Shown: one piece after another, positions 1 to 64,000 of the stretch | Numbering within the stretch: the first letter of the stretch is position 1 | How the letters are laid out: each line of letters begins with the position of its first letter | Assembly: GCF_008831285.2 (NCBI RefSeq) | Contig: NC_045145.1 | Span: 15,312,802-15,376,801, forward strand | Direction of reading: 5' to 3' | DNA: 64,000 bases | Origin: Nymphaea colorata | Taxonomy: Eukaryota; Streptophyta; Magnoliopsida; Nymphaeales; Nymphaeaceae | Translations under genes and position numbers: made by a program | Notes under the pieces: model-generated | The model's database searches: none | What the model was told of the DNA's origin: nothing | What the model saw: the letters and a program-made list of their open reading frames with translations, nothing else

Positions 1-560
1 CATGAGCATAATGACCTCAATTGTAAGAAGCCCACCACTGAACCAGCTAAATTCAACCTTAAATGCTTAGACCAGGCTGGACCTCACCAACAAATTTCTA
101 AATACAACCAAAACAAACCTAGATTGTGCCTAAACCATATGAGCAAACAAATCAGGCACAGCTCAACTAGTATTCAGCATAAACAAATTAATATAATGCA
201 TGTTCTGGAACATTACCAACCAATCAAGGGATAAGAGAAATCTCCTAACACACTAAGAACCTGCCTTAACAAAATAAATTGGACAAATTCCAACCCTAAC
301 CTGGCTAATCCAATTGAAGCATGAGGCAACTTAATCTCAACTTGCTCAAAGGACTGTAATCAAACTGCAGTAACTGCAGTAACTGCTGTATGTCTGACCT
401 GAACAGATGTAGAATGGACTACCCTAACCATAACTAGGTACCCCTTGACCAAAAGAAAAAGTAAAAGTAAAAACTATAATGTCGTCATGCAAATCTGTGA
501 ACAAAACAACAGGGTTAGCATCTCATTCTAATTAGTAGCTAAAGCAAAGGAGAGTCATAC

Positions 561-3500
561 CTCTTCAACATGACTAAAGAAAGTTGCCTTCCCTTCACTA
601 AAACCTTTTCCAACGGATCCAACATCCAGGACCTAATCCAATATAGGTGTAGAGAACATAATCACATGTCACATAAGGGATAGTCTGTTCAGAAATCCAA
701 ATGAAGGATGTTGATGTAAAAAGAAACGTACCTTTTCAATTAGTGAACTTTTCAAGCCGACAACACTTTCAGATCCTAAATCTAATTCATGTAAAAACCT
801 TCTACTGCCAAGGTATCCCCAGGCTTCACCTGTAAAAAATATAAAAACCAGCTGCATAAAGATAGGACGGATTAGTAGAAGATCAGAAACTAGTCTATAG
901 AAGAAAAATCTTTCCAGATCAAACAATAAACTGCTGTGACATATATTAACTGCAATTTAGCAGCTTAATGAAAATTATTTTGCCATACAATTATGACAAA
1001 ACCTGTTTTGGCTACAATGTTAACTTAATTTCCCTACATTTTTGGGCTAAAGGTGATAACAAGGTAAGAAACAGACAGATTTTTAGTCTATCAGCTTTTA
1101 TCCTATCTTCTTCTGCTATAGACAAAGTGTCACAATGAACCAACATATAACTTTTCATAAATTTTACCTATCCCATTTTCCTGATGCTTCCTGTTCCTTT
1201 ATCTCTTTGTGCATGTGCACGAGAGAGAGGGAGAGAGAAAGATCATTATCTTTCCTTCATATGATCTGCTAGGAAGATAATGGTCGAAGGAATGAGAAGG
1301 AGAAAATGGATGAGAAGAGACAACAGCCTAGGAACACTGAAGGCAGAGGAGTCAATATGAAAAGAATCTACATTTGACAATCTTTACAGGAATATACTTG
1401 ACCCTGGTATTATATGCATAGAGCTGCTGTACAATGTGCATTTGAGAAATTGTTATGTGGCACGCACAGGGATAGCTACAAGTTAAAACTAAAAACTATA
1501 CTATGACTTAGCACCTCTCCTCATCCCATCATCCCTACAGTTTCCAATTAAATTGGATAAGCTCATACACAAGAGTAACATCAATCTCAGGGTCGTCATG
1601 ATACTGAAAGAAAACCATTATAGCATATAAGCACATAACCATCCCTTGGTTGCATGGATAGACAACATACTATATGCCTACATAATTTTGGCTATGCTTA
1701 TGATTATGATGAAACTCATGGCAAACTCGAAAATTCTAGTGGCAGAACCACCATTGACATCAGACAAATGAAATGAAATAAAGTAATTCCTTGTAACAAT
1801 TTATATCTGACGCACCTGTTTTCCAAACTCATTTACATTGTCCACATGAGAGAGAGCATCAATTGCTGCCAATAAAGCAATCATTCCCTGAATAACATAG
1901 TCAAATCAAGTTAACAAACCATTAGTAAATTGACCTAACATCCTGAAAGACCAACAAGACAAAAAAATTGCAAGGTGACAAAATTTAGTATCTAGTAGTA
2001 CTCACAGATAAATGGGAATCAGCTCCAAACGTTCTGTCACGAAAGAATGATGCAGAATCTTGGGATGCCATTGCAAGTATAATAGGTTTTTCCATTTGAG
2101 ATGAGACATTAATAGGTGGTAGTGAGGACCAAACACTGTCCTTCACAAGAAAAGAAAAAAATGCAACTCAATTTCACAAAGACGAGCTCAACTTGTAACA
2201 GCTAAGATAATTTTGCACAAAAAACTGCAGCACCATCACAAGCTTTTCTTAATGATGAAGGCAAGTAAATAAGCAAATTGCAAGAGTAACCATTACAGAA
2301 CACAATCCAAGGCAGCGTTATAAAAAGATTACTACCCTAGCCTTAGCCATGAAATAAACAATAAACTACTTTAACAAAATCATATAAGATATAATGTCTC
2401 AAGATGTACAGATCCACTTTATCTATTGAAGAGAATAAATATGAAGATGACTATTCACAGAGACATAGAAAAACAAGATAAAGCAAGAGATGACACACCG
2501 TGAAGATTTTACCTGTATCCCCCTAATGGAAGACAGGACTGATCTTTAAGACAAGTTTCTGAATTATGATTCCCAACTTTGGTTGTCTAAATCAAGAACA
2601 ATGAAACTAGAAATTAGAAGAGGTACAGAACTGTAAACATGAGTGTGTAAGTGCAACAATTCAAAGCCTGCAACATTAGCAACAGAAGCGCACCTGCATT
2701 ACAACATCAAACTCTGCAACATCTACATGGAATTTGTCATTATGTACCTCAGCGCTTTCTACAATCTGAGGAGCGATGCTCAACCAACACCAGTATATAT
2801 AGGTCATGACAAAAAAAAATGCACGTAACATCAGGTAAGCTTTTGAGACAGTCCTCTTCTCTACCAGTATAAATATAGGAATTTGACTTTATACACATAA
2901 TTTAACTCAAAAAGTACCTCTTCAAGTTTTAAGGTGCTATTTTGGGAGAGAAGGAACACAGGAAAATCATAGCGGTTCCACATTACACCAGATCCCTGGG
3001 ATGAATATATACAAGTGATAATGCAAATTAAGTTTAATTAACATGTAAAAGATAGCGAACGCTACTAAGCTATAGGAGATGCATCATGAATTCAACAGAC
3101 CACAAGGAATCATACGACACTTACAGCTGGGTTCCAATTATATTTGGTATTCCTGTATGGAGCAAACTCAGCCTGTGGAAATTTTCCTACTGGTGAGAAC
3201 CCTGTGATGTCAAAGAAATTTCCACAGATCATAAACTTTTAATTGTGCGCATAGGTTTATGAACTCAATGTTTCCATAGTAAAAGTAATGAACCGTAGTA
3301 GGCAGGAATAAGCGAAAGACTGATGGTTCTTCACATCAATGTTGAATTAAGAAAGCAAAAAGGCGGGGATTCAAAGTTCACATGCAGCCCCCTAGTTTTA
3401 GTTTAATGAAAAACCATCATCCCAAATATGGTACTCGACCTCTATAACCCAACCAACTAGGAAGATTAAATTCCTACAGAATTGCACACAGACCTTTTAA

Positions 3501-6500
3501 ATTTTAACTTAAGATACCATACAATAACTATCTCATGATCTGACATTAAGCATTCTTAAGTTTGTAAGATCAGATTTACATAGTTTCAGTATGCACACAA
3601 CATAGATAATTTAAAACCGTGAAATTCACATAACTCCAACGAAATTATTTCAATCAAATGGAGAAGCAACTCAATAATTTTAATTCTAATTATATTAAGA
3701 AGACAACTAACCAAATATTTCATTCGAATATCCAATATTAGACTTAATCAGCACGCCGGCTATCTTTCGTGCTGACTCCTTATCGGAATGTAACCTAAAC
3801 ACAAAAAGATAAATAAGAGTCCACTATAAATGTTTCATCTTCCTCAAAGACAATAATTGATGTAAACAACAACGGTAAAAATGAATGGAGAGTAAGAGAC
3901 AGAGAAAGAAACAGAAACAAAACCACGACAAAAAAAATCAACAAGGTAAGAGATACAAGGGGATGAGCGTGTTATTGATTTATGCATGTGCTCTCTGCAA
4001 AAAAAAAGGAAAAAGGACATGCAGATAAATGAAACGTTTTCACAAATATAGTACCATGTATGATGGCATCAATCATGTTGAAAGTACCATGTATGATGAC
4101 ATCAATCATGTGAACATGATGTTTAAACAAGATCCTGGACTTGATGAATGTTACCTAAGGTCTTAATTTTTGCCCCTACACCTTGCCCACTATGCCTACA
4201 TAACATACTGTCTTCAATTATATTTGTAACAACTAACTTCCTTTCCTTGAGTAAAAGAACAAAGTTAATCAACTACCCAAAAATAATAATAATAATTACG
4301 CCAAAAGATAAAAGATGACATGCATCTCCGTGTCAAAACAAGCAAACAAGCACCCTATGAGACAAAAATAGTTCAAAGATGGCTGCAGTGACAAAAACTA
4401 ACATTTTTATCAATATAATGGCATGTGCATGCATGGTTATGTACATATATATAAGGCATAATGCGAGACCTTGATGGATAGGAAGGTGTTCTGCAAGGTT
4501 ATTTCACTTCCTCCAGCCAAAACAAACGAGTGTACAGAATGCCTGCTGTGCTGATGTAGGACATCTATGTCACCAACATCACAAATTAATTTCCTTGCCT
4601 TATTTCAGTGAAAGAGATAGACTTTAATTTACAGGAGACAGTTTATATATAAGTGCTTGCATCTTTTCAACTAGGGGTACAGAAATTGACCTAAAAGGAT
4701 GAGATTTCTGGGTCACAGCTCCTATATGTTTCCAGCTGATGGTTTAGCATTAAGCATGATAACCAGATTAGTTTAATCTCCCGAAAATAATAATTAATAA
4801 ATCAGTGAAGAAATTTACACGACATTGCACAGTAAACCCATGAAAAAGAAATGGGTTAAGCTAGCAAGCTTGGAAAAGATGCATTTGAAGACATGGCATA
4901 AAGCATAATACGGAAGAACCATGAGCACCAGGTACATCAGGAACATGCTTTCTCAACATGAAAAAAATGGTTTACAATCACCAGTAAAAAGCAGTACTTG
5001 TTAAAAAAGTCTTCCATTTTGTCTGGTGGAACCAAAACGGCAGAAGGTGAAACGAGCTTAAACATGTCATTTGTGAACCTCACGATGGGTGCAACAACCT
5101 TCACACGACCAGGATCTGTACAAGCAGAAGCATTCTTACTTATAAAAGGCATCAACGGCCCTCTGTCCTTATGAAAGATTATCGTGCTCACATTCCCTTT
5201 TAGCCTAAGTGACTTGAAAAATATAGCAGAAGAAAAAATGAAAAATATCATGAGAGTTGTTGAAGACTTACTTGCACAACCAATTTCACCAGAAATGTTT
5301 AGAAGTCGAACACAAGGATAGCCATCAACAACCATGTACATCTTGTTCTGAAGATCAGGCACTGATTCTAGGAAACTCTCTTCTACTCCTATAGATGGTC
5401 CAAAACAAAATCATCAGCTACCCCAACACGTAGAGTATACATACCCCAATACACATATATCTTATATATAGCCTGTGCCTTAAATGTGATTTTCCCATAA
5501 ATGTGTGTGTGTAAGAAAACCGGTAGCTATCAGACTCTCATATGCCGACTTGTTGGAAATTACCCAGGTTGTTGATTTTAAGATTGGGTGGTAGAGATTA
5601 AGTTGAAAAAAAATGAAAACCCAATTGCATTTACAAGAGACTTAAATACCCCTCAAAAGAGGAAACAAATTGAAATTAGTTTTCTTCATTGAGACCTCTT
5701 GTCTCCTTTGAGGAGTTTCGGTCTCTTGAAAATACTATTAGGTTTTCAGTTTCTTCAACTTAAGCTCACCATGTGGATTCCTTAAAATCAACAGGCCAAA
5801 TAGTTCCCATAAAGCCCGGGTGTGAGGGTCTGGCAGCTACCGGTTTTCCTTTATACATATTCTGTATTTCCAGTTAATTTTTCAATACCACCTGCATGTA
5901 CCTACATCAAATCACGTGGACTGAATAGCACCATAACTTGATGATGCAGTTTTACTACGAACAGTTTTAATTAACTTCTTACAGAGAAGGCATTCAAGGA
6001 TGCTGCTCATTTCCAGGTCCTTTTTGTTTTATAGTTTTCTTAATTTGACCATGCTGATAACTCGTAATACTCGAAACTACCATACCGCTTATATGGAATC
6101 AAGCTGCTACGACGCACCGATATACATGAATACGTAAACTAGAAATATTGAATTCAAACAAGAACGTGTTTGGAAGAAAAAACCTCCCTAAGCATCTAAA
6201 ATTTGGGATTCTTTTGCCTAACTGGGGAAGTTTCGTCGCTGAACTACTTGAACAAGGTTGACTACAAAGAGATGCAAGCAACACGTATTTTATCAAGTTC
6301 CATTCTCTGCGGCAAAAATCAGACACTGCCCTCAATGAAAGTGGAATAAGAAGAATACTCTTACCGTCCCCCTAAGCATCTTGAATTTGGGCACGTAAAT
6401 TCTTGCATTTAACACCATCCAAAACGAGTTCCAAAAGGAACTCAAAACCAGTGAAACTACATAAGTGACCAAAAGAAATGGGCAGAAGGAAGGAAAAAAT

Positions 6501-6794
6501 GCAGAATCCAGCGCCACGAACAGATTAAGCGAAAGAAACTCGAGGGCATTCTACTGCGAACAATCATTCCCGCAGGCATCATAACAGCACGAAACCACAT
6601 CAAAGAATACGATCGGGAGCACATCCATCAAAACAGCAACCATCCAGACTAAAACTAAGCAAAAGGAGAAACATAAAAAGTGAGGCGGCAGCAAGAAGAG
6701 GGAAAGTACCGGCCGATGAACGATGGACGGAGAAGAGGAGAAGGATGAGGAGGACGAGGGAGAGTAGACGATGGTAATGGAGCTTGAGAGCCAT
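561..6794 (-). CDS. NCSTN: Nicastrin (gamma-secretase subunit), 5' part, 12 exons, truncated by window edge
   Basis: Nicastrin is the large glycosylated ectodomain subunit of the gamma-secretase intramembrane protease (with presenilin, APH-1 and PEN-2). Exons read on the minus strand: 6794-6710, 5388-5272, 5115-4998, 3794-3712, 3201-3125, 2995-2918, 2765-2694, 2586-2513, 2135-2006, 1887-1816, 851-732, 632-561. All have GT-AG borders and join in one frame of 366 codons without a stop. Exon 1 encodes a signal peptide (MALKLHYHRLL, then a Leu-rich core). Family signatures follow: DGYPCVRLLN-SGEIGCA, PQAEFAPYRNTKYNWNPA, MWNRYDFPVFLLS, and TGEAWGYLGSRRF in exon 11. The last corresponds to the GEx..DYIGS region of animal nicastrin, with Glu at residue 311 and GYLGS in place of DYIGS. 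The rest of the ectodomain and the C-terminal membrane helix lie beyond base 1. The start is chosen because it gives the signal peptide; the upstream in-frame Met at 6863 is less likely. Confidence 0.93.
5389..6709 (-). other. Nicastrin intron 1
   Basis: A 1.3 kb phase-1 intron. The donor follows the signal-peptide exon, splitting a Gly codon, and the acceptor precedes VEESFLES. Short open frames at 6099-6517 on the minus strand lie wholly inside it and resemble nothing I recognise. I see no transposon. Confidence 0.8.
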
Positions 6795-9700
6795 GCTGTG
6801 TGGGCGTAAGCCTCTCCCTCTCCCTCCGATTGTCCCCCCACGCGTCTGCGCTATCGGATTCAAGAAGACGAAGACGCGACCCAGATTGGGGCCGAAGTCT
6901 CCTCTTTTGTACCGAACAGTCTCCCGAGCGAATCAACTCGCTTCCACTGCCTATTCGGAACGTATCGCTCTCGTCGCGGATTCGTTCGATACGTTACCGG
7001 CGTTTGAGACCCGGGAACTAGGAAATATTCACTTAAAGACCACCCTTTCTTATGGGAAGCACAAAAAGGGCATAAAGATTCCGAATTTTATTATAATGGT
7101 CTAGCTTTTGTTAAAATCAAAAAAGGGGTCCAAATTAAAAGGTCGCCAGATTTTTGCGGTGCTTGTTGAAATTATTTTTGTCTTGATATAGTAAAGAAAT
7201 TTTAAACTTGTTTAGCAATTGGATCTTTTTTACATTATTCAGACCTTATATCTGGCTTCTTTTATAAAAAAATAAATAAATAATTTTTTTTATGAATATT
7301 TCTAAGGAAAACTAGATCTATTTATCAAATGTTGACTACTCTAGCTTTCAGGAATGGGGATCGTATACTTAAACAATCAGTAGATATTCAATTCCGCAAC
7401 TTAAAACAAGTTTTGGTCGAGCTAAGTAAGCTGCACAATGAGTACAGGATACGATAAAGCATATAGGTAAAAATATATATGTTATATATATAATAATATA
7501 CAAAATTCTCAAAATTAAAGAAACGTGAGAGGTAAATAAGGACAAAACTTCAAAATTAAAGTAAAAATTAGGTTTGAAAATATAAATTTTAAAGTTTTAA
7601 AATACGGCCATACCAACGGACCCAATGTTTAAATGTCATTTTACTTTTCTAACATTTGTTGTTGTTTTGTTCTGGTACAAAGTAATGTTATCAATCTTCA
7701 TGCCTTCAAGTTTTCGATGTACTTAATTTTCTTATACTTTTCTCATAATTCTAGCTGTGCTAGTAATAGATTCTCAGGATATGACATTAGTTATGTCAAT
7801 ACATCGTATTTGGACCGAATATTCAACTGAACAATTCCAAAAAAAAGTGTGAGAAAGAAACTTTAATATTGGATTAAGAAATTAGACTGGATTCGGATTT
7901 CATTCCATCGTACTCAGAACGGATTTAGTTTTTAAATAAGTATTAGACATTAAATGCTCTTACATTTTAAAAATCGATTAGGTTCAAAGTTTGAATTCAG
8001 ATTCTAATATAAATCTAAAAAACGTATTTGGATCGAATCTGGATTGTGAAATCAGATTTAAGATTCAGATTTGAATATGAATTTTTCATTCATATTTGAA
8101 TCCAAATTTTGATTCTGAATACATGAATATCTGAAAAAAATTGATACGATTAAGAGTATACCGGATTTGAATATGAAAGAAAGAACTGTAGAACAATTTT
8201 GCTGAACTCTCATTTGTTTACACACTTTCTTGTCAAAATATGTCATTCTCGAGACTTTTTTTTTGCTGAACTCTCATTTGTTTCACACACTTTCTTATCA
8301 AAACATGTCATTCTTGACACGTAACGTTGGACTGATCATCTACATGAGTAGCTCATGAGGAAGGCAATTCGATCTTTGATGGCTACCATCAAGATTATGG
8401 AGCTTGGCAATCTAAAATTCTATTTCGACCCGACATCTAATGTATTTTACATGCTCCAGATTGGACTCACTTGCAGCCCTCGCCTTAAGGGGTCGTATGG
8501 CACGGTAAGAGGCAGATTCATGGAACAATAAAACTAGTGAGCAGTGTGACAAAACGGTTTCCTTCTTTTCCCGCCCGGAAGAAGTGTAAATGGGTCGGAT
8601 CCAGCGTTAGATTTCCTAAGTTTTAGCAATACAAAAATGCAATCGATGCTCCATGTATTTAGCTGATCCCAGTCCAATTATTGGCACCACTGACTGTTAC
8701 CCTAATATATCTATTCTTTTGAAGATCTTGGCCAATAGCGGCCAAGATTAGCCACACCCTGCGCCAAATCAACATCTTACAGTGAAAAGATATTCCTCAC
8801 ATAATTGAGGGCATGTTAGATTGAAACTTTTGGTAGGCAAGGTGCCTCTTACACATGGTTGAGTAGTTCTACATTGTTATCACTATTGTGAATACGTTAG
8901 CACATTTCGTATTCAAAATTTGTTTCGGGGTTCTTGTGGTACAGACATTTGCCATGTAAATTTGATAATTAAAAACTAGGAAGTTCTCAAATCCAGGAAA
9001 TTAATATCTAGATTTTCCCAGTTTTCAGCGAACTTTTTTTTCTAATGGCATTAATGGAGCAGCTTTTGTTTAAAGTTTAAACACAGAATATGGCCAACAT
9101 GCTTTCTGCAAAGTTTGCATGACGAGGAATTGCATGTTATTGCGTGACACTTATTGAGTGTGCAGGCGAACCTTCTCCATCTTTCTTTCTTTCTTTCTCC
9201 CGAAATTGTCGGACAACGATGAATATTCACAGAATTAATTGTGCTCCCGAATTCTCTCACGAAGAACAGTGATGCTAACGAGTTTGAAAATCAAGGAAAT
9301 CTGGATTTTGTACGTCTCCCAAACGTGAACCAACGTAATTTGCTGACTGAGAAGCTTCCTGGAAAAAGATGGATCCCATTAGTGCGATCCATGCACTCGA
9401 AGCAGCTTCGAGGAGTCCAAAAGCCACCCACGTGTTGTTTGTCGCTTTGGATGCGATGTAGTTGGACAAGAAACCAAACATCAATATTCGTATCAGCGCC
9501 ATCCCCTTCGTTCTTGCACGATTGAATTCCTGAGGGAGGAATTCGATGTACCCAAAAAAGCAACTCAATTTCAACGTCTACACGTGCACGTTTCACTTTC
9601 TGGTGCCTTATTCTGGCCGCCCACTCCCCAAGGAAGATCTACCTTTTAGCTAATGAGCATCTCGTGATTTTCAGCTTGAGCCAATTTAAAGCAGGGGATC

Positions 9701-10449
9701 TGATTCTTGCAAATCTGTGACTCTGATCTCAAATATTCTTCTAAGAATTAGCAAAAGAAAGATTTGAATATCCGGGAGAATGAGATTCGGATTTGTTGTC
9801 GATTCCGATCTGCAGAAAATACTCTGCACCCCAATCGGACGGAATTCTTCTATAAATCTTCTTTATGGACAAAGCATGTTGCCCTCCAGATTTCGTCTGA
9901 TCCCTCATGGCTGCATATAATATTCTTCTATAAACCGACGAACTCTCGATCCCCTTCATTAATAGATTCGGATCCTGATCTAGCTAAATAGGCTATTGTA
10001 TCGGATCCGTTGTAGCCACGCTGGGCCCGCAATTGGCCGGGCTACAGCGGCTCGCAGCTTCCTCGCCATATCACGAAAGGATATGGCCTGAGCGTCACCA
10101 ACAAACAAGGCGGCCGCCGGCCAGCAGTCGCCGACAGCCGGTCGCCCTCATCGCTTCAAAAACATTCAGAAAAATAAAAGAAGGCGAAGTCGTTAAGCGA
10201 AATGTTTCTCATTTGCTTAAAGAGATGTGGTAATACTGGAATTTACAAAAAGACAAAATTCTCCGCGATTTTTACCATCAGCGTCTTGCTGTGGGAAAAA
10301 AAAAAAAAAAAAAGCTCCGTTTCACCGGCGAGGGGAAGCCGTCGGGAACTCGTGGATCCGTCGCTCTATGTACATGATTAGGAGATCCCGGTTCCCGTCC
10401 AACAAAAAGGCGGGGGAGCGCTGGCTCGGCACGTGAGACGGGAGGCTGA
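6795..10449. other. Intergenic region between nicastrin and the MAPKK
   Basis: Contains the nicastrin promoter side (about 6795-7050, relatively GC-rich) and then AT-rich DNA. About 7860-8170 is degenerate sequence rich in alternating GGATTTGAAT and ATTCAAATCC-like words, similar in texture to the element at 12859-13257. There is a 64-bp tandem duplication at 8201-8317, a short CTTT run near 9180-9199 and an A run at about 10297-10315. Short open frames at 9240-9600 and 10030-10440 overlap each other on both strands and show no recognisable domain. Confidence 0.6.
8201..8317. repeat. Imperfect 64-bp tandem duplication
   Basis: The words GCTGAACTCTCATTTGTTT and CACACTTTCTT.TCAAAA.ATGTCATTCT occur at 8201-8250 and again at 8265-8317, with a few substitutions and a T-run between them. 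Two copies only. Confidence 0.85.
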
Positions 10450-11439
10450 TCAGGAGACGGAGAGCTTCTCGAGAGCGGAGGAAAGGAAGGAGGAGGAGCT
10501 CTTCTTCTTGGTGACAAAGGGGTGGCCGAGCAGCTGCGACACCGTCCACCGCCTCGCGGAGTCCTTCTGCAGGCAGCACTCGATGAAGCTTCTGAACTCG
10601 CGGGAGGCGGAGGGCGGGAGGGACGGCGGGTCGCCGAAGCAGATGGCACACATGAGCGTGGGCCAGTCGGGGCGCTGGCCGGGCTCTAGGAAGGGGAAGT
10701 GGCCGAGGTAGAGCTCCAGGAGGGTGAGGCCGAGGCTCCAGACATCGCCGGCGTATCCGTCGTAGTTCCCCCCGTAGCTGTCCGGGTCGAACCGCTCGGG
10801 GCTCATGTAAGCGCAGGTGCCGACGTAGGAGTCGCAGGGGTCGAGCGTGCGAGACATGATCTTGCTCACCCCGAAGTCGGCGATCTTGACCTCGTTCTTG
10901 CGATTGATCAAGAGATTGGAGGGCTTGATGTCTCGGTGCACGATCCGTTGGCCGTGGAGGTAGCTGAGGCCCTCGAGCACCTGACGGGTGATTCCGGCGA
11001 TCGATCTTTCGGAGAAGGTTCTCTTCGATTGGAGGAGCCCCTCGAGCGCGCCGCCGTCCATGTACTCCAGGACGAGGCTCACGTCCCCCGCGGGGTTCTC
11101 GAAGATGCCGTGGCATTTCACGACGTACGGCGAGTCGGTCTTCTTCAGGATCTCCATCTCGCGGATCGTCTGCCGCCGGGTCGGCGTGTCGCAGTCGCCG
11201 TGCACGACCTTCAGCGCGTACACCGCGCCGGTCCGGCGGTGGCGCGCCTTGTAGACGGTGCCGCCGTTGCCGCGGCCGAGCACCTGCTGCGTCTCGAGGT
11301 CGGAGAGGCGCTCTACCTCCCGCTCGCGCGCCATGAAGTAAGCCGGTGGGAGCGGCAGAGGGAAGCGCGGCCGGCGATCGGCGAGCTCGGGCAACGGAAG
11401 CTTCAGGTTGAGTGGGCGACGTTCTCTAACCACAGCCAT
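10450..11439 (-). CDS. MKK7/9: Group D MAP kinase kinase (MKK7/MKK9-like), intronless
   Basis: A 329-aa dual-specificity kinase that would phosphorylate the TxY loop of MAP kinases in stress, defence or ethylene-type signalling (family knowledge). The N-terminus MAVVRERR followed by LNLKLPLP is the hallmark start of plant group D MKKs and contains the basic plus LxL MAPK docking motif, which supports this ATG over the internal Met36. Kinase motifs: glycine loop G55-x-G57-x-x-G60, Lys77, catalytic HRDIKPSN (Asp170), DFG (Asp188), plant activation-loop S/T-x5-S/T at Thr198 and Ser204, then VGTCAYMSPERFD. All catalytic residues are present and the length is typical. Lack of introns is normal for this clade. 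The gene is far more GC-rich than its flanks, which produces long antisense and out-of-frame open frames that I discount. MKK7 versus MKK9 cannot be decided here. Confidence 0.95.
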   Translation of the reverse strand: MAVVRERRPLNLKLPLPELADRRPRFPLPLPPAYFMAREREVERLSDLETQQVLGRGNGGTVYKARHRRTGAVYALKVVHGDCDTPTRRQTIREMEILKKTDSPYVVKCHGIFENPAGDVSLVLEYMDGGALEGLLQSKRTFSERSIAGITRQVLEGLSYLHGQRIVHRDIKPSNLLINRKNEVKIADFGVSKIMSRTLDPCDSYVGTCAYMSPERFDPDSYGGNYDGYAGDVWSLGLTLLELYLGHFPFLEPGQRPDWPTLMCAICFGDPPSLPPSASREFRSFIECCLQKDSARRWTVSQLLGHPFVTKKKSSSSFLSSALEKLSVS

Positions 11440-11514
11440 CCCAATCTCCCCTTTTCTCTCTGTGGTGGGCGTTCTGGGTGGCAGTCAGTAGACGCCCGGG
11501 GCGACTGAGGGGGG

Positions 11515-11522
11515 TTTTAAAA
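11515..11522 (-). promoter_or_regulatory. Possible TATA-like element of the MAPKK gene
   Basis: TTTTAAAA lies about 75-83 bp upstream of the MAPKK start codon, in a short GC-rich leader region. The position is plausible for a TATA box with a short 5' UTR. This rests on motif and spacing only. Confidence 0.3.
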
Positions 11523-12169
11523 GGGGAAGCGGCCAGCGACGGCTGGGAAGCAGCGCGGATGGAGCACGAGAGCACCCCCACTATCCCCAATGATTCAGTG
11601 GGAAGTGAAAGTTCCATTGTACCCTTGCTTTTCTCCATTGTTATGGGAGCACCCCTCAGGCCCCAGTGCTTTTTAATGATGGATCAATTTTCGAATTGGA
11701 TCCGATGTCTGTAAATCAACTTTTCTCTTCTTTTTTCAGCCTTTTCTTCTTTTCTTTGTTATTCTTTTTATAATCTTGTTAGTCTTACCATATTATGCCA
11801 TTACAAACCTAACCACCATAAGTTTTGAACTCTTGACCTTCCTGAGCTTGAATGTAATCTGGCATCCTAACCAGGTGAAGGGAGCCCATGGCTGTAGTTG
11901 GCACTGGGCTACTTGTTTGATGCCCAAGAAATGTCCCTCTCCTGACAGTCTGGCCGGTACGGGGATAAGTATCTGCATTGAATTTTGCCTTGTTGGGTAA
12001 GGGATTCATTCATAGATTAGCAGTTATTGTTCCTTTTAAATTTGATATATGAATGGTAACGTCATAGCTGCTCCAGCAAGTTGTTGGTTTTTTTTGTTTT
12101 CTTGTTTTGATAAATCCATCAGGAAGTTGCCTCACTACCGGTGTCCATGGAGAACGAGGAGAGCCAACA

Positions 12170-12216
<47 letters not shown>

Positions 12217-12858
12217 CCACAGTTGGATCGCATATTTTATAGCACCATGCTTTTAATAACAGTTTTGATTTCTCAATTCCTTAATTATTCGTGCAAACCA
12301 ATTCTTTGGATGAGTAGGTGCAGAAGGAGGTTAACCGCCCAAATGAAGATGTTTTCGAGAGGGAGTATAATTTGCCAGATACTCGATCTTGTTAAAGAGC
12401 AATATTCATCGTAAATTTCTCTTTGGAATGATTAGAGAGAGGAAGAGATTATGAAATGAGGCACAGGCCTTCAGTCCACATCATTTGTCTCCTTCTCATA
12501 ATTTATATAGAGAAGAGAATACTCTGTCCGTTTTTGTTTCTGCCTTTGGAGTCCGGAACAAGTTGGATAAGCACAAGGGCCGCCCACCGAGTTTCAAGCT
12601 TGTAGATGAGGATATCTCTTCTCTTCACCTCCCAAATTCAGGTTCCCCCATCTGCAAGGCAACGTAGCGATCGAGACGCTGCTGAGTGAGCTTGTTTTAA
12701 TGCACCAAGACATTTTGTCCCTTTTGGAAGGTCAATCTTAATTGAAGGGATGCCTTGGGATCCATTTTTTCTATGCAATTCTCTTTTCCAATCAACAAAG
12801 ATCAGGGGTTCTACCCCAACCATATTGTTATCATCGAAAAAAAGTTGCACATGGCTTT

Positions 12859-13257
12859 AGGGATGTCAACGGATCATATTTGAATTGGATATATCTTTAA
12901 TTGTATCTCTTTTTTTTTATATTTACATATTCAAATTTAAAATCTGAATTTTCAATTTGAATCTGATCCGAATCTAATTTTTAAATTCTTTTTCTGAATC
13001 CAAATCAGAATTTTGAACTGGATCTAGCTGATTTTCAAAATGTAAACTCATTTGATATAGGATATTCATTTAAAACTGGGTCCAATCTAAATCCAAATCT
13101 GACAAGATAATTTGCACATATCTGAATCTGAACCTGATCAGATGTCGTTTCTTACATTTAAATTCGATTTAATTTCTTAAACAAGATATTAATCCTTATA
13201 TATATATATATATATATTCAATCGAATCAGATTGAAATTGGATATATGAACATCCCT
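12859..13257. mobile_element. Small non-autonomous inverted-repeat element (MITE-like)
   Basis: The block starts AGGGATGTCAAC and ends GAACATCCCT, giving an 8-bp terminal inverted repeat (AGGGATGT/ACATCCCT) around 399 bp. The interior is a degenerate mix of GGATCTGAAT and ATTCAAATCC-type words plus a (TA)n tract. It has no coding capacity. I could not find a convincing target-site duplication, so the superfamily is open; a hAT-type non-autonomous element is the closest in style. Confidence 0.45.
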
Positions 13258-14529
13258 TGTCCCTCTTGCCAGCAATGCAATATATTGTTGATCCAACCTC
13301 GAACCTGTTTACTGGGATAATATGGATCTGCCATGAACCGGATTCAGACTAGGTACGTAGTTTCAGAACCAAACCTGAAATCGAGTCCGATAATTGATTG
13401 TGAACCGATTCGGGTTTTTATCCCAAATTAATTAAGTTGGATAAGTACCCGCCGCCTGCAGCTCCGGACCCAAGCGCCGGGGCTGTGGCAGGGTGGAAAA
13501 TACGGCAGAAATTAGGTGCAATTATTGAAGAGGGGCTGCTTGGGGGGAGTGACGTCTCCTGTGACGCGGGGCGGAGCGCATGGGGCTGACGCCGGCGGCT
13601 TGTCGCTTGTCGCTTATCGTGTGATGCATCATATCAACCCCTTAGTTGGGCTGCCTTCCGTTTTTAGTCTCTTGTACCGAAACTTCTTTTTCCCATTTTA
13701 TTAGTTATTACTATGCTCTACTTTTATTTTTAATTTCAGAAAAAGAAATCGTTTTTTTAATAATTTTTATAACAAGAGTTACACTTTTCACAAAAAAACT
13801 GTCGACTAAAACTTTGCCTTTTTAAGTTTAAGTAATTCGATCCGACCTTCATTATATTTAGACGATCCAAATGGAACTGTCTGTTAAATCTAATACTCAT
13901 TTACAAGTAAAAAAAAAACTGGCAAATATCACAAACCATATCCAACTAAGATTGGTACAAAGAGCCCCCACCCCCCCCCCCCCCAAAAAAAAAAAAGTAC
14001 GGTCGATTGTAAATAAAGTAAAAATAATGGTAGTAAATTGAATAACATGAATTTTCAACTTTTTTTCCCGTCTTATCTCATCTTGAAAGGCTGGCCTTCA
14101 CACGAAAAAGGTGAAGATGGGGAAAGGCCGACGGAAGGAGCGTTTTGGTGGTGGAAGATCTCATTCTCATCCGTCCAAATCCCCGTCGCCTTCCGACGGC
14201 CTTCCTAAACGCCACCCGGATTGGAATTGCCTCCCTGAATGGGGCTCATCCTCTCCATACAGGTGGCGCCATGTCGGGTCGGAGGCCGCCGGCCGATCCG
14301 TGGGTCGTCGGTTTCTGAACGGCCCGAACAGACCACTTGGTGACTCGGATTTCTTGTTGTTGTGGTGATTTAAATGTGTAAATATTTGGAGACAAGTTTT
14401 TTGTAGTGTAATAACAGAACCATTTAGGTCTATGATTTATTAGATGCGACGATTATTTATTTATCTATTATTGTTGTTGTAAGTTTCCTAATGCAAGGAG
14501 CGTTTGGTTGAAAAAATTGATGCAGGTCA

Positions 14530-14830
14530 ATTAGGGCTACGCACGAGCCAGCTCGAGCTCACCTCGGGTCAAAAAACTCGAGTTCTTTATTATAAACTCG
14601 AGCTCGATTGGACTACACAAAATCGAGCTCAAACTCGACTTGTTTAACCACTCGTTTAGGCGTGAACTTGTGTGAGTATTAACTCGTGCAAGCGTTAACT
14701 CATGTAACTTGTATACCTTGTAAAAATTTGTTTTTACCTTACAAGTTAAAACAGATGAACTCCTTTTAACAATATTATATGGAGTATTGGTTTGCGAATC
14801 GAGTAAATACAAACGAGTCAAGTTCTTAAA
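14530..14830. repeat. Degenerate GCTCGA/ACTCGAG-rich repeat block
   Basis: Dense, imperfect iterations of GAGCTCGA, CTCGAGTT and AACTCG on both strands, the same vocabulary as blocks at about 44240-44690 and 58820-58990. No coding potential. Confidence 0.5.
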
Positions 14831-16967
14831 ATTTGAAACTCAATGATCATTTCTCAAGTATCTTTGGAAGTTCGAACTCATTGTGCCCGAAACACCAGAA
14901 ACCACAACGTTTATCAATCTGGACAGTTTCTCCAAAATTAAATACTAGAAAAATGACCACCTAACAACGAGGCTTCTTCCCTTTGTAACAATCAATTGTT
15001 TTCTTGAGGCGTTTGATTCACTTGACACCAGTGGAAATTTAGAATTATTATTGTGAAGTTGAATTATCGAAGACCCGGTCAATTCCGACGGGCTCTTTTT
15101 CCTTTTCTTTTCTTTGTTTTTTACCTTTAACATTTAGATAGAGAGGGGCATGTTTATCCATTTGAAACCCCTTGTATGACATGACATCTCGGTGTCATCA
15201 ACTGATAACTTTATACGTGTGAATGGAATCATTTTCATTCAATAATTTATGTTACCTACAGCACGTGCAGAACATGAAATGGGAACTGGTTTCAAGCCAT
15301 CTATGGTTATCAATTAGAAGGGATGGGCCTGTTAATGACGTTTAAAATTTTCTGGGTTTTTTTTTTATTTAATTTTTGCCAGGAACAGTCTGAGATCCTC
15401 GGATCTTGTGATCCTAAAGGCTGGAAAGCTTCCCAATTCATCAGGGCTAAAGATCAATCTGTTGGGAGAAAATACTGAATCTGGCAAACAAATAACAGTT
15501 GGATCGGGAAAATACAGATTGGATTTTTCAAAATCGTAGGGATCTAATGGATCATGAAGTGGAACAGCTAAAAAAAAGATTTTTGGCGTGGAATCTGAAT
15601 AAGCTGCTAGAATGAAGAAGATGGTGGCAATGAACCAGAGGAGTAAATCCTTAATCAATTTCTTTTTTTTTTTAAAAAAAAATCTCTCTCCAAAAATCAT
15701 AACCAAATTATATGATTAAAAACATGTGAAAAAGCTGAAAGTTCATGTGAAGATTTGTCTCTTCGACGATAAGATGTCGATCTTCCTTTTTCCTACCACC
15801 AAGTGTTTGAGAAGTGACAATGGTTTAAGGGACCCATTATATGATGGAAAAAGCACGATAGAATCCTAGCCTTAGCCTTAAATTTTAGTTGTTTCTTCTA
15901 AAACTACTTTTAATGCGAAAATCGGATTTCTAGTTTTTTGAAACTCATTCTAATGTGAGGACAACATTTTTTCACCACATAGGGTTGCTGGATATCTTAA
16001 AATTTTCCAACAGCAGCATCTGACTATGTAAAGAGCGTAGAACAATTCAATAGTCGGAACACCTTTGGATCCGACCTTTTATCCAGAATTAAGTGGTAAC
16101 ACCTGATAGATTTCACCCCGTTTGATTGACAGTTCATCCCTTCTTTTCTTCCCCGTCTTTTCGGTATTTGAGCGTTAAAAGTCTTTTCTTCCATGCGTGA
16201 GATGCCTTTTATGTAAAGACGCAAAGCGTAAACGAACATCCGATTCTACCTCTAAAAGAAAACCTGAGATTTGAGGCCTGATGTAAAAGGGTCTACCGAC
16301 CTGAGTTTCTCAATGAGCTCAAATCCCCCAACGTCGGCAGCTGAGCCATAAAGTTAGATATAACTGCAAAAAAGGCAATCCCCACGTGAAATCAATGGCC
16401 AAAGTGATAGCGCCAGAACACGTCCCCGTGATTTTTTGCACGGCGACAAAGCCAGAGAGCAGTTCACCTTTTGTGTGGTTCAGAAGATCATGTGCACCTT
16501 TTTCACGATTTAGCGCAAGTGGGGCGTTCAGATCTAAGAACCATTATTTGATTTCACATAATAGAAGTGGAAAAGGAACAAAAAATGCAGCTGCCGACTG
16601 CCCTGCCCCACACTGAGTTGTGTCCTCTGATTTCTTTCTCCAAACGGAACACCAACTTTAGCGCCTTATCCAGCCCTTTTGAGCAAGTTGGTGGATGATC
16701 CAAACCTCCATAATAGCTGGGCATGGCTACATTTTAAAAAATTAGGAAAAAAGAAAAGAAAAGATGCTTTTTTGTGTTTCCAAAAGCCCACTTTTTTATA
16801 ACCTCAGTTGCAAAACACGCGTTTCTGAATTTCTTTTTTCACATGTACCTCATACCCAATAATTTCCAAAAGGGCTAATGTGAAAAATATGTCTTCCCAC
16901 ATTATTCATGCTCTGCTTTTTATAAGTAACTATAATGGAGACCAACTCACCCGAGAGTAACTCACGC

Positions 16968-17325
16968 GAGAGTAAGGGTGGACGTCATGTCGGGTCGGGT
17001 ACCAGTACTCGATCTGATTCAGGCCCAAAAAAAAGGGCACTGGGTCGGCTGGATTAATTATCAAGCCGGCGCAAGTGGGTCTGATTAAACACGATTCAGT
17101 TCAATAATTTTTTTAATATATATCTTATAAATTTTTGTAAATAATTATAATATTTTATTACAATTAATTATGTTTATATATTATTTTATATTTAAAAATA
17201 TATTTTTTAATTTAATCATGTCGAGCTCGAACTCAAGTTTTAAGTGTCAAAATGAGTTAAAGCCCGTGTTTAGAGTGACAGGCCAGCTCTAGCTCGACTG
17301 GTTGGGCCAACCCGAAAAGAAAAAA
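16968..17325 (+). mobile_element. GC-ended, AT-cored dispersed element, copy 1
   Basis: Begins with GTCGGGTCGGGT-type sequence, passes through GGCCCAAAAAAAAGGGCAC and GTGGGTCTGATT, then a roughly 150-bp AT-only core (ATAATTATAATATTTTATTA). The block at about 39180-39490 in reverse complement has the same order of words (GTTGGGTTGAGTACC, AAAAAAAGGCACCGGGCC, GTTGGGTCTCATAATTTTTTTA, then TATAATTATAATATTTAATTA), so they are one family. No coding capacity. Confidence 0.5.
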
Positions 17326-18095
17326 AAAAGAGAAAGAAGGAGCTGATGCTTAACCCGTGCTTATTCATACAATTTTGCTAAGAAAATTTCAATAGTGACT
17401 CCAAAATATCTCTTATTTTAAAAAACATCAAATTTTAGCATGATATTCCCAAAGGACAACCATAGTTACTATTCAATAAAGATAGGGAATGTGAAAATAT
17501 AACACCTTAAAATAGTATGATTGTGATATCATCTTTTGAAAATATGATAAAAAGATTTTTTGTCATCGATACGTGTATTGTAATGTCACCTCAATGGCCG
17601 ATATGTTTTCTGTGATATCATCCTATAAAAACATGTCATGACATTCCGAAAGGCCGACATGCTTTTAATCATACTATCTTAAAAGATTATGACAAACTCT
17701 TGCAAGGTTGGAACGTTGTGACTGTTACCAGGGTGGAGGTTCCTGGGGTTCAAGGGATCTTCTTCATCTTGGAGATTTACACTATTGGAAAGGCAATAGT
17801 CAGCACGACAGGTAACGCCAGGGCCTTCCACCCAAACAGTAGTTTTCTTTAGTATAAGGGAAAGGAAAAATCTCGCTAGATAGGAGCTTCCTTTCTATCC
17901 GATTCATCCTGATTATTAATTCTTTAAATATCATGCTCGAGAAATTCTGCTCGTGATCTTCATTCGTCTGAAAAATAGTAATAATGTACACATACACATA
18001 CTAATCGACAAGCCCAGCAAATACAGATTGCTTATCCCTCCCTCCCACCCCCCGAAAAAAAGTACAAGCCTGTGCTGCCGTGATGCTTGTGATAC

Positions 18096-21000
18096 TTACG
18101 TTTCCCGCAGACCCTCATCACCATTACTAACTAAATATAACCTCTGACCATCGGAAATCATTTCCAGATCGAGAATTCTACCTGCGTCCTCTGATAAGAG
18201 ACGTGAAGATGAAAAATTGAACTTCTCTTCAGATGATTTGATCAGTTCATCAAGCGTATCTGGAATCCACATCACGATTCCTTCCCTTCTCTTCTCCTCT
18301 GGATCCCATGGATGGAAGGGCAGTACAGTGCATTTCTTCCGTTGACGCTTCTCTACTACTGAAAAGCAGTGCAAGTGTCAGAAAACAGGGCACCAAGTAG
18401 AATTTTCTGTTGACGTGGATGACCATGAAATGGAAGTAAACAGAACTTAAGAAAACCAAGGAGATTATTCAATAGAACCTACAAAGGAAAAAAGTCTCAG
18501 CCCTAAGGCTCCATCTTCGAAGAACTATAAAGAAAGAAACCATTCAGACTGACTAATGATAGCCTCCGGCAATTTTAGGTAATTGAAGAGCGATTTCATA
18601 ATTTGTCGGTTTGAAAAAGATTAATTTGGCTGAAGCGAAAAGTCACAAGCAGTCCATCCACAAGACTTAAGGTACAAGCCATTAATATCCTTGGTTATGC
18701 ATATACTACCAATCCCAACGTCAACAGGCTATTAGTAACAGGTGAAGAATTGGTCATAACTACAGACAAAGTGACAACTACAGGGACAAACAGCTTTGTC
18801 CCAAGAACGAAAGTGAGGAAAAAGGAAAAAAGTTAATTGCAATAGAATACCGATGACCAATCACACTTTTGCAAGTAGACATCCCTTGGAATGTAACGTA
18901 GTGTAAATGAAGAGGTGGATCCATGTTTGGCAAGAAGGGGTTCTTATACTAGATTCATCAGCATAGGATAATTTATTCCATCATTCCAGCAACAGCGAGA
19001 GAAAATATTAGACCTAAACACTGAAGGACTTCTTTGACAAATCAAATAATTCCATATTTGAGCAAAATTAGGCTTTCTTTATTTGATCTTGCAAGGATTT
19101 CGGAACTGGCCTTGTGCAGTTTGTACATTGTACTTTTAGAATAAATGGACTTTAGGCCAGTTGTCCATGACGTTCAACCTCAAAAAAGATCACAGAATCA
19201 ACTGCCATACACACAACTTATTGATCATGGAGTTATGCAATGATCAGCCAGCTTAAGAAAAGCACAGTCTGTGTAAGCGGAGGAACTGACCAGTTTAAAC
19301 CCACCTCTAGAAAGATTATATTGAAGGAATGCAACTATTATCCTTACCCTAGGGGCAAGAGGAAGGCCACATGTGGTTTAAGGCACCTGGCCAACAATGG
19401 TCTCTCTCGATCCAGGTTGTGGTTTCCGCATGTCAAATGAAAAAACAACGCACTTATTGCAAAATTTACCTTGTATTTCTTCATAGAAGTCATGGAATTT
19501 CAATGACTGTGATGCCATAGCAGATTCAAGTAAATCCACCATTGGTCTACTTCCCGATCTACGGCCTTCATCAAGAGGAGTTTTACCCCATCTGGCAAAA
19601 TACATTCATAAGCAGACAAAACAACCCTCAAAAGCAATAAAATATACGAAATGACAACTCTCTCTCTCTCTGAAATGGTTACCAAAAGTAAGCAAGCAAT
19701 ACCTGCCCTTTAGGACAGAAAGAGATTTGATGGTCAACCTTCTCATAAATTTGCACAAAAAATAATGAATATGTTTGTATTGCCTTCTAGATCAAATGGG
19801 AATACATGTGAATATTGCACAATCATTTGTTATCGATAAAACACAAATATTAAAGCAAATCCGTCTCATTATTCAGATGTTAGATCATATAATGAAACCA
19901 CTAAAGAATGCAAATTCAAAAACCCACAAACCTTCGAACGAAGAATAAAAGGCAGGGTAAAAATATAATTCCAGAATACAATGTCACATGTATATAGGAC
20001 AATGTCCCGTAGCGTACGCTGGTATCGCAAGAGGGGCACGGGGCTCACTTCCCGACACGTCTTAAGGGGGGAGGGGAGGCAGAGAGAAGGGGAGCGAGGT
20101 AGAGGGGAAAAAGGGGGAGGAGCTTACCTTGGCACCGCCCCTTTCTTTTTTCGGCTTTTTAACTTTTTTACTTAGTCCACTAAGTTTCTTCATATTATAA
20201 AAAGTGATAATCATATTATAAAAACATAATTATTTAAAACTTACAAAGTAATACAACAATTTGTTATAAGTTCAACAAAGTTTTACTTTTTATATATATA
20301 TATATATATATAAACTTTCCCCTTCCCCCTACCTATGTTTTTTTTAATAATGTGGTGTCTTTACCGTATTTTTATATCCATACCCAAACCCATACCAGTA
20401 CCCATGATTGAGTTTATATTTGAAAACGGTCTTCCAGTATTTGAAAAAATGAAGATGCAAAATATTTTCTGAGTGGCAGAGTAAATCAATAAAAAAGTGA
20501 ATCTAGACTTTTCAGCCTTACTCCAGACTCAGATGTGAAGCTTAAGTAAGTCACATGGTACCTGTCCTTTAGAAACACATTCGCTCCAGCATCCAATAGA
20601 ATTTTCACCAATAAATACATCCCCTGCGCTGCAGCAATGTGAAGTGGTGTTCTATTATCATAATCTTTGGAATTTGGGTCGACACCATGTGCTAAAAGGC
20701 GCCTCACGAAATCCGAATTCCCTTTAGCAACAGCTTTACAAAGACAGCTTCCTGCATCATCAATGTCTAAACATGCACCATGCTGAATGAGCAAAGATGC
20801 AACATGATCATGTCCATTCTTGATAGCTTCAAGCAGTGGTGAGTTTCCAAATTTATCTGAAAAAAGTATCCAACAATTAATATAGTAAATACTCTTGGCA
20901 GCATCTATGCCCATAGACGAGACATGCCTATGTAAAATTCCTAAACGAAAAATAGGAAACTAAAAAAAATGACATGAATTAAAAAAATAGAAATACCCTT

Positions 21001-24000
21001 TAAGTTAATGTCAACTCCTTCATTAATGAGGAAAGCAGTGATGTCAGTATAGCCTTTTGATGCCGATAAATGCTGTAAAACAGAAGAGCAGGTGAGGACT
21101 CAAGATACTAATCTCCGTGATATTGACAACCAATATAACAATGAAAGATGGATGAGACATCAGAAAACAGAAACACACAGTATAAAACAACAGTTCTTTG
21201 ACCGTTGCCCAAGCTTTTATAACTAAGATTATGTCTTACAGACCTATGATCAGGAGGGCTATTCACGGTTTTCTGAAATGTTCTCATGGATAATAATAAA
21301 TTTGAACTGGATTACAATATATTTAGCAATAAATTCTGAAGAATTATGAAAATAATAGCATAAAAAGACTCGATACTGTTCGAAATAGGATTTGGATCCA
21401 CCCAGGATGGGAAAAGGGATCCGATTTGTTTTCTTCCAGATTCAAAATGTGAACTCCTCCTAAATATCGAAGTTTGAACAGGAAGAAGGCGCGGCTTCGA
21501 AAACCACTCCTCCCCTTTTTCTAACGATGGTAATTGTGAAACCCTATAAATAGGGGTAGATGTACACTGAAACAGAAGCCGTGAGAGTTAGCTACGTTTT
21601 CGATAAAGTAATATGAGAAAAGAGTATGCATGGTCTCCCTTTTGCAAGTAGGTTTGTGATAGTATACGCTTCTCTGGTCTTGTGAGAAACATCACCCTGT
21701 CATATCGATCCTTGCGCGACAATCTTAGGCAAATTTCTTCTACATTCAGGCATAATTCTTGACCTGAATTATATAAAAATTTTCTTTCAGATACATTACT
21801 TACAATTTAAGAGTTAATATCTACACATGCAAAAAAGAAAGCTGATTAAATGATGATATAGTCAAAGTTAAGGTTCAAGTACCAGAGCAGATCGTCCATC
21901 ATAGTCAGTCTTTTTCGGGTCTGCTCCAGCTCGAACAAAACCCTTCAGGTGATACAGGTCTCCATGATGAGCAGCACTATTTACTCGAAGAGCAAGTTCA
22001 GCTTCTTTCTTCCCAATGTGAAATGTGATATCAGACTCCAGTTGCTTGATACGATTATTTGACTCTTTAACCTGTTAGAATGTAAACAAAGTCTTTTGGC
22101 CTATTTCACATTTCACACATAAATATCACGGAAAAGAAGAAAAAAAAAATCCAGCATGTCCAAAGTAAACAAGGAAAACATGTAAGAAACAAAGAAGAGA
22201 AACAACATGAATTAACAGAACATATGGCCTGAATCTCGAAAACAGATATTTCTTTGCACGGGGGTGAGAGGATAAACACTTGTAAAATCTCTTAAGACAT
22301 ATAAAAGTTAGGTAACAGGATTAGCAGCACTGCTCACACAATTAGTCACCTAAAATTCAACTGATCCAATATTTCTGCTGCATATATGAATTTATTACAT
22401 GTCTATGCTTGCATTTCTGGTGCATATTGAGTAATACCTCTGCTATGAAGCAGTATATGTTCAATCGAATCAGATTATAAAATTTTCCACATCCGATATT
22501 ACTTAAACACAAGTCATTATATTGAAAAAATTGTACTAGTAAGTACATGTGCACAGTGCACAGGGAAAAACATAGGCAAATTAAAAGAAGCTGGCAAGTT
22601 TGTGGAGGACATACACTTAGAAAATAGAGTTGCATAATCAATGACAATAGATAAAGAAAAAGAATCACCAAACAACTCAATGGTTCTGAAATCTAGTTAA
22701 AGCCTTAAACTGGAAGATATATCAAATGTGCAGGTATCAAACCCAAAAAGGTAACTCAGTTCATTTCCTCATGTATGTGTGAACCTTCAGAATATTTCTG
22801 AATGCATGTCAAGCTGTTGCTCAGACAAAGTAGTTATAGTTTGTTGTCAGGCTATTTCGTGATCATTTTTCTACAGTGTAGCAGCAAAAGATATCTACCT
22901 CAAGGAGGTTACTCAGGATTGTCCGCCCATCTATGAAATAAATTTGCAGGACATTGGTGAAAGACTGTTTGTCAAGCCGCAAAAGTCTACATAATTCACA
23001 AACACGGACAGTATGAGGCTGAGGGATATTGCAGAGGATGGCAGTTTCACCAAATGATGAATTAGGTTCAAGCAGTGAAACTGTTTCCTCTGACCCATCT
23101 TCTCCGATGCCCACTTCTTCCTGTAAAAAAAGATGTGATTACATTAACAAAATAAGAAAACTATGCATCTAACTTAAATTTATATATATTGTATGTAAAG
23201 GGACTTCCGGGAACAAAAAAATAACTATTGCGAGACCAATGCAGCTTGCCTGAAGCAATACAAGACCATCTGAACTAACTACATGATACAGAACTCTGGC
23301 TACATTTCGAGAAGAAAAAGAGGAAAACTGTACACATGTAAATTTGATGCATGCATACAAGGACACCAATGAACTTGCCTAATAACTTCTAAATGCTGTC
23401 TGTGTTTCTCCATCAGCTTTGTTGCACACTATCCACAATGGATGAATTAAAACAAAAAGTTCAGGTTGCAAAATACTTGCATGTCCTAGAACCAGCCTAG
23501 ATCCAAGACAACATTTCAAACATATAGAGGAGAATCTGACCACAGGATTTCAGTTTCTAAGGGCATTATATGCATCAGGAAAAAGAAATGAAAATGAAAA
23601 TTTGAAATTTTTACCAGCATCCCATGACAAACAAAATAAATCTGGTCAACAGCATTTCCTTGTTCCAAAATCACTTCCCCAGGCAGAAAGAATTCTTCAT
23701 GCAGGTTTATTACCTGAAAGGATAGAAAAACCAATATAAGAAAACTCTAAAGAGATCCCCAATAATTTGATAATTGGTATACCATAGGACATGTAAGACA
23801 TGTACTTTGATACGGTAGTGTTGGTGAAAGCATGTCAGAAGCTTTCAAGAGAGAAAGAGGTTTAAGTTAATGCCTCACCAAGGCATTTTAACATTTTAAA
23901 CCCCATCCTAAAAGAAGATAAAAGTAGAACATTATAGGATTAGTTTTCAGTTTTCAGTAGCTTATATGTACCACATATGACATACTTACATGTGTTCATG

Positions 24001-27000
24001 CATGTATAGGGCAGATACATAGGCAATAATCACAAAAAATAGACTAACGTACTTGATTGAAACATATGAAACACAAATGCTACTTACCATTTGATTAATA
24101 AACTCAGAACTGCATCCTCTAAAGAGTGGAATATGTTCAATTAGTGGCTTGTACAGTGTTTGTGAGATCTGCAAAAAGAATATAAAATAAGCACAACCTT
24201 AAGAGCGACAAACAAAACAAGATCTAAAAGCAATCGACAGGAAGCCAGTAAATAAAAATACTAATTCAACACTTAAAAATTCCAGAAAATAATTGTAAGT
24301 TGATAGCTGTGAGACTGTTTATTCGACAACAATTTAGATTTGACAGACAAGGTGTTCCTTGTAACGAGACTGTTTATTCGACAACAATTTAGATTTGACA
24401 GACAAGGTGTTCCTTGTAACTACTTTGTACAGTTGTGTCATTATAGTATGTTGCTTGTGTTGAATTTAGTGAATGTTTTTCTTTTCGGCTCACACTTCTT
24501 AAAGTGCTTCAAACATGAACTATGTTGATGTAACTTTTTGTACAGGTCAGCATACAGTGTTAAAATCTACTTGAAATGAGGTAAATTCACCGAGCCACAA
24601 CTCAAGACTTGGAAAAGCCCAATAAAGGGTTGAATAAATGCACCAAGGCCAAGATCACAATATTCAAGTGTGAGAAAAATATACATTTAAATCAAGGAAT
24701 TACAATAGAGAAAACATAAAAAATGAGGAGTGGGAATGTCCCACTATATATACAAGAGAGGAGAAAATCCCTGTTGGAGGTTTCTCCAACAGCTCAAGAT
24801 AGAGCAGCTGGAGAACCTCAGCATCCATACTGAACAGAAACAAAAAGATAAAATAAAAAGAAAAAAAATAAAGAAAAATAGAACAAAAAAATACATACAC
24901 AACCTGTATACTTTATATGGTTTATGGTATACATGCATAACATGCAAATACACATGCATGTACATATACCTAAAGATATATAAAGTGTGCAAATTACTCA
25001 CTACCAATTTAACATACAGGTCCATAAGACACCTATAGGAATGGACAGGATGGCTTATACCTTATATACACTCTGGTGAAAAGGTTATATTATTGTAACA
25101 TTAACCTTGAAAAAACATTTACCTGCTTTTTGGCAAGAAAGAATGCAATATTTTCAAATTATCACCAACATTTATGGTTATAAAGACAAACGTGATATAC
25201 AAGGATAGAAAACAAGAAAAGCATATGAATTCAAGATCCATGCAACTTCATCAAATACTCAATCCAGGACAGGCTTCTTCAGCTGCAGCTGTTATAGATT
25301 CAAATGGAAAATTGTTCTTTTCTTTTATAGGCCAAGGAGAAAAACTTGCCACCACTGACTGTATATTGGCAGGCCTCTGGTTGGTAAAAGCTTTTGAAAT
25401 CCACCCTCCAATCAAGGACTACCCAACTCTAGCATTGTAGCAACTAGCAACATTTAGCATAGGTTTCAACAACCTCTCTTAATGAGATTGTGGGAAAACC
25501 AGCAGAGATTTACTGCATGATGTTGATTGACAAGCTCTTTTATTGAGACATTGGAAGTAAGTCGGCCAATTAATTATAGAACATTAGCCCTTGACCGAGC
25601 TCCAGCAAAAATAACGATAGGCATAACTCAACGGATAAAAACTTAAAACAACAAAAACTGAGTGTAGGTGTGCATGTCATACAGCCAACAGCAAAATCCA
25701 GCTGCTGCCACATTCTCAAATCAAACTTTAAAACTGAAGTTATAAAACATGGTCTTATTGTCTTAATGCAAAATTATCAGATTATGAGTCAAAAGGCAAA
25801 AACAAGCAGTCTATGAAAAGATACTTATTTTGACAATAGAATTTTCTGTCTGCAAGTTACGGTCGTTTAACTTCAAGTACCTTAGCGCGGATAGACACTG
25901 GAATATCCTGAAGAATAGCAGCCTCAGTGTAACTACTCTCATACTGCAAACGCAGGTGTCCTTTGATCTGGTCCCGAATCTCTTTTCCAAGTCTATTTCT
26001 ATTCATGTATTTAATCAAGTCTGTCATTTTGTCCCTAAACTTTTCAGTCTTCGATCCTTTCACAATTAAGGCAGTCATGTTACCAATTAGATAAGCACCA
26101 AGAATCATATCAAAAGAAACAAATATCATGACGAATATCATTTCTCTGGTATTGACTGCATGTATATCTCCATACCCTACATCACAAGTGACAGGAACAT
26201 GTTAGAGATGCATTTTTTTAATAATTGATCATATTTGGCAACAGAAAAATGAAAGCCATATATGACTAGGACAAGCTCTGTAAAGAAGTTTAGATCCACT
26301 ATAGCAGGCTCAACACATTCAAACATCCATACTAATATCTGTGGATGTCTATACTATTAACGAATGAAATAATGACCCATCCAAGTATTTGAAAGCTGTG
26401 TTTTAAAAACTCACCAAGTCAACAAGAGGTTGACTCAGCTTCACCCGGCCCTCTACCGGGTCAACCCAAGAGGTAGACAAGTTTCTGTTGAAGATCGGCA
26501 AGACTTGGCCATGACTTACCCTGACCGGCCGTGACTGAGCTTCAGTCAGCCTGACACAGCCAAAACTCGTTTGACTCGGTACAGACGTACAGTCTAGTGA
26601 TAAACTTTGTATTTTGTAATCAGCATGTACGATGTATTTATTTAAATTTTTTAGGACATTGGACTCTTTACTTTCGGATTTTTAGTTTTACATAACATTA
26701 ATATACATGTTGAGTTTGTTAACCATTGGATAGTTGTAAATGTTGAATATATTGATCTTATTGTTTGATTTTTATTAACTTGTTTTTCATTGATATACTG
26801 ATTGTTGCTACACGGATGAAATGTGCGATTATAGAGAAGGAGCAATAGCTTAATCATCTAATTACTTGTTATCAAATGAGAAAATATTACTTAGTTATTA
26901 CTTGATGTTAGGAGGGCTTACTTCTGAGTGATACCTGTATTAAGTCATTCTGTAACATTTTTTTGTTTAAATGATAAATTACATATTGTTTTTCTTTCAA

Positions 27001-30000
27001 AAATAATAATTAACAAAACCAGTCCCGAGTCACTAGTCGACCCGCCAAGTCATGAGTCAGGAACGGACAAGTTGAGTCTCGAGTCACCAGGTTTTAAAAC
27101 ATTGCTGGAAAGACATAATTAGGAATGTCCCATGATAAAGTACTTTAAAACATGGCTTCAAATTTTATACTACTACGTCAAGCAATAACAGTGAATTACT
27201 GAAAACCAATTTCCTTTCTCACTAGGTAAGATGGTATACAGAAACCTGATACTCTTTGAACAAGGAAGTGAAGTTATTGATCCAATTTGGCATCCTATGC
27301 AACATTATCATGTATACTAGGCCTTTTCCTGCTTCATACGTGATACAGTATTGCGAATATAGCATTCGGTAGTAAATATGGGTCCACTAAATTTTTGACC
27401 TAAATCCGTCTAATTCATCTTATGATCTGGTCACCTTCTTGTTATCATGTAGAATCAGCACTGAGTGTGCATCTTTTTCACATTTACGTTTTAGTTCATG
27501 AGTCAAGACTATGCACACTTCATATGAATTTTAGCATATTTCTGAATTTTCAGTTTTTCAACGTTATTATGCACTTTATATGTGTTAATGCTCATTCAAG
27601 CACGTGCAAATTCATGTTCACAAGCGTTAGAAATTTTCATGTGATATCTTCATACTAATCTTCAAAGTTTCAAACCAAACACCTGATATTGTACCCGACC
27701 TTTATCAAAGGCATTTGTTTGAAAAAGTCATCAGAATAAGTGGTACCAAGAAATGGTTGGCAATACCGGTGCAACATGGAACTTTTGGATGCAGCAACAC
27801 ATAGGCAAATTAATATTTGGCTTTCATGTAATGGACAATGAATTGTTAGAAAACTCATCAAAATAGCAACTACTTCGAACTGAGCAGAAGCACTATAAGA
27901 ATAAAATAAAACGACAGATTCTCAGCTACTATATCTAGAAGTAGAGGCAAGAGAACAATTACCAACTGTTGCCATGGTGACTATGGCAAAATAAAGTGAT
28001 GTCACGTAGCGTCTTACTATAGATATTTCTCGAAAATTGTTATAGCTATAATCGCCCAACTGTAAACTCCCTATCCATGTATAACCCTCTTGTGATTCTG
28101 GCAGAGTTGTGGCAAGATAATAAAAGATGCAAGCAGCTGTATGTGTGCAATAAAGCTCAACAGCGATAAGTTTCACAATCCTTGTGAACAAATAGTTGAT
28201 CTGAATGTTCTTCTCTAGCCTTTGGAAGAAATCTGCCACTTTACGAGCTCGACTTAGCCGAAGCCATAAGAGATATCTCACTTCTTCTTTTCTCCCACAG
28301 ATCTGGATAAAAGACAAAAAGCACAATTATCAGTATTTACAATTTAACCGCAAAAATCTTCGAAAAGGCACGGTAGAAGAAATTAAGAATGTTTCAGATG
28401 AAGCAAGAATCTGTGTGGTCATTGGAGGATGACAGACACTAGATAGTCCGAAAATTTTTTATCTAAAGGAGCACGACCTACTTATTCACAGCCACATTTA
28501 TGAACTCATCTTTATTGCTCACAAGGCTTTCACAGCTTTTGCTGCATACGGTTGCTGCTGTGCAAGTAACTCTGTCTAAATATGTCGGCAGTCAAAAAAT
28601 CACTTAGTTGTCAAGACTTATCATCCAAGAATCCTGTAATCAAAATGGGAAGTTGGAAACAAGTCGATGAAGACCCCTTGAATAAAATCGACGGCAAATG
28701 GATTCGATTGCATGGCCAAGAGTGAACATGTCAAATTTACATTAAATTTAATATATTTTATTTTTAACTAATTTTATACATTTGTTCCCTTTATTTTTTC
28801 TAAATGCCTTTCTAATATTTTTGGCCTGTGGCCTGTGAATTGACTGATTCACTGAATCTTCAGCGTCGCCAATTCGGTTCACAAACCGGTTCCTATAATA
28901 CTGCTAAAAAGACCGATCAGGACTAGATGGGGCCAGTCGGCCTGACTTGGTCCACGTTAATTTACTAAGATAAATAAATACATATATTTATATGGAAATA
29001 ATTACAGAAACATACGTATATCTATATCAAGTCCGCACATATGCATTTATAGTCAGGGATTAGTCAGCTGCCCGCCAATGTGACTAACTGACTAGTCTGA
29101 CCAACTTGCCACCGGTTTAAAACTAACTAGTCGGGATTTTGACAACTAACCCCAAGAGATCAATAGTGCACAAAACCTTCATCTGAGAAGCAAGCACAAA
29201 TTTGTGTCATTACATTTCCTTTTCAGAGGTTTCCGAATATGCAGCACACATCCTTTTTGTGGTTCTACTAATAGCGCATAGCGACATGTACAGGTTCCAT
29301 CAGAGAAGTAACAAGGCGAAATAACAAAACCATAAGCAAGCTAAAGATGAAAAAAACTGCATCAAATTTAGAGATCAAAACATGCTGGGCCTTTTCCTAA
29401 TCCCCATCTTTAGATTGGTTTTCTATATCCAAATCATATGGAATTAAGTACTAATGCTAGAGAACGCAATGGAAAAAACAGCATATAGCACAGAAGTTCG
29501 CAATAGTCCAAAAGGCGTAGCCCGTATGAGCATGTTCATTCTAGTGGCGACTACCAAGTTCAACGAATCAAATTCAATGACACACAGCAGAAACGCAAGT
29601 TGCAGTATGCTATGCCACAAAAAATAAAGCATAACTGAAGTACTCGAAAACAGGAAAAATATCACAGAGGATCAACAGCACAAGTTCCTCTTCACAGTCT
29701 AATTTCCCCTTAATAAATAGCAGGCATGCCATAAAGAAACATCCCAAGGGTAACATCGGTCGTCAAGTCACAGTTCAGAAGATATATTTAAAAGAACAAA
29801 ACAAACAGTCGGCTGGCAAGATTACCCTATAGATATAGTCCCATGGTAAGCAACTAAGAATGTCCACAATGAATCCGGATTTAAGGTACCTGATTTGTAC
29901 AATTCAAACAGAAAAAACAAGAAATCAGCACTATTCTCGCAACCAATTCTCGCAATTCACTACGTAGTGGGAATGCTAGTTTAGAATAAAAGAAAAGTTG

Positions 30001-32654
30001 ACCATTAATGAACGTAGCAAAAAGGTAAAGGGAAATAAAATACTAACCTTAGAGCTATACTATGGCGATTATACACCATCTTATAAGTGTGGTCGTCTCT
30101 GTAAGCCACGAAAAATTGCATGACGATGTCGACGAGGAACGCTAACTGCCCAGCAATATCGAGCAAAAACAAGTTCTTGGGCAGCCCCCTGAAGAACCCA
30201 AACTCCAGAGGCGTAAAGAATGACGAGTAGATAGCCCACACGAGTATGAACTTCATCCATAGTCCATACAACCTGCTCATTCAAAAACCAAACCATAATA
30301 AGACAACCGATTCCCGAATTCACGGTCGTTGGCACAGTGCGCCGTGGGGCAAAATAGGAGGGAAAGAAAACTACGTTGGGCGTGCACCACATGCTTCACT
30401 AAATTCATGGAACTGCACTAGTTAAATTGCCATGTTTATGGTCGCTTACAAGGCTTATGAGTACTTGCCCACCTTGGCTAACTTCAACAAGAAAGCGCGA
30501 GTCTTAAAAATTTTAGAGGATTTGAACATGCAGTTGGACTACTGTTCTCCCCGTATAAAAACCAAAGCCATGGGCATGCGAATCCCATTAGATACTGTAG
30601 GACCCTTCAAAATGCTGTGTTTTTTGTAAAATAACTTCCTCCGAAGCTGAATTCCGAATTTGGAACACTAAGAAAAGGACATATCATTCTTAGGGTTCCA
30701 AAAATGGTGCGCAGTACATGCTATTTTCATTTTGTGTTTGCTCGAAGAGAAGTGAAGGTGTTCATTCTGCCATTTGGTGAAACACGAACACCAAATCACG
30801 TCCTTACGGGAAAGCGCCGTGCTGAACGCCGTGCTCCCAGAGCTACAGCGAGCTTCCAGTGCATTCAAACTCTTCTAGACTCACTTGAGCGGTGGACTTG
30901 ATGAGACTGTACTGTGTGTTCGGGCCTAAACGCAAAGTCGGCGCCCCAACACGCAGCTGTATGTTTAGTTTCACAGCAGATCATGTTGTCAGCACAAGCA
31001 GTCAGTTCTACTCTCAGCCCCGCCGGATTACCCACTTTCCGTACGAAGGCCTTTATCAGTGTTCTCATCAACTATTCTACTTACTCTTTTGTATCATAGG
31101 GGCATTTCTTAAACTTTTTGGGGCACAAGACACATGCTCAATATCCCGAACGAATAACCAGCATCATTCCAATTTGTGATCTTCAACGTAGTGGACAAAA
31201 GATACGAGCGTACTATCCTATTCCTATCCGTCTCTTTTCTTACTTCATACACCATATCTGAGCCTAGTCACTCTGAGAATCCCATTGTCTTCAAATTCCT
31301 TGCTTTAAGTTTGCACCCGTGTAAAACATATTCTTGCTTATTATTCGACCTAATCAGATCATATGGACTGCATCCTAAGGCCCATCTAGTAAAGACCACT
31401 AGTCGGATCAGTGATCAATAAAATTCAGTTCATACCTACAATTTCAAATAATTGAAACCAGATGTCTTTCCGTAAATAAGCATCTGGATATACTCCTTGG
31501 TAAAGAAATAAAACCTCGAGGGTCATTATTATTGGAGGAGGTCGGACCACTCTGTGTTCCATACAACATGCACTCCAATGTCTTGGCCATGCACTAATTG
31601 AGTAAAACCAACCACAGCCAACACCAGCCCCAAAGCGACCAGTCTTAGAAACCAAGCCAGAAAAGAAATTCACCGGACGTTTGCATCGTCAACGGATTCT
31701 CAAATTTTCTCCACATCACGGGACTACAAATTGCACTTAAAACGTCCTTCGAAGCTGCACGAATCTCGTGACCTCGCAATTATTTGCGGTTACTTGTGAT
31801 TTTCACTTTAACAATATTGCTCACTCTTGACCTTTCTACTTGCAACTAAACTCTACTCGATCAACCATAGCGTTACTTTCTATAGCTTCCCCGTCAAATC
31901 CATGCCACACCATGCGGCTTCTCCCACCCGTGATGAGAACCTCTTTTCTCGTTTTTGTTATCTGAATTTTCTAACTGTAGGTCATCACGATGCCACGTGA
32001 CAGCTTACAAAATGAAGTGGCAGATAAAAAAGGGTACAGTCTCATTTCTTCACGGCATTCCAAATCAGGCTCTTGCGATGGTTGGAGTTAAAAAATAAGA
32101 TGACAAAAGAGAACCGTATGACGGCTGTGCAGTCATCGCCTATATTTGTTTCGTATTGTCAACGGGTTTGAAAGTATTTTGTGGTAAACTAAAAACCCGC
32201 TGAAATTTTAACAAATTGTTGACGGCTGTAAAGCTCACAATCAATGTTTCAGGCGATCACGTTCCTTCGTTGATTCTTTTTTCTTTTCCTCTTAAGCATC
32301 ACCATGAACGGAACACGGAACATCGTGTCATCTCGCCGTACCAGAGCCGATGTTCCCATCAGCCGTCCGTCCTTTTTTCAGCAGCTCCAGCTATCGCCTT
32401 CCCGAGTGAACCGAAACTGAGGACACACGTCGAGTAGACGTCGCTTTCCATTTTAGAAGACAAGATCACCTCACCTTCTTATGTAACGCAACTAATTATA
32501 AAGCATCTAGAAAAATAATATTTACAATTATCGGTTTGTCTTTATCATCGTAAGTTCATAGGCTTAACCGCCAGCATTGCCTTGGATGACTTTCCAGTAA
32601 ATTGACATATAAAAATAGGAGAACAATAATGAAGTTCAAGCGTACAATTAAGGG

Positions 32655-32732
<78 letters not shown>

Positions 32733-35700
32733 TTAATCTGCATTCTATCCAAGAAAGATAAGCATTCGTTTATAGTAGCCTGTATCGAATCGTATTGACG
32801 ATAAAAAGTTAATTTGAATAAAAATTAACTATTATGTTATTCAAAATATCAGTCAATGCAGGAGTGGAACGACTGAAAGAGGCTTCTTATTGGCCGCTTG
32901 ACCATTACAGTGAGAGGCCGATGCCATGTATATCCATCAAATAACGCTGACTGATTTGCTTATAAACTCAAATTTGTCAAGAGATGCCCATTGGAATTAC
33001 CACATTCCTTTTAATTTTTTTTAACAACAAGGTACCTAACTGCTGCAATCAATATTGCTTGGCAAGAACCAACCTTACATAATTTTATTTCTTAAATTTG
33101 ATACAAATCTAATAACGCACAAGTACTTACAAAGATTTTTGAAAAAAAGGAATACAATTCCCATGAATATTTAGATCCAAAAAGTGATTTTTTTCACCAG
33201 GAAAACATAGTTCAAATGCCTACTCCTGACTAATGGACCCCAAAACATTTGTTTGTGTGTGTGTGTGTGTGTGTGTGCAACTATTTAGAAGTTCAATTGC
33301 CGTACATTCAATTGGCCCCCTCTTACCTGTTTATCTATGGCATGTTATAGAACATATCCACAGGTCATGCCATGATGTTATGAACTACGTAATCCTATCC
33401 GATAAAGGCAGCCCAGACCCTTAGGACAATGCATTTTCCTAAGAAGAACGCCCAGGTTTTAACTGGAGTGCAAGACCGAATTTAAGTCATTATAGAGAAA
33501 GCGACAGCGATCATAGCCAAAAAGAAAACAAAGGGCCAGCCACAACTTCAGATTTTATGGACTTCCGACCAGCTGTTGATCAGATCTCTTTCGACAGCTA
33601 GCATTGATTCTTAACCCAGCTTCACTTCGTTAACTTTATTATCTGGGAGGTCAATCAGACAGTAAATAGCTTGCTCTTGACCAACCAAGGACATGAGACA
33701 GAAAAAGTATATAATCACGCAGTAAGCCGTTTCTCGGTCGCTTGAAAGCGACGAATAGGACAGCTCACAGACACAAAGTTAATCTTGGTTTATAGATTGC
33801 AAAACTTTCCTTCCAATCAATTATTTCAAGTCAATCCATCGGTAAACAGATCATGTGCATGACCAAGTGATATGCCAAATCACCTGATTAAAATGCTTTA
33901 GTGTCCCTGTAATGTAAAAATGGTGATTTACTATCTCTATTGCTGACAACAGCCCGATACACCTGTCCAGGGATCTGACTTCATGGCCATGAAGAAAGTT
34001 CACAAAAATGCATCTGTACAGGTGGAGAACAACGTTCACCATCAAGAGCATATTATTGACCTTTATTTTGAACCCAACCACTTCTTTTGAGAATCGTTAA
34101 ACAGCAGATTACTAGAACTTCTCTCAGTCTATTTTGGCAATCCGCAACCTTGGTGACTAACCATCATATACATCAGAAAGACAAAGTGGTATTTGAGAAA
34201 TGTCTGACTGTGAAGAACGGGAACGACAATAATAGCAGATTCTTAATGGTGCTTCTGCATGAGAAAAAGAGAAGCAACTAGAAGGAACCGTGCAAGTGCA
34301 ACAAACACGAATGAGGAAAACAGAAAGTAGATCAGAGATGCAAAAGAAGAAGTTTCTGCGAGAAATTGAATGATTAGTGAGACCTCAAAGCAGGAAGGAG
34401 GTTGGTCAATTAATCTAATAAAGCCAGCGTTATGTGATTGGGAATGAGGTTTGATGATGGTAATAACGATGATAGCAGCTAAGCCGTTGACCAGATGTTA
34501 TGCCTCCATACAACGAAGTTTGAAAAGGAATGAAGCAAATGTCAGACCTTGCTAGCTCATTTAATGACCACATTATAACGGTGTCAAAAACATGTTAGAT
34601 ATGTAAGTGATGATATGAGCTGACATCTCAGGGAACCGTGACATAGTCCATTAGTCTTATCTTTCCCATCCTTTACTTCTTTGTCTCCTTCCCCTTAATG
34701 CCTAAGTTCTTATGCCTCTATTCAAAAGGCCAGCGGAATCCGCTCCATCATCGTCATTATAATAAAAAACGTAGAAGGTTGACTATGTAGCAGTGTTACG
34801 TCCAGGCTGCCGAAATGAGCCGCATAATTTCCACACCAACCATCGTGAAACGTACATGGATGATAACACAAAAGGGACTCACCTGTGGTCCGGCACCTAA
34901 ATCTGAACAACGTGTAGCCTTCAGCATACGCGCTGAGAATATGCAACTCACCAGAGTGAAAGGGAAAGGGAGTAAGGGATGCGCTTACGTGTGCATAGAA
35001 TATTTTAATAAAAAGTATTCCTTTAGAGCGTTTGAAATGTAAAACTATTTGGATGGCACCGTAACAATGACGTGCTTTGGGCTCAGGACGCCAAGTGGTG
35101 GGCCAAAAAGGGCGTCCCAGTGAGTCCATGCCATGTGACCCCGCGCCCTCGGTGTTAGACGATCCGAAATATGGACAGGACAGCTTTGGCATTTGAAAGA
35201 CCGGAAAGCAGCAGCATCACGTGAGACGGGCCACGGCTCCGGTTGGATGACAAAGTTTTCGCCCTCTCTCTACTGACAGTCTCGCCCGGTTGTTGCTACC
35301 CACAGCGCTCAGAAAACATCCCCAGATCCGGTCGATACAGAGAACTGGGCCTTCTATAACATAATTACGTTAGTTAGTTCCACCGGCCATGTTACTCTCG
35401 CAAGCAAGAGCAAGTCCTGACAGGTTAAGTCCGGTAAGAATAGCTCGGTCAAGCCTAGTAAGGCCTATTTCCATATATAGTTCCGGCAATGAAGAAGAGG
35501 TTTGTTGTTTGATACCACCAGGTCCAGGCTTCCAGCACGCCAAGGCAGTTGAGCGCGCCAGACCCGGAATGGGAAAAACTGAAGACGTGCACCGCCTTAC
35601 GCTTCGAGTACTATATGAAATACAAACCAGAAACCACACGTCCGGCTCGGGGAAGCGAAGGACTTTACGGAACCCAAAGTCAACCACCTCGACCTAGCCC

Positions 35701-35851
35701 CGACCACGGCACACGCGTAAGAAACCCACCCAAGAAGCACCCACGCCGTCCTCATTAAAAGGAACAGACACTATAATCACAAGGAGACACAAAATCGGTT
35801 TATGCCACAAACGTGATATTGTACAAATTTATCTTCTAAATTTGTACTGGT

Positions 35852-35891
<40 letters not shown>

Positions 35892-36587
35892 TTTTATTCA
35901 TTCATTTATTTATTTATCTGGAAAATCTTATGATATTGCAATTGACATAACTATAAGAATATAAAATCGTAGGCAAAAATTAAGAAACGGCTAGAAATTT
36001 GTTCAAAACGTTATATCATGGAACTTGCGCAAACGACAGGAAGGATCATTATATAGCCATTCAAACAAAAAGTTCTAAAAAAAACTACAGCATGTTACCT
36101 TATATTATCTGTTTTAAATTTTAACATTTTTTCTTGCCACATCCATGAGGATGAGATCAACCGGGAGTCTTCGTCCCTGAATCGATACTGCAGGTATCGA
36201 CGAGCAGAAAGGAACCGAATACTCTTGATGGAGAGCCTACTCACCAGGCTGAACCTAGGATCTCTACAGGGTTTTTATGGTGCTACAGATCGTCCACGAA
36301 CGCATACGGGTGCGGGGTCCACATGATCAAAAGAGTGTGTGTGTGTGTGTGTGTGAAAGAGAGAGAGAGAGAGCTAACCGGCCGTCCGGCAGGATGATGA
36401 AACCCTTCGAGAAGCCTCTGAAGCCGTTGGAGACGCCATTCTTGGCCCCGTACCGCTGACGCCCGTCTAATCCCAACTCGCTCGACAGAAACGCGAACTG
36501 GTTTGCACGAGACGACGTGATCCTTTCTCTCACGTCTTCCACCTCCAGCTCCTCAGGCGACGAGTCATCGCCTTTGCGCCAAGGCAT
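18096..36587 (-). CDS. SKOR: Shaker-type outward-rectifying K+ channel (SKOR/GORK), complete, 13 exons
   Basis: Voltage-gated K+ efflux channel of the plasma membrane; family members release K+ into xylem (SKOR) or from guard cells (GORK). Exons: 36587-36379, 30272-30048, 29889-29826, 28302-27963, 26176-25881, 24168-24088, 23713-23615, 23120-22899, 22071-21883, 21072-20997, 20856-20562, 19591-19470, 18358-18096. They sum to 2481 nt (826 aa), all in phase, close to the usual length of about 820-830. Exon 2 carries S1-S2 (FFTPLEFGFFRGLP), exon 3 S3, exon 4 the Arg-rich S4, S5 and pore (TMATVG), exon 5 YGD and S6 (DMILGAYLIGNMTALIVKG). The Asp at the start of S6 is typical of the outward-rectifier clade. 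Exons 6-8 encode the cyclic-nucleotide-binding-like domain (about 379-512), exons 9-12 the ankyrin repeats (about 513-739) and exon 13 the KHA domain. No disabling change is visible. SKOR and GORK cannot be separated by eye. Confidence 0.95.
20290..20313. repeat. (TA)n microsatellite in a channel intron
   Basis: About 12 TA units in the intron between the exons ending at 20562 and starting at 19591. It lies just beyond an A+G-rich tract at about 20065-20125. Confidence 0.8.
21375..21765. mobile_element. Possible solo LTR or TRIM fragment in a channel intron
   Basis: Lies in the intron between the exons at 22071-21883 and 21072-20997. It differs from its AT-rich surroundings: an internal promoter-like CCTATAAATAGGGG near 21544-21557, then a GC-richer transcribed-looking stretch with GTCTCCC and TTCTCTGGTCTTGTGAG words. 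This is how many plant LTRs look. Ends and target-site duplication could not be fixed, and no internal gag-pol is present. Confidence 0.3.
24311..24420. repeat. Perfect 55-bp tandem duplication in a channel intron
   Basis: The 55 bases at 24311-24365 (starting GAGACTGTTTATTCGACAAC, ending GTTCCTTGTAAC) are repeated without a mismatch at 24366-24420. The copies lie in the intron between the exons starting at 24168 and ending at 25881. Confidence 0.95.
25230..25440 (+). pseudogene. Possible RNase H-like remnant of a non-LTR retroelement
   Basis: An open stretch antisense to the channel gene, inside its intron, reads AAVIDSNGKLFFSF, then TTDCILAGLWLVKAFEI. The spacing loosely resembles the plant LINE-type RNase H pattern (G-vixDxxGxxxxxF, then AExxALxxGLxxA). 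The catalytic pattern is incomplete and no reverse transcriptase lies next to it, so at best it is a small broken fragment. Confidence 0.25.
26399..27101. mobile_element. 703-bp inverted-repeat element (MITE-like) in a channel intron
   Basis: Left end TGTTTTAAAAACTCACCAAG; right end in reverse complement TGTTTTAAAACCTGGTGAC. The outer 10 bp match exactly and similarity continues inward with small gaps. Sub-terminal regions are rich in GACTCA/GAGTC words and the middle is AT-rich. No transposase is visible. I could not identify a clear target-site duplication. It sits in the intron between the pore exon (ends 27963) and the S6 exon (starts 26176). Confidence 0.5.
28840..29120. repeat. Possible further GACTAGTC-rich mobile-element remnant in a channel intron
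   Basis: Between exons 3 and 4 of the channel gene. Has words such as ACCGGTTC and CACCGGTTTAAAACTAACTAGTC around an AT-rich core, in the style of the element at 26399-27101 but without an exact terminal inverted repeat. Confidence 0.3.
32656..32730. repeat. Long (TA)n microsatellite
   Basis: Uninterrupted TA dinucleotide for about 75 bp in channel intron 1, the longest simple repeat in the window. Confidence 0.97.
36335..36374. repeat. (GT)n(GA)n microsatellite next to channel 5' splice site
   Basis: About ten GT units followed by a GA run. On the coding (minus) strand this is a CT then CA tract beginning four bases after the exon 1 donor GT at 36378-36377. Confidence 0.95.
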
Positions 36588-38790
36588 GATGATCGACGCC
36601 CCTTTTTTATCGTCTGCGTATATCAGACACTCTGCTCTAAATCCAAGTCTCCACTTCTAGGGCGGCCAGTCTTTGCCTGCAATGCACCTGAGAACGAAAG
36701 GATCGAAATCTAGAGCCCGTTAGCGATGCCGTTTTTTGCCGTCGCGGAGAAAAAAAAATTACGGGGCCCAGACAACGAAAAAACGTAACATATCAAATTG
36801 CCGAACGAAGAATTAAATCACGGCCTTTTGAAAAGATTTGCCAAATGGCTTGGGAACACCCGGAATCCGATGGTAAACTGTCATTAACATAATGCATTTT
36901 TACTTTTTTTAACTCCTTCGAGACAGAACTCTTACTAAGTGAGGGAGAGCAATGAGCAAACTTTCTTTAAAGACAAAGTAACGCAGGATTTCCCTCTTGG
37001 AATCAAGTTCCGACCTACAAAATCATGCAAATGTCATTATTCAGGAGCCCTTTACCTATTTCTTCCTAAACTTGTAAAATTGAACAAGACGAAAAGCCAC
37101 CGGTGGATACGAAAACTTGCATCACCTCGATCTCTAAAGGAAGTTCGAAATATATGGATATAAATTGGTAAAATCGGATAATCGGCTTCCGGAGACTCAA
37201 TTCCATCGCAATAAGTATAAATAAGGCGAAATTACCTAAAACGATCACCGTCTCCAAATCTGCACAGCAGGAAAACAGAAGGAGGAAAAGAAAACAAAAA
37301 TGCAGTAGAGACAGACCGTGAATCTATGAGCACTAACCAAAAATTTCACTCTCTTCCATCAGCGATTGGGAACAAAACTACACACAAAAAAAAAAAAAAA
37401 CGATCTATCGTCGCTCACCGGAGAAACGCCTGGTCCGCCCCAATCCGAACAGAGGAACTCACGGTCACGGGTGCCCTTCTTCTTCCGCTCCTTATCTTTC
37501 TTTCCCTTTCCTCCCTCTCCCTTTCCGGTCTGTTGAGAGTTCACGATCGCCTTGTTGCAATGACGCCGAAAGCACCCCTTGTGGCCACTCAGTGGCGAAA
37601 CACCGGTAGGAAGCCACGGTTGCTCCACTTTTCCCCTCCTATTGGCTCTCCGCCACCAATATATGATGAGCGAAAGGGTTTTAAGCAATAAATAAAGAAA
37701 GAGGCGGGTGACCGGAGGCAGTGTGCCACTCCCGCACGGGAACGAATGTTTGCAAGTAGAGTTGGAGGGAAAGTGGGCGGGCCACTAAAATTTTGAGGGC
37801 AGCGGCGTGTGCTGGGTAACAGTGCGGCCCCTGGCGAGAAACGTGGCTCTTTTGGGCGGAGGAGCCATCGTTGGCGCCAACCTTGCCCACCGGGCCCGCT
37901 GTTTCCAGTTCCCGGCGGTGAGCGCGCTACGGCCCGAGCTGGTAAACGGACCCAGCAACACCATGGCCCCATGCAAAGGCTTGAGTCGTTACTAAGCTAA
38001 TAGGTCATTTCCTTCCTGAAATTGATGCTACGAATGACTTGTTAAATCCTTAAAATAGTTTTATCATGTGATGAAATTTTTATTTTTCTTTCTTCAAAAG
38101 ACAAGAAGCTGAATGATTACTTTGAATGGTAAACATCCTTTGTTCGAAAATGGAGAATTAAACCAAAGAATTTAAGTCATTGAGGATAAAAGTGTCACTT
38201 ACGGTTTTCTTTCCTGAATAAGATAAAGGGTTACGCACAACGCAAACCTTTTTAAAAACTCATCTTTTAAGAAAGGCAACTCATTGAATCGTAGACTTGG
38301 GTTCTCTTCGTCATAACTTTGCAAGCAATCCACAGAGTCGGACCGCCAAACTAAGACCGGAAAAAGGGGGATTCGAGCCTTTTTGTTTGGTCTGACGCAA
38401 GAACCAGCACACCATAGTGTGATGTAACTTTTTATAAGATATATTTGATTTCACTGATAAATGGACTCAATGGCATATTCATGTACGATTTGAAAGTGAA
38501 ACTTTGGGAAGTGGACATTTACTTTGGGCAAATGTTTACATAATATCTTTATAAGAGGGTGCATCAACGTTTGCTTTGCAGACTGAAAACAAATAAGAAT
38601 GCAAAGAAAGTAAGGTTTTTTTTCTCTTGGAAAAACTTTTCATTCCAAAATGTATGAAAAACATTCTGCCTGACTTTTTTTTATCGTGTTGTTTGGTCAC
38701 CTCCATGCAAACACACCAACCTAAACCCCCTGCCTCACTTAGTTAACAATGCACCACTTTGACAAACTCATAATGAAGCTTTGGAAAGTT
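36588..38790. other. Channel 5' flank and CpG-richer intergenic block
   Basis: 36588-37300 is the likely promoter and 5' UTR of the channel gene. 37330-38000 is distinctly GC-richer and open in several frames on both strands (for example 37326-37691 plus and 37589-37972 minus), with a C/T-rich run near 37480-37530. I recognise no protein domain in any frame, so I treat it as regulatory or untranslated DNA, or an unrecognised exon. Confidence 0.45.
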
Positions 38791-38824
38791 ATCATACTCG
38801 CACATACACACAACAAAAGCTCAC

Positions 38825-41530
38825 CACTTCAAGCGATAAAATATAACATATTCGGTGCATATTACCCGTTCAAAAGCAATAGTGCTTTTTGGGGAAATAT
38901 AACAAACGCACGTACATGCTTTAACTAACGGAGGATAGTGGTCAGTGTCATTGAGATGCAAATGCGGAAGGGGCCGAAACGACCACAATCCGAATAACAG
39001 CAGATACGTGGTCCATGCTTAATAAAATCAACCTATATATATATACAGCAGCAACATCCCGTCAGTTTGCCTGATACAGTAATAAAATAATAGCTAAAGG
39101 TAATTGTTATTTTAAGTTAATTGGTGGTTTCTCCTTCTTAATAGGAAGAAAAAGGCCTTCTAATAAAGTCTAGGCATCTAAACTAATAAGGAGTGGGGCT
39201 TGGGCCTGCTTGACACCCCAAACCTAGGCTTCGATCCGACTCAACATTTAAAACTTGAGCTTTGGTTTGATTAAATTAATATATATATAGTTATATAAAA
39301 TAATATGTAAATATAATTAAATATTATAATTATATATAAAAATCAATAAAAATATATACTAAAAAAATTATGAGACCCAACTGGGCTTAGTCGGGCCGGC
39401 CCGATAACATATCGAACTGGCCCGGTGCCTTTTTTTCGAGTCAAGCAGAGGTACTCAACCCAACGTCAAGCCTTACTTCTAAAACTACATCTAGCGGACA
39501 TCAACCTATATATATCTTTCCTCCACTTATTTTTTTCATTGATTTTCTGGGATCCTTCCTTATGATGCTATGCAAACGCATAGCTAGCTAGCCGAACCAG
39601 CGGCTAGAAATAAAGCAAGGGGAAAGGTACTCCCCATTAAAAATTACACCTCTATCTATCGAAGCTTAATGTAATCAAAATCACGGCACATGGACCGAGT
39701 AAGATTTGTCGACAACGATCGGGAACATTTGGAATCACCAACCCCACAAATTGGCCCCTTCCTTTTAAATTATTCAAAACCGAGTCATTGCACTGAAAAG
39801 AATGCACGCGAAAAAAAAAATAAAAAAAATCGAAATTTTCTCTCGACCATACTCATCATTTAGCCTATTTGCTTGAGTTCTGTAGCCTGTACGGAAGCAT
39901 GTGTTATGGCCCAAACATGGGATTAGTGTGTTTGAAAAGACAAAAATACCCTTTACTAAGCATGTTGAAAAATGATTGTTTATTGACAAGGACAAAATGC
40001 AAATAAATAAACGTTTTTTTGTTGTTATCATTTTGTACGACAAGGTGGCTGCGAGGGTTATCGAACCGAACATTTGCTGTATTAAAGGCTTTTTGTTATT
40101 ATCATTTTGTCTTTCCGACACACTCTCTATCAAAACTCAAACCGCATCATTTTTACACCTCAGTGAACATATGCATATGTATCAAACGGATTTAAGGGGC
40201 ATTTTACCTATTTTTAAAAAAATATATATATATTAAAAATTTATATTTTTTGGCTTTCAATCTTATATTTTTATAGAGGTCAGCCACTTGGTCAAAAAAT
40301 GTGTACGGTGGTGCATATAACCAGCTTCAATCAATCAACGCAAGCCGCTTGCTGAGGGCTACCTAATAAGCAAAAAAATGGTGGTTGACGTGGATTTCAG
40401 CGGGAACCAAATGCTAATGCAAACGTTGAGCACTGCCCACAACTACAAATTAACAATTAAGAAAGCAAGATACGTAAACTTGTTAGAGAAATTGGTGAAA
40501 GGTTTCAACGAGAAGTTTGGCAGACAAGTGGATGGACACGAAGCATCAGCCCCACGTAATTTAGCATGAACTACGGCACTTATGCCGAAATCTTTGGCAT
40601 ATGCTTTGAAAAAGATCAAGCATCTTGGTGACCAATTAAACATTTAAAAAGCGCTCCTACTTGTTTTCGGTCGTTCTCTCGAGAAGAAGAATAAGAAGTG
40701 GTGCTTACCCCAGCGGAGCGAAAGAGATCGACCATAATTAAGCTTTTCGTGGTCCACATATAGAATGTCATTTTGCATTGGTTAAACTACGAATATTGTT
40801 TTCCATAAAATAGTTACAACATTTTTTTTCAGGAGTTCTTTTATAAAATTGTTTTTCTCAAAAATATTAAGAAAATTTCAACAACTTTTTAAAAATTATG
40901 AAAATGCTCAATTTTTTTTTAAAAATAAAAATTACGAAGAAATGAAGAGAATTTGATTTTGACAATATTTTCAAAATCTCGCAATTTATTTGTCTTTTTT
41001 TGCTTTATTTGATTCTTTCGTAATCATCTCAAGATTTTTAAAAAGCTTCTCATATCTGTGGCAGGTTGTATCTGGTAAAAGATGTTTTGTCTTTTTTTTT
41101 TTTTTTTAACGCTTATCTCACTTACTTACAATGTATTTAACTGTTCTGAATTCAATGAGTGTGACGCGTGTTCAACTTCCATGCAATTTTTCACCGGACA
41201 GCCGGCTGATCTGCCAACGCATTGCAAGTGGCTTCTCTTATATGTTTGTGAGGCAGATTGAAACCACCTGCTGATGCGGATTTGAAAAACGAACTTCTCC
41301 GATCCTTTCTTTTTAAATGAATGGAAATCGAATCTGTCGCACATCCGTTTGCGTCATTAGTTAATATGGGTACTATGAGTCACATATTTTTTTTTATTGT
41401 TTAGAAATATTTAAAGTTTTATTTTAACTATTAAATACATTTTATTAATTTTTAAATGAACATAATAATATATTTTCACTGATTGATTGAATTGCTTGAC
41501 CCACCGATTCAATGTTAGTGTACGGCGCGC
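38825..41530. repeat. Segmental tandem duplication, copy A
   Basis: Shares an ordered series of near-identical words with copy B at about 42070-44245: GGATAGTGGTC.G.GTCATT, TAGCTAAAGGTAATTGTTAT, GTAAACTTGTTAGAGAAAT, GCATCAGCCCC.CGTAATTT, CCGAAATCTTTGG.ATATGC, GGATTTGAAAAACGAA.TTC, and CTACGAGTCACATATT-like sequence. Non-coding on both strands as far as I can see. Copy A carries an extra block of about 300 bp at 39180-39490. Confidence 0.8.
39180..39490 (-). mobile_element. GC-ended, AT-cored dispersed element, copy 2, inserted in copy A
   Basis: Reverse-complement relative of the block at 16968-17325. The shared sequence of copies A and B is interrupted here in A only: common sequence (GTTAATTGGTGGTTT) precedes it and common sequence (TCTTTCC...CATTTATTTTTT-like then GGATCC/AGATCC) follows. 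This implies insertion after the duplication. Confidence 0.5.
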
Positions 41531-42069
41531 TACGTCAGAATCAATAATAGCATAGTCACATGGTGATGGGTGTGGGAGTTTTACAATGTTTGTTTATTTT
41601 ACAGATACATTTTATTGTATATATATATATATATATATAACTGCTCTTAAAAGCATTAAAGTTATTGAATTAATGCTTATTTCAGCCAAAATTTGCGGCT
41701 CCCTGGATTAGGCAATGGCTGCTTGGATAGCTTTGGAATACTATGAAAGGTTAGAGAAGAAATTAACTGGGAGACCGCAGATAATAGCGTGGATTTTTTG
41801 CTGCATCATATTCAATTGATGGCTTTCAAAAAACAGAAAAGTAAATGAAATAGAGATCTTTAACATTTGTTAATGTGAGCCTAACAGGACATTGAGAGAC
41901 CATATGCTAGAGAAGAAACATATGAATCAATTATATGTGAATGGAAGAATTCTGCTCTGGGGTCAGCGTAGCACCTGGGAGAACAGGGAACAGTATGCTG
42001 CTGCTGATATATATATATATATACACACACAAAACAACAACAACAAAAAGAACAACAAACCATTCAATG

Positions 42070-42291
42070 TGATTCAAGCTATTATAAATATAATATATTC
42101 GAAGCATGTTATCCGTTCAAATACCATATATGCTTTTAAGGAAATATAACAAACTAACCAAGGATAGTGGTCGGAGTCATTAATATAGGGCTATATCAGC
42201 CGATATGCAGTACTGATAGCTAATGGGGAAGGCACCCAAACGACCCCTTTTAAATATAAGCTGATATGTGGTCCATGCTTAATTAAATCAA

Positions 42292-42373
<82 letters not shown>

Positions 42374-44245
42374 TCAGCAGCAGCAATATGGCGTCAGTTT
42401 GCCTGATGTGTTAATAAAATCATAGCTAAAGGTAATTGTTATTTTAAGTTAATTGGTGGTTTTTCGGTATTAATATATGAAACGCCTATTGAGCCCAGGC
42501 ATTCGGCTTTCTCCTACTGTCTTTCCATTTATTTTTTAAGATCCTTTTTTACAATGGTACTGCATAGCAGATGCTCGTGTCCCTAAGTAGATGCAATTCT
42601 ACACTCTAAAAAGCAAGAGAAAAAGGAGGAGCTTTACGTAATCACGTCAAGTTTTTAGACAAAAAACAAAAAAAAGGCAAAGCGAGTCCCCACTGAGAAT
42701 AACACTTCCATCGAGGCTTAATATAATCAATATCATGGCTCATGGATCAAGCAAGTTTTTTTCTCGAGAGAGAGAGCGTCCAGAATCAGTATCCGAGGGA
42801 TGCACGTAAAAAAAAAAATGCAAATTATTCACCAAATCATTGCCTTTTTCTCTTAAAATGGTCGTTGTCAACAGGAGCTGCTGAGCTTTATAGACCATAC
42901 GAAAGGCAAGCTAGTTATGTATCAGGGAAAAAACATGGATAGTGTGTTTGAGTGGACAAAAAGTATCATCCTTCAAACACGGTTTTGAAGATGGTCACTT
43001 CCGAGGACAAAATGGGAATACTAAACTTTTTCGCATTAACATATATCACACTAGACTGACTGTAGACACACACATATATCATAGATGCATAAATATCAAC
43101 GGGATTTTGGGGGCATTTTAACTATGTAAAGAAATTGATATTTTAGGAAATTCAAAAAAATTCGCTTCCACTTTGATCATTTTGCACCCTGGTAAACAAC
43201 AAATGATGTAGAAGGTTGGCTGAACCCCACGACTACAAATTAACAGAGCAAGATAAGTAAACTTGTTAGAGAAATGCATGAAAATTTTACAGATGGCGGC
43301 CATTGCTATGAGATGATGTGCGCCTTTGGAGTTTTTAAGCAATTTAGATACCTACAAAAAAAAAGTATGGCAGACAAATGGATTGACATGAGGCATCAGC
43401 CCCCACGTAATTTAGCATAAACTACGTCACTTGTGTGCCGAAATCTTTGGAATATGCTTTGAGAAAATCAAGCATCTTGATGAACTACTAAAAATTTAAA
43501 AAAAAAAGAGCAATGCATACCGCCGCGGTGTAGAGATTGACCAAAATTCGTGGGTCCGCCGGCGTTATGTCATTTTACGGTCGTTGTTACGAATATTGTT
43601 TTCGAGAAAATGGTAACAATTTTTTTTTTCGGGTATTCTCGAAAAAAAAAATGAGTCTTTAAAAATGTTTAAAAAATGAAAATAATAAAAAAAACTTAAC
43701 AAAAATTAAGAACTATAGAGTGTCGGGAAAAAATCGCAATGGAATGAAGAGATTTTCATTTTGGCAATATTGTATTGAATCAAATAAGAGTGTTTTGCTT
43801 TTCTTCTTTTATCTCAATTCCAATGCATTTAACTATTCTGAATCTTATACGCGCGACCCGTGTTGTAATTTCACCTGGTAACTGGCTAGCCGGCTGCCGG
43901 CCGGAGGTGGGATATAATGGAAGAAGAAGGGCCGGCCCACATCTGCGAGCGCCTTGTTAGTGGCTTCTCATATATTTGTGACGCACATTCAAACCCCATG
44001 CTGATCCGGATTTGAAAAACGAAGTTCTCCGATATGAATAAAGTTGGCGTCTTTTGAAAACGATGAGTTTGAATCGAATCTGTCGCAGACCCATTGGTTC
44101 ATCGGTTAATGTGGGTACTACGAGTCACATATTATTCTTTTATTGTTTTAAAATATTTGAAATTTTTATTTTAACTATTAAGTATAGTATATTTTTACGG
44201 ATTCACTGAATTACTGACACAGCCTATTCAATCCTAGTGTACGGT
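42070..44245. repeat. Segmental tandem duplication, copy B
   Basis: Partner of copy A, in the same orientation, starting about 540 bp after A ends. The copies have diverged visibly by substitutions and indels. B has gained a (TA)n(TTTA)n tract at 42293-42375 where A has only a short ATATAT run at about 39036. Confidence 0.8.
42293..42375. repeat. (TA)n(TTTA)n compound microsatellite
   Basis: About 14 TA units followed by about 12 ATTT/TTTA units, inside segmental copy B. Confidence 0.95.
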
Positions 44246-44690
44246 CGATCCATTGAGGAGTGGAGCTTAAGTTCAGTCAGCTCGAGCTTGGCTCGACTAA
44301 CGAAACCTTGAGCTCGACTCGGCTTGAGTTTGTAAATAGCTTGACCAAAGCAACTTGAACTCGACTCAGCAGTTATGTATTGAGCTCTACTCAATTAAGG
44401 CTCGACCAACTCATTTGAATAGAATTGATATTCATCATTATGTGTTGAGCTCAAGCTCAACTCGATTAAGGCTCGACAAACTCAAAAACTCGTTTGAATA
44501 TATCGATTTGATTAAGGCTCAAGCTCAACTCGACAGTTACGTGTTGAGTTCGAACTCAACTCGATTATTTGATCGAGTCGACTCATGAACTCGAGTTTGA
44601 CTCGTTAAGCAAATGACTTTGCTTGAAATCATTCACGAGCTAAGCTTTAACGAGTTGAGCCCAATAGCTCGACTTGTTGTTCACCCTTAT
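44240..44690. repeat. GCTCGA-rich degenerate repeat block
   Basis: About 450 bp of imperfect iterations of GAGCTCGACTC, GCTCGACTAA and ACTCGA, often with short self-complementary words. Same vocabulary as 14530-14830. Adjoins the end of segmental copy B. Confidence 0.55.
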
Positions 44691-45930
44691 TTGGTGGCGA
44701 CTTGCATGGGTTTAATTCAATCTTCGAGCTTTACAAAACTGAGAAAGGTTAGAGAGAATATATTTGCGTGGATTTCTTTGCTGCATCATACACTAAACTG
44801 GAGTGGAATCAAAGTCTGCGGTTTCAGTTTCTAAATTTTAAAAACAAAATACCTCGTTTGTCCCACCTAGGGCCTCTTCTAGTTTCTGAAGAAACCTACA
44901 GTGTTCAAATTAACCGGACCTTGTGGTTGGAAGATTGCAGTCCAACAGCATCAAAACCTGGTTTTCATCCAAATTTTGGATAAGGAGGCACTACCAATGA
45001 TGAAGCTTTGTTTGAAAGTGAGGCGTGAATGCAAGTCTAAACTCACATTCTTGAATTAAGTTGAACTTGAAAAGGACTAAATCTGACCTGAAATCGCCCA
45101 CCGTTTTGCCAAGTTTGACTAAATTTGAGCCAGTACTCAATGCCAAGTTTGCTTTTTTGTCTAAATTTTTTTTAAAAAATATGACCACCCAAGTTTTTAG
45201 ATGAATTTTCTAAAGACGCAAGTAAAAGAAAATAATAATTTTATATAAAATAATGAGAATACCCCCTACAAAGTACCACCCCTCCCTTGGGTGAAGAAAG
45301 ATATTTCCGTTATCAGAAACATAACAAAAAACCATCATTTATCTTCCTTTTGCCAATCACGCATGTGGTAGCGTTTGGATAACATCCTAAAAAAAAAAGT
45401 GGTTTTTGTAAAAGATCAGGTCTTGATAAAAATTAGTTTTAGTCCTTATTCTGAGTTTGCGCTTAGAAAGATATACTGATATTGTTATTTCGTTAATGTT
45501 AAAGGAATGTATTATGGAAGCCTTTGACATAAACCGGATGTGACGTTGATTCTTTGATATCTTAAGCAACGATACCTTGGCATATTCATAATGTATACCA
45601 TCTGGCTCCGTCTATCATTGGCTGTTCAAACGCCTCCCTCCCCTTTTAAAGCCACAGGTGGCCGTACTTATCATGTCCCAAATTTTCAACCATTCACTGA
45701 ACACGGAGAAATTGAAGCAATCCTTCCCCATCATGGACCATATGATATGATATATAATATTAGTTATTAGCGTGACGACAATTGAACAATTGGAAAAAAA
45801 CATAAAAAAAAAGATAGTTACAGCAGAAAAATGGATGGCAAATTAGTCGATTCAATCGGCGTTGAAGAAATAGGAATGGGCCGGCCGGCCCCATAATGTA
45901 TCGGGCCGGTTCAGTACTTACGACTATAAG
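44690..45930. other. Intergenic, nothing recognised
   Basis: AT-rich sequence with short open frames only (for example 44768-44983 plus and 45615-45803 minus). A GGGCCGGCCGGCCCC run at about 45878-45893 followed by ATAATGTATCGGGCCGG resembles part of the element at 39180-39490. No gene found. Confidence 0.5.
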
Positions 45931-45944
45931 GTAAATGACAAACA

Positions 45945-46095
45945 CCTTTACGGCCTGCTTCCGTCTGTTTACGGCCTGCTTCCGTCTGTTTTACGTTGCC
46001 AAAACTGTAAATGACAATCACCTTTACGGCCTACAGTACTTACGGCCTGCTTCCGTCTGTTTTACGTTGCCAAAACTTAAAATGACAATCACCTT
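45945..46095. repeat. Short nested tandem repeats
   Basis: ACGGCCTGCTTCCGTCTGTTT-like units (about 20 bp) occur three times, and TTTTACGTTGCCAAAACT plus AATGACAATCACCTTTA recur around them. The block ends about 75 bp beyond the donor of the SAL1-like exon, inside what should be its first intron. Confidence 0.85.
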
Positions 46096-46169
46096 TAGCT
46101 TAAAATGACCATTTATAGCAAAGAAGAAACAAAAAACCAATTTGGAGATCGGAAGAGAAAAAGTGAGAC

Positions 46170-46415
46170 CTTGCAGAGTTGCGCAGCGAGGGAAGCGGCC
46201 TTCTTCGCGACGGAGAGCTCCTTCTCGTACGCCATGGCGAAAATGGAGGCCCTGCTCCTCGTCCGGAGCTTCTGCTTCTTCGAGAGAAAGAAGTCGAGAT
46301 CAGGATTCGGGAAAGGGAGGACAGACCGGCTTAGGTGGTGATGGCGGGAAGAGAACTGGAGGCGAAAGGAGGAGGCGCTACGGGTTGGTGGAGCGTAAGG
46401 CGGCAGGACAGCCAT
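46170..46415 (-). CDS. SAL1: SAL1-like 3'(2'),5'-bisphosphate nucleotidase, first exon only
   Basis: SAL1-type enzymes hydrolyse 3'-phosphoadenosine 5'-phosphate in chloroplasts and mitochondria and shape stress retrograde signalling. The exon encodes 82 residues: a Ser/Arg-rich, acid-poor leader of about 60 residues that looks like a transit peptide (many Ser, Arg and His), then MAYEKELSVAKKAASLAAQ and LCK, the conserved start of the plant SAL1 core. A phase-0 donor follows (AAG|GTCTCA). I searched the minus strand leftwards to the channel gene at 36.6 kb and did not find later exons such as the VTVADYGSQ or DPIDGTKGF segments. Either a very long intron holds exons I missed, or this is an orphan or captured exon. 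The exon itself is undamaged. Confidence 0.6.
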
Positions 46416-47182
46416 TTGTCACAGAGACTTATACATACAAATGTAACTATTTATCATGTCGGATAATATCATGAAGCCTTCTGTCTTGATAATCAGTCAC
46501 TAGTTCGAGTAACATGAGTATCAAACCCTTCAGGTCAATGGAGGAAAGCAATGTATTAGTCGACATGTAGTAGAGCAATGGAAGGGAGAGAGTCTCAACT
46601 CAGATCTCTGATAATGGTAGGATGAAATGCTCCTCACTCACCAATCTCAGTTTTGTTCCCACCTACCCTTGTAAACTAAAATTAATGCAAATACTCAAGT
46701 ATAAGATTAAACAAGGTTTGATCATTGTCAAAAATAACGTAATGGCAAAGTTTTTCTCTAAAATAATACAACAAATTGGTTTTTCGAAAAAAAAGTTCAG
46801 TAAATTTTAAGAAAAGTTAAAAAAAAACGTAAAAAATGTGAAAATAAAGTTCTGGCAACTAAAAAATATCAAACAAAGCGAAAATACATAAAACCGACCA
46901 GTGGTGACTGAGATGAGAGAGAGAGAGTGGCACAGTATCCGTCACTTGTTAGGCTGAACCATTTCCAACTCTTCTGCTGTTCCATCATAACTCTCTCTCT
47001 CTCTCACTCTCTTCCTCCGCCGTTTTCCCACCATCCATTGCAGCCTGTCATCTATGTGTCTCTCTCTTTACTTGTTTCGCCTTTTTCTCTCCCCAGCATT
47101 TTTCTTCAGCAAGCACTTGGTATATCATATATCCTTAGTGGGGAAGAGTTGAATCCCTGCTACATCGTTCCCTGGTTGTGGG
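46416..47182. promoter_or_regulatory. Shared 5' region between divergent SAL1-like exon and F-box-type gene
   Basis: The two first exons point away from each other with about 770 bp between start codons. The right end (about 46990-47100) is a CT-rich stretch of the kind common in plant 5' UTRs. No clear TATA box was identified. Confidence 0.4.
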
Positions 47183-50100
47183 ATGGGGAGGATGCCGACG
47201 CCGATGCCGCGAGGTGATGATCATGGTGATTCGGCTGTGGAGTCGGGGGAGATGCAGACTCACTTCTGTGAAGAATGCAGGTAAGACAAGCGTCATTTCT
47301 TCAAGATCATGACAAATGTTTCTGCTAAGCTACTCGTTAGCAACTCTTTCTCTCTCTCTTCTCTCTTACCTTTTGCAAAAATCCTGCCATACCCATTTTA
47401 CAATTTGTTTTCTGTTTGAAGAGCTACAAAGTAACCTTAATAGTTTATGCAATGCTCATGGCATATTTTTTCTCTGGATTGGAGTGTTGATTGGGTAGGG
47501 GAGGTCGTGTTTGGCCTACAGAATGTATCTATTATGGTCTGGATATTTAATCTTCAAATAGATTCTTGATTTGCCGAATGTGCTGGTTGAGTACAAGTTT
47601 CATTCTCCTTTAGCAACTGCCACTTTCTTGTTTGGGACTAAAAAGCAATTGCACGCTGCAGCTGCTTGTACCTTCTGATCACTAGTTTGCAAATTTTCTC
47701 TCTACTTATTTGGCTTGGTATGTTTATCGGCCGAGATGTAAGCTTGGTTTCGCCTAACAGTGACTAAACAAGACCGGGTGGTCTTGGCTTCTCTGTGGTT
47801 GTGTCGAAGGAGTTTTCTTGTAACCCTTTTCTCGTGGACGTCTCTTTGGGGAAATGACAGATCATGCTTCGATAGAGGAGTATTCTTTTTTTTTGTTTTT
47901 GTTTCTTAGGGGGAGCACCGAGCATGCATTCCTGTGGTACTAGAACTAGATTTGGTTAGTAAAGAACTTCTGAAGTTGCTGTTATACATTTTTTCCGAAG
48001 CTTTCAAAGAGAAACGGGTACCTGAACCCTCTCGAGAGCAGTGGTACAAGTAAAACCAACCTTCTAGATGCACCTTGCTAATTTTGTAATCTTTAGCTTT
48101 GGCTTGCGCAAAAATGAGACTCTTCAAGCCCCGGTCCACCCAACTTTTTGGTCTAGATGCGTAAATGCCTAAATATGTTCTAAGAGTTCAGTCTCTTAAT
48201 TTCTTCGTGATGTTATGACTTAACCATGTGATCCATCACTAATTTAGAATTTCTTAAAAATGTGTCTGAACGTTTTGTTAGGCCAAGGCACTCTCCCTTC
48301 ATATTGACTAGTCTCTAGTTTAAAAACCCTTGCATGCACTCCTTTTACTTGGAATGTGCTTTGCCTTGTCCTTGTGGTAGAAAACCCCCCCTTTTGAACT
48401 CATGACAGCCCATCACTTGTCTGACATTCACAAGTTGGCTTACCAGATGAGTGGAACCCTTGTGAACAATAGTTTGGAATTTCACCATGTATATAAGCAA
48501 CTCAAGCATGTTACTTTTTCCTATTTTCTTTAGTTAATTTTTTTTCTTAGGAATGTGCTTTTGTAATTGAGCTTATACATGATAGACAGTGGTCGGTGCG
48601 ATTGCTAGTTGTGAGACCATCACAAAAACTAGTCTTCCCAGGGGCTGCAGTGAGGAGAAACGACCTCACACTTAGTGCATTCTCAGATGAATTCTGCAGA
48701 TCCTTTCCTGAACGAGTGAAATATTTACATATTTTTGTGGTTTGGTCTTTAAGTTGTTCCACTACACATTTACTACCTTGTAGATCGTGCATATCTCATG
48801 CATGTCAAATAAGCTGATTCTGCATCAGCCGTAAAGTGTTTTGGTATGACTTCTGAAACCTGATTTTGATTATAAGCAGGCTCCAAATGTTTGCTATTTC
48901 ATCACTTGTCTGATATTCACAAGTTGGCTTACCATATGAGTGGAGCCCTTGTGAGCAAGGGCTTGGAATTTCACCCTGTATGTAAGCAACTCAAACTGGT
49001 TACTTTTTCCTATTTTCTTTAGTTATTTTTTTTTTCTTAAAAAGGTGCTTTTGTTATTGAGCTCATACATGATAGATAGTGGTCAGTGCGATTGCTAGTT
49101 GTGAGACCATCACAAAAACTAGTCTACCCAAGGGCTGCAGTGAGGAGAAACGACCTCACACTTAGTGCATTCTCAGATGAATTCTGCAGATCCTTTCCTG
49201 AAAGAGTGAAATATTTACATATTTCTGTGGTTTGGTCTCTAAGTTGTTTCACTACACATTTACTACCATGTAGATCGTGCATATCTCATGCATGTCAAAT
49301 AAGCTGATTCTGCATCAGCCGTAAAGTGTTTTGGTATGGCTTCTGAAACCTGATTTTGACTATAAGTAGACTCCAAATGTTTGCTATTTCATCACTTGTC
49401 TGATATTCACAAGTTGGCTTACCATATGAGTGGAGCCCTTGTGAGCAATAGTTTGGAATTTCACCATGTATGTAAGCAACTCAAACTGGTTACTTTTTCC
49501 TATTTTCTTTAGTTAATTTTTTTTTCTTAGGAATGTGCTTTTGTTATAGAGCTCATACATGATAGATAGTGGTTGGTGCGATTGCTAGTTGTGAGACCAT
49601 CACAAAAACTAGTCTTTCCAGAGGCTGCAGTGAGGAGAAACGACCTCACACTTAGTGCATTCTCAGATGAATTTTGCAGATCCTTTCCTGAACGAGTGAA
49701 ATTTTTACATATTTCTGTGGTTTGGTCTCTAAGTTGTTTCACTACACATTTACTACCATGTAGATCGTGCATATCTCATGCATGTCAAATAAGCTGATTC
49801 TGCATAAGCCGTAAAGTGTTTTGGTATGGCTTCCGAAACCTGATTTTGACTATAAGCAGGCTCCAAATGTTTGCTATTTCATCACTTGTCTGATATTCAC
49901 AAGTTGGCTTACCAGATGAGTGAAGCCCTTGTGAGCAATAGTTTGAAATTTCACCCTATATATAAGCAATTCAAACTGGTTACTTTTTCCTATTTTCTTT
50001 AGTTAATTTTTTTTTTCTTAGGAATGTGCTTTTGTTATTGAGCTCATACATGATAGAGAACGGTTGGTGCGATTGCTAGTTGTGAGACCATCACAAAAAC

Positions 50101-52396
50101 TAGTCTTTCCAGGGGCTGCAGTGAGGAGAAACGACCTCACACTTAGTGCATTCTCAGATGAATTCTGCAGATCCTTTCCTGAAAGAGTGAAATATTTACA
50201 TATTTCTGTGGTTTGGTCTCTAAGTTGTTTCACTACACATTTACTACCATGTAGATCATGCATATCTCATGCATGTCAAATAAGCTGATTCTGCATCAGC
50301 CGTAAAGTGTTTTGGTATGGCTTTTGAAACCTGATTTTGACTATAAGCAGGCTCCAAATGTTTGTTATTTCATCACTTGTCTAATATTCACAAGTTGGCT
50401 TACCAGATGAGTGGAGCCCTTGTGAGCAATAGTTTGGAATTTTACCCTGTATATAAGCAACTCAAACTGGTTACTTTTTCCTATTTTCTTTAGTTAATTT
50501 TTTTTTTCTTTGGAAGGTGCTTTTGTTATTGAGCTCATACATGATAGATAGTGGTCGGTGCGATTGCTAGTTGTGAGACCATCACAAAAACTAGTCTGCC
50601 CAGGGGCTGCAGTGAAGAGAAACGACCTCACACTTAGTGCATTCTCAGATGAATTTTGTAGATCCTTTCATGAAAGAGTGAAATATTTACATATTTTTGT
50701 GGTTTGGTTTCTAAGTTGTTTCACTACACATTTACTACCATGTAGATCGTGCATATCTCATGCATGTCAAATAAGCTGATTCTGCATCAGCCGTAAAGTG
50801 TTTTGGTATGGCTTCTGAAACCTGATTTTGACTATAAGCAGACTCCAAATGTTTGCTATTTCATCACTTGTCTGATATTCACAAGTTGGCTTACCATATG
50901 AGTGGAGCCCTTGTGAGCAATAGTTTGGAATTTCACCCTGTATGTAAGCAACTCAAACTGGTTACTTTTTCCTATTTTCTTTAGTTAATTTTTTTTTCTT
51001 AGAAAGGTGCTTTTGTTATTGAGCTCATACATGATAGACAGTGGTCGGTGCGATTGCTAGTTGTGAGACCATCACAAAAACTAGTCTGCCCAGGGGCTGC
51101 AGTGAGGAGAAACGACCTCACACTTAGTGCATTCTTAGATGAATTCTGCAGATCCTTTCCTGAACGAGTGAAATATTTAAATATTTTTGTGGTTTGGTCT
51201 CTAAGTTGTTTCACTACACATTTACTACCTTGTAGATCGTGCATATCTCATGTATGTCAAATAAGCTGATTCTGCATCAGCCGTAAAGTGTTTTGGTATG
51301 GCTTCTGAAACCTGATTTTGATTATAAGCAGGCTCCAAATGTTTGCTATTTCATCACTGAAAGTTGCAATTACGCCTGAGAATCTCCTGTGCTTCTGCAT
51401 AGATACGTATTTGATATTGTCATTTTTTAGATCTTAAAATACTGGAATTGTCCCCACCCCCAAGATGTCCATTGCAGTCAAGAAGATGCTATCCATTCTT
51501 ATAATCAAACTTACCTACATGTTTCTTTTGGAAGTAATTTATGGGTTCATGTGAGGAAGTTTCATTGAATTACTGTGATTCATAAATTTGGGAACCTCCT
51601 ATAACTCCATCTTTGTAACAAGAACTCTTGAAGAAAGTTTCTGCAGCTGAGTCGATGCGACTCGAGTGTAGCTTGGTTTCACAAGTTGCTTTTTTTTTTG
51701 TTGAATCATAACTTGTTAATTGTTAATTATTAATTTTGTTGTTTGTGGACAACCACATAACAAATTATTTATTGCTATATATACATGCATGTCATACGTA
51801 CACACACACGCACGCACACACACACATACATATATACATACATATATATACATATGTATGTGTATATTTATATGTATTATATATGTACATACTCTCCACA
51901 TGTTCGCCCCCTGTGCTTTTTGAAATATGATCCCCACCACTGCACCTTTGTGGCATAGAACTCCATTTGTACATGTGCTTCTGTTCCAGATCTTGAAGTA
52001 CTGTTTTAGCCATTGGGATTTGCAGTATCCATTGCAATCAACAAATATACTAGTGTTAATGTTTGTGCAGGAAGATGTCACAAAGAGACTAGTGACTCTT
52101 GATGTTCTTCCAGGAGATGTCGTTGTGGAGATTCTAGCACGCATTGTTTCTTCGTCCCCAGCCATGTTGTCTGTTCTTGATCTTGCCAACATAAAGCTCA
52201 CGTAAGTTTTCTGTCATCTCCCACAAATTCAACTTTCAAGCATTCTGCTTGATTCTCTAAAGGGTTTGATTCAAATGTGGTGCGCAGGTGCAAGATGCTG
52301 CGTGAAGCTGCAAGGGATAGACGGGTGCTCAGACGAGCCACCATTGTGGATGGATCTCGAAGGCTAGGCTGGTGGCTGTACAGACAGAGCTCATGA
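47183..52396 (+). CDS. Small F-box-type protein gene with a 4.8 kb first intron
   Basis: Three exons: one ending at 47280 (GCAG|GTAAGA), 52071-52201, and 52288-52396 ending in TGA. Exons 2-3 encode LDVLPGDVVVEILARI, then DLANIKLTCKMLREAARD and RRVLRRATI, an F-box-like fold (LP-D-VVEIL, then L-NIKLTCK) of the kind that binds SKP1 in SCF ubiquitin ligases. The start is ambiguous. ATG 47275 followed by CAG reads directly into exon 2 in frame, giving 81 aa (246 nt including the stop). ATG 47183 (MGRMPTPMPRG, ending HFCEEC) is open to the donor but in phase 2, and would hit a stop early in exon 2 unless another exon intervenes. With 47275 as start the protein is nearly a bare F-box domain with no substrate-binding part. 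The family assignment rests on motif resemblance. Confidence 0.6.
48410..51357. repeat. Six-unit tandem array of a 490-bp repeat
   Basis: Equivalent points (GTGCGATTGCTAGTTGTGAG) recur at about 48594, 49084, 49574, 50065, 50556 and 51046, a period of 490-491 bp, with only scattered substitutions between units. Each unit starts near CATCACTTGTCTGA.ATTCAC and contains a T-rich tract (CTATTTTCTTTAGTTAATTTTTTTT) followed by a better-conserved, GC-richer half. Each unit holds an open frame of 73-74 codons on plus (RLLVVRPSQKLV, then DLTLSAFSDEFCRSF); four of the six also keep an 81-codon frame on minus. Neither resembles a known protein. The array lies wholly inside the first intron of the F-box-type gene. 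Confidence 0.95.
51795..51870. repeat. CA/TA-rich simple repeat
   Basis: Mixed (CA)n, (CG CA)n and (TA CA)n tract in the same intron, downstream of the 490-bp array. Overlapping open frames here on both strands are low-complexity artefacts. Confidence 0.8.
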
Positions 52397-54530
52397 GCAT
52401 TTTTATTCGATTGTGTAGAGACAAGAAATCAACTAGCAGCATGTGTTCTAGGCATGGTATGAATTTGTGGTTCTTTTTTTCATATTGCAGGTTTAAGCTT
52501 TTCATGCGATAATGTTCTTCTGTTATCTTCATAGGTTGCAACACACGCCAAAATTGAAACAACGATTTATAAACTATCAGCAAATACTGCAATGCATTCC
52601 TGATTAAGAAAAAGAATAATTATTTTACTAAATATTAGCAGTATATGAAACTATGCATCCCTTTTCTTCTTGTTTCTAAGGTGAAAAACTCTTTAAAAAC
52701 CATATCAAATCAATTCTGCCTCTCTCTTTCCTTTTTCATAAATCTGCGGTGTATGTATAATATGTTTTAGGATTCTATATTTTCTATTGGTGGGCCTACA
52801 GGTTGAATGCTATGGTAAGGGGAGAAAGGAAAAGGGAAAGTTGCACCTAGTGGGAGCTGCAAGGAAGGCTGCATGGAAGCCATGTATTTTCTTGGAATTT
52901 TGCTTAAGAACAAGGGCCATCAACAGCTGCAGGCATGGAATGGCTGGAGGGAGCTGCTAAAGTTGGAGGTGGTGGAGGTGCCGGCCTGGTCAAGAGTAGG
53001 AACAAGGTTGTGCAAATGCTAAGAGACCTATGGTTTCCAACTGCAGCCTCAACCATGGCACTGTGCGGATGATGAGTGCGGCGCACTAGTAAAAGGTGAA
53101 GCCTTTGCCTTGAGAGGTTGGTGGTGTGAGGAAGACATAGAAAATGACAGACACTTTTGCTCATCTCTATGCAGATCGATGTACGAATTCAATAAATTTG
53201 TAAACCAACTATGATCTAATTTTGGTGATGGCCTCTTGATTCTTGTCCCTATGCGCATCTGCAGCGCTTCCCCACGTATGACACCATCAGCATCTGGAGC
53301 GCCACTTTCTTGTCATACTCGCTGACAGTCTCCACGTTCCAATGAGGACTCGACGACGAAGACTAGATTGCCAAGGGATTTAGATCGGTACAAGATCCGT
53401 TGGAATTCGGATTCGGTAAATCCAAAACAGATCCATTTGCTGAGAGAGATTGAGGAAGGGTAGAAGATGATCTACTAGCCTTTTGGCGTGTTTACTGAAA
53501 TTATTGGACTGTGAGGTCTCACAATCGATTTCAAGAAGAAACACATGCATGAAGCACTATCAAATTAATTATTTCTCATGAACGATCGATTATATCCTAT
53601 TATCATGCTTCTGCTAACTATCGATCAACCGGATTAGCAATGCACCTATATGGACGGGAAAGAGATAAACACAGAAAATTGAAGACTTAAAGGATCATCC
53701 AAAAGGAAAAGGAGACTAGAATTTCGGTGCCCTAAATATGGGAGGAGATTATAAATGGAATCCGGCAAATCTCCTTAAGTTTCCATCAGTACACTGAGAT
53801 CATGCATGCAGTGGATTCTAAATCGTGAACATCTAGTCAGGATACCCAATTTTTGTTTGAATTTTCACGTACTTAGTTATTCCAAAATTGAAGCCATTTA
53901 AATTTCTAACGACAAACACTCCAGGAATCAAACATCGGACTTCTTTTAGCTCCACATATAAAGTCATTGCCTGTTGCCGCCAACTAATTTAAAATGCTTC
54001 CCCGCTCTATCCGCGAGAGCATATCGGCGGATCGATTCATCTCGAAATCGCAAACTTATCAAAATCTTCAATATTTACGATATTTTGGAAGTTTCATTTG
54101 TTTTGTTTTTTGAAAATACATGGAAGCACAAAGTAAGCAATGCCTTGCAAACGAAAGGTGTTTTTTTTTATCTTTGTTGATATCAAGATAACACCTTTAA
54201 GTTAAAAAGAAAATCTCAATATTTTATTGGCTTCTAAAATCTCGCAGTGAAAACTAAAGATTAACTTTCGAAACCGTCTACATTTGTTACCGTACACACA
54301 AAGAAAGAGAGAGAGTTGGCACTTACACAATTTTTTTTGCAGAAAATATAAAAAATTGAAAATGAAATTTTGAAATGGTTATGGCAATCCCAAAGTTTAA
54401 AATGGTAAGTCCGCTCTCCCTCCAAAGAAGCTACAACGGGGTGGAGGAAGGAAGGGAAGAGTAAATGGTAATCCTTCCTCTCATGTTTCTTCTAACTTCA
54501 GTTTCTTCATTTAAGAAAGCCCTTTAAGTT
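52397..54530. other. Intergenic region between F-box-type and PLATZ genes
   Basis: 52397-52620 is probably the 3' UTR of the F-box-type gene. A GC-richer block at about 52840-53400 is open on the minus strand. Part of it (about 53262-53350) reads NVETVSEYDKKVALQMLMV on that strand, which looks protein-like, but I cannot name it and it has no neighbouring exon. The rest is AT-rich and featureless. Confidence 0.4.
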
Positions 54531-54662
54531 ATGACTTCAATTGAAAAGATGAAGATTAGTGTTCCTTTCACTGGTGCATTCGCCACTTCATCTTCCACGC
54601 TGAGCAATACAGTTTCTGTCGTCTTGGATCTTGCCGATAAAGATTCAGGCGATGATACTTAA
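54531..54662 (+). other. Small open frame upstream of PLATZ
   Basis: ATG at 54531 opens a 43-codon frame (MTSIEKMKISVPFTGAF, ending DSGDDT) that closes with TAA at 54660-54662. It is Ser/Thr-rich with an acidic end and starts near the expected PLATZ transcript start. It could be an upstream ORF in the leader or part of a first exon, but I see no good in-frame donor in it. Confidence 0.3.
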
Positions 54663-54863
54663 TCGTTGTATTTGTTGGTCCTTCGTTTCTTGTTCAATTC
54701 GTGCGATCATACGGTCGTAATTTTGGAAGCTATCTCACGAATATGTTTGTTTTGATCATGGTGAATCCCCGTGTTGTCTTTCTCTTTAATTTCTTTTTCT
54801 TTTCTTTTTTTCTTTGTCCCCTTTTGCAACAAGATTCACAATATTTTGGTTCTTGTTCTGCAG

Positions 54864-56315
54864 GATCAGAATCAAAGTATTGAATGCGGAGAAGTTAAAG
54901 AGAATGTAAGTAATTTCGCCTCAATCCATCATTCAGTTTCTAATCGCATGAAGGAAGCTTCGAATTACTTAAAAGAATAAGAAATTATAACCTTTCTTTT
55001 TCTCTCGTACACGTTTAATGCAGGAACACCCTCCTGCTTTGTCATTGTTCCTTCGAGATATTGATGATTACTACAAGGAAAAAGTTTTCTTCCATGTTCT
55101 TTCATGACCATTCCTTGTTTCGTGATTGCACGCTTTTTCCTTTTGTTCTTTTATTTTTCAGCCAGGACTCTAAAATTCTCGATGCATTGTATTCACTTTA
55201 GTTTCCTTTTCTTACGCCTGTCGTTATTTCATGTTTAGCATTTGACAGTAACAGGAACTCATGTTTAATTTTCTTCTGTTATTTAATGTAGAGTATATCA
55301 TGTGGTAAAATATTTTTCATAAAATTATCAACAGAAATTGATACGATTTCATCTGGCAATAATTGCGCCCTTCATTTTTTTTTCGTTGTTTGTGATATTT
55401 TGTCTGCTTCTTTTCCTGTTTAGGAGGTGAATTCGAGAAAGCGGGCGCACAAACCAAATTGGTTGGAGGAGTTACTGAACGTCAAGTTCTTCAAGTCTTG
55501 TGTGGCCCATCGAGAGCTACGAAAGAACGAGACCAACATGTTCTGCACGGAATGTGTTAGAAGAATTTGCCACCATTGCCTTCCTCGCCACACTCTTCAC
55601 GACACTTTACAGGTCCGGAAGTATGTCTATCAGGATGTGGTCCGTCTTCGCGACATTCAGAAGCACTTAGATTGTTCTCAAGTTCAGGTAACCAGAAATG
55701 CCATTAATTCTTACCAGATATATATGCATAATCTATTAATCGAAAGATGGTTTTCATAAAGGAGTATTGACAAGATCATGCATGATTTCTAATCTTAAAT
55801 TAAGTGATAATTAATTGCTTCTCAGTTGCTAATGAATATGCGTCTTTTTCTTTGTTATTGTTTTCTGTTGCAGTCTTACTCTATAAATAGTTCTAAAGCA
55901 GTATTCCTGAACCCACGGCCTCAGACAAAACCCCCCAAACCACTTGGAAGTGAATGCGTCACTTGCGGCAGAAGCTTGCAGGCGCCATACCGTTACTGCT
56001 CCATTGCATGCAAGGTAATTAAGTATGATATTACATCAAAAATTTGTGCCAATATATATATATATATATAAACCTAGTTTGATTTTTTTCTAGGTTTCAA
56101 GCTCCACACCCTCTCCTCCACCGGAAAAGGAGGATCCAGAGGTCAAATGTGAAGAAGCTACACGAAGCGAGGTTGATGTGAGGGTGAGTGAAGAAGTTAC
56201 GAGGAGCGAGGTTGAGGTGAGGCCGAGAGAAGAAGCTACAACGAACGAAGTTCCTGTGAGGGTGGTGAGGAAATCACGAAGAAAGGGCTTCCCTTGTAGA
56301 TCACCTCTTAGGTAG
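54864..56315 (+). CDS. PLATZ: PLATZ zinc-finger transcription factor
   Basis: PLATZ proteins are plant-specific zinc-dependent DNA-binding proteins that repress A/T-rich promoters or act with RNA polymerase III. Confident exons: 55424-55687, 55874-56014, 56094-56315 (TAG), all phase 0. They encode WLEELLNVKFFKSCVAHREL, then KNETNMFCTECVRRICHHCL, H-TLHDTLQVRKYVYQDVVRL, KAVFLNPRPQ, ECVTCGRSLQAPYRYCSIAC, and an acidic tail with three near-repeats of EEATRSEV followed by RRKGFPCRSPLR. The Cys/His pairs of the PLATZ fold are present. Upstream in-frame pieces with splice-like borders are 54864-54905 (DQNQSIECGEVKEN) and one starting at 55024 (EHPPALSLFLRDIDDYYKEK). Its donor (about 55078) is weak, and the initiator exon is not settled. 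Most PLATZ proteins start shortly before the WL-LL motif, so the 5' end may be simpler than drawn. Confidence 0.85.
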
Positions 56316-57825
56316 CTAGGGGTATCAAAGAATAATACCTTCCTTTTATTGGAAAATTATGTGTCACAATGTCATGCGGTACAAAGTACTTCTCTTTTTT
56401 CTTCTCTTTTTAGGTGTTATCGTTGAAGCTTGTTGATGCGTGAATCTCAGTTTTGGCCCTATATATGAAGATTGTAAGCTCACCTGTGAGCAGATAGATA
56501 TTTTCTTTTTATATGCACATATAAAGGTTGCCTTTTTCCCTCCTCCTTAGTCCTTCCCTCCTGAATCGAGCGGCGAGTTGGACTGTTTTTCTGATTATTC
56601 CGGGCGATCATGACAACATTGTCCGGGAACGAAGAGGATGACAGCTTGCCGTCCAAGCGTCATTGTCCATTTTCATTGCATGCTATGTTTATTTCTGGAG
56701 CGGAGGCAAATGTACTCATTGTGTGGGCAATTGCCCTCACTGACAAAAAAAAAAAATCTTATTTTTATATTGATATTTTCAAACATTTTCCCTCATTTAT
56801 ACATTAGTGCAACCTAAAAATTTAACATTTTCTGACTCTGCTCTTGGTTTAGTCAGGTACACCTATGCTAAAGAAACCCAGATCAGATTACTAATTGTGT
56901 TCAGAGAATTGAATCAGAATTTGAGCATGTTATTCAATTGTGGTTTGATAAGCATCCAATCTTATTATGTTTCTAAATTATAGAGTCCAAACACGAGTTT
57001 AAATCAAATTTGCTAAATTTTGGATCCTACCTCATGAATCTGAACCATTTACATGGATCGCTATTGAGCTTTCTCTTGAGTTAAGCCAGCTTGTGCATGC
57101 ATGCCGTAGTGTGGACTTAGTTGGGGAGGCCTATGAGGATAGAATATGTAGTAGAGACCCTCAAAAATATCAACGGCTCTCAGCCTCGAGGGGCAGACCC
57201 TTTGATTATAGCAAGCACCGACTTAACCGGATTTGACGATACTTGCACCCCACTCAAATCCAAGACCTTTATAATTATTTTGATGAGGCTGTGCAAGTAT
57301 CGTCAAATCCAACAAAGAATTATGGAATTAAACATGAACTTTAATTTTAAAATTCCACAATTCCAACCTCGTTAAAAAAAAAATAAAATCGAATCCATGT
57401 TTAAATGTGATTTCCGATCCAATTTTGGGTTCGGATCCATCGAAGTTAGAGTTGAGGATGCTAGATCCATGTTTAAACGTGTATGTTCACCTTGCAAAAT
57501 CACCCAAAATCCTCATCGTCGCGCTGTTTGAGCTTGACATTAAAAGGGTCACCCACCCACGGCATGATCCAATCCAATCCAATCTGTAAAATGTTGGGGC
57601 TCTTCTCTTCTTCGGCAAAAAGGATGATCAATATATAAATATCGAAAACCATGAGCCTCATTTTAGAAATATAGAGAAAAACTGGAATACTGAGCGTATA
57701 AAAAAAGGGGCGGGTCGAGGGGCTGGAGGTTAGAAGCTCCTTTCCCTCCCTTTCTGTTTTTGTAATCAATAACCATCCGATCGCTCTGTGGGACTGGGAG
57801 GCTCTCCTCCTTTGATCGGAGGCTG
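56316..57825. other. Intergenic region downstream of PLATZ
   Basis: Begins with the PLATZ 3' UTR. An open frame at 56610-56807 has no recognisable content. Contains a perfect inverted repeat at 57229-57310. The last 200 bp before 57826 may be the promoter or an upstream intron of the next gene. Confidence 0.5.
57229..57310. repeat. Perfect 20-bp inverted repeat with 42-bp loop
   Basis: Left arm 57229-57248 (GGATTTGACG, then ATACTTGCAC) and right arm 57291-57310 are exact reverse complements. Pairing stops at both ends of the arms. The spacer is 42 bp. A transcript could form a long stem-loop. Confidence 0.97.
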
Positions 57826-60800
57826 ATGTTTTTCAGTGTGGAGTTCCAAGAGGATCCAACAGATATCAGGGACTGTTTGGATGCTTTTCTCAAAAAGAAT
57901 CTTGTACAACTTGTTGGAGAAGAATTGCTTCCTCAATCTGAAGCTGATAAAATTGTTGGTAAGCTTCGAGAATTAAGGGTACCCACCATCCATCTTTGTT
58001 TTTCTTAATATTATGAATTTTTATGTGTGACATAGGCTTTATGATAATCATTTGGAAAAAGTTGTAGTTTGCAATCAGTTGCTTTTCTTGCCTGTACTAT
58101 CTTGCTACAATTTTTTTCTGATTTTAGATATCTTGCATGAGTCACCCCCCGAGTTTCATAAGAGGTCATTCAAACATGCTGTTGACTCCATTCACTTGAT
58201 GGCTGCTGGTCATCTTTGGTAGGTGGGGGATGCTAGCAATTTAATCACACACACACACATGGGAAAAGGGTTGGTTGAGGTTGGCTGAAAATCAGGTGAA
58301 CTTTACATGCACACACACACACATGTGAATCGTTTCTATATTTTGTTTTTGTCACTTATGCAATCTCTCTTAGATTTTTGCTATACTGATACCATTGATG
58401 CCCTTTTCAATTTGTTTAAGCAATCTAGTTCAGTGTTTTATGGGTAGAACATGATTGTTATGACCATTATCCACCACACAACCATCTTAACCAAAAAGGA
58501 AATCTACTAGGTATAAGGCTGGCCCAGGTAGTATATTATGGTGTTGCACAAGGTCTGGCTAAGTTAGGCAGGCCAAGCAAAGAGAGCGGTTGGAAGAGTA
58601 AGTTGAGCATGGCAACCTTAGTAGGACTAGCATGGATGAGGTATTATTTCCACCAAAAATTTTTCAACAATTAAGTCTTCCTCCCTCTTTTCTTAATGGT
58701 TTTGTCTTTATTGTGAGGACGAAGCATTGAAGATGAAGAAAGTGAGAGAGAACACATGCGATAAAATGAGACGTAAAACGGAAGAAAATGAAATAAATAT
58801 TCATAAAATTACCTATTCATTTTTGCTTGAGTCGAATCAAGCTTAAAAATTTGAGTCAATGAACTTGAACTCAGCTCGACTAAAAAAAGTAGTTGAAAAA
58901 TGAGCTCAAGCTTGGCTTGTTTATTAAAATAACCGGCTTGAACTCTATGTTTTCAAGCTGAGCTTTAACGAGTGGAGCTCAGAAGATAATTTCTTTTGTT
59001 CAGTACTCATCTTTAAAGCTGATTGAGGCTAAGTATAGGAGTTGATCAAGGCTAAAAACCTCCTTGAATGGAAGATTCCTAGTAGGACGTTGATGGTGAA
59101 AACTGTGACACCGGTCAAATTGGACGAAGCCAATTGCATGTAGTCAAAGTGTCTTGAGATGCACATCAAAGGAAGACACCTTTGGGGCTACATTAAAGGT
59201 ACTACTCTTCAACCATGTATCCTAAATTCACTAAAATTGGAAGTGGAGAAGAAAGAATTGTAGAAGGGGATAAAGGAGAACGAATTTTAAATGATTATTG
59301 TAAGTTTGAATGATTGGGAAGCTAAGAATGCAAGAACTAGGAAATGAATATGGAGATTAGGATAACTCAAAATCTCATTCACAATGAAGAGGCTAATGAA
59401 CCTTGGGAATACCTCAAGTGTGTGCTCGTCCAAAAAGATATGGTTTGAAAGTGTCGGTTTACTTTATGGAAATATCAGTTGTTTGGATGAAATTGGTCAA
59501 CCTAATGCTAATCTTGTGATTGATTATGATTGCCATGAAAATAGATGATCTAAATTTTAAGAACTGAGTTTCTTTCGATGCCTCAAGGTTTAAATACACA
59601 AATTTGAACAAGTTAGGGCTGTTATTTTAATTGTTCGTCTCATCTTCTAGTTTATGAAATCATTACGAAATTAAGCGGGTTGGAGACAATATTAAGTGTG
59701 TGCAAAATTGAATATAGAGTTCCTATGACCAAAGAACAAGAGAAAATACTTGCAGCATTTAGACATGGGACAATATTAAAATTTACCCGCTTCCACATTT
59801 CAATAATCAAAATAAGGGAGGACATAAGTTGTATTACTTTTGCCAAGGACTGAGGCATATTAGGGCCCAATGTTCCATATTCAAGGCATCCAACCCACTT
59901 GAAGGATCATCAGTATGATGTTCTCTCCATGTCAAATAAATTTTGGGTATAGGATCGCCAGTTTGAGAAATTAATTGGTGACGGTTTTAGAAAAGGGTGT
60001 GTACAATTTTTTTATCTCCAATTATTTGTGTTTTAGTGTTGTCGAAAAGATGAAGACCTAATGTTAGAAACTTGACTTTGATATCCCCATCAAAATATTT
60101 TGGATTGAAGATCTCATATCAAATAAATGTGTATACATGAAAAGTTGAAATCTTTATTTTTTGGACAAAGATATATTTTCACTACAATATCCATCGAGCT
60201 TGTTTTTTGGGATGTTTGGTTGCCCATCCACATCCACATTATCATGAGGGATGGATTAGGGATCTACATTAACACCTAATTTAAGACCAACATTTAAGCT
60301 AGATCAGGTCAGACCTCTGATCCAGATTCTCGATCGAAAGTCGAAATCCAACACTTATAACGTATCAAATTAGATTTGTGATCCAAACCATATATCATAT
60401 GTCAAAACCCAACATTTTTACCAAACAAGATTAGACCCCTCATCTATACTAGAGATGCATAAGTGAAATTCAACCCAAATTGAACAAATAAACCAAATCA
60501 GATTTGACCTATGATCTAAACCTCAATTCTCAAAACGAAATTCAACACCAAATTCGGGTCAGATGAGACCTCTGATCCAACCCCATTTGAAGGATCATCG
60601 CATGATTTTGTTTTCTCATCAAATAAATGTTGGGTGTAGGATCGCCTTTTCGAGAGGTTTATTGGGGTAAGTTTTAGAAATGAATGTGTATATTATGTCT
60701 CATTTTTTTTATTTCCAACTATTTTTTATCTAGTGTTGTCGAAAAGATTATTATCAATATTTGCATAAAAGATAATGTTAGAAATTTTACCCTTCCAAAG

Positions 60801-63800
60801 ATTTTGTATTGAAGATTTGATTGTTAATAAATTTATAAGTGGAAAACACTTGGGTATGCCCTTCCAAAGATTTTGTATTGAAGATTTGATTGTTAATAAA
60901 TTTATATGTGGAAAACTGAACTCTTTTTCTTTTGGGAAAAGTCCCACAAACTTGTTTATTTAGATGTTTGAAAGTCACCCTACATTATGTCAAGGGGTGG
61001 ATTACATACCTAAATTTTACCCCAGGTTTAAATCCAACGTTTATATCGGATCAGGTCAGACTTCTGATCCATACCCTAGATCGAAAATTGAAAATGCAAC
61101 ACCTAAAACTGATTAGATTAGATCTTTGATCCATATCCTATATCCTAATTCCAAATCCAACATTTAAACCAGATCAAATGAGACATCTGATCTCTATTGA
61201 GATACAAATATCAAAATCAACATTAAAACTAGATGCAAGGTTCAAAGCTCAAATCCAACATCTAAACCGGATCAGGTTAGACCTCTGATCTAGATCCAAT
61301 GTTCAAAATTGAAACAAAAAAATTAAAGTGGAACAAATTAGGCCAATGATCCTTGTCTCAGGTCTAAAACCCAAATTCAATAAATAAACCAGATCAGGAG
61401 AGACATTTGATCTAAATTTTGGATCTCAAATCGGAATGCAACACCAAATCCGGGTCAGATCAGACCTCTGATCCAACTCACTTGAAGGATCATCCCAAGG
61501 ATGTTGTTTCCTTGTCAAATAAAATGTTGGGTGTATGATCGCCGGTCCGGGAAATTGTTTAGGGATGATTTTAGAAAAGGATGTGTATATTATATGTACA
61601 ACCTTTTATCTTCAATTATTTTTGATTTAGTGTTGTCGAATTAGACCTTTGATCTAAACCCCATATCTCAAAACGAAATTCAACACCAAATTCGGGTCAG
61701 ATCAGACCTCCTATCCAACCCATTTGATAGATCATCGCTATGATTTTGTTTTGTCATCAAATAAATGTTGGGCGTAGGATTGTTAGTCCGAGAGGTTTAT
61801 TGGGGTGGGTTTGAGAAATGGATGTGTATATTATGTCTCAATTTTTTTTAATTTCCAACTATTTTTTATCTAGTGTTGTCGAAAAGATTATTATCAATAT
61901 TTGCATAAAAGATTATGACATAATGTTAGAATTTTGCTTTGATATGCCCTTCAAAAGATTTTGTATTGGACATTTGATTGTTAACAAATTTATAAGTGGA
62001 AAATTGAAATCTTATCTTTTGGGAAAAGCCCTTCAAACTTGTTTATTTAGATGTTTGAATGTCAACCCACATTATGTCAAGGGGTGTATTATGGATCTAA
62101 ATTTTACCCCAGATTTAAATCCAACATTTAAACTGGATCAGGTGAGACTTTTGATCAATACCCTAGATCAAAAGTTGAAAATCCAACACTTAAAACTGAT
62201 CAGATTAGACCTTTGATCCAAGTCCTATATCCTAATTCCAAATCCAACATTTAAACCGGATTAGATTAGACCTCTGATCTCTACTTGAGATACAAAAATC
62301 AAATTCAACATTGAAACCAGATCAGATTAGACCCTTGATGTAGATGCAAGGTTCAAAGTTCAAATCCAACATCTAAACCGGATCAGATTGGACCTTTGAT
62401 CTAAATCCCATGTTTAAAATCGAAATCCAAAAATTATGGATTGGGCCCATGATCTATATCTCATGTCTAAAACACAAATTCAACAACTAAACCAGATCAG
62501 GTGAGACCTCTGATCTAAATTGTGGATCTAAAATCGGAATTCAACACCAAATCTGGGTCAGATCAGACCTCTGATCCTATCCACTTGAAAGATCATGGCT
62601 ATGATATTTTTTTCTTGCCAAATAAATGTTGGTTGTAGGATGGTCAGTTTGTTAAATTGGTTGGGGATGGTTTTAGAAAAGGATGTGTATATTATATGTA
62701 CAATTTTTTATCTCCAACTATTTGTGATTTAGTGTTTTTGAAAAGATTAATATCAATATTTGCAGCAAATGTCAAGACCTAATGTTAGAAATTTGACTTT
62801 GATATCCCCATCAAAAGCTTTTGTGTTGGAGATTTCATATGTGATGAATGTATACATGAAAGTTTGAAATCTGGACAAAGATATATTTTCACTACAGTAT
62901 CTATAGAACTTGTTTTTTGGGATGTTTGGTAAGCTGCCTACATTATGTCGAGGGATGGATTGTGGATCTAGATTAACCTCAAATTTAAATCCAACATTTA
63001 AGTCAGATTAGATCAGACCTTTGATGCAGACCCTCGATCAGAAGTCGAAATACAACACCTATATCGATCGTATTAGACCTGTGATCCAAACTTTATATTA
63101 TAAGTTCAAATCCAACATTTATACCGGATCATATTAGACCTCTGATCTATCCAAGAGATACATAAGTCAAATTCAACTTTGAGATCAGATCAAATTAGAC
63201 TGATCGAGATCCTATATGAGCCCATGGTTGTGGCTGCATCTGTGATAGGCATGGTTTGCAAATACATAGGGGGGCATCTCCCCTCATTAAGGAGCTATTG
63301 ATCCCCATTTGAAACTCTTTTTTTTTGTGTGGTCTACCATGTGTGAACATGGCTGGAAATGGTGGGGATTGGCCATTGGATGTTTGAAGGAAAATAGATA
63401 GCCATGGTGAGCTGTAATTTGATGAAAATTATGCAAGTGGTGATTCCATGCACTTATTTTCAGTGTTTAAGTTGATTTGTGAGTCATGTACAACGTCTAT
63501 GGTGCATTTAATGTTCACTTGGTGAGCTTAGGTCTCTGCTGCAATTTCTCTTTGAATGATAAATTGCTACTTTGTGTCCTTCCTTGTGATTAGATACTGA
63601 AAGGCTTATACTGCAAGTGATTCGATCAAGTTGTGGATTATGATGCAGTTCCTTTGAGCAGGTGTGCATGATTGAGGTTTACTTAGTTTTCCATTACTGT
63701 ATTAGCTCCAGCTTTTTGCCCGCTCCAAATAGAGCACAATGATAGCACAACTAGTTGCAGCTTTCTTTTGCAGATTATGACTGAACCAATAGAGCAGATG

Positions 63801-63974
63801 TTTATACAGGCAAAGGAAGACGTGAATGCTACAAAAATGAAGGCAATTCATGACGGTAATTTTTTTGAGCAGATGTTTCCTAGTTCTATGCCTTAAAAGG
63901 ACAAATTATGTACATGATTAGGGAATACACTGTTTATACAAAAGCAATTTTTTTTCTCCTAGATGTTGCAACTT
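57826..63974 (+). CDS. Unidentified gene, two or three candidate exons
   Basis: I do not recognise this gene. Candidate exon 57826-57978 reads MFFSVEFQEDPTDIRDCLDA, then FLKKNLVQLVGEELLPQSEA and DKIVGKLRELR, with donor AGG|GTACCC at phase 0. The bases GTTTTTCAG just inside the ATG also look like an acceptor, so the exon may really begin at 57837 and the gene further upstream. A second exon, 63774-63855, has a good acceptor (CTTTTGCAG), continues in phase 0 as IMTEPIEQMFIQAKEDVNAT, then KMKAIHD, and has donor GACG|GTAATT. A third acceptor (CTCCTAG) at 63962 would give DVAT and a stop. The result would be a helical, charged protein of about 88 residues. Joining across 5.8 kb is inference; the two ends could belong to different genes. 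Confidence 0.4.
58820..58990. repeat. GCTCGA-rich degenerate block
   Basis: Iterations of CTCGACTAA, GAGCTCAAGCTTG and GAGCTTTAACGAGT, similar to the blocks at 14530 and 44240. It lies just upstream of the copia-like gag remnant. Confidence 0.4.
59095..59880 (+). pseudogene. Decayed Ty1/copia-type gag fragment
   Basis: Plus-strand reading gives VKLDEANCM, a stop, then SKCLEMHIKGRHLWGYIKG from about 59114, the familiar start of plant copia gag (KLD-xNY-x-WS-x-xMxxxLxxxxLWxxI.G). Near 59830-59873 is YYFCQGLRHIRAQC, a zinc knuckle C-x2-C-x4-H-x4-C with the first Cys replaced by Tyr. The stretch between is broken by stops and frameshifts. No intact protease, integrase or reverse transcriptase follows. 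Confidence 0.55.
59885..63205. repeat. Composite higher-order repeat with GATCAG-N9-CTGATC hairpin monomers
   Basis: Two kinds of sequence alternate. Monomer clusters at about 60290-60580, 61025-61475, 61640-61715, 62100-62575 and 62990-63205 contain roughly 60-70-bp units of the type AATCCAACATTTAAACC, then GGATCAG, nine bases, CTGATC. Spacers begin AACCCACTTGAAGGATCATC at about 59890, 60585, 61475, 61717 and 62575, and continue with CAAATAAATGTTGGGTGTAGGATCGCC and GTTTTAGAAAAGGATGTGTATATTAT-like words. The first spacer starts directly after the copia zinc knuckle, so the array may have grown from retroelement sequence. No coding capacity. Confidence 0.8.
60790..60927. repeat. 69-bp tandem duplication inside the composite array
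   Basis: CCCTTCCAAAGATTTTGTAT and the following bases to GTGGAAAAC occur at 60790-60848 and again at 60859-60917, a 69-bp period, differing at very few positions. A third, more divergent copy lies near 61949-62005. Confidence 0.9.
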
Positions 63975-64000
63975 GAAGATGACACCCCTGTTAACTTATT

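Follow-up and report, generated by a model that had tools for sequence, protein, structure and literature searches.

Structure of the locus

We analysed a window of 64,000 nucleotides of the Nymphaea colorata genome, in which a piece of a B3-domain gene is joined to a disrupted copy from a multicopy F-box family. The intron sequence of the B3 piece holds six tandem copies of a stretch of about 490 bp. The features are listed in Table 1.

Table 1. Features of the locus (positions in the window)
Feature	Position	Strand	Basis or remark
Segment common to the window and contig C4, where it holds a single unit and spans about 2.4 kb	47117..52069	+	blastn
B3 exon 1 remnant, 33 codons followed by an in-frame TAA (47282-47284)	47183..47284	+	alignment with C4
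GTAAGA, donor-like	47281..47286	+	alignment with C4; site score with approximate weights
Unit 1 (489 bp)	48411..48899	+	11 private changes, the maximum among the six units
Unit 2 (490 bp)	48900..49389	+	cut of the array into units
Unit 3 (490 bp)	49390..49879	+	cut of the array into units
Unit 4 (491 bp)	49880..50370	+	cut of the array into units
Unit 5 (491 bp)	50371..50861	+	cut of the array into units
Unit 6 (490 bp)	50862..51351	+	3 private changes, the minimum among the six units
Terminal CATCACT (7 bp)	51352..51358	+	unit cut; alignment with C4
Disrupted copy from a multicopy F-box family	52070..53232	+	family alignment; sub-threshold Pfam F-box-like match

Tandem Repeats Finder reported one strong array in the window, at 48411-51358, with a period of 490, 6.0 copies, 95% matches and 0% indels. 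Cutting it at CATCACTTGTCT gave six head-to-tail units of 489, 490, 490, 491, 491 and 490 bp (48411-51351). The whole-number array of six near-identical units of about 490 bp announced by the original prediction is therefore real, although its coordinates (48410-51357) were one base off. Pairwise identity between units ranges from 93.7 to 96.3%, and 58 of the 489 ungapped columns are variable. The two-state variable sites comprise 40 transitions and 16 transversions, and indels among units are confined to one poly-T run. The heptamer CATCACT stands at all five internal junctions and at the right end of the array.

The unit resembled nothing else nearby. The rest of the window gave only short chance matches to it, of 16 to 36 bases at best outside the array (E of 0.31 or worse). 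In each of five comparisons of the unit with its own flanks, the real score was equalled by 37 to 177 of the 200 shuffles, indicating no relatedness. An exact 39-base pattern had no match in viral contigs, as expected for plant sequence.

A single-copy counterpart in a B3-domain gene

The whole genome assembly (407.8 Mb in 783 contigs, the window lying on contig C8) was searched with the unit by a tool that scores the best candidates only, so that diverged copies could escape. Seven matches at two loci were found among the candidates scored, six of them being the copies of the array and the seventh lying on contig C4, which rules out a common genomic satellite within the scope of this search. 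The C4 copy is a single unit (C4:16505734-16506227), with 88% identity according to the genome-search tool. By blastn, which covered 27.9 kb of C4, this region aligned with window positions 47117-48906 and 50862-52069 and with nothing further. Gap-free identity is 91.3% in the left flank of the array and 91.65% in the right flank. A query with positions 47100-48410 matched, in the same genome, the window and C4, together with a single 52-bp fragment of C7.

The C4 locus consists of an exon 1, a 2468-bp intron and an exon 2 opening with RIPPSF, at the start of a B3-domain protein. Its exon ends were set by hand, and the part of the gene examined comprised exon 1 and 330 bp from the start of exon 2. 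The Pfam B3 domain was found with an E-value of 4e-16 in exon 2 alone and of 6.7e-19 when both exons were joined. Since the joined exons score better, the domain begins in exon 1. In this gene, the segment shared with the window covers exon 1 and the greater part of intron 1. The 492-bp unit of C4 sits in that intron, opens with CATCACT and is followed by another CATCACT after its end, the same direct repeat that bounds the array at 48411-48417 and 51352-51358. The intronic setting given for the unit is right as regards the intron of the B3 gene on C4, and is not supported for an F-box gene.

The junction with the F-box piece

The B3-derived segment stops at 52069, and the match to the F-box family starts at about 52070. 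This family has at least 56 matches in the genome, a number that includes the window copy as well as 15 short fragments from C5. The presumed starts of 20 members read ATGGGC in 15, ATG followed by other letters in three and no ATG in two, and the family start lies six or seven codons upstream of the first matching codon in the window. The start codon and the first six or seven codons are therefore absent at the junction. Further downstream the frame contains a premature TGA (52394-52396), at a place where two translated family members have a W, as well as deletions of 1, 4 and 8 bp relative to the aligned members covering those places. In the window the F-box domain stayed below the Pfam cut-offs, with 21.1 bits against 24.3 for PF12937 and 18 against 20.5 for PF00646. 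The left flank of the shared segment (45800-47120) had no match at the seven F-box loci compared, nor at six more. Some other members of the family also appeared broken in the same alignment.

On the B3 side, the C4 frame reads on where exon 1 of the window meets its TAA. A single G/T difference from C4 creates both this stop and the donor-like GTAAGA, which is presumably the donor used by the gene model of the original prediction. Frames are thus broken on both sides of the junction. The "tiny F-box-type gene" that was to host the array in its intron turned out to be a B3 fragment followed by an F-box member that lacks its 5' end and carries a premature stop, and its standing as an established gene is doubtful. 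On paper, an in-frame splice from ATGCAG (47275-47280) to 52071 would give 81 residues, and a second one (47280/52010) would carry the own frame of exon 1, before its TAA, into the F-box piece. An expressed B3/F-box chimera might thus be possible by two in-frame splices across the junction.

Divergence of the units

Units differ from the C4 copy at 41-49 of 484-486 sites and the flanks at 161 of 1876 (108 of 1241 on the left, 53 of 635 on the right). The two rates are alike (Fisher p 0.65, mean of the six units). Divergence between units averages 4.7%, about half of that between unit and C4, and 28 columns are fixed in the array yet different from C4. These two results imply that the units were amplified, or homogenised, after the two segments had separated.

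The 13 informative two-state sites form 78 pairs, of which 45 conflict with any single tree, and agreement between adjacent sites exceeds that seen in shuffled order, although this mosaic test is marginal (P 0.026). Both observations fit with exchange between units. Adjacent units are no more alike than distant ones. The end effect of unequal exchange is visible at one end only, since the count of private changes is highest in unit 1 (11) but lowest in unit 6 (3). Neither a target-site duplication nor a mobile element was identified at the segment.

Coding potential, RNA structure and other readings

As predicted, a plus frame is open in all copies, over at least 75 codons in 6/6 units, and a minus frame in at least four, over 82 codons in 4/6; the shared plus frame is open in C4 too, at 77 codons. 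Together with an acceptor-like TTCTTAG/GAA in units 1, 3 and 4 (scored with approximate weights), the plus frame would favour units that serve as alternative exons or code for a small repeated protein. However, the openness of these frames does not exceed chance. Of 2000 composition shuffles, 25% reached the 82 codons of the longest run left open in a dimer of the consensus, and in 21% of 5000 neutral simulations six descendants of an open 75-codon frame all remained open. The acceptor-like site reached the set score in only three of the six units, and no donor-like site in the array reached it. The 35 changes in the 75-codon plus frame (22 polymorphic, 13 fixed relative to C4) fall on codon positions 1, 2 and 3 in numbers of 8, 20 and 7, and those in the minus frame in numbers of 11, 8 and 11. 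There is no third-position bias, which would have supported function; the even spread expected of idle sequence does not hold in the plus frame either. The excess at position 2 runs opposite to purifying selection on this frame, and with several frames inspected we have no explanation for it beyond chance; 20 of 35 is not predicted by neutrality and counts against the neutral amplification that we favour. Four translations from the array (three single-unit frames and one across a junction) had no Pfam match at cut-off, with two sub-threshold ones (E 0.027 and 0.067), and a PDB sequence search with the plus frame of one unit returned two matches, the best with an E of 1.1. The alternative-exon option is left without support, and we consider any coding role of the units extremely unlikely. 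We attach equally little credence to units that would be genes for structural or small RNAs, for example a cluster of intronic snoRNAs or miRNAs. The two hairpins of the conserved central part of the unit would suit such genes, but folding of the unit is no more stable than that of shuffled sequence (z -1.21) and four sub-stretches gave z-scores of -0.53 to -0.85. No Rfam family reached its gathering score anywhere in the window. The plus strand of the array had no Rfam match at E up to 10, and the sole match in the array, a KatA thermometer on the minus strand, scored 22 bits against a threshold of 111. Compensatory changes were seen in 0 of 141 consensus pairs, which carries little weight at such low divergence.

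Near-identical tandem copies are a classic cause of assembly error, and the array itself might be such an artefact. We regard this as highly unlikely, as every unit has its own private changes (3-11) and the PacBio libraries described for Nymphaea colorata, of about 20 kb (PMC7015852), span 3 kb. Somewhat less remote, though still improbable, is a non-coding array that would act like the repeats of maize b1, recruiting siRNAs and DNA methylation and controlling a nearby gene or setting up paramutation. According to PMC3798267, b1 carries seven times over an 853-bp sequence that is confined to this location, and single-copy alleles are neutral; here, six copies of about 490 bp compare with one copy at the sole other locus found. 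CG sites differ from C4 at 34 of 110 in the units (six related units summed) against 16 of 133 in the flanks, an excess that may be at most a weak hint of CG methylation. Against such a role, GC>AT changes among units, polarised by C4, showed no excess at CG (1/8), and those at CHG (9/37) and CHH (20/143) did not differ significantly (p 0.14); AT>GC changes numbered 11/301. Moreover, the adjoining F-box and B3 pieces are broken and offer no clear local target. With a slightly smaller probability still, the array might after its amplification have become an epiallele-like source of siRNAs, silencing the B3 gene of C4 in trans through the shared intron-1 sequence. Should the array produce siRNAs, trans-silencing would have a ready target in the single-copy B3 paralogue.

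Proposed history

The locus is very probably the outcome of local duplication and tandem amplification of a B3 intron stretch beside a truncated F-box member, with no selected function visible. Recent duplication alone, which the original prediction had offered, is supported by the single-copy unit on C4, by CATCACT on both its sides and by a divergence like that of the flanks. No sign of selection on the unit was found, since it diverges from C4 as its flanks do, lacks a third-position excess, folds like shuffled sequence and has no Rfam match at threshold.

In the history that we propose, a piece of about 2.4 kb, comprising exon 1 and the greater part of intron 1 of the B3 gene, would have been duplicated to the window locus, and the copied segment would have become fused to a truncated member of the F-box family. 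In the copied intron, two CATCACT heptamers would have enclosed a stretch of about 485 bp, and recombination or replication slippage between these 7-bp repeats may then have duplicated it in tandem. The duplicated stretch would have expanded to six copies, probably partly shuffled by unequal exchange. Copying from C4 to the window, a recombination mechanism and the lack of function are what we infer. The opposite direction, in which C4 would have lost copies, appears unlikely, as the 28 fixed differences speak against it. Tandem amplification between 7-bp repeats explains the features measured, except the excess at codon position 2.

Comparison with known systems

Minisatellite or VNTR-like arrays arise when a stretch between short direct repeats is duplicated in tandem and then undergoes unequal exchange. 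The array shares with them the whole-number copies, the junctions at a short shared word, a most divergent unit at one end and the mosaic differences. It departs from them by its 490-bp unit, by having only six copies and by the single-copy state with flanking repeats preserved in a paralogue. The single-copy state, the probable 7-bp seed repeats and a neutral yardstick in the flanks, all in one genome, make it a clean worked example.

Chimeric pseudogenes resulting from partial gene duplication are likewise a general kind. The locus resembles them in that a B3 gene contributes exon 1 and intron sequence, a 5'-truncated F-box copy follows, and both frames are broken; unlike them, it allows two in-frame splices on paper (47280/52071 and 47280/52010), so that a short fused product would be possible. 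This may serve as a warning that a gene is not established by a frame that stays open across recent copies, nor by splice sites that pair plausibly.

The maize b1 hepta-repeat, as presented in PMC3798267, is alike in having few long tandem copies at one locus and a single-copy state elsewhere. It differs in its position, about 100 kb upstream of the start site of b1, and in being backed by genetic evidence of function, whereas the array of the window lies between broken gene pieces. The literature that we searched on plant intronic tandem repeats, VNTR, microhomology duplication and paramutation did not name this array, which is not to claim that it is absent from print. On the whole, the array looks like the ordinary local amplification of one intron stretch.

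Repeats and reading frames within the window

In the 75-codon plus frame shared by the six 490-bp units, 20 of the 35 changes fall at codon position 2, an excess that is probably due to chance. Alignment of the array flanks against each other gave two marginal matches, 51397-51491 with 51953-52052 and 47317-47411 with 52671-52768, equalled in score by 9 and 3 of 200 shuffles, respectively. Elsewhere, the stretch at 38.8-41.4 kb shares short pieces, each about 60-250 bp long and 71-88% identical, with the one at 42.1-44.2 kb, which suggests an older duplication with copies about 3 kb apart. The degenerate region at 59888-63200 also contains longer internal duplications, mostly 67-81% identical.

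Features in the window and elsewhere on the contigs (C) of the same genome (G000; L, loci taken from it)
Feature	Position	Strand	Detail
Protein-kinase frame	10450-11484	minus	344 codons; Pfam Pkinase, 3.5e-67
Ankyrin and ion-channel frames	20486-20959, 27922-28326	minus
Recurring pieces	38828-44193
Shared frame	49080-49304, equivalents in other units	plus
Degenerate repeats	59888-63200		periods near 61 and 122 bp
Dense F-box family clusters	G000:C1:1147000-1298900, C8:4586100-4604000
Partial B3 copy	L027 / L028, G000:C7:5014468-5014519
C5 array	L029:1052-8750 = G000:C5:10193651-10201344

Related copies elsewhere in the genome

Many of the matches in the two F-box clusters are partial. Contig C7 carries another partial copy of the 5' region of the B3-domain gene on C4, 72.5% identical to it over 291 aligned positions, and F-box family members lie within about 110 kb of this copy. 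On C5, the terminal-exon fragment of the F-box family is matched 15 times, 11 of the 14 spacings being 483-523 bp, and TRF reported periods of 501 and 503 with copies roughly 80% alike. The 490-bp unit had no match in this second, older-looking array, and the period near 500 bp found in both may be a coincidence.
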